Assembly (NCBI GenBank): GCA_030692515.1
Contig: JAUXZS010000028.1
Coordinates: forward strand, 310,001-374,000
From: Bacteroidota bacterium
GTDB taxonomy: Bacteria; Bacteroidota; Bacteroidia; B-17B0; Aurantibacillaceae
DNA length: 64,000 bases
Reading direction: 5' to 3'
Shown here: in pieces, positions 1 to 64,000 of the stretch
How the letters are laid out: each line of letters begins with the position of its first letter
Numbering within the stretch: position 1 is the first letter of the stretch
The notes under the pieces: generated by a model
What the model saw: only the letters and a program-made list of their open reading frames with translations
Told to the model about the DNA's origin: nothing
Database searches by the model: none
Made by a program: the position numbers and the translations under genes

Positions 1-1
1 A

Positions 2-676
2 AGTGGAATTGATTCTGTAATTAGATTTATTCAATCAAGAACACACCTTTACAATCAAGTATATTTCCATAAAACTAACAGAGCTAGTAATTGTATGTTG
101 GACTTTGCTTGTCGTAATATTGACAAATCGACACCTATAATTGAAGCACAAAACTATAAAGAACTTGAAGAGTTTTATTGGTCAAATTCAGACGAGTTAT
201 TTATTTGGAATACACTTTCCAAGAAAATTACAACTGAAAAAGAAACAGAAGTATTAAACGAATTACTGACTCGTAAATTATGGAAAAGAGTATATCAAAA
301 AAAAATCGTTACTACACCAACAGACAAACTTGACATTGCTAGAAAACTAAAAGACATAAAAGATAAAATAACAAAAGCCACATTAGAATTAGAGAATATT
401 GGAATTGATGTAGCAGTGGACAACTTCCCAAATAAGGTATTCAAGGATTACGAAAAATCTAAAATTAAAATTGCAAGAAAAATTGATAGTGATTATAAAA
501 TTGAGACAGACTGGAAAACATTTAATAAGGAATTGAAAATTTTGGAATGTGAAGTGTATATGTTCCGCATTTATTTAAGACGACAATTTACAACACCTAA
601 AATGTTTGTTGACAACAAGAAAAAAGTGCTAGAAATTTTTGCAGAAATAATCAATATACTAGATAAAATTGAATAA
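2..676 (+). CDS. HD-superfamily phosphohydrolase, C-terminal part (5' truncated by window)
   Basis: The reading frame is open from base 2, before the first ATG at 95, so the gene starts outside the window. The first residues contain SRTHLYNQVYFHKTNRA, which resembles the helix after the HD metal site in COG1078-type HD phosphohydrolases (R-x-x-L-Y-x-x-V-Y-x-H-K-x-x-R-A). The family hydrolyses nucleotides or other phosphoesters in the cytoplasm. The HD catalytic residues would lie upstream and cannot be seen. The rest is a charged helical C-terminus ending in TAA at 676, just before a dispersed repeat. It lies next to a KAP NTPase and Hachiman genes, so it may belong to the defence patch, but whether it is a housekeeping enzyme or part of a defence operon cannot be decided here. 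Confidence 0.7.
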   Translation, partial: SGIDSVIRFIQSRTHLYNQVYFHKTNRASNCMLDFACRNIDKSTPIIEAQNYKELEEFYWSNSDELFIWNTLSKKITTEKETEVLNELLTRKLWKRVYQKKIVTTPTDKLDIARKLKDIKDKITKATLELENIGIDVAVDNFPNKVFKDYEKSKIKIARKIDSDYKIETDWKTFNKELKILECEVYMFRIYLRRQFTTPKMFVDNKKKVLEIFAEIINILDKIE

Positions 677-687
677 AATTACAGCTG

Positions 688-813
688 GTAACAAGGGTTT
701 GGCAAAAGTGGCGGTTCAGTGCTCCGCAGACACATTTATGGTTAATCAAAGTTTGGTTCTCTGCATCAACATTTGTGGTGAAAATCGCCAACTTCTTGTA
801 GCTGCAAACCTTT
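688..813 (+). repeat. dispersed direct repeat, left copy
   Basis: This stretch is nearly identical to bases 4212-4337 in the same orientation. Shared blocks include GTGGCGGTTCAGTGCTC, CAGACACATTTATGGTTAAT and GCATCAACATTTGT. Short reading frames through both copies give similar peptides, but the conservation is at DNA level and neither frame has gene-like signals, so I treat it as non-coding. The two copies enclose the KAP NTPase gene and little else. Confidence 0.8.
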
Positions 814-960
814 ATAAGCAAGCCAACAGCCGACACAACAACGAACAAACGGACGACTTTAAACATAAAATGAAACGCTAATTTTGACAAGTGACCAACG
901 ACATACAGACCATTTGCTCCTTTCCAAATCCACATTTGCAACATTAGAAAATTACTAATT

Positions 961-3900
961 ATGAAAAACAAATATCAATTCTTAAAAAATGAACCAATCG
1001 GTAAAGACCTTTTTGAAGGTAAAGGTCAAGAAAGAATTTCTGATGTTGTTGTTGAAATATTAAAAGATGAGCGATTTAAAGTAATTGGTATTGATGGAGG
1101 ATGGGGTACAGGTAAAAGTAATTTAGTGAAAATTATTGACGATAAGCTTAAGGAGCACAAATTCTTTATATACGATGTTTGGGGCCATCAAGAAGACGAG
1201 CAAAGAAAAGCGATTTTATCCGAACTGACTGATTTCATAAAAGACCGAGATAATAAATTGATTTCTGATCCTACTAAATGGGATGAAAAACTTAATACCC
1301 TATTAAGTAAGGAAAAGAAAATAATAACGACAAATCAGCCTCACTTGAGTATTGGTTTTATACTTTCTTTATTATTGATAATATATGTTCCAACAATAAA
1401 TACTTTCGCAAAGAATTTATCACTTTGCTGGCAGATAACATTAGTACTCTTACCAATAATTTTGGGATTTGCATTTTTCATATACAAGCTATATTTTATT
1501 GTTAAGAAATACTCAGACAGCAAAGATTTCAAAAATCAAAACACGAAAACAAAACTTAAACGATATCTGTTTGAGACCTCTCAAGAAGTATTCAAAATTT
1601 ACAATAATCAAAAAATTGACGAGACTAAAATTGAGCTTTCAAATGACAGGGAACCATCAGTTCGAGATTTTAGGAATTGGATGAAAGAAATTGATAATGA
1701 CCTTAAAAGTAATGTTGTAATTGTGTTTGATAATTTCGACCGTCTTCCCAAAAAAAATATTCTAAGCATTTGGTCAGTCATTCACATATTCTTTGCTGAA
1801 CCGAAGTATAAAAGAATAAAAATAATTATTCCATTCGACCGATTACATATAAAAAACGCATTCAAAGAACTCAATGCCGATGGAAATGATTACGCCAACG
1901 ATTATATCAACAAAACATTCGATATAGTTTATCGTGTCGCTCCGCCAATCATGTCTAGTTGGAAAAATTTCTTTAAAGAAAATTGGGGAAAAGCTTTTCC
2001 TTCATTCGAAGAAATGGAATATATAAAAGTTGAACAAGCATATGAAGCTCTTAGACCAAATATTACTCCGCGTGAAATAATTGTTTTCATCAACGAGGTT
2101 GTTACACTAAAGATACTTGACAATTCAATTCCGGATCGATATACAGCAGTTTTTGTTTTAAATAAGGAAAATATTATCGAAAAGCCTCTTCAAGCTGTGA
2201 CTGACCTCGCTTATTTAAAAGGCGTTGAATATACCTATAGGGAGGACACGGATTTTCAAAAGTATATCACTGCATTAGCATATCAAATAAAACCTGAAAA
2301 TGCATTGGAGGTTGTTTATAAGAAAGAATTAAAGGATTGTTTAGTAAACAATGACTCAGATCGCTGTAACGAAATCTCAAAAACTGAAGTTTTTAGTCGC
2401 ATTGTTTGGCAAACAATAAATGAAATTGAGAACTACAAGAATCCAATTAAGGCTTTAAATACTTTGAATGAAGATGCTAAAATTTCACCTGTGGAACTTC
2501 AAAGTTTATGGAATGATATTTATTTAAAGCAGAGTAAAAATGAACAGGAGAAAATCGAATTGGAAGACTACCAAACGATTTTATTGGAGAAAATCGATCC
2601 AATTTATAAAGAAGCATGGTTGAAATTAATCATTAAAAATTTATATGTAAAGGATAACGATTTTAATGCTAAAACGCTTGCGGACCAAATTGATCGTCTA
2701 GATAATTTTTGCATCGATAAAAAAATATCCTTTAGCGCATTTAATGTATTACAATCCAAAGATGTTGACTTAGCACAGTTTAAACTCGTAGTAAATTCGA
2801 AAAGAGATCTATATACTAAGTATAAATTGAATTGTCCAGAACAAACTGTGAAAGAATTTCTTAGTCAACGAACATTTGAAAATTTCCAAGAGGCAGATTT
2901 TATTTTTCATCTGAAATATCGTGAAGAGTTAACGGATTTTCATAATCTGCTTAAGACTTTTGTGACTGATAGAGAAAATAACATTCCTTTTTTAAATACA
3001 CTATTTCAGTATTTGAAAAAGACTACCAAAACCCCTATTCAAAATCCCTTACAGGATGCTCACATACACAACCTAATGAGCCAGATCAGCATCGGAGACC
3101 CGTTTTTTGTTGATTTGACATGTATGAGAATAAAACTAGGAGTCAATAGCGACCCAGGTTACGTTCCGATATACGAGAAGGCCTTGAATTCTGATGATGC
3201 AGCGTTTTATAAATTCGTGGCTGAGGAATTAGAATATTATATTGGAATTGAAGAATTACTTATCAGTTCAATCCAGTTCCAAAATAAATTAATAAAAGGT
3301 GTGATTCCAATCCTTTTAGGAAAAGATATAGGAAAGAGAGATTTGAATACTCGTAATATTTTACAAAATCTGACATCCATTGCTACTGCAAATAATGTTA
3401 GTCCTGAGGAAATATTTCTTGAACTGGATAAATATAATGTCATTGCCTTGGATTACAACTTTGTGTTCGGATTAAATAATGATGAGTTATTTAAGTCGGC
3501 CTTGGTAAGCAATTCTACGATAGCAAAGCAAATTATCAATGAACTTTTAAATCATTTTAAGACTGCTAATGCGGAAACTTGGAATGGTGTATTTAATTCG
3601 CTAAACAGCCGTGAACTTCAAATACTCAAGATTATTGAGTTTAAAGAATGGAGTGGTTTCGCATTGGAAAGCTTTGGAAAAAAATTAATTAAAATAGCTC
3701 AAGAAGACGATTCGGCAGACTTGGATAATATTCCTTTAATAACACAAAGTATTGAAAACTCTGGCAAGAGCATGAAAAATACGTATAAAAATTTAAGGGA
3801 TGAATTCATTTCGAGTAATAAGATATCTGCAATACATTTTCCAAAATTTATTGGTCTGCTCTTTAAGTATAGCTCATTAGAGGATAAAGCAGCGGAAGTG

Positions 3901-4131
3901 ATACGCACAATTTTCAAATTAGACTTTCTTGATAACGCAGAGTGTCTTAGGATAATGCAAGTAATGAATAAAGAAATAAAGAACCTGCTAGAAAAATGTT
4001 CACATGAGGCCAAAAGCGATTTTATTAATGGTGTATTAGCAAGAATTACTATTGCAGAAATTAAAATTTTAGCTGAAAATCTTGGGATAGAAATCCCAAA
4101 GAATGAACCTGACGACACAACCCAACAATAG
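961..4131 (+). CDS. KAP family P-loop NTPase, membrane associated
   Basis: This 1056-residue protein has the KAP NTPase layout. A Walker A motif, GGWGTGKS, lies at residues 46-53. Two membrane segments (about 131-150 and 156-178) are inserted between Walker A and Walker B, and Walker B (VVIVFDNFDRLP) is at 253-264. A long helical C-terminal half follows with no motif I recognise. In this family the NTPase domain faces the cytoplasm and the two helices anchor it in the inner membrane; some members act in phage defence. The gene stands alone between two copies of a 126-bp repeat, upstream of Hachiman genes. The start at 961 is an ATG that puts the P-loop at the expected distance. The substrate and the signal sensed are unknown. 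Confidence 0.88.
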   Translation: MKNKYQFLKNEPIGKDLFEGKGQERISDVVVEILKDERFKVIGIDGGWGTGKSNLVKIIDDKLKEHKFFIYDVWGHQEDEQRKAILSELTDFIKDRDNKLISDPTKWDEKLNTLLSKEKKIITTNQPHLSIGFILSLLLIIYVPTINTFAKNLSLCWQITLVLLPIILGFAFFIYKLYFIVKKYSDSKDFKNQNTKTKLKRYLFETSQEVFKIYNNQKIDETKIELSNDREPSVRDFRNWMKEIDNDLKSNVVIVFDNFDRLPKKNILSIWSVIHIFFAEPKYKRIKIIIPFDRLHIKNAFKELNADGNDYANDYINKTFDIVYRVAPPIMSSWKNFFKENWGKAFPSFEEMEYIKVEQAYEALRPNITPREIIVFINEVVTLKILDNSIPDRYTAVFVLNKENIIEKPLQAVTDLAYLKGVEYTYREDTDFQKYITALAYQIKPENALEVVYKKELKDCLVNNDSDRCNEISKTEVFSRIVWQTINEIENYKNPIKALNTLNEDAKISPVELQSLWNDIYLKQSKNEQEKIELEDYQTILLEKIDPIYKEAWLKLIIKNLYVKDNDFNAKTLADQIDRLDNFCIDKKISFSAFNVLQSKDVDLAQFKLVVNSKRDLYTKYKLNCPEQTVKEFLSQRTFENFQEADFIFHLKYREELTDFHNLLKTFVTDRENNIPFLNTLFQYLKKTTKTPIQNPLQDAHIHNLMSQISIGDPFFVDLTCMRIKLGVNSDPGYVPIYEKALNSDDAAFYKFVAEELEYYIGIEELLISSIQFQNKLIKGVIPILLGKDIGKRDLNTRNILQNLTSIATANNVSPEEIFLELDKYNVIALDYNFVFGLNNDELFKSALVSNSTIAKQIINELLNHFKTANAETWNGVFNSLNSRELQILKIIEFKEWSGFALESFGKKLIKIAQEDDSADLDNIPLITQSIENSGKSMKNTYKNLRDEFISSNKISAIHFPKFIGLLFKYSSLEDKAAEVIRTIFKLDFLDNAECLRIMQVMNKEIKNLLEKCSHEAKSDFINGVLARITIAEIKILAENLGIEIPKNEPDDTTQQ

Positions 4132-4211
4132 AAATAAATCAGTTGCTATGTTGACAACAAAACCTTTGACAGTAATGCGTTTCAATTACTCGGTGGACAG
4201 AAGGCCAGTTT

Positions 4212-4337
4212 GTAACACGGGTTTGGCACAAGTGGCGGTTCAGTGCTCTGCAGACACATTTATGGTTAATCAAACATTAGTTCTCCGCATCAACATTTGT
4301 TGTGAAAATCGCCGCATTCGCCAAGCCGGAAATCTTT
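4212..4337 (+). repeat. dispersed direct repeat, right copy
   Basis: This is the second copy of the 688-813 repeat, in direct orientation, with scattered substitutions and a divergent last 25 bases. Bases 4132-4469, the gap between the KAP gene and hamA, contain this repeat and about 130 bases of AT-rich DNA with one promoter-like box, and nothing else I can identify. Confidence 0.8.
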
Positions 4338-4439
4338 AAAAAATAAAAAAAACAATTATGAAAAAATTTTAATTACACAATGGAACTGAAACGAATGACT
4401 TTGGAAGCTTTGTATTTCTTTATCCTAACTTAATTAATC

Positions 4440-4447
4440 TATTTTTG
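4440..4447 (+). promoter_or_regulatory. Bacteroidota -7-like box upstream of hamA
   Basis: TATTTTTG fits the Bacteroidota -7 consensus TAnnTTTG and lies 22 bases before the hamA ATG. A TTTG at 4409-4412 could be the -33 element, but the 27-bp spacing is too long, so only the -7 box is supported. Confidence 0.35.
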
Positions 4448-4469
4448 TAAATTCGTTTATATTTCATTT

Positions 4470-5498
4470 ATGGCGTTCGAATCTCAACATATTATTACTC
4501 AACATATTTCACAAGCTGATTTAAGAACTTATTTTATTGGTTTTGATTTTGGGAAATATAGAAATGAAGCGTTCACTGAAATTTTAATGGATACTATTGT
4601 AGACTTTGCTTTTGGATACCATACTGGTATTCTAAAAAAATACGATAGAAGAAAATTAAAAGAGGCAGCAAAATCAATTTATAACATTAAAGAATTTAAG
4701 GATGTAAAATGGACCTACGTTGATAATGATTCTGAATTATCAGATTGTGAAATAAAAGCAGAAGAAAAATATCTAAAAAGAGGTGAATTTGGGGAACTAA
4801 TACTGCATTTGCTTTTAAGAGATTTTATTGAAACAGTTCCGTTGCTTTCAAAAATACACTTTAAAGACACAGACGGTGCTGTTGTTCATGGATTTGATCT
4901 TGTTCATATTGGGCCAGACCTTTCTGATTCAAGTAAAAACTCTTTATACTTTGGAGAATCCAAACTTTATTCAAGAAAAGATGGTAAAGCAGGTCAACAT
5001 GGTATAGAAGACTTAATTGAGGATGTGAAAGCGCATTTCAAAAAGGATTTTCTTTATAGAGAATTTGCTTTAATATCTAAGAAAAAGCATTCGTTTATTC
5101 CAATAGAAGAATTGAATGATACTGAAAATGAGGAAGAGTATAAAGATTTCTTAAATAAAAAGAAGCACTGGTTTAATCTCTTTGAACAAGTAGAACAAGA
5201 AAAAATGAAACTTGAAGATTTTCTATCTTCAGTTTCTATTCCTTTGGTTTGTACCTATCAATCTAAAATATTTGAAGCACACAATGATGAAAAGTCGGTA
5301 GAGTTTATTAAAGAATACGAAGAAGAAATTAAAAAATTGAAAGATTTATTTGACTCAAAATTAAAATTAATAAAAGATGAAGTTGGTGAACCAATTAAAA
5401 CTAACCTAAATCTAATTTTAATATTGCTCCCGATACCAAGTAAAAAAGAATTAGTAAAAACCCTCCATCAAAAATTATTTAATCAGCAAAATGCTTAA
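4470..5498 (+). CDS. hamA: Hachiman anti-phage system protein HamA (DUF1837 nuclease)
   Basis: This 342-residue protein carries the DUF1837 signature: RGEFGEL near residue 104, GFDLVH near 141 and a GESK strand at 162-165. Together these form the PD-(D/E)XK-like nuclease core. In Hachiman, HamA is the DNA-degrading effector held inactive by its helicase partner until phage DNA processing releases it (known for the family). The next gene, a helicase of the HamB type, overlaps it by 8 bp (ATGCTTAA), which implies translational coupling and a fixed ratio. The pairing with that helicase makes the assignment firm. The start at 4470 is the first ATG after a -7-like box. Confidence 0.9.
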   Translation: MAFESQHIITQHISQADLRTYFIGFDFGKYRNEAFTEILMDTIVDFAFGYHTGILKKYDRRKLKEAAKSIYNIKEFKDVKWTYVDNDSELSDCEIKAEEKYLKRGEFGELILHLLLRDFIETVPLLSKIHFKDTDGAVVHGFDLVHIGPDLSDSSKNSLYFGESKLYSRKDGKAGQHGIEDLIEDVKAHFKKDFLYREFALISKKKHSFIPIEELNDTENEEEYKDFLNKKKHWFNLFEQVEQEKMKLEDFLSSVSIPLVCTYQSKIFEAHNDEKSVEFIKEYEEEIKKLKDLFDSKLKLIKDEVGEPIKTNLNLILILLPIPSKKELVKTLHQKLFNQQNA

Positions 5499-7698
5499 TA
5501 AGATAGTGGAAATAATTAACGACGTTGAGTTAGCACAAAAGTTGACTCTTGACCAGAGTTTCAAGTATGCAAAACTATGCTCGTCTCTCTTAAGAACGCA
5601 GGATAATATTGCAAGAAAACTTATTATTAATATTTTAAATAATTGGCACAAAATCCCTGAATCTACTTTTGATATATGGACTGATTTGATTGAGTCTGCT
5701 GGGTTTTACCCATATCTTCAAAAAAATAAAGAATTTCAAAAGTTAGACAACCTTCCTGGACAAATAAGAAAAGAATTACATCTTTCAAAAAACCTACCAT
5801 CAAAATATTTACATGAAGAACAGTTAGAGTTGTTAAAGCTATTAAATTCAGATAAAAATGTAATTGTAAGCGCACCTACAAGTTTTGGAAAAAGCCTATT
5901 AATTGAGGAAGCTGTTGCCTCAAAACAATACAAAAACATAGTCATTATTCAACCAACTTTAGCTCTATTAGATGAGACAAGAAGAAAGCTTGTAAAATAC
6001 AAAGACTCATATAAAATAATAGTTAGAACATCACAAGAGCCATCAAATGAGAAAGGAAATGTTTTTTTATTCACTGCTGAACGTGTCAATGAATACCAAT
6101 TTTTTCAAAAAATTGATTTTCTAGTTATTGACGAGTTTTATAAATTAAGTGGAAACAGGGATGATGAAAGATCATCCCCTCTTAACACTGCATTTCATTA
6201 TGCTTTAACAAAATTCAATCCTAAATTCTATTTACTTGGACCAAATATTGATGGTATAAGTGACGGCTTTTCAGAAAAATATAATGCGGTATTTTTTAAA
6301 AGTCATTATTCCTTAGTTGATTCTAGATCAATTGATATTTACAAAAATCATGTCGAAGAATTTGGAGTAAGAGGCCATAAAAAGGCATTTAAAGAAATTA
6401 CACTTTTTAAGCTATTATATTCATTAAAAGATGAACAAAATATAATTTATTGCTCTTCCCCAAATAGAGTAAGATTCTTAGCCAAAGAATTTACTAGATA
6501 CCTTATTGAAAACAAATCTCCGATTACTAAAGAAGAATATCCGATTATTGAATGGATTGAGAATTACATTCACGAAGACTGGAGTGTTTTAAAGAACATT
6601 ATGCATGACATTGGTATTCATGATGGAGCATTACAAAAGCATATCTCAACCTCGATAATAGATTATTTTAATAAAGGGCAATTGAAATTTTTATTTTGTA
6701 CATCAACGATTATAGAAGGAGTAAATACAAGTGCAAAAAACATTATATATTTTGATGAAACGAAAGGTGGTGCTAATAGGAAAATAGATTTCTTTGATTA
6801 TTCAAATATAAAAGGAAGAGCAGGAAGGATGATGGAACATTACATTGGAAAAATCTACAATTTCAATAAGCCCCCTGAAAATAAATCAATTATAATCGAT
6901 ATTCCATTTTTTGAACAAAAACCAATTAAAGATGAAGTTTTAATTCAGCTTGACGAAAAAGAAATAATAAATAAAAACAGTGAGCAATACCAAAAATTAA
7001 GTCAATTACCAACAGAAGAAAGACAATTGATTAAAAAGAACGGAGTAAACGTACATGGACAAAAATCTATAATAGATTTATTAAGAAATGATATAAATGA
7101 TAAATATAATTTAATTAAATGGGAATCAGCATATCCTACTAAATCACAACTAACTTATGTACTATCACTAGCATGGAACCATTTGCTTATTGAAGGGGAA
7201 ACAACAAGGCCAATGACATTGGCCAAATTAATTACTATGACATCTATGTATGGTTTTAATCAAGATATTGATTTCTTGATTAAAAATGATTACAAATACC
7301 TTAGAAGTCTTCCTGCCCATAAACTTAAATCAAATTCAGAAGTATTAGATCTTGCTATTCAAGAAACATTTCAAATTATAAAACACTGGTTTGAATATAA
7401 AGTTCCTAAATGGCTTTCGGTAATTAATGAATTACAAAAATTTGTCTGTTTAGAAAATGGCCTTCGTCCTGGAAACTATTCTCATTATGCAAATTTAATT
7501 GAAAATGATTTTTTACGTGGCAATCTAGCAATTTTGGCGGAGTTTGGTATTCCAGGCAGCGCCATCAGAAAACTTGAATCGGATATTCCTGAAAACATAA
7601 ATCAAGATGAAATATTAGATTATATAAAAAACAAATCACTTCACAAATCAAATAAATTATTAGATTACGAACGAAAAAAAATAGAAGAAAACTTATAA
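5491..7698 (+). CDS. hamB: Hachiman anti-phage system helicase HamB
   Basis: This is a 735-residue superfamily 2 helicase. Walker A APTSFGKS is at about residues 128-135, and a DEAD-like motif II (LVIDEFYKL) is near 211-219. The second RecA fold carries the CTSTIIEGVN region and a motif VI of GRAGRM form. About 90 residues precede the helicase core and about 250 follow motif VI. It overlaps hamA by 8 bp. In Hachiman the helicase surveys DNA ends and controls the HamA nuclease (family knowledge). All helicase motifs look intact, so the pair is probably functional. Confidence 0.9.
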   Translation: MLNKIVEIINDVELAQKLTLDQSFKYAKLCSSLLRTQDNIARKLIINILNNWHKIPESTFDIWTDLIESAGFYPYLQKNKEFQKLDNLPGQIRKELHLSKNLPSKYLHEEQLELLKLLNSDKNVIVSAPTSFGKSLLIEEAVASKQYKNIVIIQPTLALLDETRRKLVKYKDSYKIIVRTSQEPSNEKGNVFLFTAERVNEYQFFQKIDFLVIDEFYKLSGNRDDERSSPLNTAFHYALTKFNPKFYLLGPNIDGISDGFSEKYNAVFFKSHYSLVDSRSIDIYKNHVEEFGVRGHKKAFKEITLFKLLYSLKDEQNIIYCSSPNRVRFLAKEFTRYLIENKSPITKEEYPIIEWIENYIHEDWSVLKNIMHDIGIHDGALQKHISTSIIDYFNKGQLKFLFCTSTIIEGVNTSAKNIIYFDETKGGANRKIDFFDYSNIKGRAGRMMEHYIGKIYNFNKPPENKSIIIDIPFFEQKPIKDEVLIQLDEKEIINKNSEQYQKLSQLPTEERQLIKKNGVNVHGQKSIIDLLRNDINDKYNLIKWESAYPTKSQLTYVLSLAWNHLLIEGETTRPMTLAKLITMTSMYGFNQDIDFLIKNDYKYLRSLPAHKLKSNSEVLDLAIQETFQIIKHWFEYKVPKWLSVINELQKFVCLENGLRPGNYSHYANLIENDFLRGNLAILAEFGIPGSAIRKLESDIPENINQDEILDYIKNKSLHKSNKLLDYERKKIEENL

Positions 7699-7798
7699 AT
7701 TTAATACCTCTACTTATTTATAATTTTTCCTTTCTCCCATTTGGTCGCTTATGTAAACTGAAATAAATTATCAATGCTGCATTCAATTTTTTAAAATA

Positions 7799-7827
7799 AA
7801 AACCGTTTCGGTTTCCAAAAACGGTTT
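7799..7827. terminator. hairpin after hamB
   Basis: AAACCGTTT and AAACGGTTT form a 9-bp stem around an 11-base loop. It lies between hamB (plus) and the end of the minus-strand secretion operon. The flanks are AT-rich but have no long T run, so it may be a weak bidirectional terminator. Confidence 0.45.
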
Positions 7828-7854
7828 ATTTAATAGTGTCCATTTAATTTTAAA

Positions 7855-7968
7855 TTACTTGTCCTTTAAAAAAGCTTCGGCTTTTACCAACCACGAAAAT
7901 CCGAAAGCCCAAAGCGCAATAATTTCTAAAAATAAAACGGGCGAGTAGTGTTCAAACTTTGCTTTAAG
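7855..7968 (-). pseudogene. 3' remnant of a small membrane-protein gene
   Basis: Reading the minus strand from 7968 down to the stop at 7855 gives about 37 codons, including HYSPVLFLEIIALWAFGFSW and LVKAEAFLKDK. This resembles the conserved C-terminal helix of small four-helix hypothetical membrane proteins common in Bacteroidota. An in-frame stop at 7969-7971 and the lack of the earlier helices show that the 5' part is gone. I infer a truncated leftover at the junction between the defence patch and the older chromosome. The rest of 7699-7995 holds only the hairpin described above. Confidence 0.5.
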
Positions 7969-7995
7969 CTACTTATACTTCAACTCTAAAAAATC

Positions 7996-8502
7996 CTAAT
8001 CTTTACTAATTACCAAACTCTTCTTACCCTCTTTTAGTTCGATAGATTCGTTAGAAATGTTTTTAATGCTTATCCCTTCAACAACATCTCCCTTTTTAAC
8101 TAAATGAGATTTACCATTTATAGTTACTAAAGCGGTTGAAATACCAGTACTGTTGTTTTTAACCAAACCTAAATATTTAATTTCTGTTTGAGCTTTTACT
8201 ATTGCTACACTTGGTGTTTTAACTGGATTATTTTTTGGTGCTGCACTATTATTGTTTCCTGAATTAGTTGAGGCATGTCCCCTGCTCTTTTCGCCTTCTC
8301 TTAAAAAAGGGTCGCTGTAATTTAATGCGAGTTTGTATGAAACGCTATCTTCTAATTCATCCAGTTTAATGGCACTTCTATTATTGGAGAGTTCCGGTAA
8401 TTCATCTTCTTTTAAACCTGAATAAATAGAATAACCCAAATAACACCAAATAAAAATATTTAGTGGAATTAAAATGTATATCGCTTTTTTATTCTTAAGC
8501 AT
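7996..8502 (-). CDS. PilP/GspC-like inner-membrane protein
   Basis: This is a 168-residue bitopic protein with one N-terminal membrane helix (about 7-28), a polar linker rich in Asn, Ser and Gly (about 75-100), and a C-terminal beta domain (about 110-168) with KYLGLVKN and LVKKGDVVEGISI. That domain matches the HR/PilP fold that contacts the secretin in type II secretion and type IV pilus systems. It is the last gene of a minus-strand operon with an assembly ATPase, secretin, PilM/N-like and PilO-like proteins, 1 bp after the lipoprotein gene. Its role is inferred to be linking the inner-membrane platform to the outer-membrane secretin. Confidence 0.7.
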   Translation of the reverse strand: MLKNKKAIYILIPLNIFIWCYLGYSIYSGLKEDELPELSNNRSAIKLDELEDSVSYKLALNYSDPFLREGEKSRGHASTNSGNNNSAAPKNNPVKTPSVAIVKAQTEIKYLGLVKNNSTGISTALVTINGKSHLVKKGDVVEGISIKNISNESIELKEGKKSLVISKD

Positions 8503-8503
8503 T

Positions 8504-9466
8504 CTAAGGATTTAATTTAAATTTTAATTGACTACTATAAACCGAACGATTACCAACCGAATCTATAGAACGTAACTTCCACCAATAAACCGTACTTGTT
8601 GCAGGTGGTGTATTATTTAAAGCACTTATTAAAATGCTTTGCTGGTAAGTGCGTGTTCTACTAATTACATTTGTAAAGGCAGAATCTGTAGCAATAAATA
8701 TACTATCTGATTTTGCATCGGGTGCGCCTACTCTATTCCAGCCTAAATTATTTGTTGGTGTAACTATTGCGCCATGAACAGGTGTTGTTAAGGATGGCGC
8801 TGCCGGCGCTGTTAAATCAATTGTAAAAGTAGATGCCGAATTGTATTGCGAAATACTTGAATTGTTTTGTGCTCTAACCTTCCAACTATAATTTGCGCTT
8901 GAACTCGGGAAAGTATAAGTATAACTAGTACTTGCAGTTACTGTATCTTTTATAGTACCTCCTGTTGAATTTAAAAGGAGTATTTCATACGTTAAAGCCG
9001 TGTTTAAACTATTCCAATTAAAAACAATTTTATTTGCGGCAGTTAAATAATTGGTTTGTGGACTAATAACACTTACTAATTGAGTGCTTAGGTTGCTTGT
9101 TGTATCTACTGTCAAATTAAATTGTTGGTAAGCAGTGCTTCCTCCTGCATTAATAGCTTTAATACGCCATTGGTAATTACCCGGTAAAAGTGTTAGGTTA
9201 AATTTAGTGCCTGTTATATTGGTATCGGCCACAATCGAAATTAAACTTGTAAAGCTTGGTTTAACAACCTGCAAATTATATTTTTCGGCGCCATCTAATA
9301 CTTCCCACCAAAAAGTTACCAAATTACTGGTAGTAACTAAGTTATTTGCAGGGGCCAATATTACAAGCGTTTTGTTTTTTATATCTTCTACTATAAAATC
9401 TTTTTTACAGGCATTACTAATTATTAAAGTAAGCAGTACTATACTTACGACGATTACTTTTTTCAT
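8504..9466 (-). CDS. lipoprotein with fibronectin/Ig-like repeats in secretion operon
   Basis: The start at 9466 (ATG) gives a clean lipoprotein signal: a short basic N-terminus, a hydrophobic stretch, and a Cys at residue 20 followed by KKDF. A longer frame from a TTG at 9487 would spoil this. The mature part is made of about three beta-sandwich repeats of roughly 90 residues with recurring W and Y positions of the FnIII/Ig type (for example YQWRIKA and YSWKVRA). It lies between the pilO-like and pilP-like genes with 1-bp spacing on both sides, so it belongs to the machine. It may act as a pilotin-like or surface part at the outer membrane; this is inference, since classic pilotins are much smaller. 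Confidence 0.65.
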   Translation of the reverse strand: MKKVIVVSIVLLTLIISNACKKDFIVEDIKNKTLVILAPANNLVTTSNLVTFWWEVLDGAEKYNLQVVKPSFTSLISIVADTNITGTKFNLTLLPGNYQWRIKAINAGGSTAYQQFNLTVDTTSNLSTQLVSVISPQTNYLTAANKIVFNWNSLNTALTYEILLLNSTGGTIKDTVTASTSYTYTFPSSSANYSWKVRAQNNSSISQYNSASTFTIDLTAPAAPSLTTPVHGAIVTPTNNLGWNRVGAPDAKSDSIFIATDSAFTNVISRTRTYQQSILISALNNTPPATSTVYWWKLRSIDSVGNRSVYSSQLKFKLNP

Positions 9467-9467
9467 G

Positions 9468-10001
9468 TTATTTAATTTTTTGTTCAAACGATTGGGTAAT
9501 GATTGTTAAATATAAATTCTTGTTTTTCTTCTGTAAATCTCTTAATGAATAAAATTTAGTAGACATTATTTTAGCTACATATTTATAATCAATTTCTAAT
9601 TTATACAATAGAGACAATAAATTTTTAAAGTTTCCCTTAATGGTAAATGTATTTGTTTGCACGTTTAAATTATCGTTTTTAAAAGAGCTGTTGGTTGGTA
9701 TTTCTGTAACCAAACAGTTATTATTCTCAGCAAAATCAGAAATAAAGGCAGTTAACTTGTCCCGCACCGCCATAGAATCATTTTTAGAATAGGCTTTTTC
9801 AAATTCTATCATTTTTGCTTTTAATGCCGGCAATTCTTTTTCCTTTTCTTTTAACCAGGTTAGTTTCTGCTCTTTTTCTTGTATCTCGCTCACCATTTTA
9901 AAGGTATCCGAAAAACTAAATTGATAGCCTATATAAAAAAACAGAACAAAGCCCGCAAAGAGCAAGTAACATTTTTGTTTATAGTTTAGTTTATCCAACA
10001 T
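9468..10001 (-). CDS. PilO/GspM-like protein
   Basis: This 177-residue protein has one N-terminal membrane helix (about 11-30), a coiled coil rich in Glu and Lys (about 35-75), and a C-terminal ferredoxin-like beta-alpha domain. This is the layout of PilO and GspM, which form the periplasmic part of the inner-membrane platform together with PilN/GspL. Its ATG overlaps the stop of the PilM-PilN-like gene by 1 bp. Position and architecture carry the call; sequence similarity in this family is always weak. Confidence 0.65.
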   Translation of the reverse strand: MLDKLNYKQKCYLLFAGFVLFFYIGYQFSFSDTFKMVSEIQEKEQKLTWLKEKEKELPALKAKMIEFEKAYSKNDSMAVRDKLTAFISDFAENNNCLVTEIPTNSSFKNDNLNVQTNTFTIKGNFKNLLSLLYKLEIDYKYVAKIMSTKFYSLRDLQKKNKNLYLTIITQSFEQKIK

Positions 10002-11224
10002 TACTTAGTACTAATTCTAATTTCAAAATTTGGTAACAAACCCTCATTATTGTAAGAGAATTTTTCGAGGCTAACATCATTAATAAATTTTTGCATTTTT
10101 AAAACATTGGCCCATTCGTTTATAGTTAAACTTTTATTGCAATTACCTTTTATTATTAATTCGTTATTTTTAAACGTCACTAAACTATCTTCGCTCTCGT
10201 CCGAATCTTTTTTTGGATTAAAGTACAATTCACTCAAGGTTACTTCATCAGGAATGGTTGTTGCAATTCTATCGGCATATTCACTCATTTTGTTTTTGTT
10301 TAAAATGCCTGCGTTTTCAATTAAACCTTTTTTCTTTTGATAATCATTTAGCAAATCATTTATTTGATCGTATTTACCTTGATATACATTTAACTCTGAT
10401 TCTAACTTATTATTTTTATTAAAATAGTTGGTGTAAAACATAACGTTTGTAACCGATATCACAAATGCTATTGCAATTAAACTAATCATTAAAAATCTAA
10501 ACTTATTTTTTTCGAGATGTTTATTTTCAATTGCTATCAACTCTGCTGAATCACTTTCTGCTATATGACTTTGGGTTAAATAAGCTAAACCACCGGCAAA
10601 ACCCAATGTGTAAAACGCTTCAAAATTAATATCATCAATTTTAACCGTTGCATTTTCACTTGGAGCAGTTAAAATAGTTTCTATTGCGTTGTTAGTTAAT
10701 TCTATTGTTTGCAAAGAAGTTGGCAGCGTATTAAAGCTCGACCAAAGTGGTTGTATGCCATTAACTGCCGGAGCGCCAATTAATACATTTGCCACTTCAA
10801 TTTTATTGAGTTTTAATTCTTCTAACAAAGCGTTTAATTGCTCTTTTCTGCACAAACTAATAAAAGCAGAATTGTTATTTTGTTTAAATAGTTGAACAAA
10901 AAAATCGTTGGTATTGATGGTCGGTAAATTAGTTCGGATTAACTCTTCAAAATTTTGCTCTGAGTTTTCGGATAGACTTATTTTTTTAAGAACAATACCT
11001 TTACCATTTGCAATTAAAACAACGGGGATTTTATTTTTTGCAATTTCTTTTGGTAATTCAAGTTTATTAATTGACGAAGAAGTAGAAACTAAATTGAGTT
11101 TATTATTTTTATTTTTTAAATGGGTATAATAAAAAGTTGTTCCATTGTCGGAAAATGCCGCTTCAATAGAATATATCTCTGATTTAACGAGATACTTTTT
11201 TGGTATCCATTTATCCCAAAACAT
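10001..11224 (-). CDS. PilM-PilN-like fusion (GspL-like) platform protein
   Basis: This 407-residue protein combines an N-terminal cytoplasmic actin-like region (about 1-230), one membrane helix (about 243-267, FRFLMISLIAIAFVISVTNV), a coiled coil and a periplasmic C-terminal domain. That matches GspL, or a PilM joined to PilN. GspL/PilM couples the assembly ATPase to the membrane platform. It lies 2 bp after the secretin gene and overlaps the pilO-like gene. The actin-like half is shorter than free PilM (about 350 residues), so GspL is the closer comparison. Confidence 0.68.
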   Translation of the reverse strand: MFWDKWIPKKYLVKSEIYSIEAAFSDNGTTFYYTHLKNKNNKLNLVSTSSSINKLELPKEIAKNKIPVVLIANGKGIVLKKISLSENSEQNFEELIRTNLPTINTNDFFVQLFKQNNNSAFISLCRKEQLNALLEELKLNKIEVANVLIGAPAVNGIQPLWSSFNTLPTSLQTIELTNNAIETILTAPSENATVKIDDINFEAFYTLGFAGGLAYLTQSHIAESDSAELIAIENKHLEKNKFRFLMISLIAIAFVISVTNVMFYTNYFNKNNKLESELNVYQGKYDQINDLLNDYQKKKGLIENAGILNKNKMSEYADRIATTIPDEVTLSELYFNPKKDSDESEDSLVTFKNNELIIKGNCNKSLTINEWANVLKMQKFINDVSLEKFSYNNEGLLPNFEIRISTK

Positions 11225-11226
11225 TT

Positions 11227-13149
11227 CTAACTATAAATTACTGTTGGCTTAATAAAAATGGTTAATTTACTTTGCGATTTTGCTTTAGTGCGGTTACCAA
11301 AAATCCATTTTAAAACTGGAATTCTTGAAAGAAACGGTAAACCACTTCCTGAGTTATTTGTTTGGTTTTCATCAAGTCCACCTAACATAATCATTTCTCC
11401 ATTTTTAACTCTTACCAAGGATTGAAAATCTCTGTTAAGAGTTCCCGGAGGGGCAGTATTGGAAATCCTTTCGGTAAAACTCGATTGCTTTACATTAATG
11501 GTCATCGTTATTTGTTCATCGCCAGAAACCTGAGGATCTATGGTTAATGATAAATCTGCATTAATGGGTTTGTATTGCTGAGTTTGTAATATATTTTGAT
11601 TAACCGCAGAATTGTTTACCAGGTTATTAGATACTTCTAAATAATATTCGGTTTTACCAACGCTAATTTTTGCTTCGTGTCCGTTTAATGTTGCAATTTG
11701 AGGTGTTGAACGTAATTTTAAAATACCATTAGATTCCATGGCTTTTAAATTGATATAAAAGTTGGGTGTTACATTTCCTAAATTAATAATCCCTAAACCA
11801 TTAATGCCACTTATTAGATTATTAATTGAATTCGAGTTTAATGAAATATTATAATCAGGCAACAAGGTACCACCCGTTGTTCCAGTTTTTGTTCCAAGTC
11901 CGGCAGAAATACCGGCAGAAAGTGAATTACTTTTTCTCACATCGGCAATTATCACTTCAATATGAATCATTGGCACTACCAAATCAATCTGACGCATAAA
12001 ATGCTCTAATTCATTTATGCGTGGCTGCGAACCACTCACAATAATTCCGTTCATATCTTCAAACACCTTTAACTCTACTCCTTTTTTTAATTCCGCAGGG
12101 ATAAAATCAATCACTTTTTCGATGGTTCGGTTTTTTAAGGTTATTAATTTACTTTGTCTTAAACCTTCTAAATTTCTATCACCAAACAAATAGGTGCTAC
12201 CATCTTTTTTAAAAGTAAAATCTGTACCATTAAATAATAGTTTTAAAAATTCATCGTAAGGCGCATCCTCTACCTTTAAGGTGGCAGTGCCTTTTATATC
12301 GCTAAATAAAAAATAATTTTTCCCCAATTCTTTAGAAACAGTATTTACAATTTCATTCATTGACATTTTGTCAACATTCATTGTAATTAAACCATCCTTA
12401 ATTTGAATTTTTGAGTTTTTTGAATTTTCGTTAGGGTTAGGATTTTGATTTGTTAAACTACCAAAAGGATTATTTTCACTTTGAGAATTTTGAGTATTCG
12501 CAACAACTTGCTTTTTCTCAAACACATAAAAATCATCAGGAGTTTTGATAACCTTCATATCGTTTGCAAAGGCTAATTTTTCTAAAGCACCATTAAAGGA
12601 AGCGCCTTGCATAAAACCACTCACCATTTTATTAGCTAAGTCGGGTGAGAAAATAATATTTTTTCCACTCTGCTTAGTAATTTCTTTTGTTACGTTCCCC
12701 AACGTATCATTATTTAAATCGTAACCTAAAAGATCTAAATCTTTTTCATACTGCACATTAATTTTTTTACCGATGGGCGATTTCTTTTCAACTACGGGAG
12801 CGTTAAACTTATTAAAAGTCATTATAGGTCCAACAAAAACAATATCTAAATCGTAACGCTTACACAAAAACAAAAACACTTCTTTAACAGATACTTTACT
12901 AAAGTTGTTTGATAATTTAATATCTAAAGCAGGGTCTACATTTACATTTAAATTATTGTTAGTTCCAATTACTCGTATGTATTCCTGAATAGATACCCCA
13001 TTCATAGATAGTTCTACTTTATCATTTATTCCAGGATAGTTTTTAGCTACTTGGTCTAATTTTTGTTCTAATAAATCAAATCTATCTTGCGCCTTAAAGC
13101 AAATGCTAGTAAGGATAAAAGAAAGTGTGATAATAATTTTAAATTTCAT
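11227..13149 (-). CDS. gspD: secretin of type II secretion / type IV pilus-like system
   Basis: This 640-residue protein has a Sec signal peptide (about 1-20, ending CFKAQ), N-terminal secretin/TonB-short and N domains, a low-complexity Asn/Ser/Pro segment near 225-245, and a C-terminal secretin core. The core shows the usual hallmarks: the VPMIHIEVIIADV strand, QSLVRVKNGEMIMLGGL and IPVLKWIFGNR near the end. Secretins form a 12-15-mer channel in the outer membrane. It follows the ATPase gene by 20 bp. Whether it serves secretion, pili or DNA uptake cannot be told, because no pseudopilin or GspF gene is in view. Confidence 0.88.
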   Translation of the reverse strand: MKFKIIITLSFILTSICFKAQDRFDLLEQKLDQVAKNYPGINDKVELSMNGVSIQEYIRVIGTNNNLNVNVDPALDIKLSNNFSKVSVKEVFLFLCKRYDLDIVFVGPIMTFNKFNAPVVEKKSPIGKKINVQYEKDLDLLGYDLNNDTLGNVTKEITKQSGKNIIFSPDLANKMVSGFMQGASFNGALEKLAFANDMKVIKTPDDFYVFEKKQVVANTQNSQSENNPFGSLTNQNPNPNENSKNSKIQIKDGLITMNVDKMSMNEIVNTVSKELGKNYFLFSDIKGTATLKVEDAPYDEFLKLLFNGTDFTFKKDGSTYLFGDRNLEGLRQSKLITLKNRTIEKVIDFIPAELKKGVELKVFEDMNGIIVSGSQPRINELEHFMRQIDLVVPMIHIEVIIADVRKSNSLSAGISAGLGTKTGTTGGTLLPDYNISLNSNSINNLISGINGLGIINLGNVTPNFYINLKAMESNGILKLRSTPQIATLNGHEAKISVGKTEYYLEVSNNLVNNSAVNQNILQTQQYKPINADLSLTIDPQVSGDEQITMTINVKQSSFTERISNTAPPGTLNRDFQSLVRVKNGEMIMLGGLDENQTNNSGSGLPFLSRIPVLKWIFGNRTKAKSQSKLTIFIKPTVIYS

Positions 13150-13170
13150 TTTATTTATTTTAGTAAAAAT

Positions 13171-14610
13171 TTAATTATCAGTAATCAAATACGGAAATAT
13201 CTCCTCTAAACTTGTTTGTCCGTTAACAAACATTTTAAGCGCATTTTGAGATAATTTATCAATTTTATTTTCTGCTAAATAAGCATCAATAGATGTTGCA
13301 TTTTGCTTTATTTCTTCAGATAATTCTTTCGTAATATTAATTACTTCGTAAATTGCCCGTCTACCTTTGTAACCGGTATAATAACAACTCTGGCAACCTT
13401 TTGCTTTAAACTGTTTATCTGTAACCGCTGCTCTGAATTTTTCGGGAATTTCGTTTTTATCTAAATCAACTTGGGTTTTACAATCTTCACAAAGCGTTCT
13501 TACTAAGCGCTGCGCTACCGATAAATTTAAAGTACTTGATAATAAATACGGTTGTATGCCCATATCAACTAATCTTGATACGGTGCCCCAGGCAGAATTA
13601 GTATGAATTGTTGACAGCACTAAGTGGCCCGTTAAGGCAGCGCGAATTGCCATTTGTGCGGTTTGTGCATCACGAATCTCACCTAGCATAATGATGTCTG
13701 GGTCTTGTCGCAAAAATGTACGTAAAGCTTCTGTATACGTTAAACCAATGTCTTCTTTTAACTGAACCTGATTAACACCATCCAAAGTATATTCTATTGG
13801 ATCTTCGATGGTTAAAATATTATTGGTTGGTTTATTTAAAACTTTTAGTGTAGCGTAAAGCGTTGTTGTTTTACCTGAACCGGTTGGACCACTAATTAAA
13901 ATAATACCATTCGGTTTTTTTACCGCTAATTGGTAGCGCTCATTTTCTTGTTCGGTAAATCCTAAGCGTGCAATATCAATGTGACTGGCATCGCTACCCA
14001 ATAAACGCAAAACAATTTTTTCTCCGTACAGTGTTGGCAGAATAGAAACACGAATATCTAAATAATTATTATTAAACTTAAAACGAATCCGTCCATCTTG
14101 CGGCATCCGCTTCTCGGCAATATCACAAGAGGCCGCAATTTTTATTTTATTGATTAAGGTTGGATATTCTGCTTTGTTTAACTTATGTCTATCAATTAAA
14201 ACACCATCTACTCTAAAACGTATGCGACATTTTTCGCTGTAAGTTTCTACATGAATATCTGAGCTTTGTAAATCTCGCGCTTCTTTTACAAGCGTTTCTA
14301 AAAAATTATTATCGTTAACATTTAAGCGATAGGTTTCGTTATTGGCTGAATCTAATTTAGTGCCGCCATTTACTTTAGGATAATTACTTAATAACAATTG
14401 TTCAACGGTTTGTTGGTTACCGCTTTTTAAAGAAATTTTTTTTCCTAATACAATTTCTAATTCACTCGCAAGATCGGCTGTGTTTTTTTGTTCGCTAACT
14501 AAAAACTCTAAATTGCCATTTTCAATTTTATTGGGCACAATACCATAATACCAAGCTTGGTCTATAGTAATGGTATTTTTTATATCGTTATTTAGTTTTG
14601 TGGTTTCCAT
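13171..14610 (-). CDS. gspE: GspE/PilB-type assembly ATPase
   Basis: This 479-residue protein shows all family motifs: an arginine-rich segment (120-145, SSDIHVE...RFRVDG), Walker A GPTGSGKT at 241-248, Asp box LTIEDPIEY at 266-274, Walker B (DIIMLGEIRD) near 305-314, a His box (GHLVLSTIHTN) near 328-338, and two Cys pairs at 374/377 and 406/409 for zinc. It powers pseudopilus or pilus assembly from the cytoplasm. The MshEN-like N-terminal domain is short. It is the first gene of the six-gene minus-strand operon; the 243 bp upstream is the divergent promoter region shared with the T9SS cargo gene at 14854, with no clear box visible. Confidence 0.92.
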   Translation of the reverse strand: METTKLNNDIKNTITIDQAWYYGIVPNKIENGNLEFLVSEQKNTADLASELEIVLGKKISLKSGNQQTVEQLLLSNYPKVNGGTKLDSANNETYRLNVNDNNFLETLVKEARDLQSSDIHVETYSEKCRIRFRVDGVLIDRHKLNKAEYPTLINKIKIAASCDIAEKRMPQDGRIRFKFNNNYLDIRVSILPTLYGEKIVLRLLGSDASHIDIARLGFTEQENERYQLAVKKPNGIILISGPTGSGKTTTLYATLKVLNKPTNNILTIEDPIEYTLDGVNQVQLKEDIGLTYTEALRTFLRQDPDIIMLGEIRDAQTAQMAIRAALTGHLVLSTIHTNSAWGTVSRLVDMGIQPYLLSSTLNLSVAQRLVRTLCEDCKTQVDLDKNEIPEKFRAAVTDKQFKAKGCQSCYYTGYKGRRAIYEVINITKELSEEIKQNATSIDAYLAENKIDKLSQNALKMFVNGQTSLEEIFPYLITDN

Positions 14611-14853
14611 TAAGGTTTACACGAAAGCCTTTAATACCGTGTAAGTTAACGAAAATACAGAGTGTAATTTTTTAGAGAAAATAAGCCTGTAATCCTAATA
14701 ATTATAATGAACTACAAAACAATCAGATACAAAAAATGCGGTATAAAAAACTAGGTAAACACACAGGTGTTTCTGTAGAAATATATAGGTGATAAAAAAA
14801 ATTCGCGACGGTTATTTATGTCTATTTTTAGAAAAAATTAAACTCAAAAAAAA

Positions 14854-15858
14854 ATGAAAAAAAAACTACAACTATTGACTATTGGATTTCTAACATCTGG
14901 ACTTTCACTAATAGCACAACCAATTTTAACTGCAACAGGAAATAATATGATAGTTGGGGATATATTTCCTTTTAAAGACTGTAATTTTATTAACCCAGGT
15001 CCGTCAGGTGCAAATCAGAATTGGAATTTAGGAGCAATGACAACTAATTCAACTACGAGTTTCACTGTAACATCTGTTGCATCAACACCAAACGGCGCTA
15101 GCTTTTCTGGAGCGAACATTAGCTTTAATAATGGTAATGGATTGTATGAATATTTTAATACAAGTGCAACTGCCTTACAAAATTTCGGAATTGTTACAGG
15201 CACCACAATAATTTCATATTCAAACCCAGAAGACATTTTACATTATCCTTTTAGTTTTAACAATACATTTTCTGACCCTTGGTCTACCACTTTCATTTCA
15301 AATACAATTTCGTTTACAAGAACAGGTACTTCAAATGTAACTTATGATGGTTACGGCTCTTTAACCTTGCCAATTGGCACATTTAATAATGTAGTACGCG
15401 TGCACTTAACAAAAACGTACACCGATACTTATTTTGCAGGAACAATAAATTATTATGATGAAATTTATTCATGGTATCTTAACGGAACTCATCATGAAAT
15501 TGCTTCCGTTTACACGTTATCGAATAATGTTGCACCAACAGTAACACAGGGAGGCTCTTATATCAATGTAATTCCCACAAGTATCAATCAAAATTCAAAC
15601 GTAAATACTAATTTTTCAGGATATCCAAATCCCGCACAAGACAATTATTATTTAAACTCAACGAATGGAAAAATTATTGAAAAAATTGAAATTTGTGATT
15701 TAGCCGGAAAAATTATTTATTCAGAAAATCAAGAAGTAAACAATCAACAAACAATCAAAATTAATACTTATAATTTTGCTCCAGGCATTTACACAGTTAA
15801 AATTTTCACTAAAGATGAAGCGGTTGAAATAAAGAAATTATTAAAAACAGGAATATAA
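14854..15858 (+). CDS. secreted protein with T9SS type A sorting domain
   Basis: This 334-residue protein has a signal peptide (about 1-21, ending SLIAQ). The middle region is rich in Thr, Ser and Asn, with beta-strand character and no known catalytic motif. The C-terminus is a type IX secretion sorting domain, starting at YPNPAQDNYY near residue 257 and ending with GIYTVKIFTKD and a basic tail. The protein is therefore exported across the inner membrane by Sec and across the outer membrane by T9SS, then anchored or released. Its function is unknown. A strong terminator follows. Confidence 0.82.
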   Translation: MKKKLQLLTIGFLTSGLSLIAQPILTATGNNMIVGDIFPFKDCNFINPGPSGANQNWNLGAMTTNSTTSFTVTSVASTPNGASFSGANISFNNGNGLYEYFNTSATALQNFGIVTGTTIISYSNPEDILHYPFSFNNTFSDPWSTTFISNTISFTRTGTSNVTYDGYGSLTLPIGTFNNVVRVHLTKTYTDTYFAGTINYYDEIYSWYLNGTHHEIASVYTLSNNVAPTVTQGGSYINVIPTSINQNSNVNTNFSGYPNPAQDNYYLNSTNGKIIEKIEICDLAGKIIYSENQEVNNQQTIKINTYNFAPGIYTVKIFTKDEAVEIKKLLKTGI

Positions 15859-15892
15859 TTTTAAAATTTTAGTAAGACTTTATTTTTTTATT

Positions 15893-15932
15893 AAATGCCA
15901 TAGGTAAATAGCCTATGGCATTTATTATTTTA
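15893..15932 (+). terminator. rho-independent terminator
   Basis: AAATGCCATAGG and CCTATGGCATTT form a perfect 12-bp stem with a 7-base loop, followed by ATTATTTT. It is placed 35 bases after the T9SS cargo gene. Confidence 0.85.
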
Positions 15933-16185
15933 GCAAATATCACAAACTATTTAAATAAGAAGTGTTACTAGATTAATTTCTGCCAATTAGAGGCGCCAAA
16001 TATTTTTGATTAAAAAGATATTACTCTACAACTACTTTTCCTAAGCATTTTTTACCCGCTATAACACAACCAGATGCAGAATTCACCAAATTAAAAACTA
16101 AGTAAAACACGTTGCTGTTTTATGAGGAAATGTATAGGTGTAGTTTTTTTGGCTAATGCTTTATTAGATTGGAGTAAACTCAAGT
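15933..16185. other. intergenic region, possible gene remnant
   Basis: The gap 15859-16185 holds the terminator at its left end. On the minus strand, 16023-16095 reads in one frame as FNLVNSASGCVIAGKKCLGK followed by VVVE and a stop. The end (A-G-K-x-x-G-K-V-V) resembles the C-terminus of zinc-type alcohol dehydrogenase/quinone oxidoreductase proteins. This would be a remnant of about 24 codons and is weakly supported. I see nothing else. Confidence 0.25.
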
Positions 16186-19100
16186 TTAATATTTTATAAT
16201 CTTGAAGACCTTCGAAAATAAATTACCATTTACTTTGACAAAGTATATTCCGTTCATAGCGTTAATCATGTTAATTTCATTTTTACCCTTAATTAATTTA
16301 TCTGTAAAAATAATTTGTCCTAAACTATTCAATATGCAAACTTCCAACTGATTTTGCTCTGTCTCAATATAGAAATCACCATAGTTTGGGTTTGGATATA
16401 TGTTTATTTCACTTTCTTGAAACGCAAAACTTTTTTCTCCAGTACAATAAACTACTGTAATAGTGATTGGCACATTTAAATTACAACCATTTGGAGCAGA
16501 CGCATTTAGCGTATATGTTATGGTTACAGAAGGGGTAATAATCAAAGAATTAGAATTAACTGGACTGGACATGAAAGTATGCCAACTAAAAACCACACTA
16601 CTTGCAGCTGTAGCTAACATAGTTACTGATTGACCATCACAAACAAGTGTATCAGAAATTGATAAGGTATACACAGGTATTGCTTTAACCATTGTTGTAT
16701 AAATTTTTGAGGCCAAGCATCCATTTGTTGTGTTAGTGCCAGTAACAGTAAAATTACCACTTGTAACTGTAGTAATATTTTGCGCTCCAATGTAACCATT
16801 GTTCCAAGTATATGTGTTAGCTCCTGTAGCGGTTAATGTACACGTTTGGCCATAGCAAGGTGTAGTATTGATATTAACAGATATGACTGGCAAGGGTAAA
16901 ACATTTATTGTTTGATTTACACTACTTTTACAGCCAATTGAATTTGTGCCTGTAACCGTATATATTGTTGTTACACTTGGAGTAACACTTATTAAGTTAG
17001 ATGTTGAGCCATTATTATTCCATGTGTAGCTTGCAGCTCCCGAAGCTCCTATGTTAATTAAATTTCCATTGCAAATTGTATTAGTTGCGCTTGTAATAGC
17101 CATTGTAAAAGCCGGATTTAAACTAATTGGAAAAGTTGCCACGGTATTTGAACCAATAGAATTTATTCCTGTAACAATTAGGCTACCGTTTGTTGCCCCA
17201 GTTGTAAAAGTTACAGAAGTACTATTGCCTAAAATATTGCTAAACGAAGCGCCAGATCCGGAATAAGACCATGAATAGGTAACACCAGATTGAGGTATAA
17301 ACGAATAAATTGCGCCTAATGCATTAATGCAAACCGAATTTTGTTGACTAGTAAACAAAATAGGTTGTGGTAGTTGATTTGTAACTTCAGTTAAATAACT
17401 TCCTGGACAAAAACCATTAGCCATATTAAAATCCAATTTATTTATAACTGTATTTGAAATATTATCATATTCTATTAAAGTACCACAACCAAAAGCTCCA
17501 CCAGTATTTGCTAATCCATAAAATTTATTGTTAGAGGCTTTTATTAATCCACCATAAAAATTAATACCTGTTGCATTAGTAACACCATATTTAAACGCTC
17601 TTGTGTTTGAAGGAATATCATACTCATATATATCTCCATTTCCAGGACCATTACTGCTAATTGTAACACCATAAATTTTACCATTTAAAGCCTGAACAAT
17701 TCTTCCAGATAGTTCTACTCCATTAGGAGGTAAAGAATTAAAAGACAAAAGATTTGTAAGAGAATTTGTTGTTGGCCCATAAACGCACATTGATCCCCAA
17801 CCTCCCATTCCATATCTACTTGGGGCATACAATAATCCGTTTGTTGCTTCCAAAGGAATACCGCCACCATCTTGAGTTGAATTAAGATCGAAAATTTTAG
17901 TAACAGTACTATTGTAAACATTGTACTTTAATGCTGTGCCAGTGTTGAAAGGGCCTCCGCCTCGAGGTAGCATATAAATAAAACCACTGCTATGAACTAT
18001 TGCATCAGCACATTGTGTTCCAATACTAATACTGTAATCGAATTTTTTTGTGACCGTATTTGTAAATGGGTCAAATTCAAAAAACATTCCATTACTATTC
18101 GCTCCATAATTTTGGCATGATCCATACAATTTTCCATTTGGTCCCAAAGTTAACGTACCACGTGGATTCCCTCCAAAAGTAGAAGAACTGCTGAAATCTA
18201 CCAGTTTACTATAAGCAAAAGTTATCGGATTAAATTCATACAAAACACCTTTATCATTTAAACCTCCAAAAGTGGTAAGTCCATAAAACTTTCCATTTGT
18301 TGCTTGCGTTAAAGGACCTGATGGCGTACTTCCGTTGATAGCAAAATTTAAAACTACCTTTCTAGTAACAACATTGGTCAAAGAATTAAATTCGCCTACA
18401 CAAGAATTCCCTATAAAATAAACTATGCCATTCGAATAATGTAAAAGACTACCAATTGGAGAAAAGGCATCTGTAGAAAATCCCGAAAAATTTAAAACAG
18501 TAACCAAAGCGTTGTTCACTGTGTCTACTTTATAAATATATCCAACATTACTAGTTCCTCCACCATAAGAAACACCGCACAAATTTCCATTAATATCAGA
18601 AATATTGTAATCGTAATTAGGTTTTCTTGAATTGAAAACACCATAATTGATAATTGTAGAGTCGGTTAATTTTATTGAATATACGCAAGCTGAAGAATTA
18701 CTTACTGCTAAAGCCCCACCATATAATTTCCCTCCTTTTTCAATTAATTTTGTGCATGGAGAATAAATAGTACCTCCAGTAAAACAGTCATGAGGAACAG
18801 AAATAGTGCCACTTGATAAATTGTATTTAAATATTTTGCCTTGCGAATTTGTACCTCCGGCAATAGTAGTACCATAAATAAAGCCATCGCTGGCCTGAAT
18901 TACTCCTGACGCCGGGTTTGCACCTGTTAATGTTGCGCTAAAATTTATTAAAGCAATAATACTATTTGTTACAATATTATATTCAAATAAAGTACCAACT
19001 CCATTTGCCCCTCCAAAATAACATGTTCCGTATAATTTACCATTGCTAGCTTCTATTAAATCTCCATTGGGCTTAGTGCCAGTTGCAGAAGTAAAATCAA

Positions 19101-19566
19101 TTAGTTTTGTATATATTCCATTTGACACATCAAATTGAAACAATGCGCCAAAATTATTGGCACCACCAACACTACAAGTTCCGTATAACTTACCATTTGA
19201 AGCTTCTAGTAATCTACCTAATGGTTTTTTGCCATTTAATGAATTTATAAAAGTGTATAAAACAGTTGGCGTATTACTTCCTACATTGTATTCAAATATT
19301 TCGTCTTTTAAATTTATTGATGAATAGGCGTATAATTTTTGATTGCTTGCTTTTATGAAACCGGATGATGGGCCAATAGGATTACCTTTTAATTCATAAC
19401 TTGTAATATTACTACTACCTGTTGGAACAGAAAAAATAGTACCGTAATTAAAAATACCGGTATTCAAATTATTACCACTGGTTGTGCCCCAAAGTACAGA
19501 TTGCGATTTAGCATAAAAAAATAAAAATATTAATAGTGATAATAGAGTTAACTTTTTTAATTTCAT
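16186..19566 (-). CDS. large secreted repeat protein (GloVer-type repeats) with T9SS sorting domain
   Basis: This 1126-residue protein begins with a signal peptide (about 1-21). Residues about 40-740 contain more than ten repeats of roughly 50 residues built on A-S-N-G-K-L-Y-G and G-G-x-N-x-x-G-x-L-F/Y-E-F/Y (for example EASNGKLYGTCSVGGANNFG). This resembles the tandem 'GloVer' repeats of Bacteroidota surface proteins, probably a beta-propeller-like array. Then come about three Ig-like domains (about 750-1040) with SATNTICNGN- and TYTWNNG-type motifs, and a T9SS type A domain (IYPNPNYGDFYI near 1055). It is a surface or released protein, perhaps an adhesin; the ligand is unknown. Confidence 0.8.
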   Translation of the reverse strand: MKLKKLTLLSLLIFLFFYAKSQSVLWGTTSGNNLNTGIFNYGTIFSVPTGSSNITSYELKGNPIGPSSGFIKASNQKLYAYSSINLKDEIFEYNVGSNTPTVLYTFINSLNGKKPLGRLLEASNGKLYGTCSVGGANNFGALFQFDVSNGIYTKLIDFTSATGTKPNGDLIEASNGKLYGTCYFGGANGVGTLFEYNIVTNSIIALINFSATLTGANPASGVIQASDGFIYGTTIAGGTNSQGKIFKYNLSSGTISVPHDCFTGGTIYSPCTKLIEKGGKLYGGALAVSNSSACVYSIKLTDSTIINYGVFNSRKPNYDYNISDINGNLCGVSYGGGTSNVGYIYKVDTVNNALVTVLNFSGFSTDAFSPIGSLLHYSNGIVYFIGNSCVGEFNSLTNVVTRKVVLNFAINGSTPSGPLTQATNGKFYGLTTFGGLNDKGVLYEFNPITFAYSKLVDFSSSSTFGGNPRGTLTLGPNGKLYGSCQNYGANSNGMFFEFDPFTNTVTKKFDYSISIGTQCADAIVHSSGFIYMLPRGGGPFNTGTALKYNVYNSTVTKIFDLNSTQDGGGIPLEATNGLLYAPSRYGMGGWGSMCVYGPTTNSLTNLLSFNSLPPNGVELSGRIVQALNGKIYGVTISSNGPGNGDIYEYDIPSNTRAFKYGVTNATGINFYGGLIKASNNKFYGLANTGGAFGCGTLIEYDNISNTVINKLDFNMANGFCPGSYLTEVTNQLPQPILFTSQQNSVCINALGAIYSFIPQSGVTYSWSYSGSGASFSNILGNSTSVTFTTGATNGSLIVTGINSIGSNTVATFPISLNPAFTMAITSATNTICNGNLINIGASGAASYTWNNNGSTSNLISVTPSVTTIYTVTGTNSIGCKSSVNQTINVLPLPVISVNINTTPCYGQTCTLTATGANTYTWNNGYIGAQNITTVTSGNFTVTGTNTTNGCLASKIYTTMVKAIPVYTLSISDTLVCDGQSVTMLATAASSVVFSWHTFMSSPVNSNSLIITPSVTITYTLNASAPNGCNLNVPITITVVYCTGEKSFAFQESEINIYPNPNYGDFYIETEQNQLEVCILNSLGQIIFTDKLIKGKNEINMINAMNGIYFVKVNGNLFSKVFKIIKY

Positions 19567-19661
19567 TTTATTAGGATTGATGATTCGAATATAACGAATT
19601 TAAGTGTTCAATTATTTTTTGATACATTTTTTTTGGATTTAAAAAAGAAATACCTTAAAGC

Positions 19662-19690
19662 ACCTATGTAAAACCATAGGTTACTATTTT
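19662..19690. promoter_or_regulatory. hairpin upstream of recombinase pair 1
   Basis: ACCTATG and CATAGGT form a 7-bp stem with a 6-base loop, followed on the plus strand by TACTATTTTTAG. It could terminate transcription entering from the left or be an operator for the recombinases. Confidence 0.35.
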
Positions 19691-19779
19691 TAGTTTAATT
19701 GGATGCTAAACCTCTTAAATATTTTTTAGTTTGCCACGCTTATTTTATTCAAACGATTAAATTTAAGCGTAAAAAAGGC

Positions 19780-20709
19780 ATGCAAAAATTACAACTAAAC
19801 AACAACTATTTTAAATCCCTTTATTTTGACTTTGATGCCTTTATCCTTGCAAAGAATTATCGACAATCAAATGGTAAAATGATTCAATCTTGCATAAGAG
19901 AGTTTTTATTCTTTATAGAATGCAAAAACTTTACTGCAATTAAACAAATAAAAGCTAGCGAAATAATTGCCTATTATGAATATATCAAAAAACGTCCAAA
20001 TAGGAGAAGATTAGGTTTCTTAAGTGATTCTATGATACGGCACCATTTATACTCATTAAGATTGTTTTTTGATTATCTTTTAGAAACAAATGAAATACAA
20101 AATTCACCAGCTAGGTTACCAAAATTTCAATTTGGAGAATATAAAGATCGCAATATTTGCTCTGTAGAAGAAATCAAACAAATATATAATGCTTGTGAAA
20201 ACAGAAGAGACAGAGCCTTAATTTCAATTGCATATGGCTGTGGTTTAAGGAGAACAGAAATACAAAATCTAAACACAACTGATATATTATTGCATAAGGG
20301 AACATTGTTAGTTAGAGAAGGAAAGAATAGTAAGTCCAGAAATGTACCACTTGCCGAAAATGTGATTATAGAATTAAAGAAATATTTAATTTATGAGAGA
20401 GCTAACTATTTTTTAAAATGCAACTTTGAAAATTCACCTTCCTTTTTTATTAATAATCAGGGTAATCGAATGCAAGGTCACAAATTTAATGATCGCTTAA
20501 AGGAAATAATCAACTTAACACAAAATAATCAGCTAAAATCAAAGGGTATTACTCTTCATTGTTTAAGACATTCTATTGCTACACATTTAATTGATAATGG
20601 TGCAAACATAGAATTTGTACAATTGTTGTTGGGACATTCTGAAATTGACACTACTCACCTTTATTCTAAAAGAAGACAACAACATTTTAATATAAAAAAA
20701 TTTCGATAA
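19780..20709 (+). CDS. tyrosine recombinase, catalytically complete (pair 1, first gene)
   Basis: This is a Xer-like tyrosine recombinase of about 309 residues. I use the ATG at 19780 because the protein then begins MQKLQLNNNYFKSLYFDFD, matching the start of its paralogue at 30690; a longer frame reaches 19699. An N-terminal SAM-like DNA-binding domain precedes the catalytic domain. All active-site residues can be seen: Arg in YGCGLRRTE, Lys in REGKNSKSR, His/Arg in LHCLRHSIAT, His in LLGHSEID and Tyr in THLYSKR. It lies 21 bp upstream of a degenerate partner, and the two are followed at once by RHS tip A in the same direction. I infer site-specific recombination acting on or near the RHS cassettes. 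Confidence 0.87.
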   Translation: MQKLQLNNNYFKSLYFDFDAFILAKNYRQSNGKMIQSCIREFLFFIECKNFTAIKQIKASEIIAYYEYIKKRPNRRRLGFLSDSMIRHHLYSLRLFFDYLLETNEIQNSPARLPKFQFGEYKDRNICSVEEIKQIYNACENRRDRALISIAYGCGLRRTEIQNLNTTDILLHKGTLLVREGKNSKSRNVPLAENVIIELKKYLIYERANYFLKCNFENSPSFFINNQGNRMQGHKFNDRLKEIINLTQNNQLKSKGITLHCLRHSIATHLIDNGANIEFVQLLLGHSEIDTTHLYSKRRQQHFNIKKFR

Positions 20710-20730
20710 ATAAATATTAACCAACAACCT

Positions 20731-21594
20731 ATGATCAGTTTTGAAAATTACCTCCATAAATCAGGGCATACAAATTCCACAATAAAAAGTTATTTATTTG
20801 CAAACAAAATATTTTTAGCCAAAAACCCAATGCCTGATTTATTCACTTATAAAAACGTTGTTCACTATTTTAATTCTATATCAGTAAATTATAAGAATGA
20901 AAACACAAAGATTTATTTATTAAATGGTGTAAAAAAATATTATGACTACTTAGTTGATGTTGGTCTCAGAGATAATCATCCTTGTAAAAATTTTAATATT
21001 CTTAATAAACGAAGGAAAGATATTATACATCAAGATTTATTTAGTACTAAAGAATTAGAAGCATTATTAAATAGAGAGGAAAGATACGAGATGTTAAAAC
21101 AAAAAAACAAAGTATTAATTTCCTTACTAATTTTTCAAGGACTAAATTCTGGAGAATTACCAAGGATAAAAGTTAAGCACGTTGATTTAGATAATGGTTT
21201 GATTTTTATTAAATCAAGTAAAAAAATTGGACAAAGACATTTAGAAATACATCCAAAACAATATCACTTGTTTGATAATTACATTAATAAAGATCGCAAA
21301 AAATTACTTACAATTGAAACAGATAATTTGCTGATTGGTAAATTAGGTAAACCCAATACTACTGATGATATACAATATATTATTTCAACATTAAAACCAC
21401 TATATCCTGATAGAAATTTAAATCCTACAACCATCCGTCAATCAGTTATTGCTAATTGGCTAAATGAAAAAAAACTTCCGCTTGAACAAGTTCAAATTAT
21501 GTCAGGTCAAAAATGGATATCAACTACCTTAAAATACAGACAGGCATCATTAGAGCAACAAAGAGAATTAATAAATAAATGGTTTCCATTATAA
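20731..21594 (+). CDS. tyrosine-recombinase-like partner with degenerate active site (pair 1, second gene)
   Basis: This 287-residue protein has the tyrosine recombinase fold, but the active site is incomplete. The first Arg position is FQGLNSGEL (Asn in place of Arg), the His-x-x-Arg motif is TTIRQSV (His replaced by Thr, Arg kept), and the third His is Gln in MSGQKW. The final Tyr (LKYRQ) is kept. The same changes occur in the paralogue at 28877-29755, so this is a conserved subfamily trait, not decay. It probably acts as a structural or specificity partner of the intact recombinase just upstream. It ends 35 bp before the RHS tip A frame. Confidence 0.8.
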   Translation: MISFENYLHKSGHTNSTIKSYLFANKIFLAKNPMPDLFTYKNVVHYFNSISVNYKNENTKIYLLNGVKKYYDYLVDVGLRDNHPCKNFNILNKRRKDIIHQDLFSTKELEALLNREERYEMLKQKNKVLISLLIFQGLNSGELPRIKVKHVDLDNGLIFIKSSKKIGQRHLEIHPKQYHLFDNYINKDRKKLLTIETDNLLIGKLGKPNTTDDIQYIISTLKPLYPDRNLNPTTIRQSVIANWLNEKKLPLEQVQIMSGQKWISTTLKYRQASLEQQRELINKWFPL

Positions 21595-21616
21595 ACAAAC
21601 ATTCATGTTCCTAAAC

Positions 21617-21808
21617 TAAAGATACGCCATGAATGGGCAGGAACAGGAGGACGAAGTTTTTGAAGGCGCCAGCAGTGCCGAATACTGGATGTATGATAGC
21701 AGAACTGGTAGACGATTTGAGAATGACCCTTTGGTTTATGAATGGCAAAGCCCGTATGCTTGCTTTAATAATAACCCTATTTATTTTGCAGACCCACAAG
21801 GCTTGGAG
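21617..21808 (+). repeat. RHS core repeat, copy A
   Basis: A block of about 190 bp starting TAAAGATACGCCATGAATGG is nearly identical to 26779-26969 (minus) and 28463-28649 (minus). It encodes the RHS-associated core up to the ADPQGLEG boundary. Beyond it the three copies have no visible similarity. The block is both the coding core and a possible crossover site. Confidence 0.9.
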
Positions 21809-22648
21809 GGAACAAGTAATAAAGGTACTGGTGACAAAAAAGGTGACGGCACTAAAGCTGATAATCACAAACAAGTTAAAAAGAATCAAAGAAAAGCTAA
21901 GCGCTTAGCTTGGTTTCAAAGGCATGGTATGTTTAAAGGCAAACGTGGATTTAATAAAGCGCCCGACCAAAAAAGCCATAAAAATAGAATTGGAATTGCC
22001 TTTGGAAAGATTAAAGGTGTTTTAAGAAAGACTTTTACTGGAGCAAAATATACATTATCTTTGGTGCCACAGGGTACATGGAATACAGAATGGAAACAGA
22101 TGGCACATGATCAAACACTAAAAAGTGGTCAAAAATCAATGGTATATAATTTGTTTAAAGAAGGAGCAATGAAAGACGCAGCGGATAGATTGGTAGATAC
22201 AAGATTAAGTGTTGAATTAGAAGGTATATATTCTAGAACTACGGTAGACCGTTTAAATAGTGATAGGGAATGGGACCCAATAAATAAAAATGCTATGCTT
22301 GGTGATGGTCAACCAGCCAATGAAACTCAATCACATTTTATTCCTGGCATGGGATTAATCGGTATGAAAGCATTTTATGAAACTTTTATAATTGGAAAAA
22401 ACATGGCAATGTGGCAATTAATTAGTACTATTGCGTCTCATATAAATGAGGGTATTTCTCCTGCTAAAAGAGCTCATTCAGCAGTATTAAGAGTAAACAA
22501 TCATATTATTATTGGTGATCATATTAAATATACTCTTGATGTTAGAATTAAAGGATGGAATAAAGTAACGAATTTTGGTAAAGGTAGTCAGAGAAGTAAA
22601 TTATGGCGAAGATTATACTCTGTTAATAATAAATGGATAGACAAATAA
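21629..22648 (+). CDS. RHS C-terminal tip cassette A (core plus unique tip)
   Basis: The frame starts at the RHS core (MNGQEQEDEVF, then YDSRTGRRFENDPLVYEW and NNNPIYFADPQGLEG), reaches a Gly/Lys-rich linker and then about 240 unique residues with no motif I recognise. A full RHS protein has thousands of residues with YD repeats upstream, which are absent, so this is a tip cassette and not a whole toxin gene. The ATG at 21629 is inside the core, and real translation from it is uncertain. It follows recombinase pair 1 by 35 bp and overlaps the next gene by 16 bp. By analogy to RHS polymorphic toxins, the unique part is a toxin candidate. Confidence 0.75.
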   Translation: MNGQEQEDEVFEGASSAEYWMYDSRTGRRFENDPLVYEWQSPYACFNNNPIYFADPQGLEGTSNKGTGDKKGDGTKADNHKQVKKNQRKAKRLAWFQRHGMFKGKRGFNKAPDQKSHKNRIGIAFGKIKGVLRKTFTGAKYTLSLVPQGTWNTEWKQMAHDQTLKSGQKSMVYNLFKEGAMKDAADRLVDTRLSVELEGIYSRTTVDRLNSDREWDPINKNAMLGDGQPANETQSHFIPGMGLIGMKAFYETFIIGKNMAMWQLISTIASHINEGISPAKRAHSAVLRVNNHIIIGDHIKYTLDVRIKGWNKVTNFGKGSQRSKLWRRLYSVNNKWIDK

Positions 22649-23748
22649 TATTTTTTTTACTATTAACGTTTAATTTAAGAGCGCAGAATCTTGTAATAAA
22701 TGGAGGTTTTGAAGAATATAAAAAATGTCCTACCGCTATTTCACAACTTGAAAAGGCAAAAGGGTGGAAAAGTCCAAGTAAAGGTACTTCAGATTATTAT
22801 AATTCCTGCTCTCAAAATGCGAGTATAAACTTTAGTAAAAAAGACGGTAAAATTAAAGTTAATCCCTTTGATGGATTCGCTTCTGCTGGCTTTGGAATTT
22901 TTGTATCTGATCAATCAAATAGGTATGAATTTATCCAATCCAAATTGGCTCGTAAACTGGAAAAAGGGAAGGATTATTGTTTGATTTTTTATGTATTTAA
23001 ATCCCCAACATATTATTTAAATCATTGTAATTTTTCAATTTTATTATCTGAAAATAAAATAAAACTATCTGAATGGGAATTTTATTCAGAAAGTCAAATT
23101 CAAAAGAATCAATTTTTGACATATAATTTAAATAAAAATGATTTTAATTGGAATAAGGTTTGCTTTTTTTTTACCTCAAATGGAAATGCAGAATTTGTAA
23201 CTATTGGGTTTGATAAATATTTACCAATAACTGAATCAAAAACCAAAATTAAAAATAAAGGTGATGAAGGAGTTTACTATTATATTGATGAAATAAGTCT
23301 TACCGCAACATCAGATTTATCTCAATGTAATTGTACCAAAGAAAGTAATTATACAGAAGTTGTAGAAACAGATATTATAAAAGGCTATAATGAGGCATTT
23401 TATAATCAAATTGTAATTAAAAATCTAGTTTTTGATGTAAATAAAAGTCAGATATTAGAACAGTCCTTTAAAGAATTAAAAGAGTTAGCCTCTTATTTGA
23501 AAAATAATCCCAATTATAAAATTGAATTGATTGGTCATACCGACAATATAGGTTCGGAAGAAGATAATATAAAATTAAGTGAAGCTAGAGCGAAAGAAGT
23601 TGCAAATTATTTGATTAAAGAAGGGGTTGAAGCAAAGCGTATAAGTTACAAAGGATATGGTAGTGAACAACCTATAAAACCCAACACCAGTGAGGAAAAT
23701 AAATTGGAAAATAGAAGAGTGGAATTTAAACTTTCTAAAATAAATTAA
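22633..23748 (+). CDS. OmpA family protein with N-terminal beta domain
   Basis: This 371-residue protein has a signal peptide (about 1-18, ending LRAQ). The N-terminal domain of about 220 residues is of the kind found in Bacteroidota OmpA-like proteins (NLVINGGFEEY at its start). A C-terminal OmpA peptidoglycan-binding domain follows (about 250-371), with VFDVNKSQILEQS, IELIGHTDNIGSEEDN and the R-R-V-E-F end. It would sit in the periplasm or outer membrane and bind peptidoglycan. The 16-bp overlap with RHS tip A ties it to that cassette. It may be an immunity or delivery protein; this is inferred from position only. Confidence 0.82.
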   Translation: MDRQIIFFLLLTFNLRAQNLVINGGFEEYKKCPTAISQLEKAKGWKSPSKGTSDYYNSCSQNASINFSKKDGKIKVNPFDGFASAGFGIFVSDQSNRYEFIQSKLARKLEKGKDYCLIFYVFKSPTYYLNHCNFSILLSENKIKLSEWEFYSESQIQKNQFLTYNLNKNDFNWNKVCFFFTSNGNAEFVTIGFDKYLPITESKTKIKNKGDEGVYYYIDEISLTATSDLSQCNCTKESNYTEVVETDIIKGYNEAFYNQIVIKNLVFDVNKSQILEQSFKELKELASYLKNNPNYKIELIGHTDNIGSEEDNIKLSEARAKEVANYLIKEGVEAKRISYKGYGSEQPIKPNTSEENKLENRRVEFKLSKIN

Positions 23749-23751
23749 AAA

Positions 23752-24729
23752 ATGAGACTTTTTTTAATACTATTTTTGATTTTATGTTTTAGTGATTATC
23801 GAAGCCAAAATGAACAACTAAATCCAAACTTTATTTTTATTGGGGAAACCCATAATCATACCAAAAAAAATTATAATTTTTATTTAAAGCTTATTGAGCA
23901 AAAACTAAAACAAAATGATACTGTAATTTTTTTTGATGAGATTACGATTAGTGGCGGATATTATATAAATCAAAATCTTGACAATGTTAATTATAAAAAA
24001 GTAAAAAAATTTGTGTTTTTTTCTATGGGTTCAAGAATACCAATAAAATTCTTAAAAAAATTAATTCATTTAAAAGAAGTTTATAATAATAAGACCTTTA
24101 TTTTAAAGGGACATGATGTAGATGAAGATTATTCTGATGTTAACACTTTATATCGAGAGATAATAGCTAATCACAGAAATGAATTTTATAACTTAAGTAT
24201 TGCCAAGTTTTTTTTTAATGAACATACCAACTTTGACTATGGCGGGAGATTTAAAGATACTCTAAATGTATTATGCCCACTTATTTGTAACTATTTAGAA
24301 AAAAAATCTGGAATTGTATCCAAGTCTGAATTATACATACTTAAAACAGGATTTAACAATTTAAAATTCGATTTTTTAAATAAAATATACAAACCACAGT
24401 TTAATGAAAATTTATATGCAAAAAGAGATAGCTTTATGTATGAAAACATAAAAAATCAAATTTACATGTGTTCAAATAAAGTTCCCATAATTGTTTCTAT
24501 TGGAGAGGCTCATTTAAATAGAGAAGCATATAATTTAAAAGAAAGTAAGGTAAAAGTATTTGCTGATTATATAGATAACTCAAATTTGAAGAACGAAAAA
24601 TTTATTCTTTTGTATAATAATTCAGGTGTATCACAATTGAAACAAATTGAAGACCCATTTAAACTGGAGGATATTAACTACGATTATTATTCCGATAGCA
24701 GTTTTAAATATATATACATTAAGAAATAA
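23752..24729 (+). CDS. exported ChaN/TIKI-like (GExH) protein A
   Basis: This 325-residue protein has a signal peptide (about 1-18). It shows the paired motifs of the EreA/ChaN/TIKI-like fold: IFIGETHNHT near the mature N-terminus, a second acidic motif FFDEITISGG, and IVSIGEAHLNR near residue 245. Members include haem-binding lipoproteins, esterases and metal-dependent proteases, so the reaction is not settled. It begins 4 bp after the OmpA-like gene in cassette A. A distant relative with the same motifs follows RHS tip B. I infer a cassette-borne immunity or modifying protein in the periplasm. Confidence 0.6.
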   Translation: MRLFLILFLILCFSDYRSQNEQLNPNFIFIGETHNHTKKNYNFYLKLIEQKLKQNDTVIFFDEITISGGYYINQNLDNVNYKKVKKFVFFSMGSRIPIKFLKKLIHLKEVYNNKTFILKGHDVDEDYSDVNTLYREIIANHRNEFYNLSIAKFFFNEHTNFDYGGRFKDTLNVLCPLICNYLEKKSGIVSKSELYILKTGFNNLKFDFLNKIYKPQFNENLYAKRDSFMYENIKNQIYMCSNKVPIIVSIGEAHLNREAYNLKESKVKVFADYIDNSNLKNEKFILLYNNSGVSQLKQIEDPFKLEDINYDYYSDSSFKYIYIKK

Positions 24730-24770
24730 ATTACTTTTAATATTATTATTTTATTTAGAGTGATGGAATT

Positions 24771-24799
24771 TTGGTAGATAAAAAAGCGATTGCTACCAA
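24771..24799. terminator. weak hairpin between convergent genes
   Basis: TTGGTAG and CTACCAA form a 7-bp stem around a 15-base loop between the convergent ChaN-like genes. This may be a shared terminator. The support is modest because the stem is short. Confidence 0.3.
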
Positions 24800-24812
24800 T
24801 TGCGTAAGAATA

Positions 24813-25919
24813 TTACCTACAATAGATTAAATAATCGTAATGATTACGAACATCATATATCCACTCTTTATTCAGTTTAAATAAATTAAATTCGCCTTTT
24901 GAAAGAGAATCTAAAGATTTATAAATAAATCCTTCTTTTTTAGCACTCAATATATCTTCACCAATAATATTAAGAAGTCCAGTATTTATAGCGAAATTTT
25001 CAAAAATTAAATTGTCAACCAATCGTAGTTTCTTCTTTTCATATATGCTTGCTATATTACAAACTTTAAATTCTTTTTTTAATTGGTATGTCATAGAAGC
25101 CCAATTACTTATTCTGCTCCAGCGAATATTTGGCAAAGTATCCAATAGATGGATTTGACCTAATGAGCCAATAAATTTCTCATTGGGATGTATTTTTAAT
25201 GTTTTTTTTATATTTTCATACAATACTGCTTCCCTGTATTTGAACGATAAATTTTTATCTTTAATACAATTAAATTCAATTCCTTTTTTTAAATTATCTA
25301 AAATTCTAATTAAATACTGAAAGTCTATATCATTAATTACTTTCGCTAAATCATCCATTTTTGGTTCTAATTCGGAAATTAAAATTTTTGATATCTCTAT
25401 TTCACGCCTCCTAAAATTTAATTTATCAATTTTTTCATGTACAGAAACATTGATCTTATTAATCTCATCATTAGCAAGATTTTTGGATAAAATATCTAAA
25501 ATGGCAATATTCCCAAATTTTGGATTCGTTTCTATATCAACATAATAATATATAACATTTTTCGAAAATTTTTTCGGAACAAATTTATAAATATAAGTGC
25601 CATTTTTTCCCAATACATTTACTTTTCGGTTAGCATTATAATTGAATTCTGTTCTATTATCCTTTTCAAAATAATACATCATATATTCGATTGATGGACC
25701 TGCTTCAATAATCACGTTATTTACAGATGACTTAGTATTTAATAAAGCCCAAACCTCATTTAAAACTGAATTATTTTTTTTATACATGTGATTTTCTCCG
25801 ATTAAATAGATTTGAAAATCTCCTGCAATTAAATTGGAATCTTTAATATACAAAGAAGAAATTTGAGAATAATAATTAATCGAAAATATTAAAATTAGGA
25901 ATGTAATATTACTTTTCAT
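24813..25919 (-). CDS. exported ChaN/TIKI-like (GExH) protein B
   Basis: This 368-residue protein has an N-terminal signal (about 1-18). Motifs are IYLIGENHMYKKN near residue 37, an acidic VIIEAGPSIEY near 70, and FIGSLGQIHLLD near 245, where the usual Glu is replaced by Gln. It is a divergent relative of the protein at 23752-24729. It lies on the minus strand 90 bp downstream of RHS tip B, so it is the second gene of cassette B. The altered second motif could mean loss of catalysis. Function is unknown; immunity is inferred from position. Confidence 0.55.
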   Translation of the reverse strand: MKSNITFLILIFSINYYSQISSLYIKDSNLIAGDFQIYLIGENHMYKKNNSVLNEVWALLNTKSSVNNVIIEAGPSIEYMMYYFEKDNRTEFNYNANRKVNVLGKNGTYIYKFVPKKFSKNVIYYYVDIETNPKFGNIAILDILSKNLANDEINKINVSVHEKIDKLNFRRREIEISKILISELEPKMDDLAKVINDIDFQYLIRILDNLKKGIEFNCIKDKNLSFKYREAVLYENIKKTLKIHPNEKFIGSLGQIHLLDTLPNIRWSRISNWASMTYQLKKEFKVCNIASIYEKKKLRLVDNLIFENFAINTGLLNIIGEDILSAKKEGFIYKSLDSLSKGEFNLFKLNKEWIYDVRNHYDYLIYCR

Positions 25920-26009
25920 TCAGGGTTCTTTTTCAGCATGTATTTTTCAAATATACTAAGTTTGTATTGTTTTTAAACAAAATCTAAATTTCCCAATTTA
26001 TTAATAGTT

Positions 26010-26957
26010 TTACTTTTTATTTCTGTTTTTATAAATATTAAGTAAAGGTCCAATATTATTTAAAGCTCGTCCAAATCTAAAAAAATTTAAATGACCATTC
26101 TTATTCGTCCAAGTAATCTTAATTAAGGGCTTACTAAATCCAGGGTGTCTCTTCGCAATCTGCCCCATGGTATATGGTTTGATTCTTTTAAGTCCCCAAA
26201 TAGTATACTCTTGCCAGTTTCCAAAACCCCATGAGGTGTGACCAATAATACTCCAACTAAACGTCCATCCCCAACCTTGGAAAGCGGTTTTAACTTTAAA
26301 TCGAAGAGCATTCATGCTAGGAATTTTTATATGAGGCAACCTTATACTTGGCATCTTAAAATTTGACAAATCAATTCTAGGCATTTTTGCGTTACTAATT
26401 CTATTTGCAATCCAATCTATAATTTTTCCACTAAATAATTTGTACGTAAAATCAGTATGCTGGTTCTTTCCAACTTTAACATCTTTTTCTTCACCACCAT
26501 CAAAAATGGAAGTTTTGCCCTTATTATGAATGTAAACATCTTCACCGCTAGTTTTCCATCTATTATACCTTTCACGGCCAGCATTTGTTAGTCTCGAAAA
26601 TTGAACGGTTAGCCAATTAATTATTTTACCATGAAACAATTTTCCATAATGAATTTCACCTTTGTCTTTTGATTTTTTATCTGGGTCGGATTTAGTTTTA
26701 CCTGCTTCGCCTTTTCCTTTATCTTTAACTTTACCCCCGCTTTTTTCTCCACTTTTAGTTGAACCACTTCCTTCACCTTCCAAACCTTGTGGGTCTGCAA
26801 AATAAATTGGGTTATTATTAAAGCAAGCATACGGGCTTTGCCATTCATAAACCAAAGGGTCATTCTCAAATCTTCTACCCGTTCTACTATCATACATCCA
26901 GTATTCGGCACTGCTAGCTCCTTCAAAAACTTCGTCCTCCTGTTCCTGCCCATTCAT
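26010..26957 (-). CDS. RHS C-terminal tip cassette B
   Basis: The 315-residue frame begins with the same RHS core as cassettes A and C (ending ADPQGLEG). A linker of about 50 residues rich in Gly, Lys and Ser follows, then a unique tip. The tip has short repeats of the form M-P-x-I/L-x-L/I and a Trp-rich end (GWGWTFSWSIIGHTSWGFGN). No catalytic motif is evident. A terminator lies 100 bp upstream and no promoter is visible, so the cassette looks silent as it stands. The core repeat continues about 12 bp upstream of the ATG (GATACGCC), as in cassette A. Confidence 0.72.
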   Translation of the reverse strand: MNGQEQEDEVFEGASSAEYWMYDSRTGRRFENDPLVYEWQSPYACFNNNPIYFADPQGLEGEGSGSTKSGEKSGGKVKDKGKGEAGKTKSDPDKKSKDKGEIHYGKLFHGKIINWLTVQFSRLTNAGRERYNRWKTSGEDVYIHNKGKTSIFDGGEEKDVKVGKNQHTDFTYKLFSGKIIDWIANRISNAKMPRIDLSNFKMPSIRLPHIKIPSMNALRFKVKTAFQGWGWTFSWSIIGHTSWGFGNWQEYTIWGLKRIKPYTMGQIAKRHPGFSKPLIKITWTNKNGHLNFFRFGRALNNIGPLLNIYKNRNKK

Positions 26958-26969
26958 GGCGTATCTTTA
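26779..26969 (-). repeat. RHS core repeat, copy B
   Basis: This is the second copy of the core block, inverted relative to copy A. Similarity stops right after the codons for LEG on one side and about 12 bp upstream of the internal ATG on the other. Confidence 0.9.
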
Positions 26970-27056
26970 CCAATGAACGTACTTTTTACGTAAGTATGCT
27001 AACCGTTAGTTATCGAAAATACTTTCATGTAAATTTACCTCGGTTTAATAAAAACA

Positions 27057-27090
27057 AAAAAGCGAGGCTACAAACCTCGCTTTTAATATT
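27057..27090 (-). terminator. terminator between cassette C and cassette B
   Basis: AAAAGCGAGG and CCTCGCTTTT form a 10-bp stem with a 7-base loop. Read on the minus strand it ends in a T tract (TTTTTGTTTTTATT), so it terminates cassette C transcription before cassette B. Confidence 0.8.
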
Positions 27091-27226
27091 ATTATTTTAA
27101 GTGTATTGATTTTACAAAAGATTAATGTGAAAAGTTAATGACCTTGGTTGATTTTTTATATTTTTTATACGTTGTTATAGATAAAAAAGCCTGAACTCCA
27201 ATTAGCGGTATTAAATGCTCGTTTAG

Positions 27227-27697
27227 CTAATCCTCGGCTAGTTTTAATAAATAAGATTTTGCGGATGGTATTTTTTTATCTTTAAAAATTTCATGCGCCT
27301 CATTTAAAGCTTTTTCATCACCTTTTTCTTTTGCTTTTAATAAAAAATATAGGGCAAAACATTTCGTCTTTTCGTCTAATTTATCAAAATCAGTTCCAAG
27401 ATTAGAATGAACAAGGGTAGCATATAAATCATAATACGCATCAGAATAACTATATCTATTTGCCATTAAAAAAGATACAAAAAATAAATCTTCACTTTTT
27501 TCTTCAAGAGAATAATCAATGAACAAAGATTTATAAGCTTCTTTATCGCCTTTATTAACGATATTTTTAATTAAATTATAATTAGAAGTATCCATTGTTG
27601 GTTTAATAATTAATGCATTATTACTTTCGTCTTTATGTGTTTTATCGCATGAAATAATTAAAAATAAAACTAAAATAAATAAAATATTTTTTTTCAT
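27227..27697 (-). CDS. small lipoprotein, putative immunity protein of cassette C
   Basis: This 156-residue protein has a lipoprotein signal (about 1-16; LFLIISC) and an all-helical mature region with short repeats that could be TPR/Sel1-like (LKAKEKGDEKALNEAHEIF). It follows RHS tip C by 9 bp on the same strand and is stopped by a terminator 140 bp further on. A periplasm-facing lipoprotein paired with a toxin tip fits an immunity role, but this is positional inference; I do not recognise the family. Confidence 0.6.
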   Translation of the reverse strand: MKKNILFILVLFLIISCDKTHKDESNNALIIKPTMDTSNYNLIKNIVNKGDKEAYKSLFIDYSLEEKSEDLFFVSFLMANRYSYSDAYYDLYATLVHSNLGTDFDKLDEKTKCFALYFLLKAKEKGDEKALNEAHEIFKDKKIPSAKSYLLKLAED

Positions 27698-27706
27698 ATA
27701 ATTTTG

Positions 27707-28714
27707 TTATGGAGTGATTTTTTTAGAATTGGTAACAGTGCTAAATTTCCCATCTCCCCTATAATTATCAACACTTTTAACTACCCACCCTCCCTTTTTT
27801 AAGCCATACATTACATATCCATTAGCTGCTATTACTGTTACATTTGGGATATTTGAAATAAGTTGCGCAATAGTAATTTTAGTAGTTATCATGCGTCCGT
27901 CATGAGTTTTATATTTATGCGAATTCATATTACAGCCATACAAAGTTAAAGTAATTTTTTGATTTGTGGCTCTCATTTTTTTCCAATCTGGACTATGTGC
28001 TTTCATCATATTGTCAAATGTTTTGCTGTCGTACCCAAAATCTTTTGTGCCATCTTGCTTTAAATACTGAAAGCCAGTTGACTTTCCATGTGAGAAAAAT
28101 TCAAAATGGTCTTTTCTGCCGTTTGTTTTTGTATTTCCTACTCCTTCCATAAACGCTGAATAATGTTTGTCACTTTTATGAAATCCAATTACTTTATGAT
28201 CATCGGTCTTCGGCTCACCTTTCTTAGCCTCCTGTGGTTTTTCTGTTGGCTTGCTTTCATTTCCTGAGGTTGATTTACCTTCTACAGTATTAGCTTTATG
28301 GTACACAATTGTTCCATCCAATTGTTTGGTTGCTGCGCCTTTTCGCGTTTGATTTTTTGTTTTACTTACTTTTTTATTATCCTCCTTTGTTTTCTTTTTC
28401 TTTCCTTTACCATCTTCTTTCTTTGCTCCCTCACCCTTTGGCGTATTCCCACCACTTTGACCTTCCAATCCTAATGGGTCAGCATAGTAAATTGGATTAT
28501 TATTAAAGCAAGCATACGGGCTTTGCCATTCATAAACCAAAGGGTCATTCTCAAATCTTCTACCAGTTCTGCTATCATACATCCAGTATTCTGCACTGCT
28601 GGCTCCTTCAAAAACTTCGTCCTCCTGTTCCTGCCCATTCATGGCGTACCTGTATGTCTCTACGTATCCCGTATGAAACTTTCTACTTTGGTTACTAACG
28701 GTTGACACAAACAT
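27707..28714 (-). CDS. RHS C-terminal tip cassette C, possible caspase-fold tip
   Basis: The ATG at 28714 gives a frame that enters the RHS core as ETYRYAMNGQEQEDEV, the normal in-frame junction (YRY-x-NGQE). Cassette C therefore keeps about 24 codons more of upstream reading frame than A and B. After the ADPLGLEG boundary and a Lys/Gly-rich linker, the tip shows HFEFFSHGKSTGF and then ITLTLYGCNMNS, followed by IAQLISNIPNVTVIAANGYV. A His in S-H-G and a Cys in Y-G-C with this spacing resemble the His/Cys dyad of caspase-fold peptidases such as C80 or CHAT. That is an inference from motif order only. Confidence 0.7.
   Translation of the reverse strand: MFVSTVSNQSRKFHTGYVETYRYAMNGQEQEDEVFEGASSAEYWMYDSRTGRRFENDPLVYEWQSPYACFNNNPIYYADPLGLEGQSGGNTPKGEGAKKEDGKGKKKKTKEDNKKVSKTKNQTRKGAATKQLDGTIVYHKANTVEGKSTSGNESKPTEKPQEAKKGEPKTDDHKVIGFHKSDKHYSAFMEGVGNTKTNGRKDHFEFFSHGKSTGFQYLKQDGTKDFGYDSKTFDNMMKAHSPDWKKMRATNQKITLTLYGCNMNSHKYKTHDGRMITTKITIAQLISNIPNVTVIAANGYVMYGLKKGGWVVKSVDNYRGDGKFSTVTNSKKITP
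28463..28649 (-). repeat. RHS core repeat, copy C
   Basis: This is the third copy of the core block, in the same orientation as copy B. It matches A and B from GTACGCCATGAATGGGC onward but has different sequence upstream. This places the common edge of the three copies at the R-Y-A-M codons. Confidence 0.9.
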
Positions 28715-28768
28715 TTTATTTATCAAAGAACGGTTATGAAAAAACTATTTGTCATCATAGCAAATGTA

Positions 28769-28803
28769 CAAAAAAAAAATAGGAAGCCTATTGGGGTTTC
28801 CTA
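28769..28803 (-). terminator. rho-independent terminator after recombinase pair 2
   Basis: On the minus strand, TAGGAAACC and GGCTTCCTA pair over 9 positions with one mismatch or wobble, followed by a run of ten T. It separates the recombinase operon from RHS tip C. Confidence 0.85.
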
Positions 28804-28876
28804 AAAATTACTATCAATTATCAACTGGAATTTAAGCCTTTTAATTCAGGCTGTAAGGGCTTTGTGGGGGTATGTT

Positions 28877-29755
28877 TTAGCCTAAAGGATGAAAGCGATT
28901 CATGAGCTTTCTTTGTTCATCAACGTTTACTTGTTTGTATTTTATGGTAGTTGAAATCCATTTCTGCCCGGATAAAAGTTGTACTTGTTCCAAGGGTAGT
29001 TTCTTTTCATTCAGCCAATTTGCAATTACACTTTGACGGATGGTTGCAGGAGTTAATTTTCTATCAGGAAATAATCCTTTGAAAGTTGAAACAAGATAGT
29101 GGATATCATCCACACTCATTCGGGTTCCTAATTTTCCTAAAACAAAAGCGTTGTTGTCATCATCCCGTAGCAGAGCTTTTCTGCCTTCATGAAGATAACG
29201 GTCGAAGAGCCGGTATTGTTTGTTGTTGATTTCAATATGACGTTGTGAAACTTTCGGAGATGCTTTAATGAAAATCAAACCGCTGTCCAGGTCGATGTGA
29301 CTTAAATTAAGATTATGAATTTCTCTTGAATGTAATCCCTGATAAATCAGTAATGAAGTTACAACCTGATTGCGTTGCTGAAGGTCAGCGTAACGTTCCT
29401 CTCTTTCCAACATCAACTCCAATTCCTTTGAGCTGAATAAATCCTGATGGATCACTTGTTTGTTTCTTTGATTGCGAACAAAGAAATTTCTGCAAGGATG
29501 GTCTTCACGTTTTCCTGTTTCAAGTAAGTAGTCATAATATTTTTTGATGCCATTCAGCAAATAAACTTTTGTGTTGCTATTGGAATAGTCATCCACCTTT
29601 TTATTCAGGTATTCCACAATGTCTTTGTATTTGTAATTTTCAGGGCTTGGATTATCCATCATGAAAATTTTATTTGCAAACACATAACTCTTTACGGTTT
29701 GCAGGGTGTGTCCGTAACGGTGAAGGTAATGTTCAAAGGTGATGTCATTTTTCAT
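28877..29755 (-). CDS. tyrosine-recombinase-like partner with degenerate active site (pair 2, second gene)
   Basis: This 292-residue paralogue of the 20731-21594 protein has the same losses: YQGLHSREI at the first Arg position, ATIRQSV in place of His-x-x-Arg, and LSGQKW where His is expected, with Tyr kept in IKYKQVN. Only 2 bp separate it from the intact recombinase, so the two are made together. Base composition is less AT-rich than in pair 1, which suggests separate arrival or long divergence. I infer a non-cleaving subunit that sets site choice or synapsis. Confidence 0.8.
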   Translation of the reverse strand: MKNDITFEHYLHRYGHTLQTVKSYVFANKIFMMDNPSPENYKYKDIVEYLNKKVDDYSNSNTKVYLLNGIKKYYDYLLETGKREDHPCRNFFVRNQRNKQVIHQDLFSSKELELMLEREERYADLQQRNQVVTSLLIYQGLHSREIHNLNLSHIDLDSGLIFIKASPKVSQRHIEINNKQYRLFDRYLHEGRKALLRDDDNNAFVLGKLGTRMSVDDIHYLVSTFKGLFPDRKLTPATIRQSVIANWLNEKKLPLEQVQLLSGQKWISTTIKYKQVNVDEQRKLMNRFHPLG

Positions 29756-29757
29756 AG

Positions 29758-30690
29758 CTATCGTATTTGGCTTAATATTTTTAGTTGTTGTTTTCTGCGT
29801 TTAGAATATAAATGTGCGGTATCAATTTCAGCATGTCCGAGCAATTGCTGAACAAACTCAATGCTTGCACCGTTATCCATCAAATGCGTTGCAATGCTGT
29901 GTCTCAAGCAATGAAGCGTGATTTCTTTTCTGATGAGTTCCGGATTTTGTGTGCGGTTAATAATTTCACGAAGCGCATTGTTGTGTTTGTCTCCCGCCAT
30001 TCGCTTGCCGATTTTATTTAAAAACAAAGAAGGAGTCTCTTCAAAATTCTTTGAAGTGAAATTTTTACTTCGTTCATAAATAATGTACTCCTTCAAATCT
30101 TTAATCACGTTGTCCGAAATAGGAACGGTTCGTGACTTGCCGTTTTTACCTTCTCTTACAATCAGCACTCCTTTATGTAAAAGCACATCTGTTGTATTCA
30201 GGTTTTGAATTTCACTTCTCCTTAGCCCGCAACCATAAGCAATCCCCAACAAAGCTCTTTCCGTTTTATTTTGACAAACGTTGTACATTTGTTTTATCTC
30301 CTCCACCGTGCATAAATTCCGTTCCTTATGTTTTCCGATTTGAAATTTAGGTAATCGTGCCGGGGAGCTATCCAGTTCTCCTGAATCAATCAAATGGTCA
30401 AAGAATAAACGCAAAGAATAAAGGTGATGCCTGATCATGGATTCGCTTAAGCCTCCATCCCTTCTTTGGTTCGGACGTTCCCGCAGGTATTCGTAATAAT
30501 CTACGATTTGCGGGGCTTTCACCTGCTGAATGGTACTAAAGCCCTTGTTCTCGGTAAAGAATAAAAATTCACGCACACAGCTTTGAATCATGCTTCCTTT
30601 TCCCTGACGGTAACCTCTTGCTTTCACGAACACATCAAAGTCCTTGTAAAGGGCTGTAAAGTGAGGGCTATTTATTGGCAGATGTTTCAT
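29758..30690 (-). CDS. tyrosine recombinase, catalytically complete (pair 2, first gene)
   Basis: This 310-residue Xer-like recombinase is clearly homologous over its whole length to the 19780-20709 protein. Catalytic residues are visible in YGCGLRRSE (Arg), REGKNGKSR (Lys), LHCLRHSIAT (His, Arg), LLGHAEID (His) and AHLYSKR (Tyr). It follows the ATPase gene at 30765-32651 by 74 bp on the same strand, so it may be the integrase of the element to its right. It could also act on the RHS cassettes to its left. The target site is not known. Confidence 0.88.
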   Translation of the reverse strand: MKHLPINSPHFTALYKDFDVFVKARGYRQGKGSMIQSCVREFLFFTENKGFSTIQQVKAPQIVDYYEYLRERPNQRRDGGLSESMIRHHLYSLRLFFDHLIDSGELDSSPARLPKFQIGKHKERNLCTVEEIKQMYNVCQNKTERALLGIAYGCGLRRSEIQNLNTTDVLLHKGVLIVREGKNGKSRTVPISDNVIKDLKEYIIYERSKNFTSKNFEETPSLFLNKIGKRMAGDKHNNALREIINRTQNPELIRKEITLHCLRHSIATHLMDNGASIEFVQQLLGHAEIDTAHLYSKRRKQQLKILSQIR

Positions 30691-30764
30691 TTTTTATTTT
30701 GTGTTTCTTTACGATGTATTTTTCCTATTAACTGCTTACTCCTGAATTATTGAACCACCACCGC

Positions 30765-32651
30765 TCATTCTCCCTGTGTGTGCGGGTTTTGGTGTTCCAA
30801 ATCTTCTGAACCGCCAAGAACCAATGGCTTTTTTAAGCCGTCCAGTTGCGCCAACTGATTCAGTAATCCTGTTTTAATTTTCTCCCGCATCTTTTCCATG
30901 TCGTCCCAAAAAACAATTTTGTATTTGAATCCCCTGTTGGCATAACCACCTGTTTTTTGAACGTACTCTAAAAGTTCCAAGTCTTCCATAAATCGGAAGC
31001 ATTGTGTTTTACTCACGTTCAGGGCAAGCCTCACATCTCTTTGTGTGAACTGAAATTCGGTTTGTTTTCCGGCTGCCTGTTTTTTAATAAACTCTTTCAT
31101 GCGGTCAAAGAAGTGGCGAAGTGAAGAATCCAAATCATCCACCTTAAGCATTATTGCATCAAATAAAATATCACAAGCCATTTTCAAATCTTCGGGTTCA
31201 GCAATCAGTCGTCCTTGTTCATCACGTTTTCGTTGGTATTGATGAAGGATGGTTATTTGTTTTACAAAGGCTTGGTAATGGCTATTTAATCTTCGGAGCA
31301 TCTTGGCTTCAATCGGCAGAATAATTTTATCTGCGTATTTATTTACCACCTCGCAGGGTTTTACACAACGCATGCAATTCTGCATGAACTCTTTTGCTTT
31401 CTGTTCCTCCCTGATATCAATCAACCCCGCCAGTCGTTTGTTTTGGTAATCAATAATGCGCATGGTTTGTTCATCGGTTTCATCTACTCCGATAATTACC
31501 GAACGACTCATGTTATCATAGTATACTTCGGCTTTTGTTGTTGCCAAGAGCGAAGCAAAATGGCTGTTCACATTTTTTACGCAGGAGACTATGTTTCCAG
31601 TTCTATCTTTATAGGTTGTTGAGGAACTTATGTTTCCCGCACTTTGTAATTCCCTGAAAGCGTATTGTGCTTCTTCATCTAAGCCATCATAATCTTGAAT
31701 CAGCATAAGTTTATCTACCAACTCATCCTTATTGTAATGGTAGAAGGATTTACTTGTTACCCTTGTCATGGAAAGCATATCTTCAGGTGGTAAGCATTGC
31801 CCGATAATATTAATCAGGTGAGATTTTCCGCTTCCTGAACTTCCCTGCACCAAAGCATGAAGCGGGTGCGACATTTTATAGGTGGATGCAATCACCAGTA
31901 AAAGTTTTCGGGTATTCTCTTCACCAACCACTCCCGCTTTTTCTATCATGCCATCAAATCGTTCAATCAAATTCGGTTGTGATAAAAATTCAATACATGC
32001 TTTTTGAGTTTCAGGAGAAATGTTAGCGTATTGCCTTTTACTTTGATAAGCAGGTTTCGCCAGTTCAAATTGTTTCTCTCGGTGCTTTTCCAAAAGGTCG
32101 GTCAGCAAAAATAAATCTGCTTCAATGGTTTCTGAATTTTCATAGAAAAGTTCTGCAAGTTGAAGGGCAAGATTTCTGACCGTTTCTCTTTCGTATAAAT
32201 CAATCTTGGTTCTTTCCTTTTTACCGTAAGCCAAATCCTCTATCATTAAGGTAATACGCATACTGCTTAAATCTTGCGTGAGCATTCCTAAAACATAATA
32301 GTCGTTAATGGAACTTCGCATTAGGATTTTATTATCATGTATAACAACAAGCTTGGTTTGTTTTTCCGATTCGGTAGTTTCGTCATTACTTTCAAAGTTG
32401 TCATGATAATGAACTTCGGATTCATCTTCCTGTATTTCAGTTTTTGCAATACTGATTATAGGCGTTACAACATTTGTTACAGCAACTTCTTCTACCTCCT
32501 CCAGTTCTTCTGCATTCTGAATGACCTGCATCACACCCGGTCTTCCATGTTGCATAAATACTGAATGGAGATTTTCATTTTCACTCAGCACCGCTTTTTT
32601 AATCGGTACGTGTTTAATGATGTCTCTTAACTCCTTAACTGAATTTCCCAT
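30765..32651 (-). CDS. AAA-type ATPase, likely replication helicase-loader/primase partner
   Basis: This 628-residue protein has an acidic N-terminal region, a P-loop ATPase domain with GSSGSGKSHL near residue 270 and LMLIQDYDGLDE as Walker B near 310, and a C-terminal winged-helix-like part (FTQRDVRLALNVSKTQCFRF). It overlaps in layout with ATPases found next to phage-type primases. Its ATG lies 1 bp after the Toprim gene, so the two are coupled. I infer a role in element replication. Packaging is an alternative, but no second hallmark supports it. Confidence 0.6.
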   Translation of the reverse strand: MGNSVKELRDIIKHVPIKKAVLSENENLHSVFMQHGRPGVMQVIQNAEELEEVEEVAVTNVVTPIISIAKTEIQEDESEVHYHDNFESNDETTESEKQTKLVVIHDNKILMRSSINDYYVLGMLTQDLSSMRITLMIEDLAYGKKERTKIDLYERETVRNLALQLAELFYENSETIEADLFLLTDLLEKHREKQFELAKPAYQSKRQYANISPETQKACIEFLSQPNLIERFDGMIEKAGVVGEENTRKLLLVIASTYKMSHPLHALVQGSSGSGKSHLINIIGQCLPPEDMLSMTRVTSKSFYHYNKDELVDKLMLIQDYDGLDEEAQYAFRELQSAGNISSSTTYKDRTGNIVSCVKNVNSHFASLLATTKAEVYYDNMSRSVIIGVDETDEQTMRIIDYQNKRLAGLIDIREEQKAKEFMQNCMRCVKPCEVVNKYADKIILPIEAKMLRRLNSHYQAFVKQITILHQYQRKRDEQGRLIAEPEDLKMACDILFDAIMLKVDDLDSSLRHFFDRMKEFIKKQAAGKQTEFQFTQRDVRLALNVSKTQCFRFMEDLELLEYVQKTGGYANRGFKYKIVFWDDMEKMREKIKTGLLNQLAQLDGLKKPLVLGGSEDLEHQNPHTQGE

Positions 32652-32652
32652 T

Positions 32653-33261
32653 TTACTTTTTTCTTTTGATTTGTATTACTTCGGTAATGTGCTTCAGGCT
32701 TTTTATTACTTCAACATGCTGTTCTAAAAAAACACCATCGTATAATGAAATCACCGCTTCTCTGTTATCTAAAACTTTTGATTCGAGTATCGTTGCAGCA
32801 TCCATAACAGTGTCCACCACAAACAACTTCTTTGTCTGCTCATGCGGATAACCCGGATACAAACCTTTCATGTTTAGAAAAGCAGTTTTATCATTTTTAA
32901 TTCCTGCCGAAAAGAAATTCACGATTTCATTTTTTTCATTTCGAAGCGGAAACATAATCGAGAAGTTTCCAAAAACTGTGTAAGGAACCGAATCGCAATT
33001 CGAACCAACGTTCGATGCTTTCATAAATCCAATTCGCTCCAACGCTTCTTTAAATTCTTTTTCTTTTCGATGGTGCAGTTGACCTGAATTGAAACTTGCC
33101 ATCGTGCTTTCAACAGTTAGTTTTTTATTTCGCAACCATTCTTTTGCCTTCTGACTTTTTCCGTACCTCAAACCGTTACTTGCATAGTTGTAAACCAACT
33201 CTAAAAGTTCTAGCTCGGTTTTGTTTTTCCAGTCAACTATTTTGTTTGCCTCGTTTCCCAT
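32653..33261 (-). CDS. Toprim-domain (DnaG-like) protein, primase fragment
   Basis: This 202-residue protein contains a DnaG-like segment (YTVFGNFSIMFPLRNEKNEI, then FFSAGIKND) followed by a Toprim-like core (LFVVDTVMDAATILES... AVISLYDG). The CHC2 zinc finger of full primases is missing and the protein is much shorter than DnaG. In place of the usual Glu at the start of Toprim there is VVDT, so catalysis may be altered. It is the first gene of the minus-strand operon with the ATPase and probably supports replication of the element. Confidence 0.6.
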   Translation of the reverse strand: MGNEANKIVDWKNKTELELLELVYNYASNGLRYGKSQKAKEWLRNKKLTVESTMASFNSGQLHHRKEKEFKEALERIGFMKASNVGSNCDSVPYTVFGNFSIMFPLRNEKNEIVNFFSAGIKNDKTAFLNMKGLYPGYPHEQTKKLFVVDTVMDAATILESKVLDNREAVISLYDGVFLEQHVEVIKSLKHITEVIQIKRKK

Positions 33262-33562
33262 TTTTTAATTTTTTGTTTTTCCTTTTGGCTAATTCCCCGT
33301 TGGGGTTTCACCGTTCAAGGACAAACATGCGTACACTCTTTTGCACACGCAAGGCTCTTGCCCAGTATTTACGGTACATTGCAGATTTTCCCTTATAGAC
33401 TTGGATGTTTCAAAAAGAAATGCCATACACATAAGGGCTTGCCTTATGTGTCGTCAATCGCTTTGATTGTCGCCACCACAGCGGGGTTTATAAAAAGTGT
33501 TGTTTTTCTCATCATCATCGGGTACGAAGGTAGATGAGCGGTTTGGGAGCGAAACCGAATTC
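33262..33562 (-). promoter_or_regulatory. structured leader and promoter of the replication/recombinase operon
   Basis: The gap 33262-33671 holds no gene. On the minus strand a -7-like TACCTTCG lies at 33532-33525, exactly 30 bp from the 10-bp-repeat array. The predicted transcript then has a leader of about 255 bases with two hairpins: ACACATAAG/CTTATGTGT (33427-33451) and CAATC/GATTG (33455-33469). The leader is long for a Bacteroidota gene and may be a control element or contain an origin. Confidence 0.5.
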
Positions 33563-33643
33563 AGACCCTATTGAAACTCATTGGTACTTTTTGGTGCTTA
33601 TTGAATTCTTTTTGAGGAAGCACCATCAACTTTTGGTACTTTT
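33563..33643 (-). promoter_or_regulatory. 10-bp-periodic repeat array, left (operator/activator site)
   Basis: Read on the minus strand, units of about ten bases follow each other in phase: ATAAGCACCA, AAAAGTACCA, ATGAGTTTCA, ATAGGGTCTG, with a further AAAAGTACCA upstream. The block 33563-33605 matches 48909-48951 in inverted orientation over 43 bp with 4 mismatches. A 10-bp period places every unit on the same face of the helix, as expected for cooperative protein binding. Confidence 0.7.
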
Positions 33644-33644
33644 G
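33611..33644 (+). promoter_or_regulatory. promoter of restriction nuclease gene
   Basis: TTTG at 33611-33614 and TACTTTTG at 33637-33644, 22 bp apart, fit the Bacteroidota -33/-7 pattern. The ATG follows at 33672. The promoter overlaps the outer end of the left repeat array, so the same regulator could affect it. Confidence 0.5.
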
Positions 33645-33671
33645 TTTTACACTGTTTAACACTAAAAAGTA

Positions 33672-35210
33672 ATGGAAACAAGACTACTGAAATGCAGAGA
33701 AATAAATCAGGCCTTTTTAAACAGATGGCCAATTGATTCAGTTAGAGCAATGACTCTCGAACAGTATGTTGATACAGGAAATCAGGATACTTTCTGTCAG
33801 TGGATTGAAACACAAACTATAAAACTTGGAAGCATAAAAGGACAATTCTCTAACAAGTTCGGTATTTATAAAAGAAGTAATCCTAACGAAAGACCAGAAA
33901 CACTTGCTTCAGATGAAGTTTATACTTGGATTCCAAGATACGGAGATGACAGAAATGCTGCATTCAGAAATGTGAAAAATGAAATTATACAAATTATAAA
34001 TTTTGCGGTAGCAGGCGATTTTTCTAGTATCGACAGCATCAGAACAAATCATATAATGAAATGGAAAATCGCCTTCTTATATTCAAGTGAAAGACTTGTT
34101 CCTGTTTTTAAAAATGATGTTCTGAAGGCAATTGCCGAGTATCAGGGAATGGATATTCACAAAAAAGAAACATCAGAACTTCAACATTTTATTTTGAGCA
34201 ACAAACCCGCTAATCAAAATATTTATCAGTACGCAGCGGAGTTATTTCGTCAGTTTGGTAAAGAAGAGGACGAGAACCCTTCTTACTACCTTATAGGCTC
34301 TAAATATGGTGAAAATGCTCATGAAGATATGTTTCCTCTTATGGATCAATTCAGTGTTGTTTGTACCGGGTTTTCATGGGGAACAGACCTATCGTATTTA
34401 TACAGAGAAAAAGATGCTGAGATAGTTCGAGAGTTAAAAGCACTTGGTGAAGAAAGTAAATCTGTCAATGCACTCAAACAGTTTCTCCAGTTAAAGCCCG
34501 GTGATATTATTGCTGTTAAATCAACTGGGAATCCTAAAGCCGGAAAACCCTTTCTTGAAATTATTGCATACGCAGTAGTAGTTGAAAGAGATGGCAAAAC
34601 ATACTGGCATGAAACAGAAAATTTCGGGCATTGCATAAATGTTGAATTCATAAAAACCGGATTAAACAAAACGTTTTCTGTCGGAGGATACAGTAGAACC
34701 GTTCACACAATAAGCGATGCAGAAACAATCGACCTTTTATTTAATGATTACAAAAGCGGTGAATCTTCCGGAGTGCGCAACAGAATAAAAACAAGAAGAC
34801 GGAACAGATCCGCTGCCACCTCAAGAAACACATCGGGTCAGAAAAGAAAAGGTTCCGACCCTTATGTAACAAGTGGAAAGCATAATTTAATACAGCAGTA
34901 TTTTAAAGAACATCTTGAAGAAATATACGGTAAGGACAATGTTCTGCTTGAAGAGAATAATGTTGACATAAAGGTGATACAGCCTGATTCAGTTACTTTT
35001 TATGAAGTGAAACCATTTGCATGGGCTGAAGACTGTATAAGAGCTGCTCTTGGGCAGCTTATGGCATATACACACTTTGATACTACAAACTCAAATAAGA
35101 AAATTAGAGTTGTTGGCCCATACCCGCCTGATAAAGATGAGTTGGGATTTATTCGTTTTCTGAAGGATACCCTTTCTCTTGATTTCGATTATGAACATTT
35201 CGATGTGTGA
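33672..35210 (+). CDS. restriction endonuclease, PUA/EVE-like domain plus PD-(D/E)XK-like nuclease
   Basis: In this 512-residue protein, residues about 270-330 contain LKPGDIIAVKSTGNP and FLEIIAYAVVVE, which look like the PUA/EVE-type fold used to read modified bases. A basic, Ser-rich linker (about 370-405) follows. The C-terminal domain has VDIKV (Asp near 431), TFYEVK (Glu 444, Lys 446) and CIRAALGQLMAY. This is the D-(x)n-E-x-K plus alpha-helix pattern of PD-(D/E)XK nucleases. It precedes a controller-type XRE gene and two C5 methyltransferases, so it is probably the restriction enzyme of that set, or a modification-dependent nuclease. Confidence 0.68.
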   Translation: METRLLKCREINQAFLNRWPIDSVRAMTLEQYVDTGNQDTFCQWIETQTIKLGSIKGQFSNKFGIYKRSNPNERPETLASDEVYTWIPRYGDDRNAAFRNVKNEIIQIINFAVAGDFSSIDSIRTNHIMKWKIAFLYSSERLVPVFKNDVLKAIAEYQGMDIHKKETSELQHFILSNKPANQNIYQYAAELFRQFGKEEDENPSYYLIGSKYGENAHEDMFPLMDQFSVVCTGFSWGTDLSYLYREKDAEIVRELKALGEESKSVNALKQFLQLKPGDIIAVKSTGNPKAGKPFLEIIAYAVVVERDGKTYWHETENFGHCINVEFIKTGLNKTFSVGGYSRTVHTISDAETIDLLFNDYKSGESSGVRNRIKTRRRNRSAATSRNTSGQKRKGSDPYVTSGKHNLIQQYFKEHLEEIYGKDNVLLEENNVDIKVIQPDSVTFYEVKPFAWAEDCIRAALGQLMAYTHFDTTNSNKKIRVVGPYPPDKDELGFIRFLKDTLSLDFDYEHFDV

Positions 35211-35325
35211 AATTTTACCTGTGTCAAAAAATTCCGTCTTTACAGCCGGGACTGTATGTGAGTACCATATATTGCCCTGAAACACCGATGCTTAGAGGGG
35301 GCTTTTATGTGTTAATAATTTTACA

Positions 35326-35333
35326 TATTTTTG
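35326..35333 (+). promoter_or_regulatory. -7 box for controller/methyltransferase operon
   Basis: TATTTTTG matches TAnnTTTG and lies 23 bp before the ATG at 35356, which leaves a very short leader of about 15 bases. A near-leaderless transcript is common for restriction-modification controller genes. No clear -33 element is visible. Confidence 0.4.
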
Positions 35334-35355
35334 GCCAAATAATGTCCTAATTTTC

Positions 35356-35670
35356 ATGACCCGTTTGGAGAAGGCTTCTTTTGGAGAATATATAAGGTTG
35401 TTGCGCAAGAATATGAGGCTCCCACTTCGGAAGGTAGCATCACAGCTGAATATTGATCAGTCGACACTTGGGAAGATTGAAAGAAATGACAGGAAACCGA
35501 CAAATGAATTGATTGAAAAGCTTGCAGTGATATTTGGGACAGATGTGAAAGAATTGAAAGTAAAATTTTTGAGCGACAGGATTTCATATGAACTGTTCGA
35601 TGAAGGTTTTGGAGATGAAGTATTAAGGCTTGCAGAACAAAAAATTAAAATGCTGAGAAGTAAAAGATGA
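35356..35670 (+). CDS. XRE-family controller protein of the R-M system
   Basis: This 104-residue protein has an N-terminal HTH of the XRE type (about 12-65; GEYIRLLRKNMRLPLRKVAS, then STLGKIERNDRKP) and a short helical tail. Its end overlaps the methyltransferase start by 4 bp (ATGA), so the two are translationally coupled. In type II systems such a C protein times methyltransferase and nuclease expression. The nuclease gene lies upstream in its own unit, so control may be in trans. Confidence 0.8.
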   Translation: MTRLEKASFGEYIRLLRKNMRLPLRKVASQLNIDQSTLGKIERNDRKPTNELIEKLAVIFGTDVKELKVKFLSDRISYELFDEGFGDEVLRLAEQKIKMLRSKR

Positions 35671-36734
35671 GAACTAAAGAATATAATGTAATTGATTTAT
35701 TTTCAGGGTGCGGTGGTTTTTCCTACGGTTTTGAGGAAGCAGGATTCAAAGTAGTACTTGGGGTGGATAATAATGATCCCGCACTTAATACTTTCAAAAA
35801 AAACCACAAGCATGCTTCTGTTCTGAATGCAGATCTTTCAACAATTAGTACTCTTAATGAAATTGTGAAACTCGTAAAGGGTAAAGAAATAGATGTCATT
35901 ATAGCCGGACCACCATGTCAGGGCTTTTCACTAACTGGTTCACGAAAAGAGGAGGATGAAAGAAATACACTTTTTTATTCTGTTTTCAACCTTGCAAAAA
36001 AAGTAAAACCAAAGGCAATTATAATAGAAAATGTTCCCGGCATTGCTACTCTTTATGGTGGCAAAGCCAAAGACGGTATTCTTAATAAATTTAAAGAACT
36101 CGGTTACACATTCAATTTTAAAGAGCTCTTTGCACCTGATTATGAAGTTCCACAAATAAGGAGAAGAATGTTTTTTGTCGGTCTGAAAAAGGAATTCGGA
36201 ACATTCGAATTCCCAAAGCCCGTATTAAAACCCGAAACATACAACACGTGTGAAATTGCTATTGCCGATTTGCCTTCATTGGAGGGTGAACTTGGAAAAG
36301 AAGAATCTGTTTATAAAAGTGCCGCCCGAACCCCCTATCAGAAAAAAATGCGCAACGGTAGTAAAGTTCTATATAACCATGTTTCCACGGTGCATACCCC
36401 TCATGTGATTAATGTTATTTCACAAGTTCCTGAAGGCGGAAATCACAAAGACCTTCCTCCTGGTGTTGGCGACAGCAGAAGATTCAATGAAGCATGGACA
36501 AGATATCACAGTAAGAAGCCTTCAAAAACAATTGATACGGGACACCGAAATCATTTTCACTATAAATACCACAGAGTTCCGACAGTACGTGAAAGCGCAA
36601 GATTGCAGTCATTTCCTGATGAGTTTATTTTTACAGGAACTAAAACACAACAGTATCGTCAGGTTGGAAATGCTGTGCCGCCTCTGCTCGGTTATCATAT
36701 AGCTAAAACATTATTAAAATTTTTAAATAAATAG
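35667..36734 (+). CDS. DNA cytosine-C5 methyltransferase 1
   Basis: This 355-residue enzyme has the full C5 motif set: I DLFSGCGGFSYGF (near 9), IV GPPCQGFS with catalytic Cys near residue 82, VI IIENVPG, VIII PQIRRRMFFVG, IX RESARLQSFPDEF and X QVGNAVPPL. It transfers a methyl group from S-adenosylmethionine to cytosine C5 in a specific site, protecting DNA from the cognate nuclease. The short target-recognition region (between VIII and IX, about 100 residues) suggests a single specificity. It lies 3 bp before the second methyltransferase. Confidence 0.93.
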   Translation: MRTKEYNVIDLFSGCGGFSYGFEEAGFKVVLGVDNNDPALNTFKKNHKHASVLNADLSTISTLNEIVKLVKGKEIDVIIAGPPCQGFSLTGSRKEEDERNTLFYSVFNLAKKVKPKAIIIENVPGIATLYGGKAKDGILNKFKELGYTFNFKELFAPDYEVPQIRRRMFFVGLKKEFGTFEFPKPVLKPETYNTCEIAIADLPSLEGELGKEESVYKSAARTPYQKKMRNGSKVLYNHVSTVHTPHVINVISQVPEGGNHKDLPPGVGDSRRFNEAWTRYHSKKPSKTIDTGHRNHFHYKYHRVPTVRESARLQSFPDEFIFTGTKTQQYRQVGNAVPPLLGYHIAKTLLKFLNK

Positions 36735-36737
36735 ACC

Positions 36738-37973
36738 ATGAAACAGAGCTTAACAATGATAGACTTGTTTGCAGGATGCGGTGGTTTATCGGAAGGATTC
36801 AAGCAAACAGGCAAATACAAAACTGTAGCCGGAGTGGAATGGGAAGAAAAACCCTGCAAAACACTTGTTAACCGTCTTAAAACGAAATGGAATTACAAAA
36901 ATGCTGACGAGATTGTTCTTCATTTTGATATTCAGAGGACGAATGAATTAATTAACGGATGGAAAAATGATCCGCAGTTTGGTACTCACAAGGGAATAAA
37001 AAGTCTTCTGAAAAACGAAAAAAAAGTTGACCTTGTTATCGGTGGCCCTCCTTGCCAAGCTTATTCTGTTGCTGGAAGAATCCGTGATGAGAACGGAATG
37101 AATGATGATTACAGAAATTTTCTTTTTGAGAGCTACCTCAATGTAGTAAAAGAATTTCAGCCCAAAGTTTTTGTTTTTGAAAATGTTCCCGGAATTCTAA
37201 GTGCACAGCCGGGTGGAATTTCAATTGTCGAAAGGATAACAAAAAATTTCAAAAAAGCGGGTTACATTATTACAAGTGATTTAAGAAATAATGCGCTTAT
37301 TAACTGTCCTGAGTTTGGTGTTCCCCAGTCAAGAAAAAGAATGGTGATATTGGGTGTGAAAGCTTCTGAAATTAAAAAGAATCCGCAGGATGCTCTTACG
37401 GATTTTTATCAAAATATTCTCCCATCATACAAAGCAAAAAAAATTGTTACGGTTGAAGATGCTATAAAAGATTTAACCAAACTTGTTCCTTCAAAAAAAA
37501 TAAAAAAAGAAAACGGAAAGAAACTTTCCCATACTCTTCCTGAGAATAGATTTCTGAACCACATACCCCGTTTTCACAGTGAAAGAGATATCGATGTATT
37601 TAAAATGCTTACACTTGATATCAAAACAAAGAAATTTAAATACGCTTCCTCACAGGCACTGATTGAACTTTACTATGAAAAGACTGGTAAAAGAACCAAC
37701 GTGCATAAATATCACGTTCTAAGATGGGACAAGCCAAGTAATACTATTCCTGCCCACCTATATAAAGATGGACTTCGACATATACATCCAGATCCTGAAC
37801 AGGCGAGAACCATTACTGTAAGAGAAGCTGCAAGGCTTCAGTCCTTTGATGATGATTTTGAATTCCTCGGTTCAATGGGAGATCAGTTTAAGATGATAGG
37901 CAATGCAGTACCTCCAAAATTTGCAAAAGCGGTAGGAAATGCTGTAAATGATTTCATAAATAAGTATCTTTGA
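36738..37973 (+). CDS. DNA cytosine-C5 methyltransferase 2
   Basis: This 411-residue enzyme has motifs I DLFAGCGGLSEGF, IV GGPPCQAYS, VI VFENVPG, VIII PQSRKRMVILG, IX REAARLQSFDDDF and X MIGNAVPPKFA all intact. It differs clearly from the first methyltransferase in the target-recognition region, so the two should recognise different sequences or the two strands of an asymmetric site. Two methyltransferases in a row, as here, are typical of systems with a non-palindromic target. Confidence 0.93.
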   Translation: MKQSLTMIDLFAGCGGLSEGFKQTGKYKTVAGVEWEEKPCKTLVNRLKTKWNYKNADEIVLHFDIQRTNELINGWKNDPQFGTHKGIKSLLKNEKKVDLVIGGPPCQAYSVAGRIRDENGMNDDYRNFLFESYLNVVKEFQPKVFVFENVPGILSAQPGGISIVERITKNFKKAGYIITSDLRNNALINCPEFGVPQSRKRMVILGVKASEIKKNPQDALTDFYQNILPSYKAKKIVTVEDAIKDLTKLVPSKKIKKENGKKLSHTLPENRFLNHIPRFHSERDIDVFKMLTLDIKTKKFKYASSQALIELYYEKTGKRTNVHKYHVLRWDKPSNTIPAHLYKDGLRHIHPDPEQARTITVREAARLQSFDDDFEFLGSMGDQFKMIGNAVPPKFAKAVGNAVNDFINKYL

Positions 37974-37990
37974 TATAAAATAAATCGAAG

Positions 37991-38425
37991 ATGCCAATAC
38001 TCACATTATTAACGACACGTGGACAAATTCATCAAGCAGGTGGATTAAACTGGGGGCTAAATCTTAGAAACCACACCCGCCCTTTCGATGCGTATATTCC
38101 GATTCATATCGGAACTGTAAGAAATAATCCCGGATTTTTTCCTCCGAAGCAGCAGCGTCAGCAGCTGCTCACATTTGAGTGGGATGATGGGACTGTTATG
38201 ACTGGGCTGTTTGAGGGATCACAGACTGACCGCTACACAGGTGTAGTTTATCCGAAGCAGATTTCATCAACTCCGCATAAAGATATTCTTGGGATTTATT
38301 TGCGCAATAGGCTTGGTGTAAGAGGCAACCGTGCAATTACACTGGCCGATTTGGCAAGACACGGAAGAACTGATGTTGAAATGACAAGAATAGGTAGAAA
38401 CAGATACAGACTTGATTTTTCATAA
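37991..38425 (+). CDS. B3-like DNA-recognition domain protein (NgoFVII/BfiI-type, no nuclease domain)
   Basis: This 144-residue protein matches the C-terminal recognition domain of NgoFVII-type restriction enzymes: GGLNWGLNLRN, AYIPIHIG, NPGFFPPK, then ILGIYLRNRLGV and HGRTDVEMTRIG with a final Asp-Phe-Ser. Those enzymes carry a phospholipase-D nuclease domain at the N-terminus, which is missing here. The next gene, 6 bp away, encodes an HNH protein, so recognition and cleavage seem to be split over two chains. This is inferred from domain content and adjacency. Confidence 0.75.
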   Translation: MPILTLLTTRGQIHQAGGLNWGLNLRNHTRPFDAYIPIHIGTVRNNPGFFPPKQQRQQLLTFEWDDGTVMTGLFEGSQTDRYTGVVYPKQISSTPHKDILGIYLRNRLGVRGNRAITLADLARHGRTDVEMTRIGRNRYRLDFS

Positions 38426-38431
38426 AAGCGA

Positions 38432-39475
38432 ATGGGACATTATTACATAAAGAAACTGGCAACACAGGAACTTGGATACCGCAATGGTGTTCCGGGGGGA
38501 GGTGGACGATATATTTACGTTTCAAAAAAATGCGCAGATTTTTTTCCGCACCTTTCAGTTACACAGCTCAACGATACTGTGCTGATTCCTATAATACCGC
38601 CCTTTGCAAACACAAAAGTTTATACAAGTTTTGTTTATCATAATGACAAGCACATTCTGCCTGATGGCTCAAGGGATGAATACCGATTGTATCTTAACAA
38701 AGCGATTGATCCCGAAAGGAAATTTTATTTACCGGGAGATATAATTGTTTTTCAGAAAACTGAAAGAGAAGAAAAGGGAGAAATGATCCCGAATTATTTT
38801 CTTTACCGTTTTGAAGAAGGAAATGCCCATTACCAAATTCTTGATGAACTGGTTGGGGCTTCAGGAATAAAAGGTGGTCATGCGCTTGTAGATGCTTCTT
38901 TCGATTTTCTGCCTGAAGTCCCTGCTGATATTGATACTGTTGAAGTTGTTATTCCAGAAGAAGTAAAAAAAGAAGCTGCACAAAAACAGCAGCAGATTAT
39001 TCATGAGGAAGCAGAATCAGAAAAAGTAGACGTTGTATCGACAACAGAAGAACTCGAACAAATTCGAGGGGCTCATCTTTTTAATTCTGTAAGTTTCCGT
39101 GATTTTGTTTTGCTTGGCTATGGTTATAAATGTGCTATAACGGAAAAAGCAATCGTATGGAATCAACTAAATAATCTTGAAGCAGCTCACATTAAGCCAA
39201 AAGCACATACAGGCTCTTTTCTACCATGCAACGGAATTGCACTTTCAAGAGATATGCATTGGGCTTTTGATAAAGGATTTATAACTATAAGTGACGATTA
39301 TAAAGTTGTTGTTCATGAAGAAGTGAAGAACACAATGCTGATCGAATATGATGGAAAACCACTTGTAGTTCCAACTGACCCGTTTTTTAAGCCGGATAAA
39401 AATTATCTAAAACACCACCGAGAAAATGTTTTTGGGCTGTTTCGTCATTCAGGTGTGATCAGGGGGCTTTCTTAA
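38432..39475 (+). CDS. HNH restriction endonuclease
   Basis: This 347-residue protein has a C-terminal HNH domain (about 225-300): KCAITEKAI, NLEAAHIKPKAHTG, NGIALSRDMHWAFDKGF and ITISDDYKVVVH. This is the HNH_2 type common in restriction enzymes. About 200 N-terminal residues are of unknown fold, with GGGRYIYVSKK at the start and YLPGDIIVFQK near 105, and may bind DNA or the B3-like partner upstream. It is the last gene of the plus-strand R-M set and converges on the CBASS operon with a 6-bp gap and no obvious terminator. Confidence 0.8.
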   Translation: MGHYYIKKLATQELGYRNGVPGGGGRYIYVSKKCADFFPHLSVTQLNDTVLIPIIPPFANTKVYTSFVYHNDKHILPDGSRDEYRLYLNKAIDPERKFYLPGDIIVFQKTEREEKGEMIPNYFLYRFEEGNAHYQILDELVGASGIKGGHALVDASFDFLPEVPADIDTVEVVIPEEVKKEAAQKQQQIIHEEAESEKVDVVSTTEELEQIRGAHLFNSVSFRDFVLLGYGYKCAITEKAIVWNQLNNLEAAHIKPKAHTGSFLPCNGIALSRDMHWAFDKGFITISDDYKVVVHEEVKNTMLIEYDGKPLVVPTDPFFKPDKNYLKHHRENVFGLFRHSGVIRGLS

Positions 39476-39481
39476 AAAGAT

Positions 39482-40288
39482 CTATTGGATTTTATAATTT
39501 CGCTTAATGTCTTCCCAATCCTGCGTCATCTTTGGATTGAGCTTTTTATAGATATCCGAATCATTCAATACGCAACCCCATGCGTGACCACACTCATAGT
39601 TTAATACATTACGAAGTATCTCCGCATTGTTATCGGTACCATCAGCAGCATTCATCAAATTATTAAATAAAACTTTAAAGTCCTGATTTATTTGATTCAT
39701 TTTAAAATAATACCACTGAAGTTTTATTGTTTGTTGTAGAATGATTCCTGTAATTGAAAGTTGAATTATACTATTAAGTACTCCTAAATTTCCAGAAAAA
39801 ACTGAAAGTAAAATTGCGATCACTAAAGACCCTGTAGCAACCCATTTTTTCAAAAGCATATTACTTACGATTGTTGCCGTGAAATAAGAACTCTCGAAAC
39901 AATTTACTGCCAGTTTATAAAGCCCATCTCTTAACCCACTGTTTGAAAAATAACCAACAGACTTAATCCCATTTAAATTTGAACCAAAAGAATTATCAAT
40001 TAAATCATTTCGTTTCTTTTTACCTCCTGCATCAAAATAAAGTAAAACAATAAACTCAAGGATGGAGTATATTACCGCCATTACTGAAATCAAAACATTT
40101 GATGTTTTTTTTACATAACCTGCTATTTCAACAAGTCCGTTTTCAGTAATAAACAACTGAATATTTGCATTACTGAGAGCAAAAGAAAGCAATGCTAATC
40201 CGGTTGCTACCCATAACATTCTTGTTTGGGCTTTTTCTATTTTCCTTGCTGATTGAAAGTCATTCAGGTGTGGTGAAGGTATACTCAT
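39482..40288 (-). CDS. S-4TM pore-forming CBASS effector
   Basis: This 268-residue protein has four membrane helices at about 24-46, 63-86, 148-168 and 172-195, with a loop of about 60 residues between the second and third and a cytoplasmic C-terminal tail. This fits the S-4TM family of effectors found with CD-NTases. In CBASS such proteins open the inner membrane when the cyclic oligonucleotide made by the CD-NTase is sensed, killing the infected cell. Its start overlaps the E2-like gene by 4 bp, so it is the third gene of the operon. Confidence 0.8.
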   Translation of the reverse strand: MSIPSPHLNDFQSARKIEKAQTRMLWVATGLALLSFALSNANIQLFITENGLVEIAGYVKKTSNVLISVMAVIYSILEFIVLLYFDAGGKKKRNDLIDNSFGSNLNGIKSVGYFSNSGLRDGLYKLAVNCFESSYFTATIVSNMLLKKWVATGSLVIAILLSVFSGNLGVLNSIIQLSITGIILQQTIKLQWYYFKMNQINQDFKVLFNNLMNAADGTDNNAEILRNVLNYECGHAWGCVLNDSDIYKKLNPKMTQDWEDIKRNYKIQ

Positions 40289-40716
40289 AATTTTTCTGCG
40301 TTATTATCGTGACTTGCTTCCGGCCCAAGCCATTCATTTTTTTCGAGCCATATTTCATAAAAGTAAAGCCAAGCCGAAGTCCAAGATACAATATGATTTG
40401 CTATTAATGTTGATTCTTTCCAAGTAAAGTTAGCAGGTTTAAACAAACATAACCGTTTTGAAGCATGGTAATAATGTGGTGGCTTTTCAACCAACGGAGG
40501 TGAAATTATCTTAACATGAGGTTCTGAGTCTCCACGATACTCTATACTCACGGTATATTCTCTCATGTATTCTTTGGGCTGAATATTACCAATAAAAATT
40601 ATATTCCCGTCATCCATTTTTTGAACTTTAAAATTAGGATAACGGGATTTCATGGCTCCGATTTGAACCAAAGGATTATATTTTTGTTTTGGAATGTATT
40701 TTTTACTTTTCGCCAT
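40285..40716 (-). CDS. E2-like protein of short type II CBASS
   Basis: In this 143-residue protein, PPHYYHASKRLCLFKPANFT holds the conserved His residues and the catalytic Cys at about residue 90. It is followed by a helix with WTSAWLYFYEIWLEKNEW and a final His, as in prokaryotic E2-like proteins of CBASS. In long type II systems an E1-E2 fusion conjugates the CD-NTase C-terminus to targets; here the E1 part and the JAB protease are missing, the 'short' form. It overlaps the CD-NTase gene by 14 bp and the effector gene by 4 bp. Confidence 0.8.
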   Translation of the reverse strand: MAKSKKYIPKQKYNPLVQIGAMKSRYPNFKVQKMDDGNIIFIGNIQPKEYMREYTVSIEYRGDSEPHVKIISPPLVEKPPHYYHASKRLCLFKPANFTWKESTLIANHIVSWTSAWLYFYEIWLEKNEWLGPEASHDNNAEKL

Positions 40717-41668
40717 AGAATCCTGAAGAGGGAGGCACTACATTACCAACTGTTTTTGAAAGCAATCCTGTACCGCCAATCTTTAATGCCCCTTCGGATA
40801 ACGCCTTGCTCATCTCCTTCGCTTCAGCTTCATCAGTTATATTAAATTCCTTGTCAAATATTTCTTTCCATATTTTGATAGCCTCCGCTTCATTCTTTTC
40901 ATATTTGTCGTCAGCGTCCTTCAATTTTGAATACACTTTTTTTACCTTTTCTTTTACTTTGGTGTATTCATCATTGGATTTAAATTTACTCATCTCCATA
41001 TAAGTGGGTGCGTATTCAAACCATTTTTCAATGCCATCCTTTAAATTAACAATGTTAAACGCTTTAAAAACTGAGATCGCGACTTCTTCTAAGTGGAAAG
41101 AAGGCATATTCTGCTTATTTTCTCTTTTCCAATGCTTAACCGCTTTTATAACTTTTTTTAGTTTGCCTTTGCTTGTAGTATTTGTTTTATTAAGCTCAAC
41201 GCTATGAGAATTAGGGTTTGTTGTTGTCCAACCTGATAAATCCAAGTTAGGGATATAATACAATCCGTTTGAAATCTCAAAACTTGGCAATACATCGAAG
41301 TATATTTTTGAAAGCTCGATGGATACGCATGGCCTGTCTTGGTAAACCTTATCCTTATAATCGGGCTGTTTGTCGAGGTAAGATTTTATTTTTGAAAGTA
41401 CACTTTGAGGGGTAGGAAGTTGTCCCAAATCCGTTTTATATTCTTCAAAATCTAAAACCGCAAATAAATCAATATCGTCCAATGGTCGAATCATGGTATC
41501 TCTTTCATAAGAACCATTTGTAAAGGTTTCCTTTACTGAAAGCCCATTGTCCTTCTTCAGCAAGCAGGTACTTAGGTTGTTCACGGAGCCGGTAATGCTC
41601 TCTTCCTGTTTATCAGTAACGCTGATATTATCAATAAAACCATCAATGCATTGTAAAAGTGTCTTCAT
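40703..41668 (-). CDS. CD-NTase (cGAS/DncV-like nucleotidyltransferase) of CBASS
   Basis: This 321-residue enzyme shows the SMODS nucleotidyltransferase motif FTNGSYERDTMIRPLDDIDL, with the Gly-Ser at 52-53 and metal-binding Asp at 65 and 67; the third acidic residue is Asp 125 in IYFDVLPSFE. It makes a cyclic di- or trinucleotide on phage sensing. The C-terminus ends in a flexible tail, GNVVPPSSGFYGEK, which is plausible as the site modified by the E2-like partner. It is the first gene of a three-gene operon. Confidence 0.9.
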   Translation of the reverse strand: MKTLLQCIDGFIDNISVTDKQEESITGSVNNLSTCLLKKDNGLSVKETFTNGSYERDTMIRPLDDIDLFAVLDFEEYKTDLGQLPTPQSVLSKIKSYLDKQPDYKDKVYQDRPCVSIELSKIYFDVLPSFEISNGLYYIPNLDLSGWTTTNPNSHSVELNKTNTTSKGKLKKVIKAVKHWKRENKQNMPSFHLEEVAISVFKAFNIVNLKDGIEKWFEYAPTYMEMSKFKSNDEYTKVKEKVKKVYSKLKDADDKYEKNEAEAIKIWKEIFDKEFNITDEAEAKEMSKALSEGALKIGGTGLLSKTVGNVVPPSSGFYGEK

Positions 41669-41820
41669 GTATTATCTTTATAATACTGAATTTCAATATT
41701 TGAGCCAATCAAATTTTTATGCAAAAATGGCGTGTTTTTAGCTGTTTATCTGTCAAATTTGCCTAATTATCGATTGGATTAATTGTTGTATCTATAAAAA
41801 ACCTTGAATTTTAAGTATAA

Positions 41821-42624
41821 ATGGTTAACGAAAAACTCAGAACATATCTTGAAGAGTTATTGTCGCAGATTTCAATCCAAGAGATTGAACATCAAAAAAT
41901 TTATACTTCAGTTGTAGTCATAAAGGAACGCTTGGAAAAATATTTTGAAAACGATGGGTTAAAGGAGATAAGAGTGTTTGGATCGTTTGACCGGGGAACT
42001 CTGCTAAGTAGGGATATTGATGAAGAATCTGATGTTGATATTTTAGTTGTTTTTAATGAGCAAAAATGGGAATCTCAGACCTATTTAAATAAATTCAAGC
42101 AGTTCGCAGAAGCGTACTACTCAAGATCGGAAATATTTCAGGATCATCCAACCATTGCTTTAAAATTGGGGCATATAAAGTTTGAATTAGTGCCATGCAG
42201 GTACAATCGAACTTTTTGGGGTAATGATGAATTTTTTATTCCGCTTAAAAAAGATGGCGAAGTAGAATGGATAGAAACAGACCCCGATTACTTAAAAGAA
42301 AAAATTTCAGAGTATGAAGGAGAAGCCAACCAAATGCTCATCAATTTGATTCTGCTTTTTAAGTACTGGAACTTAAAAATAGGCTTTCAGTATGATTCAT
42401 TTCAGGTCGAAAAATACTCGCTGAAAAATTTTTATAAAAGCTATCACTTGGAAGAGAACTTCCTTAATTTTATTGACTACCTTAATTACAGTAACCCAAA
42501 ACAGAGTCAAAATGATGCGAACAAAATCGCAAAAATTAGCCATAAAAAAATTGATATCTTGTTAGACAATGATATGGTAGATTATGCCCTTCTTGAAATT
42601 AAAAAAATACTCCCTGAACCATAA
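41821..42624 (+). CDS. second SMODS/CD-NTase-like nucleotidyltransferase, orphan
   Basis: This 267-residue protein has VFGSFDRGTLLSR (Gly-Ser at 54-55), ESDVDILVVF (Asp 71 and 73) and KFELVPCR (Glu 122), the complete catalytic triad of a Pol-beta-type nucleotidyltransferase of the SMODS kind. It is not similar at a glance to the CBASS enzyme next door apart from these motifs. It is divergent from the CBASS operon (152 bp) and converges on a five-gene minus-strand block (3-bp gap). It has no effector in its own direction, so it may work with that block or be a leftover from a second CBASS-like system. Confidence 0.75.
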   Translation: MVNEKLRTYLEELLSQISIQEIEHQKIYTSVVVIKERLEKYFENDGLKEIRVFGSFDRGTLLSRDIDEESDVDILVVFNEQKWESQTYLNKFKQFAEAYYSRSEIFQDHPTIALKLGHIKFELVPCRYNRTFWGNDEFFIPLKKDGEVEWIETDPDYLKEKISEYEGEANQMLINLILLFKYWNLKIGFQYDSFQVEKYSLKNFYKSYHLEENFLNFIDYLNYSNPKQSQNDANKIAKISHKKIDILLDNDMVDYALLEIKKILPEP

Positions 42625-42627
42625 TGG

Positions 42628-43140
42628 TTATGGAAATAATTTCGTGAGCTCAGAAAGAATTTGATTAGTCTTGGCATTAAAACGATCTAAATCATTCGTG
42701 AATGAACTGTCAGCATCAATCGTTATAAAATTAGCATTAGCGATCCGGCTACCTTCTCGTTTTATATTATCAATTAACAACTTTGCGTGATGCTCCCATT
42801 TGTATTCAATCAAAAAAATGTGCTTTTTATCATACACATCAAAGGGCGGACTATTCAGTAAATCAACGAAATTATTGTTAGAATGCATCGTTGGACACAA
42901 AGCAGTAAATAAATTTTGTCCATTTGCAGGTGCATTATTAAGTCTTTTGATAACTTGGTCTGACCAGTTCTGACCCCAGTAATCATCATTAGAGTGTGTT
43001 TCCACGGTAAAATCACTATTCACTCCATTAATACGATATGTCCATCCTTGATAATAATTCATTCTTCCGTTAAACAAATGCTGAATGATACTGGTCTTTC
43101 CCCAGTTATTAAATCCTGTAATAAATACTGCTTGTTTCAT
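42628..43140 (-). CDS. small P-loop NTPase of unknown function
   Basis: This 170-residue protein begins with a Walker A motif, FITGFNNWGKTS, at about residues 6-17. A hydrophobic HIFLIEYKW segment (about residue 107) may hold the Walker B position, with Glu as acidic residue. It is compact, with no accessory domain. It is the last gene of the block 45798-42628 and lies 11 bp after the next gene. The family is not recognised. A kinase-like or GTPase-like switch is possible. Confidence 0.5.
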   Translation of the reverse strand: MKQAVFITGFNNWGKTSIIQHLFNGRMNYYQGWTYRINGVNSDFTVETHSNDDYWGQNWSDQVIKRLNNAPANGQNLFTALCPTMHSNNNFVDLLNSPPFDVYDKKHIFLIEYKWEHHAKLLIDNIKREGSRIANANFITIDADSSFTNDLDRFNAKTNQILSELTKLFP

Positions 43141-43151
43141 GTTTGAATTAT

Positions 43152-44039
43152 TTATTTTATATGAGCGATGAAATTCAACAAACCAAGAATCACCAAGTAA
43201 ATAGATTCCGCCTCCTGCATTGAAAAATCACGCTTATGACCTGAATGGTGTGTCTTTGAAGTTAAGGCAGCATTGGATTTATTTAATTCATCTATCCAGT
43301 TGAATGTTGCAGTGTCAATATTCTCAAGCCATTTAAATGCAGTTTCAGAAGGCACTTGCTCTTTAATTTTTTTTAAATTCCGAGTCAGTGCATCCAAAGT
43401 ATGTCTGCAATGAGCAACGCATTTGTTGTAATCCTTCTGATTAAAATACTCCTCAGCTTTTGTAAACTCAAACACTATATCAGCATACGCTTCTTTTAAT
43501 GTTCTATGAGTTAAAGGAATTTCAATCAGTCTCAAACTCTGATGGCCAAGTGCGAATAGTATTTTTTCAACCCACATAGATTTTGGAATAGGAAAATACA
43601 GCCTTGCAGTTTCTTTTATCATTCCGTCCGCACCTCTTATCATTCTTGAATTTGCAAAGTTTACTTCGGTTTTCATTAATGCGAGAACAGTTAATTCGAT
43701 ATTGAACAGCACATCGTCTTTCCTGTACTTTTCAATTGCGGTTATTGCTTTATCATCAAGAACGAAATTAAACCACTCACCAGTTTCACACTCATCTCTG
43801 TTAACCGTAATACCAGCAAGCACATCCTTTTCTGCAAGTAATACATTTGGGTTTTGAAATTTTAGTTTTGCTGATAAAGAAACAACATCAAATACGGTTT
43901 CTATTGAAGGCTTCCTGAAAGTAAACGAAATAAAAACATTAAGGAATGACCTCAGTCCGTCATTGCTCCCTGTGATTTGAGTGGGTGTAATTTTTACATC
44001 CTGAACCTTTGATAAAATTGAAAATGATGTTTTTTCCAT
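43152..44039 (-). CDS. unknown protein with C-terminal HEPN-like helical region
   Basis: In this 295-residue protein the N-terminal 170 residues are beta-rich with no motif I know. The C-terminal part (about 190-295) is helical, with AEEYFNQKDYNKCVAHCRHT and a later HHSGHKRD, followed by a hydrophobic helix. This resembles the helical C-terminal domains with R-x4-6-H-like motifs found in HEPN-related abortive infection proteins, but the match is weak. It lies in the middle of a tight operon with a P-loop NTPase downstream and a helical protein upstream. Confidence 0.4.
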   Translation of the reverse strand: MEKTSFSILSKVQDVKITPTQITGSNDGLRSFLNVFISFTFRKPSIETVFDVVSLSAKLKFQNPNVLLAEKDVLAGITVNRDECETGEWFNFVLDDKAITAIEKYRKDDVLFNIELTVLALMKTEVNFANSRMIRGADGMIKETARLYFPIPKSMWVEKILFALGHQSLRLIEIPLTHRTLKEAYADIVFEFTKAEEYFNQKDYNKCVAHCRHTLDALTRNLKKIKEQVPSETAFKWLENIDTATFNWIDELNKSNAALTSKTHHSGHKRDFSMQEAESIYLVILGLLNFIAHIK

Positions 44040-44056
44040 AAAAAATTCCGTAAGTA

Positions 44057-44737
44057 TTATTTTAAATTTGGTTTAATTGCGAGCTCATATAAAAGTTGAC
44101 CTTCCTCTTTTAACTTGAAACCATGCCACCAGTCAGATGTTTCAACTGCCAATCCACTTGTTAAAAGCAATGCTTCAGCCGACCAGTTTCTTTCTCCTTC
44201 AAATTTATCGTTGATTTCATAATTAAGATTTTCAAGTTCATTTAGAAATCTGTAGGAATCTGGATGCAGTTTTTCCAAGCAAATACTAATAGAAACAAAC
44301 TGCTCGTAGGTGATTTTTTCCTCCACATACGCTTTGAATAAATTAGCAGAAATCTTAGCCTTGTTTATCTCAAGAAATTTATCCAAAAACACCATTACCT
44401 GTTCGGATACTTTCTTTCTGTATTTATCATCCGTATTTATTTTCTCCTGGAATTTTAATTTCTTTTTCGGATCGATGTCCCCGGTATTAAATTCTTTAAT
44501 GAAAGTCAGCAGCTTTTTAGCAAACCAAAACTGGTTAATAGAGATACCCGCCTTAATAACACCAACAACTGATTTCACAATTGGTATTTCTTTTAAAGCA
44601 CCGTTATCCATTAAATCATCAATGTATATTTCGGAATAGTCAACTGCGAGGTCAATTGAAGGATTTAGTATTTCGTTTGTAAACTGTTTACTCAAACCTG
44701 AGTTATTATTTTCAGGTAGATCATTTTGGTTCTCCAT
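44057..44737 (-). CDS. unknown helical protein
   Basis: This 226-residue protein is almost entirely helical. A moderately hydrophobic stretch with amphipathic character (IPIVKSVVGVIKAGISINQF, about 53-72) could touch a membrane. No catalytic motif is visible. It follows the repeat protein gene by 23 bp and precedes the HEPN-like gene by 17 bp. I do not recognise the family. Confidence 0.4.
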   Translation of the reverse strand: MENQNDLPENNNSGLSKQFTNEILNPSIDLAVDYSEIYIDDLMDNGALKEIPIVKSVVGVIKAGISINQFWFAKKLLTFIKEFNTGDIDPKKKLKFQEKINTDDKYRKKVSEQVMVFLDKFLEINKAKISANLFKAYVEEKITYEQFVSISICLEKLHPDSYRFLNELENLNYEINDKFEGERNWSAEALLLTSGLAVETSDWWHGFKLKEEGQLLYELAIKPNLK

Positions 44738-44760
44738 TTTTTTTAGCCTGTAATTTTGGA

Positions 44761-45228
44761 TTACTCTTTTAATTTGTTTAATGCGGTTTGTTTCTTTATT
44801 TCTTCTTTCATATAGAAAATCAATCTGTCCAGTAAATTATTGACTTGTTCTAAATTTCCAACGTTGTGAAGATTCTTATCAACCCTGTCCAAAAGAAGCA
44901 CAACGGCTTTTTTATTATCTTCCAACCATGAAAGATGAAACTCCAGTTCTGAAATCTTCATCTCAGTTTCCTTTTTAATCTTTTCCTGCATCTGCCTTGC
45001 CATAAAAGCAACTTTCTCCGGCCATGAAGCAGTCAGGTAATAACCGCTATCCTCCTTTTCTTTCTCTTCCTTGATCGAATTAATCATCATTTGAATTTTA
45101 TCCGCAGGAGAAGCCTTCCAGTAGTTTTCAGGTTTAAGCCTTTCCTGCTGTTCTTTTATTGCTTCAAACATCATTTCCATTTGGTCAGGAAGTGAGGCAC
45201 TAAAGTATTTGTTATAGTCTATACCCAT
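44761..45228 (-). CDS. unknown protein with three internal repeats
   Basis: In this 155-residue protein, three repeats of about 33 residues fill the N-terminal two thirds: YFSASLPDQMEMMFEAIKE, YWKASPADKIQMMINSIKE and YYLTASWPEKVAFMARQMQE. Each is a Tyr-rich turn plus an amphipathic helix. A helical C-terminus follows. This looks like a binding scaffold. It lies in the same minus-strand block as the P-loop NTPase, with short gaps on both sides. Confidence 0.45.
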   Translation of the reverse strand: MGIDYNKYFSASLPDQMEMMFEAIKEQQERLKPENYWKASPADKIQMMINSIKEEKEKEDSGYYLTASWPEKVAFMARQMQEKIKKETEMKISELEFHLSWLEDNKKAVVLLLDRVDKNLHNVGNLEQVNNLLDRLIFYMKEEIKKQTALNKLKE

Positions 45229-45273
45229 TTTTTAATTTTATATTTTTAAGTTCTTAGAATTATATGCGATTTT

Positions 45274-45798
45274 TTAAAAAAGTTTTATAAGGTTTTTAAA
45301 TTTATTAATTAAAACTCCATCTTCACCCACCCACTCCGGCATCACAAACAATTTTTCTCTAAACCCTGGAATTTTCACCGCTTTAATCCTTCCTGATTTC
45401 ACAACCGAGCGTAAATAAACCGACAGTGTATTCTTTGGATCATTGTAAAACTGATACTGCTTGTCCAGTTTCAACAAGTGCTTATGGATTTCCATACTGG
45501 TTAACGGTTTGTTCTCCATACTCAGCAGGAACACAAACTTTGTGGAATATGGCCAGTCCTGTTTAAAATCTTCGAATGTTAGCCTTTTTTCTGCCTTTTC
45601 AGGGCTTTTTAGCTCCTGCTTGGTGGTATTTAGCGTGTCAAATTTCAGCTGAAGCGTGTCGAGCTCATCCCTTAATTCAAAAATGTGGTTGATGAAGTCA
45701 TCTTCCGACCAGTTTTCAAATTCCTGACGGTCTTCCTGCCGTTTTAAACTGCGATATTTGTGCTTCCATGCGGACTTTTTAGTGCTTGTTTCAGTCAT
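45274..45798 (-). CDS. coiled-coil plus winged-helix protein
   Basis: This 174-residue protein has a basic N-terminus, a predicted coiled coil (about 40-75, IFELRDELDTLQLKFDTLNT) and a C-terminal winged-helix-like domain (about 75-165, SMEIHKHLLKL and SVYLRSVVKSGRIKAV). It could bind DNA and regulate the block that follows. It is divergent from the XRE/IrrE gene with 211 bp between them and is the first gene of the five-gene minus-strand block. Confidence 0.45.
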   Translation of the reverse strand: MTETSTKKSAWKHKYRSLKRQEDRQEFENWSEDDFINHIFELRDELDTLQLKFDTLNTTKQELKSPEKAEKRLTFEDFKQDWPYSTKFVFLLSMENKPLTSMEIHKHLLKLDKQYQFYNDPKNTLSVYLRSVVKSGRIKAVKIPGFREKLFVMPEWVGEDGVLINKFKNLIKLF

Positions 45799-45941
45799 CT
45801 TTATATAATCTATATCTGTTCTATATTATTTCTAAATGGCTTCTATGTAATTTCTAAGGACAAAACATATAAAATCGATAACAAATCTATGGCATTTTTA
45901 CATCATTTTCATAGGCAAAAGAAAAAATTTAAGTCAAAAAA

Positions 45942-45959
45942 GATTTCTCATTGAGAATC
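45942..45959. promoter_or_regulatory. operator-like palindrome in divergent promoter region
   Basis: TTCTCA and TGAGAA flank a single T in an 18-bp imperfect palindrome, between the divergent genes at 45798 and 46010. It is a plausible binding site for the XRE-type regulator encoded next to it. Confidence 0.4.
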
Positions 45960-46009
45960 AACAAAATACACTTTTTTATAAACTTATTTATGCACAATTA
46001 ATTTGATAT

Positions 46010-47092
46010 ATGCAGAATTGTTTTACTTTTGATTTCGGAAATGATTTTAAAGATATGATGCTCCAAGAACAAAAAATAAATCCTAAAATGTTAATGCTTG
46101 CACGTGAGGCAAGAGGCTTAACACAACTTGAACTGGCGGATCAGGCAGGAATTAACCGTTCCAATATCAGCCGTTTTGAGCAGGAGTTTACAGGCTTTAC
46201 AGATGATGTACTCGAAAAATTAATACGTGCGCTACGCTTTCCTGAAAATTTCTTTTTACAAGATCAGGAAATACTCCCGCCCGCTTTATATCGCAGGCGT
46301 GATAAAGTACCATCCAAAGCATTATCCTTTATTGATGCCAACATTAATATTTACCGTTTGAATCTTCAGCGTTTAATGGAAGCAATGAAAATTGAAACAC
46401 ATAAAATTCCTTTGCTTCCAGTTTCTGAAATAGGATCACCGGCAGAGGCTGCAATAAAACTTCGTAAGCTTTGGAAAATGCCAAAAGGAGAAATCAATAA
46501 TCTGATTGAAATTTTGGAAGCTAATGGCGTAATGACTTTGGCAGTGGACTTTGGAACAGACCGTGTGGATAGCAGAAGCGTTTTAATCAACAACGAGTAT
46601 CCGATTATTTTTTATAACAAAACATTACTCGGAGATCGTTTGCGTTTTTCACTCGCTTATGAATTAGGACACATCATCATGCATACAAGACAGGTACTTG
46701 TTTCTCTTGAAGAACTCGGACACGAAGCCAATTTATTTGCAGCAGAATTTTTAATGCCCGCAAAGGACATTCATTCCGATTTAAAAGAAACAATCAATTT
46801 GGATGTGCTGATGAATTTAAAACGCAAGTGGAAAGTTTCGATGCAAGCTCTTTTATACCGTGCCAGTGATTTGGAACTCTTAAGTGAAAATCAGAAGCGG
46901 TATATCATCGGACAATTCAATGCCTTGAAAATAAGAAGAAGAGAACCTGTTGAATTGGATGTGATGATTGAAAGAGGAAGCATTATCCGTGATTTAATTA
47001 CCCGTTACAGAAACAAACAAAAAATGAGCGTCAAAGAAATGGCCGAGTTTTTTTATCTGAGTCAGGAGGAATTCTTACAGCGGTATAATTAA
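46010..47092 (+). CDS. XRE/ImmA-IrrE-type regulator (COG2856) with altered zinc motif
   Basis: This 360-residue protein has an XRE HTH (about 25-80; ARGLTQLELADQAGINRSNI), a linker and an ImmA/IrrE metallopeptidase-like domain (about 170-260). The expected zinc motif H-E-x-x-H reads SLAYELGHIIMH: the first His is a Tyr (codon TAT), while Glu and the second His are kept. The same family elsewhere cleaves phage or ICE repressors on DNA damage. With one zinc ligand changed, activity is doubtful. An ATG at 46055 or 46058 is an alternative start. It is likely the switch regulator of the element. Confidence 0.8.
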   Translation: MQNCFTFDFGNDFKDMMLQEQKINPKMLMLAREARGLTQLELADQAGINRSNISRFEQEFTGFTDDVLEKLIRALRFPENFFLQDQEILPPALYRRRDKVPSKALSFIDANINIYRLNLQRLMEAMKIETHKIPLLPVSEIGSPAEAAIKLRKLWKMPKGEINNLIEILEANGVMTLAVDFGTDRVDSRSVLINNEYPIIFYNKTLLGDRLRFSLAYELGHIIMHTRQVLVSLEELGHEANLFAAEFLMPAKDIHSDLKETINLDVLMNLKRKWKVSMQALLYRASDLELLSENQKRYIIGQFNALKIRRREPVELDVMIERGSIIRDLITRYRNKQKMSVKEMAEFFYLSQEEFLQRYN

Positions 47093-47124
47093 AAATAAAA
47101 TAGTAACGATAAAATTTGAGATAT

Positions 47125-47364
47125 ATGATGATGATGATGAAAGTGAGTATGAAAACAGGCATTAAGCCTTACACAAAAAAAGACCTCTCTGTTCTTTATG
47201 AATTAAGTCCGAGAGCGTTTTACACCATGTTTAAACCACATGAAGAAACAGTTGGTAAAAAATTAGGTCGTTACTATTCAGTACGTCAAGTAGAAACTAT
47301 TTTTGATAAACTCGGCTTACCTCCTTGTTTACTAAATGATGAATTTGAAAAGCAAAAATCTTAA
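47125..47364 (+). CDS. small HTH protein (excisionase-like), copy 1
   Basis: This protein has about 79 residues. The start is uncertain: five ATG codons in a row lie at 47125-47139 and another ATG is at 47149, and I take the first. The core KPYTKKDLSVLYELSPRAFY followed by YYSVRQVETIFDKLG is an HTH of the excisionase/MerR-N type: Y-T-K-K-(D/E)-L, a recognition helix, then a second helix. It is related to the protein at 48685-48903. It probably binds DNA of the element. Confidence 0.6.
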   Translation: MMMMMKVSMKTGIKPYTKKDLSVLYELSPRAFYTMFKPHEETVGKKLGRYYSVRQVETIFDKLGLPPCLLNDEFEKQKS

Positions 47365-47387
47365 TTAATAAAAGTAAAGTCTCCGTT

Positions 47388-47813
47388 ATGAAAACAAACA
47401 AAAGCAGTCAAGTGCTGACACAGCCACGTATCTTTAAGTATGATTTAAAATTTATGGACTTGTGGCACATCACCAATGATTATTTAAAAACAAGTTCGCT
47501 CGATCAGGAAGAGAAAAAAGAAGTGATGGTACGCATCCATGAATTTTCACTTCATTTACAAAACACCATTGCACTTTATCCTCTGCAAAATGAAATCAAA
47601 GACGAGCAGTTATATAATTCCATTGCATCATCTTTAAAAGAGCTATTACGCAGAGCAAAAATTAGTATGGCTCGTAACAGCAGATTTAATGATGAATTCA
47701 GAGGTTACTGGAAATTCTTAGCTGAAGTCATAAAAAATGAAGCCTTGCTCTTGCAAGATGAAAAACTCGAAGATGTATTTCTGAATTTTGAAACAGCCAC
47801 CACTACTTTTTAA
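47388..47813 (+). CDS. unknown helical protein upstream of terminator
   Basis: This 141-residue protein is mostly helical, basic overall, and has no known motif (KFMDLWHITNDYLKTSSLDQ near the start). It is the last gene of the unit starting at 46010 and is followed by a good terminator. It is conserved in character with other small proteins of Bacteroidota elements, but I do not recognise it. Confidence 0.5.
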   Translation: MKTNKSSQVLTQPRIFKYDLKFMDLWHITNDYLKTSSLDQEEKKEVMVRIHEFSLHLQNTIALYPLQNEIKDEQLYNSIASSLKELLRRAKISMARNSRFNDEFRGYWKFLAEVIKNEALLLQDEKLEDVFLNFETATTTF

Positions 47814-47841
47814 ATAATATTTTTTATTTCTTACGAAAATG

Positions 47842-47868
47842 AAGCCGGATTTTGTCCGGCTTTTTTGT
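47842..47868 (+). terminator. rho-independent terminator
   Basis: AAGCCGGA and TCCGGCTT form an 8-bp stem with a 5-base loop followed by TTTTGTTTTT. It closes the regulator unit. Confidence 0.88.
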
Positions 47869-47890
47869 TTTTATCCCTTCCCAAAAGTTT

Positions 47891-48030
47891 CAATAAGTAC
47901 CAATACGTTTCAATGCGTTTGTTTGAGTACAGTTAAGTACAGTTAGCTACACTTAACAGCAGTTACACACAGTTAGATACAGTAACATACGACAATGTAC
48001 ACTTAGGTACAGTTGCATACAGTTGTCGGC
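47891..48030 (+). promoter_or_regulatory. 14-unit 10-bp-periodic repeat array
   Basis: From 47891 the sequence divides into consecutive 10-base units, most ending in TAC: CAATAAGTAC, CAATACGTTT, CAATGCGTTT, GTTTGAGTAC, AGTTAAGTAC, AGTTAGCTAC and so on to AGTTGCATAC at 48011-48020. The first units match those at 33563-33605 and 48909-48951; later ones drift to a TACAGTTA form. The strict 10-bp phase over about 140 bp has no coding explanation. A -7-like GAAATTTG follows at 48052. It is a likely multi-site regulator array or replication iteron set. The gap 47814-48110 holds only this and the terminator. Confidence 0.8.
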
Positions 48031-48110
48031 ACGCTCCCCTTTTTGTTGTCGGAAATTTGTCCTGTCAATTAGAAATCAACAGAAAAAATAATCATAAAAA
48101 AAAGAACATC

Positions 48111-48683
48111 ATGAGCGCAATCAAAAAAACAAATCCGAAAACAAAAAAAAGCAGCAAGGGAAAAGTAATTCAACTGAATGTTTTTCGTCAGCCCAATCAA
48201 ACAGAAACAGAACAATTAATCAAAGCAGTTTTAAACGTAGCACAAAGTGCCTTGTGGTTCAATAAAAATTTCAGCAGCAAAGAAAAAGAAAATTTAAAAG
48301 AACTCATCGCAGACCATTTTTACAATGGCAAAAATGAAAAAACAAATTTCAAAGAGCTCATCGAGCGCATCTGTTTAGCCAAGCGTTATGTTGCCCGCAA
48401 AAGAGGAAGATACATTTCCAAACCACAGGACTGGTTAAACATTCATTATCCATTAGGACTGGCAGGGACTGCTGCATGGTTAAAACAAGTAAACGAAGTA
48501 AGAAAAGATGTTCCTGAATACAATAAAGGAATTAAAACGTTTGCGACTGCTATTTTAAAATTCATTGAAAATCCGCAGGCAGTAACCTTTTACAGATACC
48601 GCAGATTGCTTATGGAACAAAAACAATTTGACCTTTTACAAATATTAAACAACACATTAATCAATCTTCAATACTCCCTGTAA
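48111..48683 (+). CDS. unknown basic protein of the element
   Basis: This protein has 190 residues from the ATG at 48111 (a longer frame starts at a TTG, 48057, inside the promoter region). The N-terminus is Lys-rich (KKTNPKTKKSSKGK), then helical with no catalytic motif; KRYVARKRGRYISKPQDWLN is a strongly basic loop. DNA or RNA binding is plausible. Its position right after the long 10-bp array makes it a candidate for the array-binding regulator or a replication initiator, but I do not recognise the fold. Confidence 0.5.
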   Translation: MSAIKKTNPKTKKSSKGKVIQLNVFRQPNQTETEQLIKAVLNVAQSALWFNKNFSSKEKENLKELIADHFYNGKNEKTNFKELIERICLAKRYVARKRGRYISKPQDWLNIHYPLGLAGTAAWLKQVNEVRKDVPEYNKGIKTFATAILKFIENPQAVTFYRYRRLLMEQKQFDLLQILNNTLINLQYSL

Positions 48684-48684
48684 C

Positions 48685-48903
48685 ATGTCAGAAGAAAAAA
48701 ATACCAACAACAGTTTTATGATCCGTGCCTATACAAAAAAAGAACTCAGGCAATTATACGGTATTCCTAAATCAACTTTTCTCAGATGGCTATTACCACT
48801 GCGAAGCAAATTAAAATCACAGCGCAGCAATTGGCTTACTGCTGCCGAAGTGGAATGTTTTGTAAAAGAATACGGATTCCCCGGAATAAAAAATTTCAGT
48901 TAA
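48685..48903 (+). CDS. small HTH protein (excisionase-like), copy 2
   Basis: This 72-residue protein is related to the one at 47125-47364. AYTKKELRQLYGIPKSTFLR gives the HTH, followed by SNWLTAAEVECFVKEYGFPG. It starts 1 bp after the preceding gene and ends 5 bp before the right 10-bp array. A small DNA-binding protein next to three copies of a phased site is a candidate regulator of that site. Confidence 0.6.
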   Translation: MSEEKNTNNSFMIRAYTKKELRQLYGIPKSTFLRWLLPLRSKLKSQRSNWLTAAEVECFVKEYGFPGIKNFS

Positions 48904-48908
48904 GGAGT

Positions 48909-48996
48909 TTCAATAAGTACCAAAAAGTACCAATGAGTTTTGATAAGGTCTAAAACAGGAATGCACGCCAAACCCTTGATGCACCTTTGTTCCGTG
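48909..48996 (+). promoter_or_regulatory. 10-bp-periodic repeat array and promoter, right
   Basis: TTCAATAAGTACCAAAAAGT followed by ACCAATGAGTTTTGATAAGGTCT (48909-48951) matches the left array in inverted orientation. A -7-like CACCTTTG follows at 48982-48989, again 30 bp from the array edge as in the left copy, and weaker similarity continues through the spacer. It drives the 49047-60045 gene series. Confidence 0.65.
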
Positions 48997-49046
48997 AATG
49001 ATGGTGAAAATAAAAAAACAAACGAATTAAAAACAAAGGAGGTTAA

Positions 49047-49232
49047 ATGGAAAAAAATCAAACAAGCGCAGACAGCACAAGCAACATGTTTTTAACCGGA
49101 ACCATATTGCTTGCCAACCTGGACTATTCAGGACTTGCCGATTATGCGCTCAAAGCACTTGTCGGAGGTGTGATTTGGATGTCCTTCAAAATAACAGGTG
49201 ATTATATCAGTGAACGATTAAAAAGGAAATAA
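49047..49232 (+). CDS. small membrane protein
   Basis: This 61-residue protein has one or two hydrophobic stretches (about 15-27 and 33-50, KALVGGVIWMSFKITGDYI) and a basic tail. It is preceded by AAAGGAGG seven bases before the ATG, an unusually good Shine-Dalgarno site for Bacteroidota. It is the first gene of the long plus-strand series and overlaps the next by 1 bp. It may be a virion membrane protein or holin-like. Confidence 0.6.
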   Translation: MEKNQTSADSTSNMFLTGTILLANLDYSGLADYALKALVGGVIWMSFKITGDYISERLKRK

Positions 49233-49723
49233 TGGAGACGTGGAAAAAAATAGCAGCAGGAACAGTCATCGGAGGCGTACTCATTGGCGGGACAATTTAT
49301 GTGGTTCGCTTAAATAAAATGAATGCAGAACTCGAAACTGTGCCGATGGTGAAAATTCACAAACTGGATTTATCAGGATTAACACTCAGAGTGGATGTGC
49401 AGTTAAAAAATCCAACACGCACTCCCTTTAAAATAAAGTTTCCTTTTATCAAGCTCGTGTACAAAAGCACAACCATTGGTTCTTCTCAGGTGGTGGACAA
49501 AGAAATTTCCATTCCTGCTTTTGGTGAAGCGGTAATAGAACAAATCATGATACGTGTTCCCCTAATGAATATTTTTTCACTCTCAGGAAGTTTAATCAGA
49601 GCCATACAAAACAAGGAGCCGGTGAAATTAAATGTGAACACTCTTACCACAATTGATTTGGGATGGAAAAAAGTTCCCTACACAAAAAGCGATACCATAA
49701 CACTTAGTCAGGCAAAAGCATAA
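49232..49723 (+). CDS. LEA14-like membrane-anchored protein
   Basis: This 163-residue protein has an N-terminal membrane helix (about 7-26), then a beta-sandwich with VKIHKLDLSGLTLRVDVQL and KNPTRTPFKIKFPFIKLVY, which matches the LEA14/water-stress (WHy) domain pattern of N-P-x-x-x-P-x-x-I/V. In bacteria this fold is found on exported and virion-like proteins, and its role is not settled. It overlaps both neighbours by 1 bp. Confidence 0.6.
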   Translation: METWKKIAAGTVIGGVLIGGTIYVVRLNKMNAELETVPMVKIHKLDLSGLTLRVDVQLKNPTRTPFKIKFPFIKLVYKSTTIGSSQVVDKEISIPAFGEAVIEQIMIRVPLMNIFSLSGSLIRAIQNKEPVKLNVNTLTTIDLGWKKVPYTKSDTITLSQAKA

Positions 49724-51528
49724 TGGAAAGAAGAGAAACAGTAAAAGTAAAAAGCGGAACGCAGTTCGACCATTTGTTTCCAAGGGCGATGCTGACCACC
49801 ATCACCAAAAAGAAAGGAGCAACAGTGGCAGACACCATTCGCTTTATTCCACAGGTGGTTCGTGAAACACTTTTTCATACCGAGAAAATCGCACGAGTGC
49901 TGAAACGAAAAACAACAGAGGAAACATGCAGAGCGATATGGCAATTTGTGTATGACCACATCGCTTACAAAAAAGATGAAGATGGAAAAGAACAAATACG
50001 CAGTCCCGCAAGAGCATGGCACGACAGAGCAAACATCCAAGGAGTAGATTGTGATTGTTACACGGTGTTTATCAGCAGCATTCTGAGCAATTTAAAAATC
50101 AGACATATCCTGCGCATCACCAAATACAAAGAGGATCACTTTCAGCACATCTACCCAATCGTTCCTTTAAACGGTGGCTCTTACATCACCATCGATTGTG
50201 TAGTGAACCATTTTAATTACGAAGAACCTTACAGTGAAAAAAAAGATACAACAATGGATTTAGAATATTTAAACGGGGTGAATGACCCCAACAGCAAAGC
50301 TACCGAACTCTTAGAGTTAGATGGTATCTACGATGATCAGGCAGCAATGGCTGAACTGGGAAAGCTCTTCAAACGCAAATCATCCGGCGGAGCTCCCAAA
50401 CAAAAAAGCGGTGGCTTTAAACAAACTTTTAAAAAAGGTGCGATTAAAGAAGCCTATAAAAAAGGAGGTATAAAAGCGATTGCAAAAATTGGCTTGCATG
50501 TTACCAACCGCTTAAACCCTGCTACGGTGCTTATTCGCAACGGTATTTTACTGGCCATGAAAACAAACATGTTCAAAATCGCTCAGCGATTACGCTATGC
50601 ATACTTGACCGAAGACAAAGCAAGAGAAATGGAAGTCGACATGGATAAATTTCAGAAGCTAAAAAAAGTAAATGAAAAACTGCAAAACATTTTTTATGGT
50701 GCAGGTGGTATTCCTGAAAATTATAAAAAAGCAATTCTTACCGGAAGAGGAAACAAAGATCATCAGGTAAACGGATTGGGTTATGTAGTCGATGACATGA
50801 GCGGCATCAATAAATATTCCACTACTGAAGAATTACTCGGAACGGATATTTATCAGGGAGAAGAACTACAAGTTCTGAATGGACTTGGAGAACCGTACTC
50901 AGCAGCAGCTTCCATCACAGCAGCCACAGGAATACTCGGTGCAATTGCAGGATTACTAAAAGGAATCGGCAGTCTTTTTCCAAAGAAGAACAAGGCATCC
51001 AAAGATTTTGAAGAAGGCGGTTCAGAATCCGGTGGAGAATCAGGCTCCAATTCAAACGAGTCAGGTGGCGGTGGAGAAAGCGATTCAGCAAACGATGGTG
51101 GCGGTTCAGGTGAGAGTGGTAACAACAATCAAATCACGATTAAGAAAAACACCACGCCATCAAAAAATGAAAGCTCCTCCAATGAAAGTTCCTCCAATGA
51201 AAATTCAGGTGGAGCAAATGAAGAAGGTGGTGGCGATTCAGGTGGTAATTCAAAAACAGCCAACAAAGAAAGTTCGGGAGGCGATCCAAAGCCCGAAGGA
51301 TTTTGGGAGAAGAATAAAAAATGGATTAAGCCTGTGGGCATTGGCGCAGCAGCACTTGGATTACTCTATGCAGGTTATCGCATGGTAACAGGAAAGAAAA
51401 AAGAAAATGCCAAACCTGCTTTGTCCGGAATACCAAAAAGCACAAAAAAAAAGCAAAGCAGGAAAGGAGGTAAAAAATCACCTATCAAAAGTAAAAAACA
51501 AAAAAAAGAAGCAGTCGCATTGCTTTAA
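49723..51528 (+). CDS. transglutaminase-like protein with Ser/Gly-rich region and membrane helix
   Basis: In this 601-residue protein an N-terminal transglutaminase-like fold has Cys 110 in GVDCDCYTVF, His near 142 in DHFQHIYPI, and Asp 158 in YITIDCVV, a plausible Cys-His-Asp triad. Then come a basic middle region (220-300), a low-complexity stretch rich in Gly, Ser, Asn and Glu (about 425-520), a membrane helix (about 540-560, VGIGAAALGLLYAGYRM) and a very basic tail. A surface-exposed enzyme or cross-linking structural protein with a membrane anchor would fit. It is the largest gene of the series. Confidence 0.65.
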   Translation: MERRETVKVKSGTQFDHLFPRAMLTTITKKKGATVADTIRFIPQVVRETLFHTEKIARVLKRKTTEETCRAIWQFVYDHIAYKKDEDGKEQIRSPARAWHDRANIQGVDCDCYTVFISSILSNLKIRHILRITKYKEDHFQHIYPIVPLNGGSYITIDCVVNHFNYEEPYSEKKDTTMDLEYLNGVNDPNSKATELLELDGIYDDQAAMAELGKLFKRKSSGGAPKQKSGGFKQTFKKGAIKEAYKKGGIKAIAKIGLHVTNRLNPATVLIRNGILLAMKTNMFKIAQRLRYAYLTEDKAREMEVDMDKFQKLKKVNEKLQNIFYGAGGIPENYKKAILTGRGNKDHQVNGLGYVVDDMSGINKYSTTEELLGTDIYQGEELQVLNGLGEPYSAAASITAATGILGAIAGLLKGIGSLFPKKNKASKDFEEGGSESGGESGSNSNESGGGGESDSANDGGGSGESGNNNQITIKKNTTPSKNESSSNESSSNENSGGANEEGGGDSGGNSKTANKESSGGDPKPEGFWEKNKKWIKPVGIGAAALGLLYAGYRMVTGKKKENAKPALSGIPKSTKKKQSRKGGKKSPIKSKKQKKEAVALL

Positions 51529-51558
51529 ACAAAAAGAAAAAATTAAAACAATAAAATC

Positions 51559-52185
51559 ATGAAGAAGAAAAATTCATACGAGAAAAAGGCGCAGAAAAAG
51601 CAATTACTGGAAGGTGTTGCAGCAGAGCATGCAAAAGGCGACTTCAAAAAAACAGCAATGGAAACAGGGCGTGACATCCTGATAGGTGCTGTTGGCGGAG
51701 GACTCGCAGGTGCAGTACTCGGACGCTCTTCGTTCTTGGTGGGAGTTGCAGTAACAGGTGTTGGTCATTACATGGGCAGTAGTGGCGCAGCAGCATTCGG
51801 TGTGGGCATGATGGCTTCGGGCGGTTATCAGGCAGTAGCGGGTGCAATGAACGGACCGGAGAAAGAAGGATTTGAAGGCGTGAAAGAACGCATGTCTGCT
51901 TTCAAAGACGAGTTCAAACGTAAACTGTTCCTTGACAAAATCATCAAGAGCAAAAAGAAAGAAGAAGAGAAATCCGAAGAAGGAACCAACGGCATGGGTG
52001 AAGTGCAATACTTTACTTATCCCAACGCCAAGGAACTGGAAGGAACGCAGGATCACTTGAAAACACTCGAGCAAATCGAAAAACAAGTGGAAGAGTCTGC
52101 GAAAAAGTTTGAAGCCAAACAATCTGTTTCAGGCGGATTGGAAGGAGAAATGGGAATGACGGACGTTAGCGACCAGAATTTCTAA
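51559..52185 (+). CDS. glycine-rich membrane protein
   Basis: In this 208-residue protein residues 38-100 form two hydrophobic Gly/Ala-rich segments (ILIGAVGGGLAGAVLGRSSF and later GAAAFGVGMMASGGYQAVAG), the glycine-zipper type that packs in membranes. It has a basic N-terminus and a charged, helical C-terminal half. It could be an internal-membrane protein of a virion. No known family recognised. Confidence 0.55.
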   Translation: MKKKNSYEKKAQKKQLLEGVAAEHAKGDFKKTAMETGRDILIGAVGGGLAGAVLGRSSFLVGVAVTGVGHYMGSSGAAAFGVGMMASGGYQAVAGAMNGPEKEGFEGVKERMSAFKDEFKRKLFLDKIIKSKKKEEEKSEEGTNGMGEVQYFTYPNAKELEGTQDHLKTLEQIEKQVEESAKKFEAKQSVSGGLEGEMGMTDVSDQNF

Positions 52186-52291
52186 ACAATACCTGAACTG
52201 AGTTTAGCAGAATCTAAATCCCTCTCCTGGTCGGAGCATCATCACATCACAAAAAAATAAAATAATTATTAATCCTAAAAACGAAAAAAAT

Positions 52292-53011
52292 ATGTTAGGC
52301 GTATTAGACGGAGTAGAAGAATACAACAATGCAGGAGCCTTATTAGGCTTGGATGCTGTTGACAATGATGAATTGCTTGGCGCATTAAGACGCATGAATC
52401 CCATTCAGCGTATGCGTACCATCAACAAACTGGCAAGCGGTGTTCCTGCAAGTAAAGGATCACGTGCTGAAATGGAAAAACATTTTAATGAACTGCCACA
52501 GCACATTAAAGATGGTTTAATGAAAGGAGAACTGCGTTTGGCTGATACTGTCATCTACAGCATCAAAGCGGTGAACTCTAAAACCATCAAGATGTTTGAA
52601 ACACAAGATGACAAAGAAGTGGGCTTGCGTAATATCAGTAACGCAAAATTGCCAAAGAACCAAGCTTTACTGGTAAGCGGAATTTTCTTTTTAGCGGGAA
52701 TCCCTGCTGAAGTGAACAAGGATAAAATCATCGGAACAAAATACGAAGGTATTGAAGAGTTCGCTGCCTTGTCAAACGGAGAGTTCTCTTTGAAGAGCAA
52801 CAAAAAAATCATCATGCCGGAAACCGTGAACACCATTTTTAAAACCAAAAACATGAACACCGTTCCTGTTGGGTATTACAAACTGGCAAATCCACGAATG
52901 ATCCACGATGACATTTTGATTGAAGCGACCATCGACTTAGGTTCATTGGAAGGCTTGGATGCAAAAACGCACGTGTACGTTGGATTGCACGGTACTATCA
53001 CTACTCCATAA
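52292..53011 (+). CDS. candidate major structural (capsid) protein
   Basis: This 239-residue protein has a helical N-terminus (1-85), then a beta-rich domain (about 90-239) with no membrane helix or enzymatic motif. Reasons to see it as the abundant structural protein are that it stands in its own unit, with a 106-bp 5' gap and an exceptionally stable hairpin pair right after its stop, and that it lies between membrane proteins and a row of small beta-rich proteins. A double jelly-roll fold cannot be shown from sequence alone, and 239 residues is short for that class. The assignment is inference. Confidence 0.45.
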   Translation: MLGVLDGVEEYNNAGALLGLDAVDNDELLGALRRMNPIQRMRTINKLASGVPASKGSRAEMEKHFNELPQHIKDGLMKGELRLADTVIYSIKAVNSKTIKMFETQDDKEVGLRNISNAKLPKNQALLVSGIFFLAGIPAEVNKDKIIGTKYEGIEEFAALSNGEFSLKSNKKIIMPETVNTIFKTKNMNTVPVGYYKLANPRMIHDDILIEATIDLGSLEGLDAKTHVYVGLHGTITTP

Positions 53012-53019
53012 CAGGAGTA

Positions 53020-53090
53020 CTGAGTCCGAAGTTACGCAGCCACATGTGCTGCGTAACTCGGAGGACTCAGGTGTCAGGGACACTTTTATT
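53020..53090 (+). terminator. double hairpin after the candidate capsid gene
   Basis: CTGAGTCC (53020-53027) pairs with GGACTCAG (53063-53070), and inside it GTTACGCAGC (53031-53040) pairs with GCTGCGTAAC (53048-53057): 18 bp in two perfect parts. A smaller hairpin, GTGTC/GACAC, and TTTTATT follow. It may act as a partial terminator or a stabiliser of the upstream mRNA. Confidence 0.85.
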
Positions 53091-53125
53091 AAAAAGAAAA
53101 AGTAAAACGATTAAAATAAAACAAG

Positions 53126-53512
53126 ATGTTAAAACCAGTAAAAAAACGATTTGATATTTCCATTGCGGAAGCAAACAAGTCGGTCAACAAAACCTTTGAG
53201 TTGGATAAAAACATCAAAGCAGTAAAAGGTGTGCTGATTACTTCGGACAAAGACGACTTGCTGTATTTCAGAGGAACACAAAAAATCGAGATCAACAAAG
53301 AAGAATTCTTTCCTGAAAACTACGAAAGCAAATTATTAATGTCAGGCGTGAACGTAGCACCCAAACAACGCTACTATGATTTAGGAAATGTAAATCCGGG
53401 AAATGGTTTAGTGAAATTAACTTTTACCGATACCGATGATGTAAGAACACCTTTTGTTCCCTATCGTGTATCGCTTTACCTGGACTGTGAAATGGAGGAC
53501 GAGTTATCATGA
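53126..53512 (+). CDS. small beta-rich protein, possible virion component
   Basis: This 128-residue protein is predicted mostly beta, with KGVLITSDKDDLLYFRGTQK and a repeated alternation of hydrophobic and polar residues to the end (YRVSLYLDCEMED). No catalytic motif. It overlaps the next gene by 4 bp (ATGA). Its size and strand pattern are compatible with a single jelly-roll minor capsid or spike-base protein; this is inference. Confidence 0.45.
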   Translation: MLKPVKKRFDISIAEANKSVNKTFELDKNIKAVKGVLITSDKDDLLYFRGTQKIEINKEEFFPENYESKLLMSGVNVAPKQRYYDLGNVNPGNGLVKLTFTDTDDVRTPFVPYRVSLYLDCEMEDELS

Positions 53513-54117
53513 GAGAACAGGTTTTAATTACTCAGGTAAAAATTACAAAGGCAGGACAGGTCAATCATTTTCAGGTCAGGCTTCCGAAAAATTCAATTCG
53601 CATCATCGGAATTGAACTGGGCGGGAGATTAATTAAAAAACCTAAAACAGATGGAACGGTTGGAGGAACTGGAAACGGTGCTGAAGCAGGAACAGGAAAC
53701 GGAACAGCAGAAGGAACAGCAGGAGAAGTTATTCCAAGAGAACAGGTTTTTGAAAAACAAATGCAGAGAGAAGAAATCATACGTTCCTTATTTCCGTTCA
53801 AACGCATTATTCTCATTGGTGAACTAAAACTGCAAAGCTGCGAACAGGCAAATATATTTTTTGCTTCACATTTTCAGCTTGATGAAAATTTAGGTGCAGG
53901 AGATTATTCTCAGAACCAATACTGGAAAGCCAATCTGTTTACCCATCAGATAAAAGCCGAAGAGGACATTGTAATTGTGGATGGGGATAGCACCATCATA
54001 GCAGGGATTTTTAAAGACCGCCTCGGAGAATTAAACAAATCGGATTTTGAATACATCGTGAATGTTTACGTGTGGCTTGAAATTCAGGAAGAAAAAACGA
54101 AAGGAGATAAATCATGA
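53509..54117 (+). CDS. beta-rich protein with Gly/Thr-rich insert
   Basis: In this 202-residue protein two beta-rich halves are separated by a flexible insert of about 30 residues (GTVGGTGNGAEAGTGNGTAE). The start VLITQVKITKAGQVNHFQVR resembles strands of virion proteins. It overlaps both neighbours by 4 bp, so the three proteins are coupled and probably form one assembly. Confidence 0.45.
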   Translation: MREQVLITQVKITKAGQVNHFQVRLPKNSIRIIGIELGGRLIKKPKTDGTVGGTGNGAEAGTGNGTAEGTAGEVIPREQVFEKQMQREEIIRSLFPFKRIILIGELKLQSCEQANIFFASHFQLDENLGAGDYSQNQYWKANLFTHQIKAEEDIVIVDGDSTIIAGIFKDRLGELNKSDFEYIVNVYVWLEIQEEKTKGDKS

Positions 54118-54443
54118 ACATAGCACTCGCTCTTGAGTATATCCCTCGCAGAATGCAGGAACTCGGATACGGAAAAGATTATTACATACGCTTTCGCCAT
54201 TTGGTATTGCAACCCAACGAGCATGTAGATATTGAAGCCTACAATCAGTTTTACATTCTCATCGGTGAACCTGAAAGCCTGAACATCACTTCTGAATTCG
54301 GAATCTTTGATTTGAGTGTAGACAGAACCAATGAGCAGTTGTATGAACATCAGGGATACATCAGCATTCAAAATTATTTTGCCTCTGTGAATCATGTACG
54401 TTTCATTCAGGTAATACCAAAACATATCGCATTAAAAAAATAA
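54114..54443 (+). CDS. small beta-rich protein
   Basis: This 109-residue protein is mixed beta (DYYIRFRHLVLQPNEHVDIE, FYILIGEPESLNI) with no motif of known function. It is the third gene of the coupled set 53126-54443. Family not recognised. Confidence 0.45.
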   Translation: MNIALALEYIPRRMQELGYGKDYYIRFRHLVLQPNEHVDIEAYNQFYILIGEPESLNITSEFGIFDLSVDRTNEQLYEHQGYISIQNYFASVNHVRFIQVIPKHIALKK

Positions 54444-54447
54444 AACA

Positions 54448-55284
54448 ATGGCAAAAATTATTGAACCCTATAACCCGCAGAAAATTGAAATCATCAGACG
54501 CATGCTTGAAAAACAAGCTGCCAAAGGAAGTCCCCTTGCCTATGAAATTTTTGTGGACAATTTTAAAGTAGTCATGAAAACAACTGACCTCACAGAGTTT
54601 GAAGGCTATGAGGACATCATGAACAACGAAACAAAATACATCCGCATCAATGTGTTCAACTCTCCGACTGAAACCATCAGCCACACCAAGTATGTGTTTG
54701 AAATGGAAGAAGTAAAAAAGCCCGAAGTGCAGAAACCTTTAGGAGAAGTAGTCGATATCAATTCCAAAATAAAAGAATCGATTGCTGTGGAGCGTGAACG
54801 TTGGGACAAGGATCAACTCATCAAAGAACTGGATCGCACCAAACTGGAACTACAGGAAGCCGAAGAGTATATCGATGATTTACAGAGTCAACTCGATAAA
54901 TCCAAAACCAAAGCAAACCATTGGGGAAAACTGGATTTAGGATTACTGGCAGGAGCAGCACTCGAAGGTGTAGTTCGCAAAAATCCACAGTGGCTCACCA
55001 AAGTTCCGGCATTGCAAGAACTGGCAGGCGTAATTGTAGAAGAGAACATGAACGGTAAGCAGATACCCGCACAAACGGAAGTAACTCAGGCAAGTTTTAC
55101 AAAAGGTAGCGATACTCCAACGCTTAGTGAAGAAGAGCAAAGCTATCTTGATTTTGGAAAAGAACTCTCTGAAAATTTTGATGATGCAGAACTTTCCATT
55201 CTCTACAAAATCATTGGAGAATTAAAACGTGATACTTCCAAGCTTCAAATCGTAGCGGAACTTTTAAACGTTCCGGCAGGGTAA
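54448..55284 (+). CDS. coiled-coil protein
   Basis: This 278-residue protein has an N-terminal globular part (1-90), a long heptad coiled coil (about 105-155, IKELDRTKLELQEAEEYIDD), a small hydrophobic segment (KLDLGLLAGAALEGVVRK, about 167-184) and an acidic tail. It could be a scaffold or fibre protein. It starts 4 bp after the preceding gene. Confidence 0.5.
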   Translation: MAKIIEPYNPQKIEIIRRMLEKQAAKGSPLAYEIFVDNFKVVMKTTDLTEFEGYEDIMNNETKYIRINVFNSPTETISHTKYVFEMEEVKKPEVQKPLGEVVDINSKIKESIAVERERWDKDQLIKELDRTKLELQEAEEYIDDLQSQLDKSKTKANHWGKLDLGLLAGAALEGVVRKNPQWLTKVPALQELAGVIVEENMNGKQIPAQTEVTQASFTKGSDTPTLSEEEQSYLDFGKELSENFDDAELSILYKIIGELKRDTSKLQIVAELLNVPAG

Positions 55285-55372
55285 AAAAAACAAATTATTC
55301 ATCACACAGTTTTAAAAATTCTGTCCGCAAAAATCGGATGGCTTAGAACAGAACTGCATAAATAACAAAGCA

Positions 55373-55555
55373 ATGGCAAAATTCAATTACAAATTCAACA
55401 TCGAAGCTCCTACAGAAAAAGAAGCCGATGTAAAAATGGAAGCACTCACCGTGCTTGCTTCCCGCCTCAGTGCAAAGGAACTGCATAAACTGGCGCATGT
55501 GGTAGTGAACGATCCGGTGAAAACTGCAATGGCAAAAGCAGGATTAGGATTATAA
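55373..55555 (+). CDS. small conserved-looking protein
   Basis: This 60-residue protein reads FNYKFNIEAPTEKEADVKME followed by a helix (ALTVLASRLSAKELHKLAHV) and a short Gly-rich end. The arrangement of one strand pair plus one helix is common among small proteins of Bacteroidota mobile elements, but no function is known to me. The start is the only ATG in frame. Confidence 0.5.
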   Translation: MAKFNYKFNIEAPTEKEADVKMEALTVLASRLSAKELHKLAHVVVNDPVKTAMAKAGLGL

Positions 55556-55574
55556 AAAAATCAAGTAGAAAAAA

Positions 55575-56303
55575 ATGCAAACTGAAATCACAACATATCA
55601 AACCCCAACGGAAACAAGTCCTGCTATTGCTGTGCAGCCCACACAGCAGGATAAGGAAGCGTGGACGCTGAAAGAAAAAATACTTTTCTCGGTGCTTGGT
55701 GTTGTTGTCGTTGGAGGTACAATCTATATCGGCAGAAAAATTATTCTTAATAAGATAGCCAACAAAGAAGAGAACAAAAGTTTTGAAGATGGCTCATCCG
55801 CCACTTATGCTAAACAAATAAAAATGGCTTTTGAGAATGATGGATGGCCGGGAACAGATGAAGATGCATTGCGCTATACCCTTCGGCAAATACCAAGTAA
55901 GGAAGAGTTTAATAAAGTGGTTAAGTCCTATCAGAAACTCTACAACGGTAATCTCATCAAAGACATGAGCGATGAGCTCACATCCACCGAGTACAATGAG
56001 ATGCTTCAAATTCTTGCAGCAAAGCCGGAGAAAAAAGGACAAGCACCAAGTGCCATTGTTTACAGTGCATGGGCAAAACGCTTAAAGGCTGCTTTTGATA
56101 TCAGCTATGGCTTTTTGCCCGGCACAGATGGCCCTGCCATTGAAGCGGTCTTTAATGAAATACCTACGCAGACTGCATTTATTAAAGTGGCAGTGGAATA
56201 CAAAAAATTATACGGTAAGAATTTACTCGATGATTTAAAAAGTGAAAGTGAATTCGGACAGTACGATGCGTGGATGAAAATCATCACAACAAAACAAAAA
56301 TAA
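55575..56303 (+). CDS. membrane-anchored annexin-like repeat protein
   Basis: This 242-residue protein has one membrane helix (about 34-53). Two repeats of about 75 residues follow. The first has GTDEDALRYTLRQIPSKEEF, SYQKLYNGNLIKDMSDELTS and EYNEMLQIL. The second has GTDGPAIEAVFNEIPTQTAF, EYKKLYGKNLLDDLKSESEF and YDAWMKII. This matches the annexin repeat pattern (G-T-D-E/x, then Y-x-x-x-Y/L-x-x-x-L-x-x-D-L/M-x-x-E). Annexins bind lipids through calcium, and two repeats instead of four are seen in bacterial cases. In this setting it may attach a virion membrane or cell envelope. Confidence 0.62.
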   Translation: MQTEITTYQTPTETSPAIAVQPTQQDKEAWTLKEKILFSVLGVVVVGGTIYIGRKIILNKIANKEENKSFEDGSSATYAKQIKMAFENDGWPGTDEDALRYTLRQIPSKEEFNKVVKSYQKLYNGNLIKDMSDELTSTEYNEMLQILAAKPEKKGQAPSAIVYSAWAKRLKAAFDISYGFLPGTDGPAIEAVFNEIPTQTAFIKVAVEYKKLYGKNLLDDLKSESEFGQYDAWMKIITTKQK

Positions 56304-56304
56304 A

Positions 56305-57189
56305 ATGGAGCAGACAATTACACAACAGCAATCATCGGGTAAAGGAAAAAAGATTTTACTCATTGGCTTAGGAATAGCAGCAACAGGAACGCTTGGATAT
56401 TTTGGATACCAATGGTATGCCAAACGCAAACAAACAACAACCGATGCAGGCGATGGATCTGATAATTCATTTATTCCACCACCTAAAAATAATTTTTCTG
56501 TACCCTCTGCTCCAAAACGCAACGATGATTTTCCTTTAAAGAAAGGCAGTAAAGGTGCAAGAGTAAAACAGGTGCAGGAAGTGCTGATTGCAAAATTAGG
56601 AAGGGATGCCCTTGGCAAAGCAGGTGCGGACGGAGACTTTGGAAGCAAAACAGAAGCCGCTCTTATCAAAGCGGGATATCCAAATACAATTGATGAAAGC
56701 ACCTTCAATGTGATGACACAGGGTGAAGGAATGGATGTCTCGGCAACTGCAAAAGAATTATACAGTGCAGCCATCATTAAAAACTTTACCGGAGCAATCA
56801 AAGCCCTACAAAAATTAAAATCAAAAGAAGATTACACCACAGTCTCTGATGATTTTAAAACCAACTACCGCATCGGTGGGGTTCGCCAAACACTTGTCAA
56901 CGGAATGCTAAACAGCTTTACTGATGAAAAACAAAAGCAGGCGATCCGTTTACAGTTCACAAGAATGGGACTTGGCTACGATGGAAAGAAATGGTCACTC
57001 TCAGGGCTTGATACATCAAGCATCATCACCAAGCAGGAAACATTGGTGTGGGTGAATCCCAAAACAGCGATTAAAGTTCCTGCAAACATGGTGCTTGGTA
57101 AAGAAGTCGCTCAACGAGGCAAGCATACTTTATTCGAGAACAAAGGGAAACACTTTTTAGTGGACACCCAAAGCATAACATTTATTTAA
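56305..57189 (+). CDS. membrane-anchored peptidoglycan-binding protein
   Basis: This 294-residue protein has a membrane helix at about 14-35 (KILLIGLGIAATGTLGYFGY), a Pro/Asn-rich linker, then a peptidoglycan-binding type 1 domain (about 72-130; KGSKGARVKQVQEVLIAK and ADGDFGSKTEAALIKAGYP). The remaining 150 residues are helical, with a short beta C-terminus. It starts 1 bp after the annexin-like gene. With the amidase just downstream it probably helps the particle engage or cross the cell wall. Confidence 0.72.
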   Translation: MEQTITQQQSSGKGKKILLIGLGIAATGTLGYFGYQWYAKRKQTTTDAGDGSDNSFIPPPKNNFSVPSAPKRNDDFPLKKGSKGARVKQVQEVLIAKLGRDALGKAGADGDFGSKTEAALIKAGYPNTIDESTFNVMTQGEGMDVSATAKELYSAAIIKNFTGAIKALQKLKSKEDYTTVSDDFKTNYRIGGVRQTLVNGMLNSFTDEKQKQAIRLQFTRMGLGYDGKKWSLSGLDTSSIITKQETLVWVNPKTAIKVPANMVLGKEVAQRGKHTLFENKGKHFLVDTQSITFI

Positions 57190-57202
57190 ACAGCATTTTA
57201 AA

Positions 57203-57640
57203 ATGAACAATCCAAGAAACATAAAATACATCGTGGTGCATTGCACAGCAACGCCCACCAATACCACTCTTGAATCCATCAAACGTTTTTGGAAAGAGAA
57301 TCGTGGTTGGGGAGATACTCCCGGTTACCATTATTTTATTCAGCGTGACGGTACAGTTGTGCAACTGCTTGATGAAAAGAAAAACAGTTATGGAGTTTAC
57401 AAGCACAACTCTGAATGTATCAGTATCGCTTATTTAGGAGGAATTGATAAAGAAGGAAAAGCGCTTGACAACAGAAGCGATGCTCAGAAGCATGCCATGT
57501 TTGACAAAATCGTGGAGCTCACCGAACGCTATCCCAAAGCAGAAGTACTTGGTCACCGTGATTTTGCGGGAGTGAAAAAAGCCTGCCCCTGCTTCGATGT
57601 AAAAACATGGTTAAAGAATTACGAACCCGATTTAAAATAA
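57203..57640 (+). CDS. N-acetylmuramoyl-L-alanine amidase (T7 lysozyme-like)
   Basis: This 145-residue enzyme is a complete amidase_2 domain: IVVHCTATP with zinc ligand His 13, GYHYFIQRDGTV, LGHRDF with His 118, and KKACPCFDV with Cys 128. It cleaves the bond between muramic acid and the stem peptide. Length and motifs are those of T7 lysozyme-type endolysins. There is no signal peptide, so it needs a holin or a virion setting to reach the wall; a holin-like gene lies at 58389. Confidence 0.88.
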   Translation: MNNPRNIKYIVVHCTATPTNTTLESIKRFWKENRGWGDTPGYHYFIQRDGTVVQLLDEKKNSYGVYKHNSECISIAYLGGIDKEGKALDNRSDAQKHAMFDKIVELTERYPKAEVLGHRDFAGVKKACPCFDVKTWLKNYEPDLK

Positions 57641-57648
57641 GCTGAGTA

Positions 57649-58386
57649 ATGATCCTGAAAAAATTAAGAGCCATACTAAAGCACAAAAACTTTAAACTCA
57701 ATACACGCCCCTACGAATTAAACATCGTTGGTTTGCGTTCCGAAAGCACAATCCCGAATCGCTTTGATGATGAGATTCATGTGTTCTATAAGGTTAGCCC
57801 AATCAAATGGAACTATCATGTCTTCAAAGCCACCACCGATCCAGGAACGTTTTGGCTTCGCAACCCGATGCAGGAACAGGGTACAGCTATCCTTGCCCAA
57901 GGACAGTATGTGAATGCGTATGGTCTTGGTTTACACAGAGGACAATACTTAGCACTGGTTCAAAAAAAGCCTGTAGCAGTCATCCGTGATTATGACCGCA
58001 ACGCTACACTGGATTTTTATAATGGTACAAAAACAAATGGCATGTATGGAATCAATATCCACAGAGCCAATAAAACAGGTACAACTAAAACAGTAGATAA
58101 AAATTCAGCGGGGTGCCAGGTGTTTGAAAATGCTGAATTGTTCACTCAATTCCTTGCGCTGTGCATGCGTCACCGCCAACGTTATGGCAATGATTTTACT
58201 TATACCCTGATTGATTTCAGAGCAGTAAAACGAGAAACCTACAGACGCATCGCCATCGGTACAGGAATCGTGGGCTTGCTTGCACTGGGTTATGTCCTTT
58301 ACAGCGGAAGCGACAAACTGAAAAACATAGCAGAACAAATCAGCGAATCATTTAATCAACTATTTAAAACAAAAACAAATTCCTAA
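57649..58386 (+). CDS. L,D-transpeptidase-like (YkuD-type) protein with C-terminal membrane helix
   Basis: This 245-residue protein has GINIHRANKTGTT (His 138) and KNSAGCQVFE (Ser 153, Gly 155, Cys 156), which follow the H-x(14-17)-[ST]-x-G-C pattern of L,D-transpeptidase active sites. A membrane helix follows at about 213-231 and a basic tail. It would act on peptidoglycan peptides at the periplasmic side. A similar motif occurs in several phage-like elements with unknown substrate, so a hydrolytic role is possible. Confidence 0.6.
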   Translation: MILKKLRAILKHKNFKLNTRPYELNIVGLRSESTIPNRFDDEIHVFYKVSPIKWNYHVFKATTDPGTFWLRNPMQEQGTAILAQGQYVNAYGLGLHRGQYLALVQKKPVAVIRDYDRNATLDFYNGTKTNGMYGINIHRANKTGTTKTVDKNSAGCQVFENAELFTQFLALCMRHRQRYGNDFTYTLIDFRAVKRETYRRIAIGTGIVGLLALGYVLYSGSDKLKNIAEQISESFNQLFKTKTNS

Positions 58387-58388
58387 AG

Positions 58389-58616
58389 ATGAAACACATC
58401 GTTCAGCAAGTATTAAAAGACAAGGATGGTAATTTCTCATTGCGTGAAGTAGTCACTTTGATTTATGTGTTCATGTCCATCATCAGTTGGATTGCACAAC
58501 AGTTCTTTGGACAGCAGATACCGGAGTACATGTTCTATGCATTTATCAGCATGATTGGAGCAGGAACATTTGGTTACTCTCTTGAGAAAAAGTCATCCGA
58601 TTTAAAAGACAATTAA
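58389..58616 (+). CDS. holin-like small membrane protein
   Basis: This 75-residue protein has two membrane segments (about 21-40 VVTLIYVFMSIISWIAQQFF and 47-66) with a short loop and a charged C-terminus (LEKKSSDLKDN). Size, topology and position 2 bp after a wall-active enzyme and 15 genes into a structural series match holins. No sequence family is recognised. Confidence 0.55.
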   Translation: MKHIVQQVLKDKDGNFSLREVVTLIYVFMSIISWIAQQFFGQQIPEYMFYAFISMIGAGTFGYSLEKKSSDLKDN

Positions 58617-58645
58617 TTAATCATTCTAAAAAAACAGAAAAAAAT

Positions 58646-59293
58646 ATGAAACGAGTTCCCATAGTAATTTTATTTACTGCATTACTGACAGCAGCTATTC
58701 TATTTATCGGCACCTGCAATTCCAATCCGCAAAAAGACAAGCCGGATAAAACTGAGCTCATTAAATCACAGCAGAAAGCGCAAAGCATCGACAACAATTT
58801 TAAAACCGAGTTTGAATTTTTGCAGATAAAAAGCGATTCCCTGCAAAAGGAATTATCGCTTACTCAAAGCAAATTGAAAGCAACAAAGTTTAAATTGAAT
58901 CAGTCGCAACTTTCTCTGCTTGCTTTGGCACAAAAACAAAACGATACAGTTTCTGTTGCGCAGCAACTCATCGATTGTGATTCATTAAAAACTCAAACGC
59001 TTTCTTATGTGGCTTGGGTGGACAGTGTACAATGCCAGTATGAAAACAACATCCTTCAGTTAAATGATTTGGTGGCGATTAAAGATTCTCAGGTGGTAGT
59101 TTGTAAAGCATCTTTCTTACAACTTAAAAACGTACTGGATGAAAACTTTATCCGTGAACAAAAATTAACGGATGATTTAAACACCGCTTATAAATCCCTG
59201 CGGAAAAAAGTAATACAGAATAAACTGCTTGCGGGAGGAATGCTTGTTTTATCAGGAATCGCCACAACACTTTACATCAACGCTAATAAATAA
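58646..59293 (+). CDS. spanin-like coiled-coil membrane protein
   Basis: This 215-residue protein has an N-terminal hydrophobic segment (about 5-23), a long coiled coil (about 40-190) with many Ser, Lys and Gln, and a second hydrophobic segment near the C-terminus (about 192-212, KLLAGGMLVLSGIATTLYIN). This layout resembles Rz-type or unimolecular spanins, which fuse inner and outer membrane in lysis. A Cys at residue 24 could be a lipid site, but the lipobox is imperfect. Confidence 0.45.
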   Translation: MKRVPIVILFTALLTAAILFIGTCNSNPQKDKPDKTELIKSQQKAQSIDNNFKTEFEFLQIKSDSLQKELSLTQSKLKATKFKLNQSQLSLLALAQKQNDTVSVAQQLIDCDSLKTQTLSYVAWVDSVQCQYENNILQLNDLVAIKDSQVVVCKASFLQLKNVLDENFIREQKLTDDLNTAYKSLRKKVIQNKLLAGGMLVLSGIATTLYINANK

Positions 59294-59469
59294 TGAAAGA
59301 AAAAACAATTGTATCATCCGTAACACTTGCTGCTTCCCTGATTAGCTATTTCTACGCTAAAGGCATGCAAAAAGATGCTGTGCCTTACGTCATGATTGGC
59401 GGATTCATCGGTGCAGTTGTCGGGGAAGTAATCGTAGGTGCAATTAAAGACAGTAATAATAACAACTAA
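59293..59469 (+). CDS. small glycine-rich membrane protein
   Basis: A 58-residue frame starting with the ATG that overlaps the preceding stop by 1 bp (TAATG). It has two hydrophobic stretches (SSVTLAASLISYFYAKGM and VMIGGFIGAVVGEVIVGAI) with a glycine-zipper look. The coupling and clean reading frame support it as a real gene. A holin or virion membrane protein is possible. Confidence 0.6.
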   Translation: MKEKTIVSSVTLAASLISYFYAKGMQKDAVPYVMIGGFIGAVVGEVIVGAIKDSNNNN

Positions 59470-59484
59470 AAAAAGGAGGATTAA

Positions 59485-60045
59485 ATGGCAACAGAAATCA
59501 TCAACAATGGCTCAAGCCTGAAAATTGTAACGGATAACGCTCCACGTTTTATCCTAAAGAATCAAATCAAAGAAGTGGAAGTGGTAAGAGATACCATTAT
59601 CAAAATCGACATCGGACAGGGTGCGCTCTACAATGTGTTTGTGGATCAGGCAGAAGTAACGACTCCTGTGAGTGCAACTGTTGAAGAGTTGCGTGATAAA
59701 ATCATGGAGATGCTGCAAAGTGCAGAGCATTCAGGTTTGGCAACGGAAATCAAACAAACAGAGGGCAATGCTGAAATCGTGAATTTAAAAAACAGCATGA
59801 ATGAAATGAAGGACAAAGTAAATGCTTTGAACGACAAATTATTCTACGAACCAAAACTGGTGGATGAAAGCAATGCAAATCTTGTCTTCAAAGGTTTTGC
59901 TGTTCCGGGAGCAAAAACCGATGAGCCTGTTTGGGCGGTGTTAAAGGTAACCAATACCAAAGGAGTGCTTTCTTACCAGTGGGCGGATGGCAACAAAAAC
60001 TTCGATAATGTTTGGGACAACCGTAAAGTGCTTGTTTACAGCTAA
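59485..60045 (+). CDS. putative tail-spike-like or surface protein
   Basis: In this 186-residue protein a beta N-terminal domain (1-60) is followed by a short coiled coil (about 95-125, IVNLKNSMNEMKDKVNALND) and a beta C-terminal domain ending VLKVTNTKGVLSYQWADGNK. A stalk between two beta domains fits a trimeric spike or fibre. A strong Shine-Dalgarno site, AAAAAGGAGG, precedes the ATG. It ends the structural series just before a terminator. Confidence 0.5.
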   Translation: MATEIINNGSSLKIVTDNAPRFILKNQIKEVEVVRDTIIKIDIGQGALYNVFVDQAEVTTPVSATVEELRDKIMEMLQSAEHSGLATEIKQTEGNAEIVNLKNSMNEMKDKVNALNDKLFYEPKLVDESNANLVFKGFAVPGAKTDEPVWAVLKVTNTKGVLSYQWADGNKNFDNVWDNRKVLVYS

Positions 60046-60058
60046 AATTAAAATCATT

Positions 60059-60090
60059 AAAGCCGGACTTGATTGTCCGGCTTTTAATTC
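60059..60090 (+). terminator. rho-independent terminator
   Basis: AAAGCCGGAC and GTCCGGCTTT form a 10-bp stem with a 6-base loop and a short T run. It nearly repeats the stem of the terminator at 47842 and closes the structural series. Confidence 0.85.
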
Positions 60091-60097
60091 AAAAGCG

Positions 60098-62131
60098 ATG
60101 AAAAGAAAAATAAATCATAAAGGAGAATTTGTGTTTGCCTTGGGAGAAGTTCCGAAGATAAATGTTCCTGAAATAAAACTGCGTTACGTTTCATCGGCAA
60201 AAAAATCTTCTTTTGAAAAAATCACAAAATCTCAGGATGCAGAAAAAATATTCAGACAAATCATCGGCAAAAATGAAATGGAATTGCGGGAACAAGTGGT
60301 GATTCTTTTTTTAAACAATGCCAACAAAGTAATCGGCTATTACCGTCACACCACAGGCGGTATTTCCAGTTCTATTGTTGACACACGTTTGATACTTGCT
60401 ACTGCTTTAAAAAGTTTAAGTGTTGGAATTATTCTCTGCCACAATCATCCAAGCGGAAATATTAAACCAAGTGATGCAGATATTAAACTAACTGCGAACT
60501 TGAAAACAGCAGCTAAACAAATGGATATTCAGCTTTTGGATCACATCATCATCACCAAAGAAAGTTATTATTCATTTGCCGATCAGGGCGATTTAAGTTT
60601 AAGCGGAATAAAACAGGTAAGCAAAAAAGAAATTGTGTACCTCGATTTATTCAGTGGTACTGGCGGTTTTGCCAAAGGATTACAAAACGCAGGATTTTAT
60701 TTTAAAAAACATTATTACTCGGAGATTGATAAATACTCCGTGGCTAACTATCAATATAATTTCAGACATGCGAAAAACCTCGGTGACATCACAAAAATTA
60801 AAGGCAGGCAAATTGAAAAACCAAACATCATCACATTTGGTTCACCCTGCCAAGATATTTCCATTGCTGGCAAACGCAAAGGGCTTAAAGCAAACAGAAG
60901 TGGACTCTTTTTTGAAGCAGTTAGAATCATCGCTGAATGCAGACCCGATGTTTTTATCTTTGAAAACGTCAAAGGGCTTTTCTCCAGTAACCAAGGCAAA
61001 GACTTTGAGGTCGTACTTCAAACGCTTGCCAACCTTGGGCTTTATGACATCCAATGGCAACTGCTTAATACTTGCTGGTTTTTACCCCAAAATAGAGAGC
61101 GGATATACTTTGTCGGATGTCTTAGAGGAAAACCCACACCACAAATATTTCCTTTCGGAGAAAGCAATGAAGGGAGTACTTCGATCTATCAAAAAGAATT
61201 TGCAGAAAAAAAAGTAAGTCCAACAATAGATACAAAAGTTGGAGAATCTTCTCATCGTTCGCCCTACGTTTTGCATTGGAAAGGTTCAAAAGAAAAATGG
61301 AAAAATGAACCGATGAAAAATGCTCCTGCATTATCTACTCAACAAGACTGGATTAGAAATCCTTTAATAGTTAAAGGTGCAGCTTATCGTACCCGAAATT
61401 ATGCCGGACAAAAAGGAAAAATTGAATTAAGAAAGGATACCAATGCCAATCAACTTACCACTGCACAAAAAGACAGCATGGTTCTTTTAAGGGAAATAAC
61501 TAAAAATAAATCAGAAGGTGATCGTGTTTATGAATCTAAAAACGGACTTTCCAAAACCTTAAAATCCAACGGTGGCGGTATGGGTGCTAAAACAGGTTTG
61601 TACATGATTAACAAATCTGTCAGGCGACTGACTCCAAATGAGTGTGAACGTTTACAGGGATTTCCTGATGACTGGACAAAAAATGGAATTTTTATTGTTC
61701 CTGAAGCTACCACCAAAGGTTACGCTACTGCACAAAAAGGTGACAGTATTAATCTCTCTTACTTAGAAGCTAACAAAAGGAGAGGACGAGTTGGAAAAAG
61801 CATTGCTAATACTATTGATACAGGAGTACAACAATACACACTTCAAAAAAGTAATCTCAGAAGCTTAACACCAACAGAGTGTGAACGCTTACAAGGCTTT
61901 AAAGATGATTGGACAAAATCAGGATTATTTAATAATGGTGTAGAAGCTATATCCGATTCACAGCGGTACAAGATGCTTGGCAATGCAGTGAGTGTTCCTG
62001 TTGTGGAAGCCATCGCTTTGCGACTGTTAGGTTTAAGTGTGCAAGAAATTATTATTGAATCAGATGAACACATAAAACTCCTGACGCTTGAACTGGAATT
62101 AGAATTATTGAATTTAAAACACGCTGCTTAA
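60098..62131 (+). CDS. RadC-like JAB domain fused to DNA cytosine-C5 methyltransferase
   Basis: This protein has 677 residues from the ATG at 60098, just after the terminator (a longer frame begins inside the previous gene). Residues about 45-170 form a RadC/JAB-type metalloprotease-like domain with HNHPSG at 115-120 and SDAD at 125-128. From 178 a C5 methyltransferase follows: DLFSGTGGF, SPCQ with catalytic Cys 251, FEN near 289 and PQNRERIYF near 330. The C-terminal part is long and carries two copies of R-x-L-T-P-x-E-C-E-R-L-Q-G-F, near residues 509 and 588, only the second followed by MLGNAVSVPV. I know of no standard family with this fusion. Confidence 0.82.
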   Translation: MKRKINHKGEFVFALGEVPKINVPEIKLRYVSSAKKSSFEKITKSQDAEKIFRQIIGKNEMELREQVVILFLNNANKVIGYYRHTTGGISSSIVDTRLILATALKSLSVGIILCHNHPSGNIKPSDADIKLTANLKTAAKQMDIQLLDHIIITKESYYSFADQGDLSLSGIKQVSKKEIVYLDLFSGTGGFAKGLQNAGFYFKKHYYSEIDKYSVANYQYNFRHAKNLGDITKIKGRQIEKPNIITFGSPCQDISIAGKRKGLKANRSGLFFEAVRIIAECRPDVFIFENVKGLFSSNQGKDFEVVLQTLANLGLYDIQWQLLNTCWFLPQNRERIYFVGCLRGKPTPQIFPFGESNEGSTSIYQKEFAEKKVSPTIDTKVGESSHRSPYVLHWKGSKEKWKNEPMKNAPALSTQQDWIRNPLIVKGAAYRTRNYAGQKGKIELRKDTNANQLTTAQKDSMVLLREITKNKSEGDRVYESKNGLSKTLKSNGGGMGAKTGLYMINKSVRRLTPNECERLQGFPDDWTKNGIFIVPEATTKGYATAQKGDSINLSYLEANKRRGRVGKSIANTIDTGVQQYTLQKSNLRSLTPTECERLQGFKDDWTKSGLFNNGVEAISDSQRYKMLGNAVSVPVVEAIALRLLGLSVQEIIIESDEHIKLLTLELELELLNLKHAA

Positions 62132-62997
62132 TGAAGACACCAATTACATATTACGGAGGCAAACAAAACATGGTTAAACACTTACTGGAGTTAATACCGG
62201 CTCACCGCATTTACTGTGAACCATTCTTTGGAGGTGGTGCATTATTCTTTGCCAAACCTAAATCAGAAGTCGAAGTCATCAATGATAAGAACGGAGAAGT
62301 AATTAATTTTTTTAAAGTGATTAAAACCAAATTCCCTGAACTGCAAAAAGAAATTCAGGCCACTCTGCACAGCCGTGAGCTTTATAAAAAAGCGATGGTA
62401 GTCTATGCGCATCCTGATTTATTTTCGGATGTAAAACGTGCATGGGCTTTGTGGACACTGACTAATCAGGGCTTTGCAGGATTGATTGGTTCATGGGGAT
62501 TCGGGCAAACAAACTCTAAAGAAAAATCACTCGCCAACAAAAGAGAAGATTTTACAAGTGCTTATGCGCAGCGTTTGAAAATGGCACAGATTGAAAACAA
62601 CGATGCCATTAAAGTGATTGACCGCTGTGATACGAAGGATGCATTCATTTATGCTGACCCGCCTTATATCGGTTCGGATATGGGGCATTACAAAGGCTAT
62701 TCAGAGGCGGATTACAAAGAATTACTAGATAGACTTGTCAAAGTAAAAGGTAAGTTTTTACTGAGCTCATATCCTTCACCTATTCTCAGCCAGTACATCA
62801 AAAAGTATAAATGGAAAACAAAGAAGGTTGAGAAGTCCGTAGCTGTTACCAAGCATACGGATAAAAAGAAAACAGAGATGCTTGTTTTTAATTACGACCC
62901 GGAAAAGATGAAGCCAATAAAAACAGATCCGAAACTAAAAAACATCTCAGTCAAAGAAATTGAATCAAAACTTAAACGCTTAAAATTCGCAGCATAA
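62131..62997 (+). CDS. Dam-like DNA adenine-N6 methyltransferase (D12 class)
   Basis: In this 288-residue enzyme the motif order is that of class alpha enzymes: YYGGKQNMVKHL at the start, CEPFFGGGALFF (SAM binding) near 28, and YADPPYIGSD (catalytic DPPY) near 173. It methylates adenine in a short target, often GATC-like, but the target cannot be read from sequence. It overlaps the RadC fusion by 1 bp and the next gene by 1 bp. In phages and plasmids such enzymes protect DNA from host restriction. Confidence 0.9.
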   Translation: MKTPITYYGGKQNMVKHLLELIPAHRIYCEPFFGGGALFFAKPKSEVEVINDKNGEVINFFKVIKTKFPELQKEIQATLHSRELYKKAMVVYAHPDLFSDVKRAWALWTLTNQGFAGLIGSWGFGQTNSKEKSLANKREDFTSAYAQRLKMAQIENNDAIKVIDRCDTKDAFIYADPPYIGSDMGHYKGYSEADYKELLDRLVKVKGKFLLSSYPSPILSQYIKKYKWKTKKVEKSVAVTKHTDKKKTEMLVFNYDPEKMKPIKTDPKLKNISVKEIESKLKRLKFAA

Positions 62998-64000
62998 TGA
63001 AAGCAAAGAAAATAACAACCAATAATTATTTTGAAACCATTGAAGAGATTGGTTTTGAAAATCTGCCACTTGTATTAAAGCAATCGCACATGGTGATAAT
63101 GACCAAGACCGACAATGGTAGGGACTGGAGCAAATATCAAAGTGATGCTGATTTAAAGCGAATGATAAATCTTGCTTTCAGAAAACTGGAAGAATTTTCA
63201 GGCTCGAATAAAAACAACGATGCGAAAGGATTGGACGGAACACCTGAAAAAAAGAAAAGAGAAAATCCTTATGGTGCAATTTCAACTGAGGTAAGATTCA
63301 TCAATCGTTTTTTAGAATTTCATGATAAAATCCTGTACAAAAAAACATTCGAAATTTTTATTGATGAATTGCAGAAAGCGATACAGGAAAAGAAGATTAC
63401 TAAAAAATCTACTGTTGCAAAGGATATTGTTGCCATTCAACAGGCAGTTCTTAATGCGTTTAATACGATGAAAAATGCTAAACATTTTGTTTTGAAACCC
63501 ACCACAATCAAACATCTGAAAAGCATTATTGAAAAGTATGAGAATGCTTATGATGACATCGATGATGACTACGTTAAAACAAAAAAGAAAAAAATGGATT
63601 TAAGCGGAATTGAAACAGCACAACAAGTCAACATTATGCCAAGCACCGATTTTACAAATCTTCATTTTGACTCGATTGGTTTCTCAGGAAAATGGCTTGA
63701 TTTTATAGGCGATCCTGCGCCCGGCTTCACAGCAATGGTGTTTGGTATGCCTAAGATGGGAAAAAGCTATTTGTGCGTAGATTTTGCGGGTTATTTGGCA
63801 AGGAATCACGGCAGGGTGCTATACGTTGCCAAAGAAGAAAAACTGGATGCCACGCTTCAGCAAAAATTGAAAGATAAAAATGTAGCGCACGAAAATTTAT
63901 TTGTTGCCGATGCTTTACCAAAGGATTTATCTGCTTATGAATTTATCTTCCTGGACTCGGTAAACAAACTCGGATTAACTCCGAAGGATTTGGAGAGGTT
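62997..64000 (+). CDS. RecA/RadA-like P-loop ATPase, cut by window end
   Basis: The frame is open from the ATG at 62997 (overlapping TAATG) to the end of the window, 334 codons so far. About 210 residues of helical, charged N-terminus come first. Then a RecA-like core starts: TAMVFGMPKMGKSYL with Walker A near residue 252-259, RNHGRVLYVAKEE, and AYEFIFLDSVNKLGL as a likely Walker B region. The shape recalls RadA or DnaB-type ATPases of phages, in DNA repair or replication. A stop and the rest of the core lie outside. Confidence 0.7.
   Translation, partial: MKAKKITTNNYFETIEEIGFENLPLVLKQSHMVIMTKTDNGRDWSKYQSDADLKRMINLAFRKLEEFSGSNKNNDAKGLDGTPEKKKRENPYGAISTEVRFINRFLEFHDKILYKKTFEIFIDELQKAIQEKKITKKSTVAKDIVAIQQAVLNAFNTMKNAKHFVLKPTTIKHLKSIIEKYENAYDDIDDDYVKTKKKKMDLSGIETAQQVNIMPSTDFTNLHFDSIGFSGKWLDFIGDPAPGFTAMVFGMPKMGKSYLCVDFAGYLARNHGRVLYVAKEEKLDATLQQKLKDKNVAHENLFVADALPKDLSAYEFIFLDSVNKLGLTPKDLER

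Follow-up and report, generated by a model that had tools for sequence, protein, structure and literature searches.

A conserved Bacteroidota gene module with predicted jelly-roll capsid proteins suggests an integrated, tailless virus-like element

Viruses of the Singelaviria encode their own packaging ATPase and have two vertical single-jelly-roll major capsid proteins. Viruses of this type, such as the Simuloviridae, are described as tailless, with an internal membrane, two single-jelly-roll capsid proteins, halophilic archaeal hosts and circular genomes of 16–19 kb (PMC12642351). The Finnlakeviridae FLiP and PhiCjT23 of Flavobacterium have Bacteroidota hosts, a lipid membrane, a double-jelly-roll capsid protein and a rolling-circle replication protein, PhiCjT23 being temperate (PMC5894146, PMC9719478), and the FLiP and Odin groups are reported to have no packaging ATPase (PMC5894146). 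Charybdis elements, which are small, circular and marine, with one clade integrated in archaea, combine a conserved structural module containing a single jelly roll with an accessory module containing methyltransferases; their capsid candidate is a double Greek-key protein (Gp3), and no recognized replication gene, terminase or portal is reported for them (PMC12324425). Annexin domains, some with a transmembrane region, have been described in Bacteroidetes in a survey whose available text makes no mention of phage and names no mobile element (PMC3894181).

Here we analysed a gene module in a 64,000-nucleotide stretch of a Bacteroidota genome (the window), naming genes by their first position (Table 1). 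Like the Singelaviria, it encodes two predicted single jelly rolls (52292 and 53126); unlike them, it has no FtsK/DUF87-type ATPase near its copies, no sequence match in phage records and a delimited relative of 32.2 kb. It shares a Bacteroidota host, and putatively a lipid membrane and a temperate lifestyle, with the Finnlakeviridae and, as reported for the FLiP and Odin groups, the lack of a recognized packaging ATPase, whereas 52292 forms one jelly roll rather than a double one. Compared by description, as far as the Charybdis source gives it, both are two-module mobile elements with a jelly roll and methyltransferases, but the lysis set found here is not described for Charybdis. In contrast to the bacterial annexins as presented in that survey, all four Annexin places in a 296-genome sample lie inside this module; two pass the Pfam cut-off, and the search was not exhaustive, since it listed one module copy of the window's own genome and missed the other three, although the window copy passes by hmmscan. 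With a probability of about 60%, we read the locus as a virus-like element of a new lineage, integrated and tailless, with single jelly rolls and with putative particle and packaging.

Table 1. Features of the module and its flanking genes in the window. Loci, related loci (out of 52) with an orthologue; 19-mer, orthologues with a hydrophobic 19-mer.
Coordinates	Strand	Feature	Loci	19-mer	Other evidence
46010..47092	+	XRE / ImmA-type repressor	29 (best match)		NCBIfam spr1629-type repressor 3.9e-36; 124.9 bits, under the model cut-off of 335
47116..47364	+	Small protein, HTH by eye, putatively excisionase-like	44
48057..48683	+	Conserved protein	43		No Pfam or NCBIfam match
48685..48903	+	Second small protein, putative HTH by eye	13 (best match)
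49047..49232	+	Small, partly hydrophobic protein	37	13/69
49232..49723	+	Membrane-anchored LEA_2-like beta protein	50	68/89	Pfam LEA_2 0.0028, below cut-off
49723..51528	+	Transglutaminase-like protein, candidate maturation peptidase	52	94/102	DUF553 match
51559..52185	+	Glycine-rich protein	51	30/93
52292..53011	+	Candidate major capsid protein			AlphaFold, Foldseek, VIA; low-confidence N terminus with ALLGL motif, helical arm, jelly roll 82–239
53012..53111	+	RNA hairpin			100-base stretch tested, 3' of 52292; MFE −37.5 kcal/mol
53126..53512	+	Second predicted jelly roll; candidate for a penton or minor capsid protein	49		AlphaFold pLDDT 94.2, 8 strands
53509..54117	+	Beta-rich structural candidate	45		Median identity 31%
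54114..54443	+	Beta-rich structural candidate			20 sequences aligned, 41–88% identity
54448..55284	+	Coiled-coil-like protein, LxG motifs in relatives	52		phrog_26878
55373..55555	+	Small conserved 60-aa protein	37
55575..56303	+	Membrane-anchored annexin-repeat protein	50	61/85	Pfam Annexin 2.2e-7, 31.3 bits (cut-off 25)
56305..57189	+	Membrane-anchored peptidoglycan-binding protein		54/77	phrog_1493 endolysin 2.1e-6; PG_binding_1 0.018, below cut-off
57203..57640	+	N-acetylmuramoyl-L-alanine amidase	45		Amidase_2 2.5e-18; phrog_822 1.9e-48
57649..58386	+	Phage-type wall enzyme		31/67	phrog_3000 2.4e-32; phrog_33083 endolysin 4.3e-14
58389..58616	+	Small membrane protein, putatively holin-like		51/57
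58646..59293	+	Membrane coiled-coil protein, putatively spanin-like		62/62
59293..59469	+	Putative small membrane protein	34	21/53
59485..60045	+	Conserved protein, fibre candidate by eye	43		DUF7700 5.2e-4, below cut-off
59987..62131	+	RadC domain joined to C5-cytosine methylase			RadC 79–201, methylase 219–589
62131..62997	+	Dam-like DNA methyltransferase	19		phrog_56 1.1e-74
62997..64000	+	AAA ATPase			Extends past the window to equivalent 64796

The original prediction described about 18 small plus-strand genes at 49047–60045, and the open reading frame list of the stretch contains all 18 at these positions. That the genes are real is borne out by collinear orthologues in 52/52 related loci of at least 20 kb with full flanks, a set that includes near-duplicates (two loci are 99.99% identical) and is therefore not fully independent; of the 17 genes tested, between 12 and 17 have an orthologue in any one locus (median 15). 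Gene 54114 was left out of the orthologue, 19-mer, hairpin and motif counts because an antisense frame had been picked over it, and its family was recovered by position and then aligned. The run does not end at 60045, as had been proposed: the RadC-C5 methylase, the Dam-like methylase and the AAA protein continue it to 64796, and regulators at 46010–48903 accompany the module in many loci. The genome itself carries four module copies, one of them truncated. The 52292 protein was matched in 34 of 100 genomes, this genome counted, and cultured carriers include Flavisolibacter nicotianae X7X (15/17 tested module genes) and Chitinophaga eiseniae Ak56 (13/17). Neither 52292 nor 49723 had a match among 50,697 phage records, 52292 had none among the 72,556 plasmid records of PLSDB, a scan of the viral contig set with 49723 found nothing, and two loci of the module were found in 2.9 million IMG/VR contigs.

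The AlphaFold model of 52292 (pLDDT 74.5) contains a single eight-strand jelly roll. All of the top 15 PDB chains found by Foldseek are viral capsid proteins, with low query-normalised TM-scores (at most 0.37), and in BFVD most of the named top matches are capsid proteins from large DNA viruses; families absent from these lists are not thereby excluded. Portogloboviridae SPV1 (PDB 6oj0) is among the best single-jelly-roll matches of 52292 (VIA, Z 8.5 over 146 residues at 3.8 Å) and of 53126 (Z 8.2); SPV1 infects archaea, and the likeness is at the fold level only. The low TM-scores weaken the capsid reading, as does a Z of 8.2 between 52292 and a non-viral PHM domain (VIA). Four beta-rich proteins had been named for structure prediction, and the two that were folded, 52292 and 53126, both came out as single jelly rolls, the fold matches of 53126 being viral as well as non-viral. 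No common ancestry was detected when the profile of 53126 was compared with those of 53509 (probability 5.8%) and 52292 (0.8%), and PDB sequence searches with module profiles A1, A3, A5 and A6 gave chance-level matches or none. The strong hairpin predicted 3' of 52292 was recovered (z −8.2 against one set of 60 shuffles and −5.4 against another) and is kept with z below −2 in 73 of 84 loci, whereas 20 other genes of the window copy (49047 to 64916) gave 3' z values of −2.5 or higher. In the preferred reading, 52292 would be made in excess as the major capsid protein, and 53126, together with 53509 and 54114, may supply minor capsid or vertex parts.

Many of the module proteins are predicted membrane proteins, in agreement with the original prediction: for six genes the majority of orthologues have a hydrophobic 19-mer, and for four others a minority do (Table 1). 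The wall-binding and wall-cutting enzymes were also recovered, 57203 as an Amidase_2 protein and 57649 and 56305 through endolysin families, the phrog_1493 match covering the wall-binding part of 56305. Of 24 phage records matched by 57649, which by a sequence motif is putatively L,D-transpeptidase-like, the 20 that are listed have proteins 36.7–47.4% identical to it over 68–76% of its length. The holin-like 58389 and spanin-like 58646 had no significant family match in Pfam, NCBIfam or PHROGs, and the holin, spanin and stalk labels, each without a family match, are guesses. In PM2 and PRD1, internal-membrane proteins present wall-binding and wall-cutting domains. By analogy, 49232, 49723, 55575 and 56305 could sit in an internal membrane and present such domains, as could roughly half of the orthologues of 57649, and the amidase with the holin-like and spanin-like proteins would release the particle.

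Besides a hydrophobic segment, 49723 contains a long low-complexity region with LxG motifs. It scores 17.7 bits against DUF553 over the whole protein and 20.7 over its first 200 residues (cut-off 20.5), a region in which 11 of 21 family members match; Cys110 (95/97), His142 (95/97) and Asp158 (96/97) are kept across the family. An LxG[L/I] motif is enriched in module proteins, 49723 among them, an enrichment that is new in this analysis. The motif was spotted by eye in the sequences that later served to test it, which makes the p-values optimistic. The test covers 15 hand-bounded loci of homologous and thus non-independent proteins (module proteins below 60 aa and flank proteins below 150 aa dropped); flank proteins also show a mild excess (14 versus 8.3). 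Some matches fall inside folded domains, the N-terminal motif is missing in 6 of 100 capsid homologues, and the RadC-methylase 59987 has an LSGI motif at its joint (position 205). Such sites may be where the transglutaminase-like domain of 49723 processes module proteins.

In related loci, a recombinase at its target gene and defined ends identify an integrated mobile element: on the left lies a tRNA gene with a serine recombinase, and a recurrent 16-mer marks the right side. Six loci have a close full-length serine recombinase, and in 5 of these it overlaps or abuts a tRNA gene; the search used four query proteins over 102 regions, the majority of which do not extend as far as an end. Two loci from different species (L116 and L118) share 94.6% identity across the 10.7 kb that start at the tRNA gene and do not match before it; neither has anti-phage cargo between recombinase and module. 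The element delimited by these ends in G015 measures 32.2 kb and contains the type I restriction genes HsdR, HsdM and HsdS, and defence genes adjoin the module in the window. Short searches of tRNA-end loci gave no convincing second att copy, with no repeats of 14 bases or more at G031 and G070, and the ends of the window copy showed no convincing repeat. Its right-end 16-mer lies at equivalent 64810–64825; on this ground we rejected a tyrosine recombinase at equivalent 95350–96609 as its integrase, and also because GC content has dropped to 0.32 by 64.5 kb (although it rises to 0.38 at 67.5 kb, then falls to 0.25–0.30) and because long minus-strand genes, presumably Rhs-like, follow. Several related elements occupy tRNA genes with a large serine recombinase alongside, and some carry anti-phage cargo between recombinase and module, as shown for the G015 element.

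It had been suggested that a packaging ATPase could lie beyond 64 kb, an idea we dropped as no FtsK- or HerA-type one was found there. The genome has one FtsK (FtsK_SpoIIIE) match, on contig C18, and one DUF87/HerA-type match, on contig C66, and the contigs of the four module copies have neither type. Among gene clusters present in at least 6 of 82 loci, a Walker A motif is always present only in the AAA protein (11 loci); the clusters cover about 10 kb on each side and miss genes off the end of a locus, for example large helicase genes. In another locus, a relative of the AAA protein matches phrog_6891 (1.3e-19), a phage family labelled 'ATPase'; it also has a weak DnaB-family match and none to a packaging family. 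No replication protein was recognized among the scanned module proteins (Pfam, NCBIfam, PHROGs); a DNAG_N-like match below cut-off lies farther left, at 32656–33261. The lack of a recognized motor and replication protein weakens the tailless-virus reading, as do the 32.2 kb of the G015 element, large for a motorless tailless particle, and the near absence from viral collections.

These absences from the conserved module and the viral collections fit a virus-derived particle kept as a transfer agent, a satellite or a bacteriocin-like weapon, which would need a helper or host motor for filling with DNA or would carry none. Phage satellites carry defence cargo, and most have no capsid proteins of their own. 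The defence cargo and the up to four copies per genome, one truncated, also suit such a particle, but it would not need a recombinase at a tRNA gene or a unit found in different species, and the module, unlike most satellites, codes its own capsid-like proteins; we regard this explanation as possible but unlikely. In the preferred reading of an integrated virus-like element, DNA would enter the particle without a self-encoded FtsK/HerA-type motor, and the DNA methylases and helicases of the right-hand slot may protect incoming DNA.

The jelly rolls could instead belong to an envelope-spanning apparatus or surface fibre carried as cargo of an integrative element. In addition to the several membrane-anchored wall proteins, this would suit 53126, whose first-ranked matches are non-viral (PHM and TasA) and for which Foldseek gives nothing better than 0.001, its best match being the biofilm fibre protein TasA with the endospore appendage protein Ena3A also listed; this ranking weakens the viral reading. 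Against the apparatus or fibre, 52292 matches capsid proteins in all of its 15 best PDB rows, and the amidase, together with a wall enzyme that phages also have, indicates phage lysis; we judge a non-capsid role improbable. A remnant of an ordinary tailed prophage, dropped on the PHROGs scans, is highly improbable: the lysis genes are of phage type and 54448 has a weak match (0.0061) to phrog_26878, a family of virion structural proteins, but with an E-value limit of 0.001 none of 20 module and slot proteins matches a family of terminases, portals, HK97 capsids or tail proteins, in agreement with the original observation of no terminase, portal or tail tube (51559 reaches a tail assembly family at only 0.47), and 52292 and 49723 are without match in phage records. 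The predicted lack of a relaxase also held, PF03432 (MobA) having no match in the whole genome, on which we dropped a conjugative element.

Of the proposal of an integrated tailless virus or derived particle, the jelly rolls, the capsid-like matches and the lack of MobA stood and the packaging ATPase did not. The collinear gene set, the eight-strand domain of 52292 with its capsid and SPV1 matches, the jelly roll of 53126, the conserved hairpin after 52292 and the phage-type amidase and wall enzyme favour a tailless particle; the serine recombinase at tRNA genes, the unit shared by L116 and L118 and the right-end 16-mer favour a mobile element, and the Hsd genes in the G015 element and the defence genes beside the window module agree with this. 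The module is thus probably the structural and lysis set of an integrated element that makes a tailless, membrane-containing particle. More speculatively, and doubtful as a whole, it could represent a new high-rank lineage of tailless membrane-containing Bacteroidota viruses that pack about 32 kb without a motor, carry whole defence systems from one tRNA site to another, use a transglutaminase-like peptidase to cut at LxG[L/I] and thereby release packed anti-restriction enzymes (a strawberry-notch/DarB-like helicase and the RadC-methylase), and are a main home of Bacteroidota annexin-repeat proteins.

If the preferred reading is true, a common class of bacterial mobile DNA, hardly represented in the virus collections searched, would make capsids, occur in different species at tRNA sites and be able to carry restriction or other defences. 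Single-jelly-roll tailless viruses would extend to mainstream Gram-negative hosts, raising the problem of how large DNA is packaged with no recognized motor of its own, and some Bacteroidota annexins would gain a context.

The gene set underlying the original prediction was confirmed and enlarged. All 18 plus-strand open reading frames (ORFs) of the module are present as described, in a genome of 4.33 Mb and 68 contigs in which the window is C58:310001-374000. Scanning 84,980 species genomes by pattern, we confirmed 179 stretches that code for relatives of the capsid-like protein 52292 (genes are named by their start in the window), the best 80 of which formed our locus set. Fifty of the loci kept, plus two from IMG/VR, span 20 kb or more; each of these 52 has 12 to 17 of the 17 module genes tested, and the order was collinear in 52/52. 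The recurrence of 52292 relatives in 179 stretches and the collinearity at the 52 loci show that the 18 ORFs are real genes.

Named carriers include Chitinophaga, Niastella, Puia, Flavisolibacter and Sediminibacterium, and the majority of carrier records are metagenome-assembled genomes (MAGs) labelled Bacteroidetes, Bacteroidia or Chitinophagaceae. With the window's own genome counted, 52292 has a match in 34 of 100 genomes of the relatives set and in 3 of 296 of the phylum sample. This genome carries four module copies, with 17/17 tested genes in the window, 16 and 14 in two others, and 10 in one that ends past the annexin gene. The last of these lacks the lysis genes and gives way to a minus-strand block that includes a further serine recombinase. 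IMG/VR held two module loci among 2.9 million contigs; tblastn found no match in 50,697 phage records to 49723, to 52292 or to a distant homologue of the latter, PLSDB held no match to 52292, and no title or abstract start within the literature and terms searched described this module.

Jelly-roll folds had been anticipated, and eight-stranded folds are predicted for both 52292 and 53126. The 52292 model, built with 55 relatives (64–97% identity), has a mean pLDDT of 74.5, with very low confidence at residues 1–24, helices up to residue 78 and eight strands at 82–239. Using Foldseek against the PDB, we found that the best 15 chains were all viral capsid proteins (EhV-201, SGIV, PBCV-1, SPV1 and the FLiP penton), four of them passing an E value of 0.001, with query-normalised TM-scores of at most 0.37; the first non-capsid protein ranked 16th. 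VIA-align gave Z scores of 8.3–8.6 against PBCV-1, EhV-201, SPV1 and SGIV and 8.2 against the non-viral PHM domain, and most of the best named matches in a viral structure library were capsid proteins from large DNA viruses. As modelled, a jelly roll is well supported for 52292, while its fold, conservation and context suggest a capsid function. The 53126 model (51 relatives, 37–90% identity; pLDDT 94.2) had VIA-align matches that include SPV1, HHIV-2, cyanophage Pam1 and Faustovirus (Z 8.2) and STIV (7.8), with PHM ranking first at 8.9; its top Foldseek match was TasA, and none of its Foldseek matches passed 0.001. No sequence relation between 52292 and 53126 was detectable.

Wall-binding and wall-cutting enzymes are likewise present: 57203 is an amidase by family match, 56305 has a peptidoglycan-binding region, and 57649 matches 24 of 50,697 phage records, with 36.7–47.4% identity among the 20 matches listed, which include Bacteroides phages crAss002 and DAC16-23 and Pseudoalteromonas phage ACA1. 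A hydrophobic 19-mer occurs in most orthologues for 6 of 17 proteins tested. Annexin repeats were found in 55575 (2.2e-7). Across the phylum sample, 3 of 296 Bacteroidota genomes matched the Annexin model (PF00191), the very three with the jelly-roll gene; all four places lie 3.2–4.5 kb downstream of that gene, and two pass the Pfam cut-off.

We favour the reading of the module as a putative tailless virus-like element, known here from its genes, over a helper-dependent or domesticated particle or an envelope apparatus, each of which is less favoured. The absence of a relaxase held for MobA, which had no match in the window's genome. The expected packaging ATPase was not found near the copies: the FtsK_SpoIIIE and DUF87 models each matched once in this genome, on contigs free of the module. 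Of the clusters common to at least 6 of 82 loci, the AAA family, present in 11, is the only one with a Walker A motif in all members; its member at locus L058 matches phrog_6891 'ATPase' and, weakly, DnaB. The lack of a packaging ATPase has a documented precedent in the FLiP and Odin groups (PMC5894146).

Several loci carry signs of mobility. Close full-length homologues of a large serine recombinase, the query counted, occur in six of 102 regions examined. The recombinase 3' end overlaps a tRNA gene in five of the six (Leu, Cys, Arg, Leu and Leu); none was found at that on G000:C68, in the window's genome. A tyrosine recombinase takes its place in genome G070, adjoining tRNA-Ser, and also, on the downstream side of the module, in loci L130 and L132. 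Loci L116 and L118, from MAGs of different species, are 94.6% identical over 10.7 kb starting at a tRNA-Leu gene, with no match before it. L058, L061 and L063 are 94–95% identical as far as a shared point 50–69 bases past the AAA gene, where the 16-mer GTTCTTTGA[A/C]ATATTG recurs. The 4.33-Mb genome has only two exact matches to it, both just downstream of the AAA gene in module copies, one of them the window's, and a third with one mismatch. The 16-mer, which several elements have at their right end, may be a recombinase core or a regulatory site. The tRNA/recombinase left end and the 16-mer delimit the element of genome G015 at about 32.2 kb, comprising the recombinase, an SMC-like protein, HsdR, HsdS, HsdM, regulators, the module, Dam and AAA. 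Such cargo is not universal, as L116 and L118 have none between recombinase and module.

Coordinates of the module and associated features (window positions unless a locus or contig is named)
Feature	Position	Content or context
Tyrosine recombinase pair, plus	19699-21594	
Tyrosine recombinase pair, minus	28877-30690	
Defence cluster	33672-42624	Between tyrosine recombinase pair and module; PD-T4-1 homologue, two C5 methylases with HNH protein, CBASS-type cyclase with 4TM effector, second SMODS cyclase
Conserved 208-aa protein	48057-48683	Upstream of module in 43/52 loci
Module	49047-60045	18 plus-strand ORFs
16-mer of window copy	Window-equivalent 64810-64825 (L010:810-825)	
Large genes, then further genes	Window-equivalent 66940-92378 (L010/L011)	GC mostly low
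Fourth module copy	L027:1525-4116 (G000:C68 about 265525-268116)	
G015 element	Contig C1, about 167,401-199,586	
Annexin place L137	G074:C3:99854	
Annexin place L138	G000:C25:68955	
Annexin place L139	G130:C1:2918469	
Annexin place L140	G074:C3:204949	

To the left of the module, GC climbs at about 28.5 kb, adjoining the minus-strand tyrosine recombinase pair. ORFs 21629, 26010 and 27707, flanked by the two opposed pairs, share a near-identical stretch, which we take to be Rhs-like, and differ at their C-terminal ends; window 19699-30690 resembles a cassette array of Rhs tips. On the other side, right of the element, the very large genes are presumably also Rhs-like, and those that follow prepilin and type II secretion-like.

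The motif L[SN]G[LI] was first spotted by eye in the same sequences as counted. The 253 module proteins of 15 loci contain it 54 times, where shuffling predicts 6.1; the 176 flank proteins contain it 14 times, with 8.3 expected. In the window module (17 of 18 proteins) it occurs 5 times against 0.37 expected, a count reached by 0/1500 shuffles, and in two flank sets 3 times against 1.4 and 4 against 2.0. In 49723 homologues, residues L183, G185 and G569 are conserved in 97/97 and G351 in 96/97, within variable surrounding sequence; in 52292, all 56 sequences have A16, L17 and G19, despite very low model confidence there. Further occurrences are at the junction of RadC and methylase in 59987, on the module's right, and close to the N-terminus of a strawberry-notch-type helicase, presumably DarB-like, which sits in the right-hand slot of another copy. 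The transglutaminase-like domain of 49723 scores above the Pfam cut-off with the first 200 residues alone and below it with the whole protein; Cys110 (95/97), His142 (95/97) and Asp158 (96/97) are conserved. L[SN]G[LI] is similar to the adenovirus protease consensus, (M/I/L)XGX-G, and is a candidate cleavage site; a docking motif would fit equally well.

The strong 3' hairpin noted after 52292 was borne out. In the 100 bases past the stop codon of 52292 or its orthologue, compared with dinucleotide shuffles, the median z was −4.3 over 84 loci and z fell below −2 in 73 of them; for 20 other genes of the window copy, in the interval 49047-64916, z was −2.5 or higher. Across the distant relatives compared, the sequence changes and the strong structure stays. 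Such a hairpin would act by 3' protection or partial termination, so that more capsid may be made.
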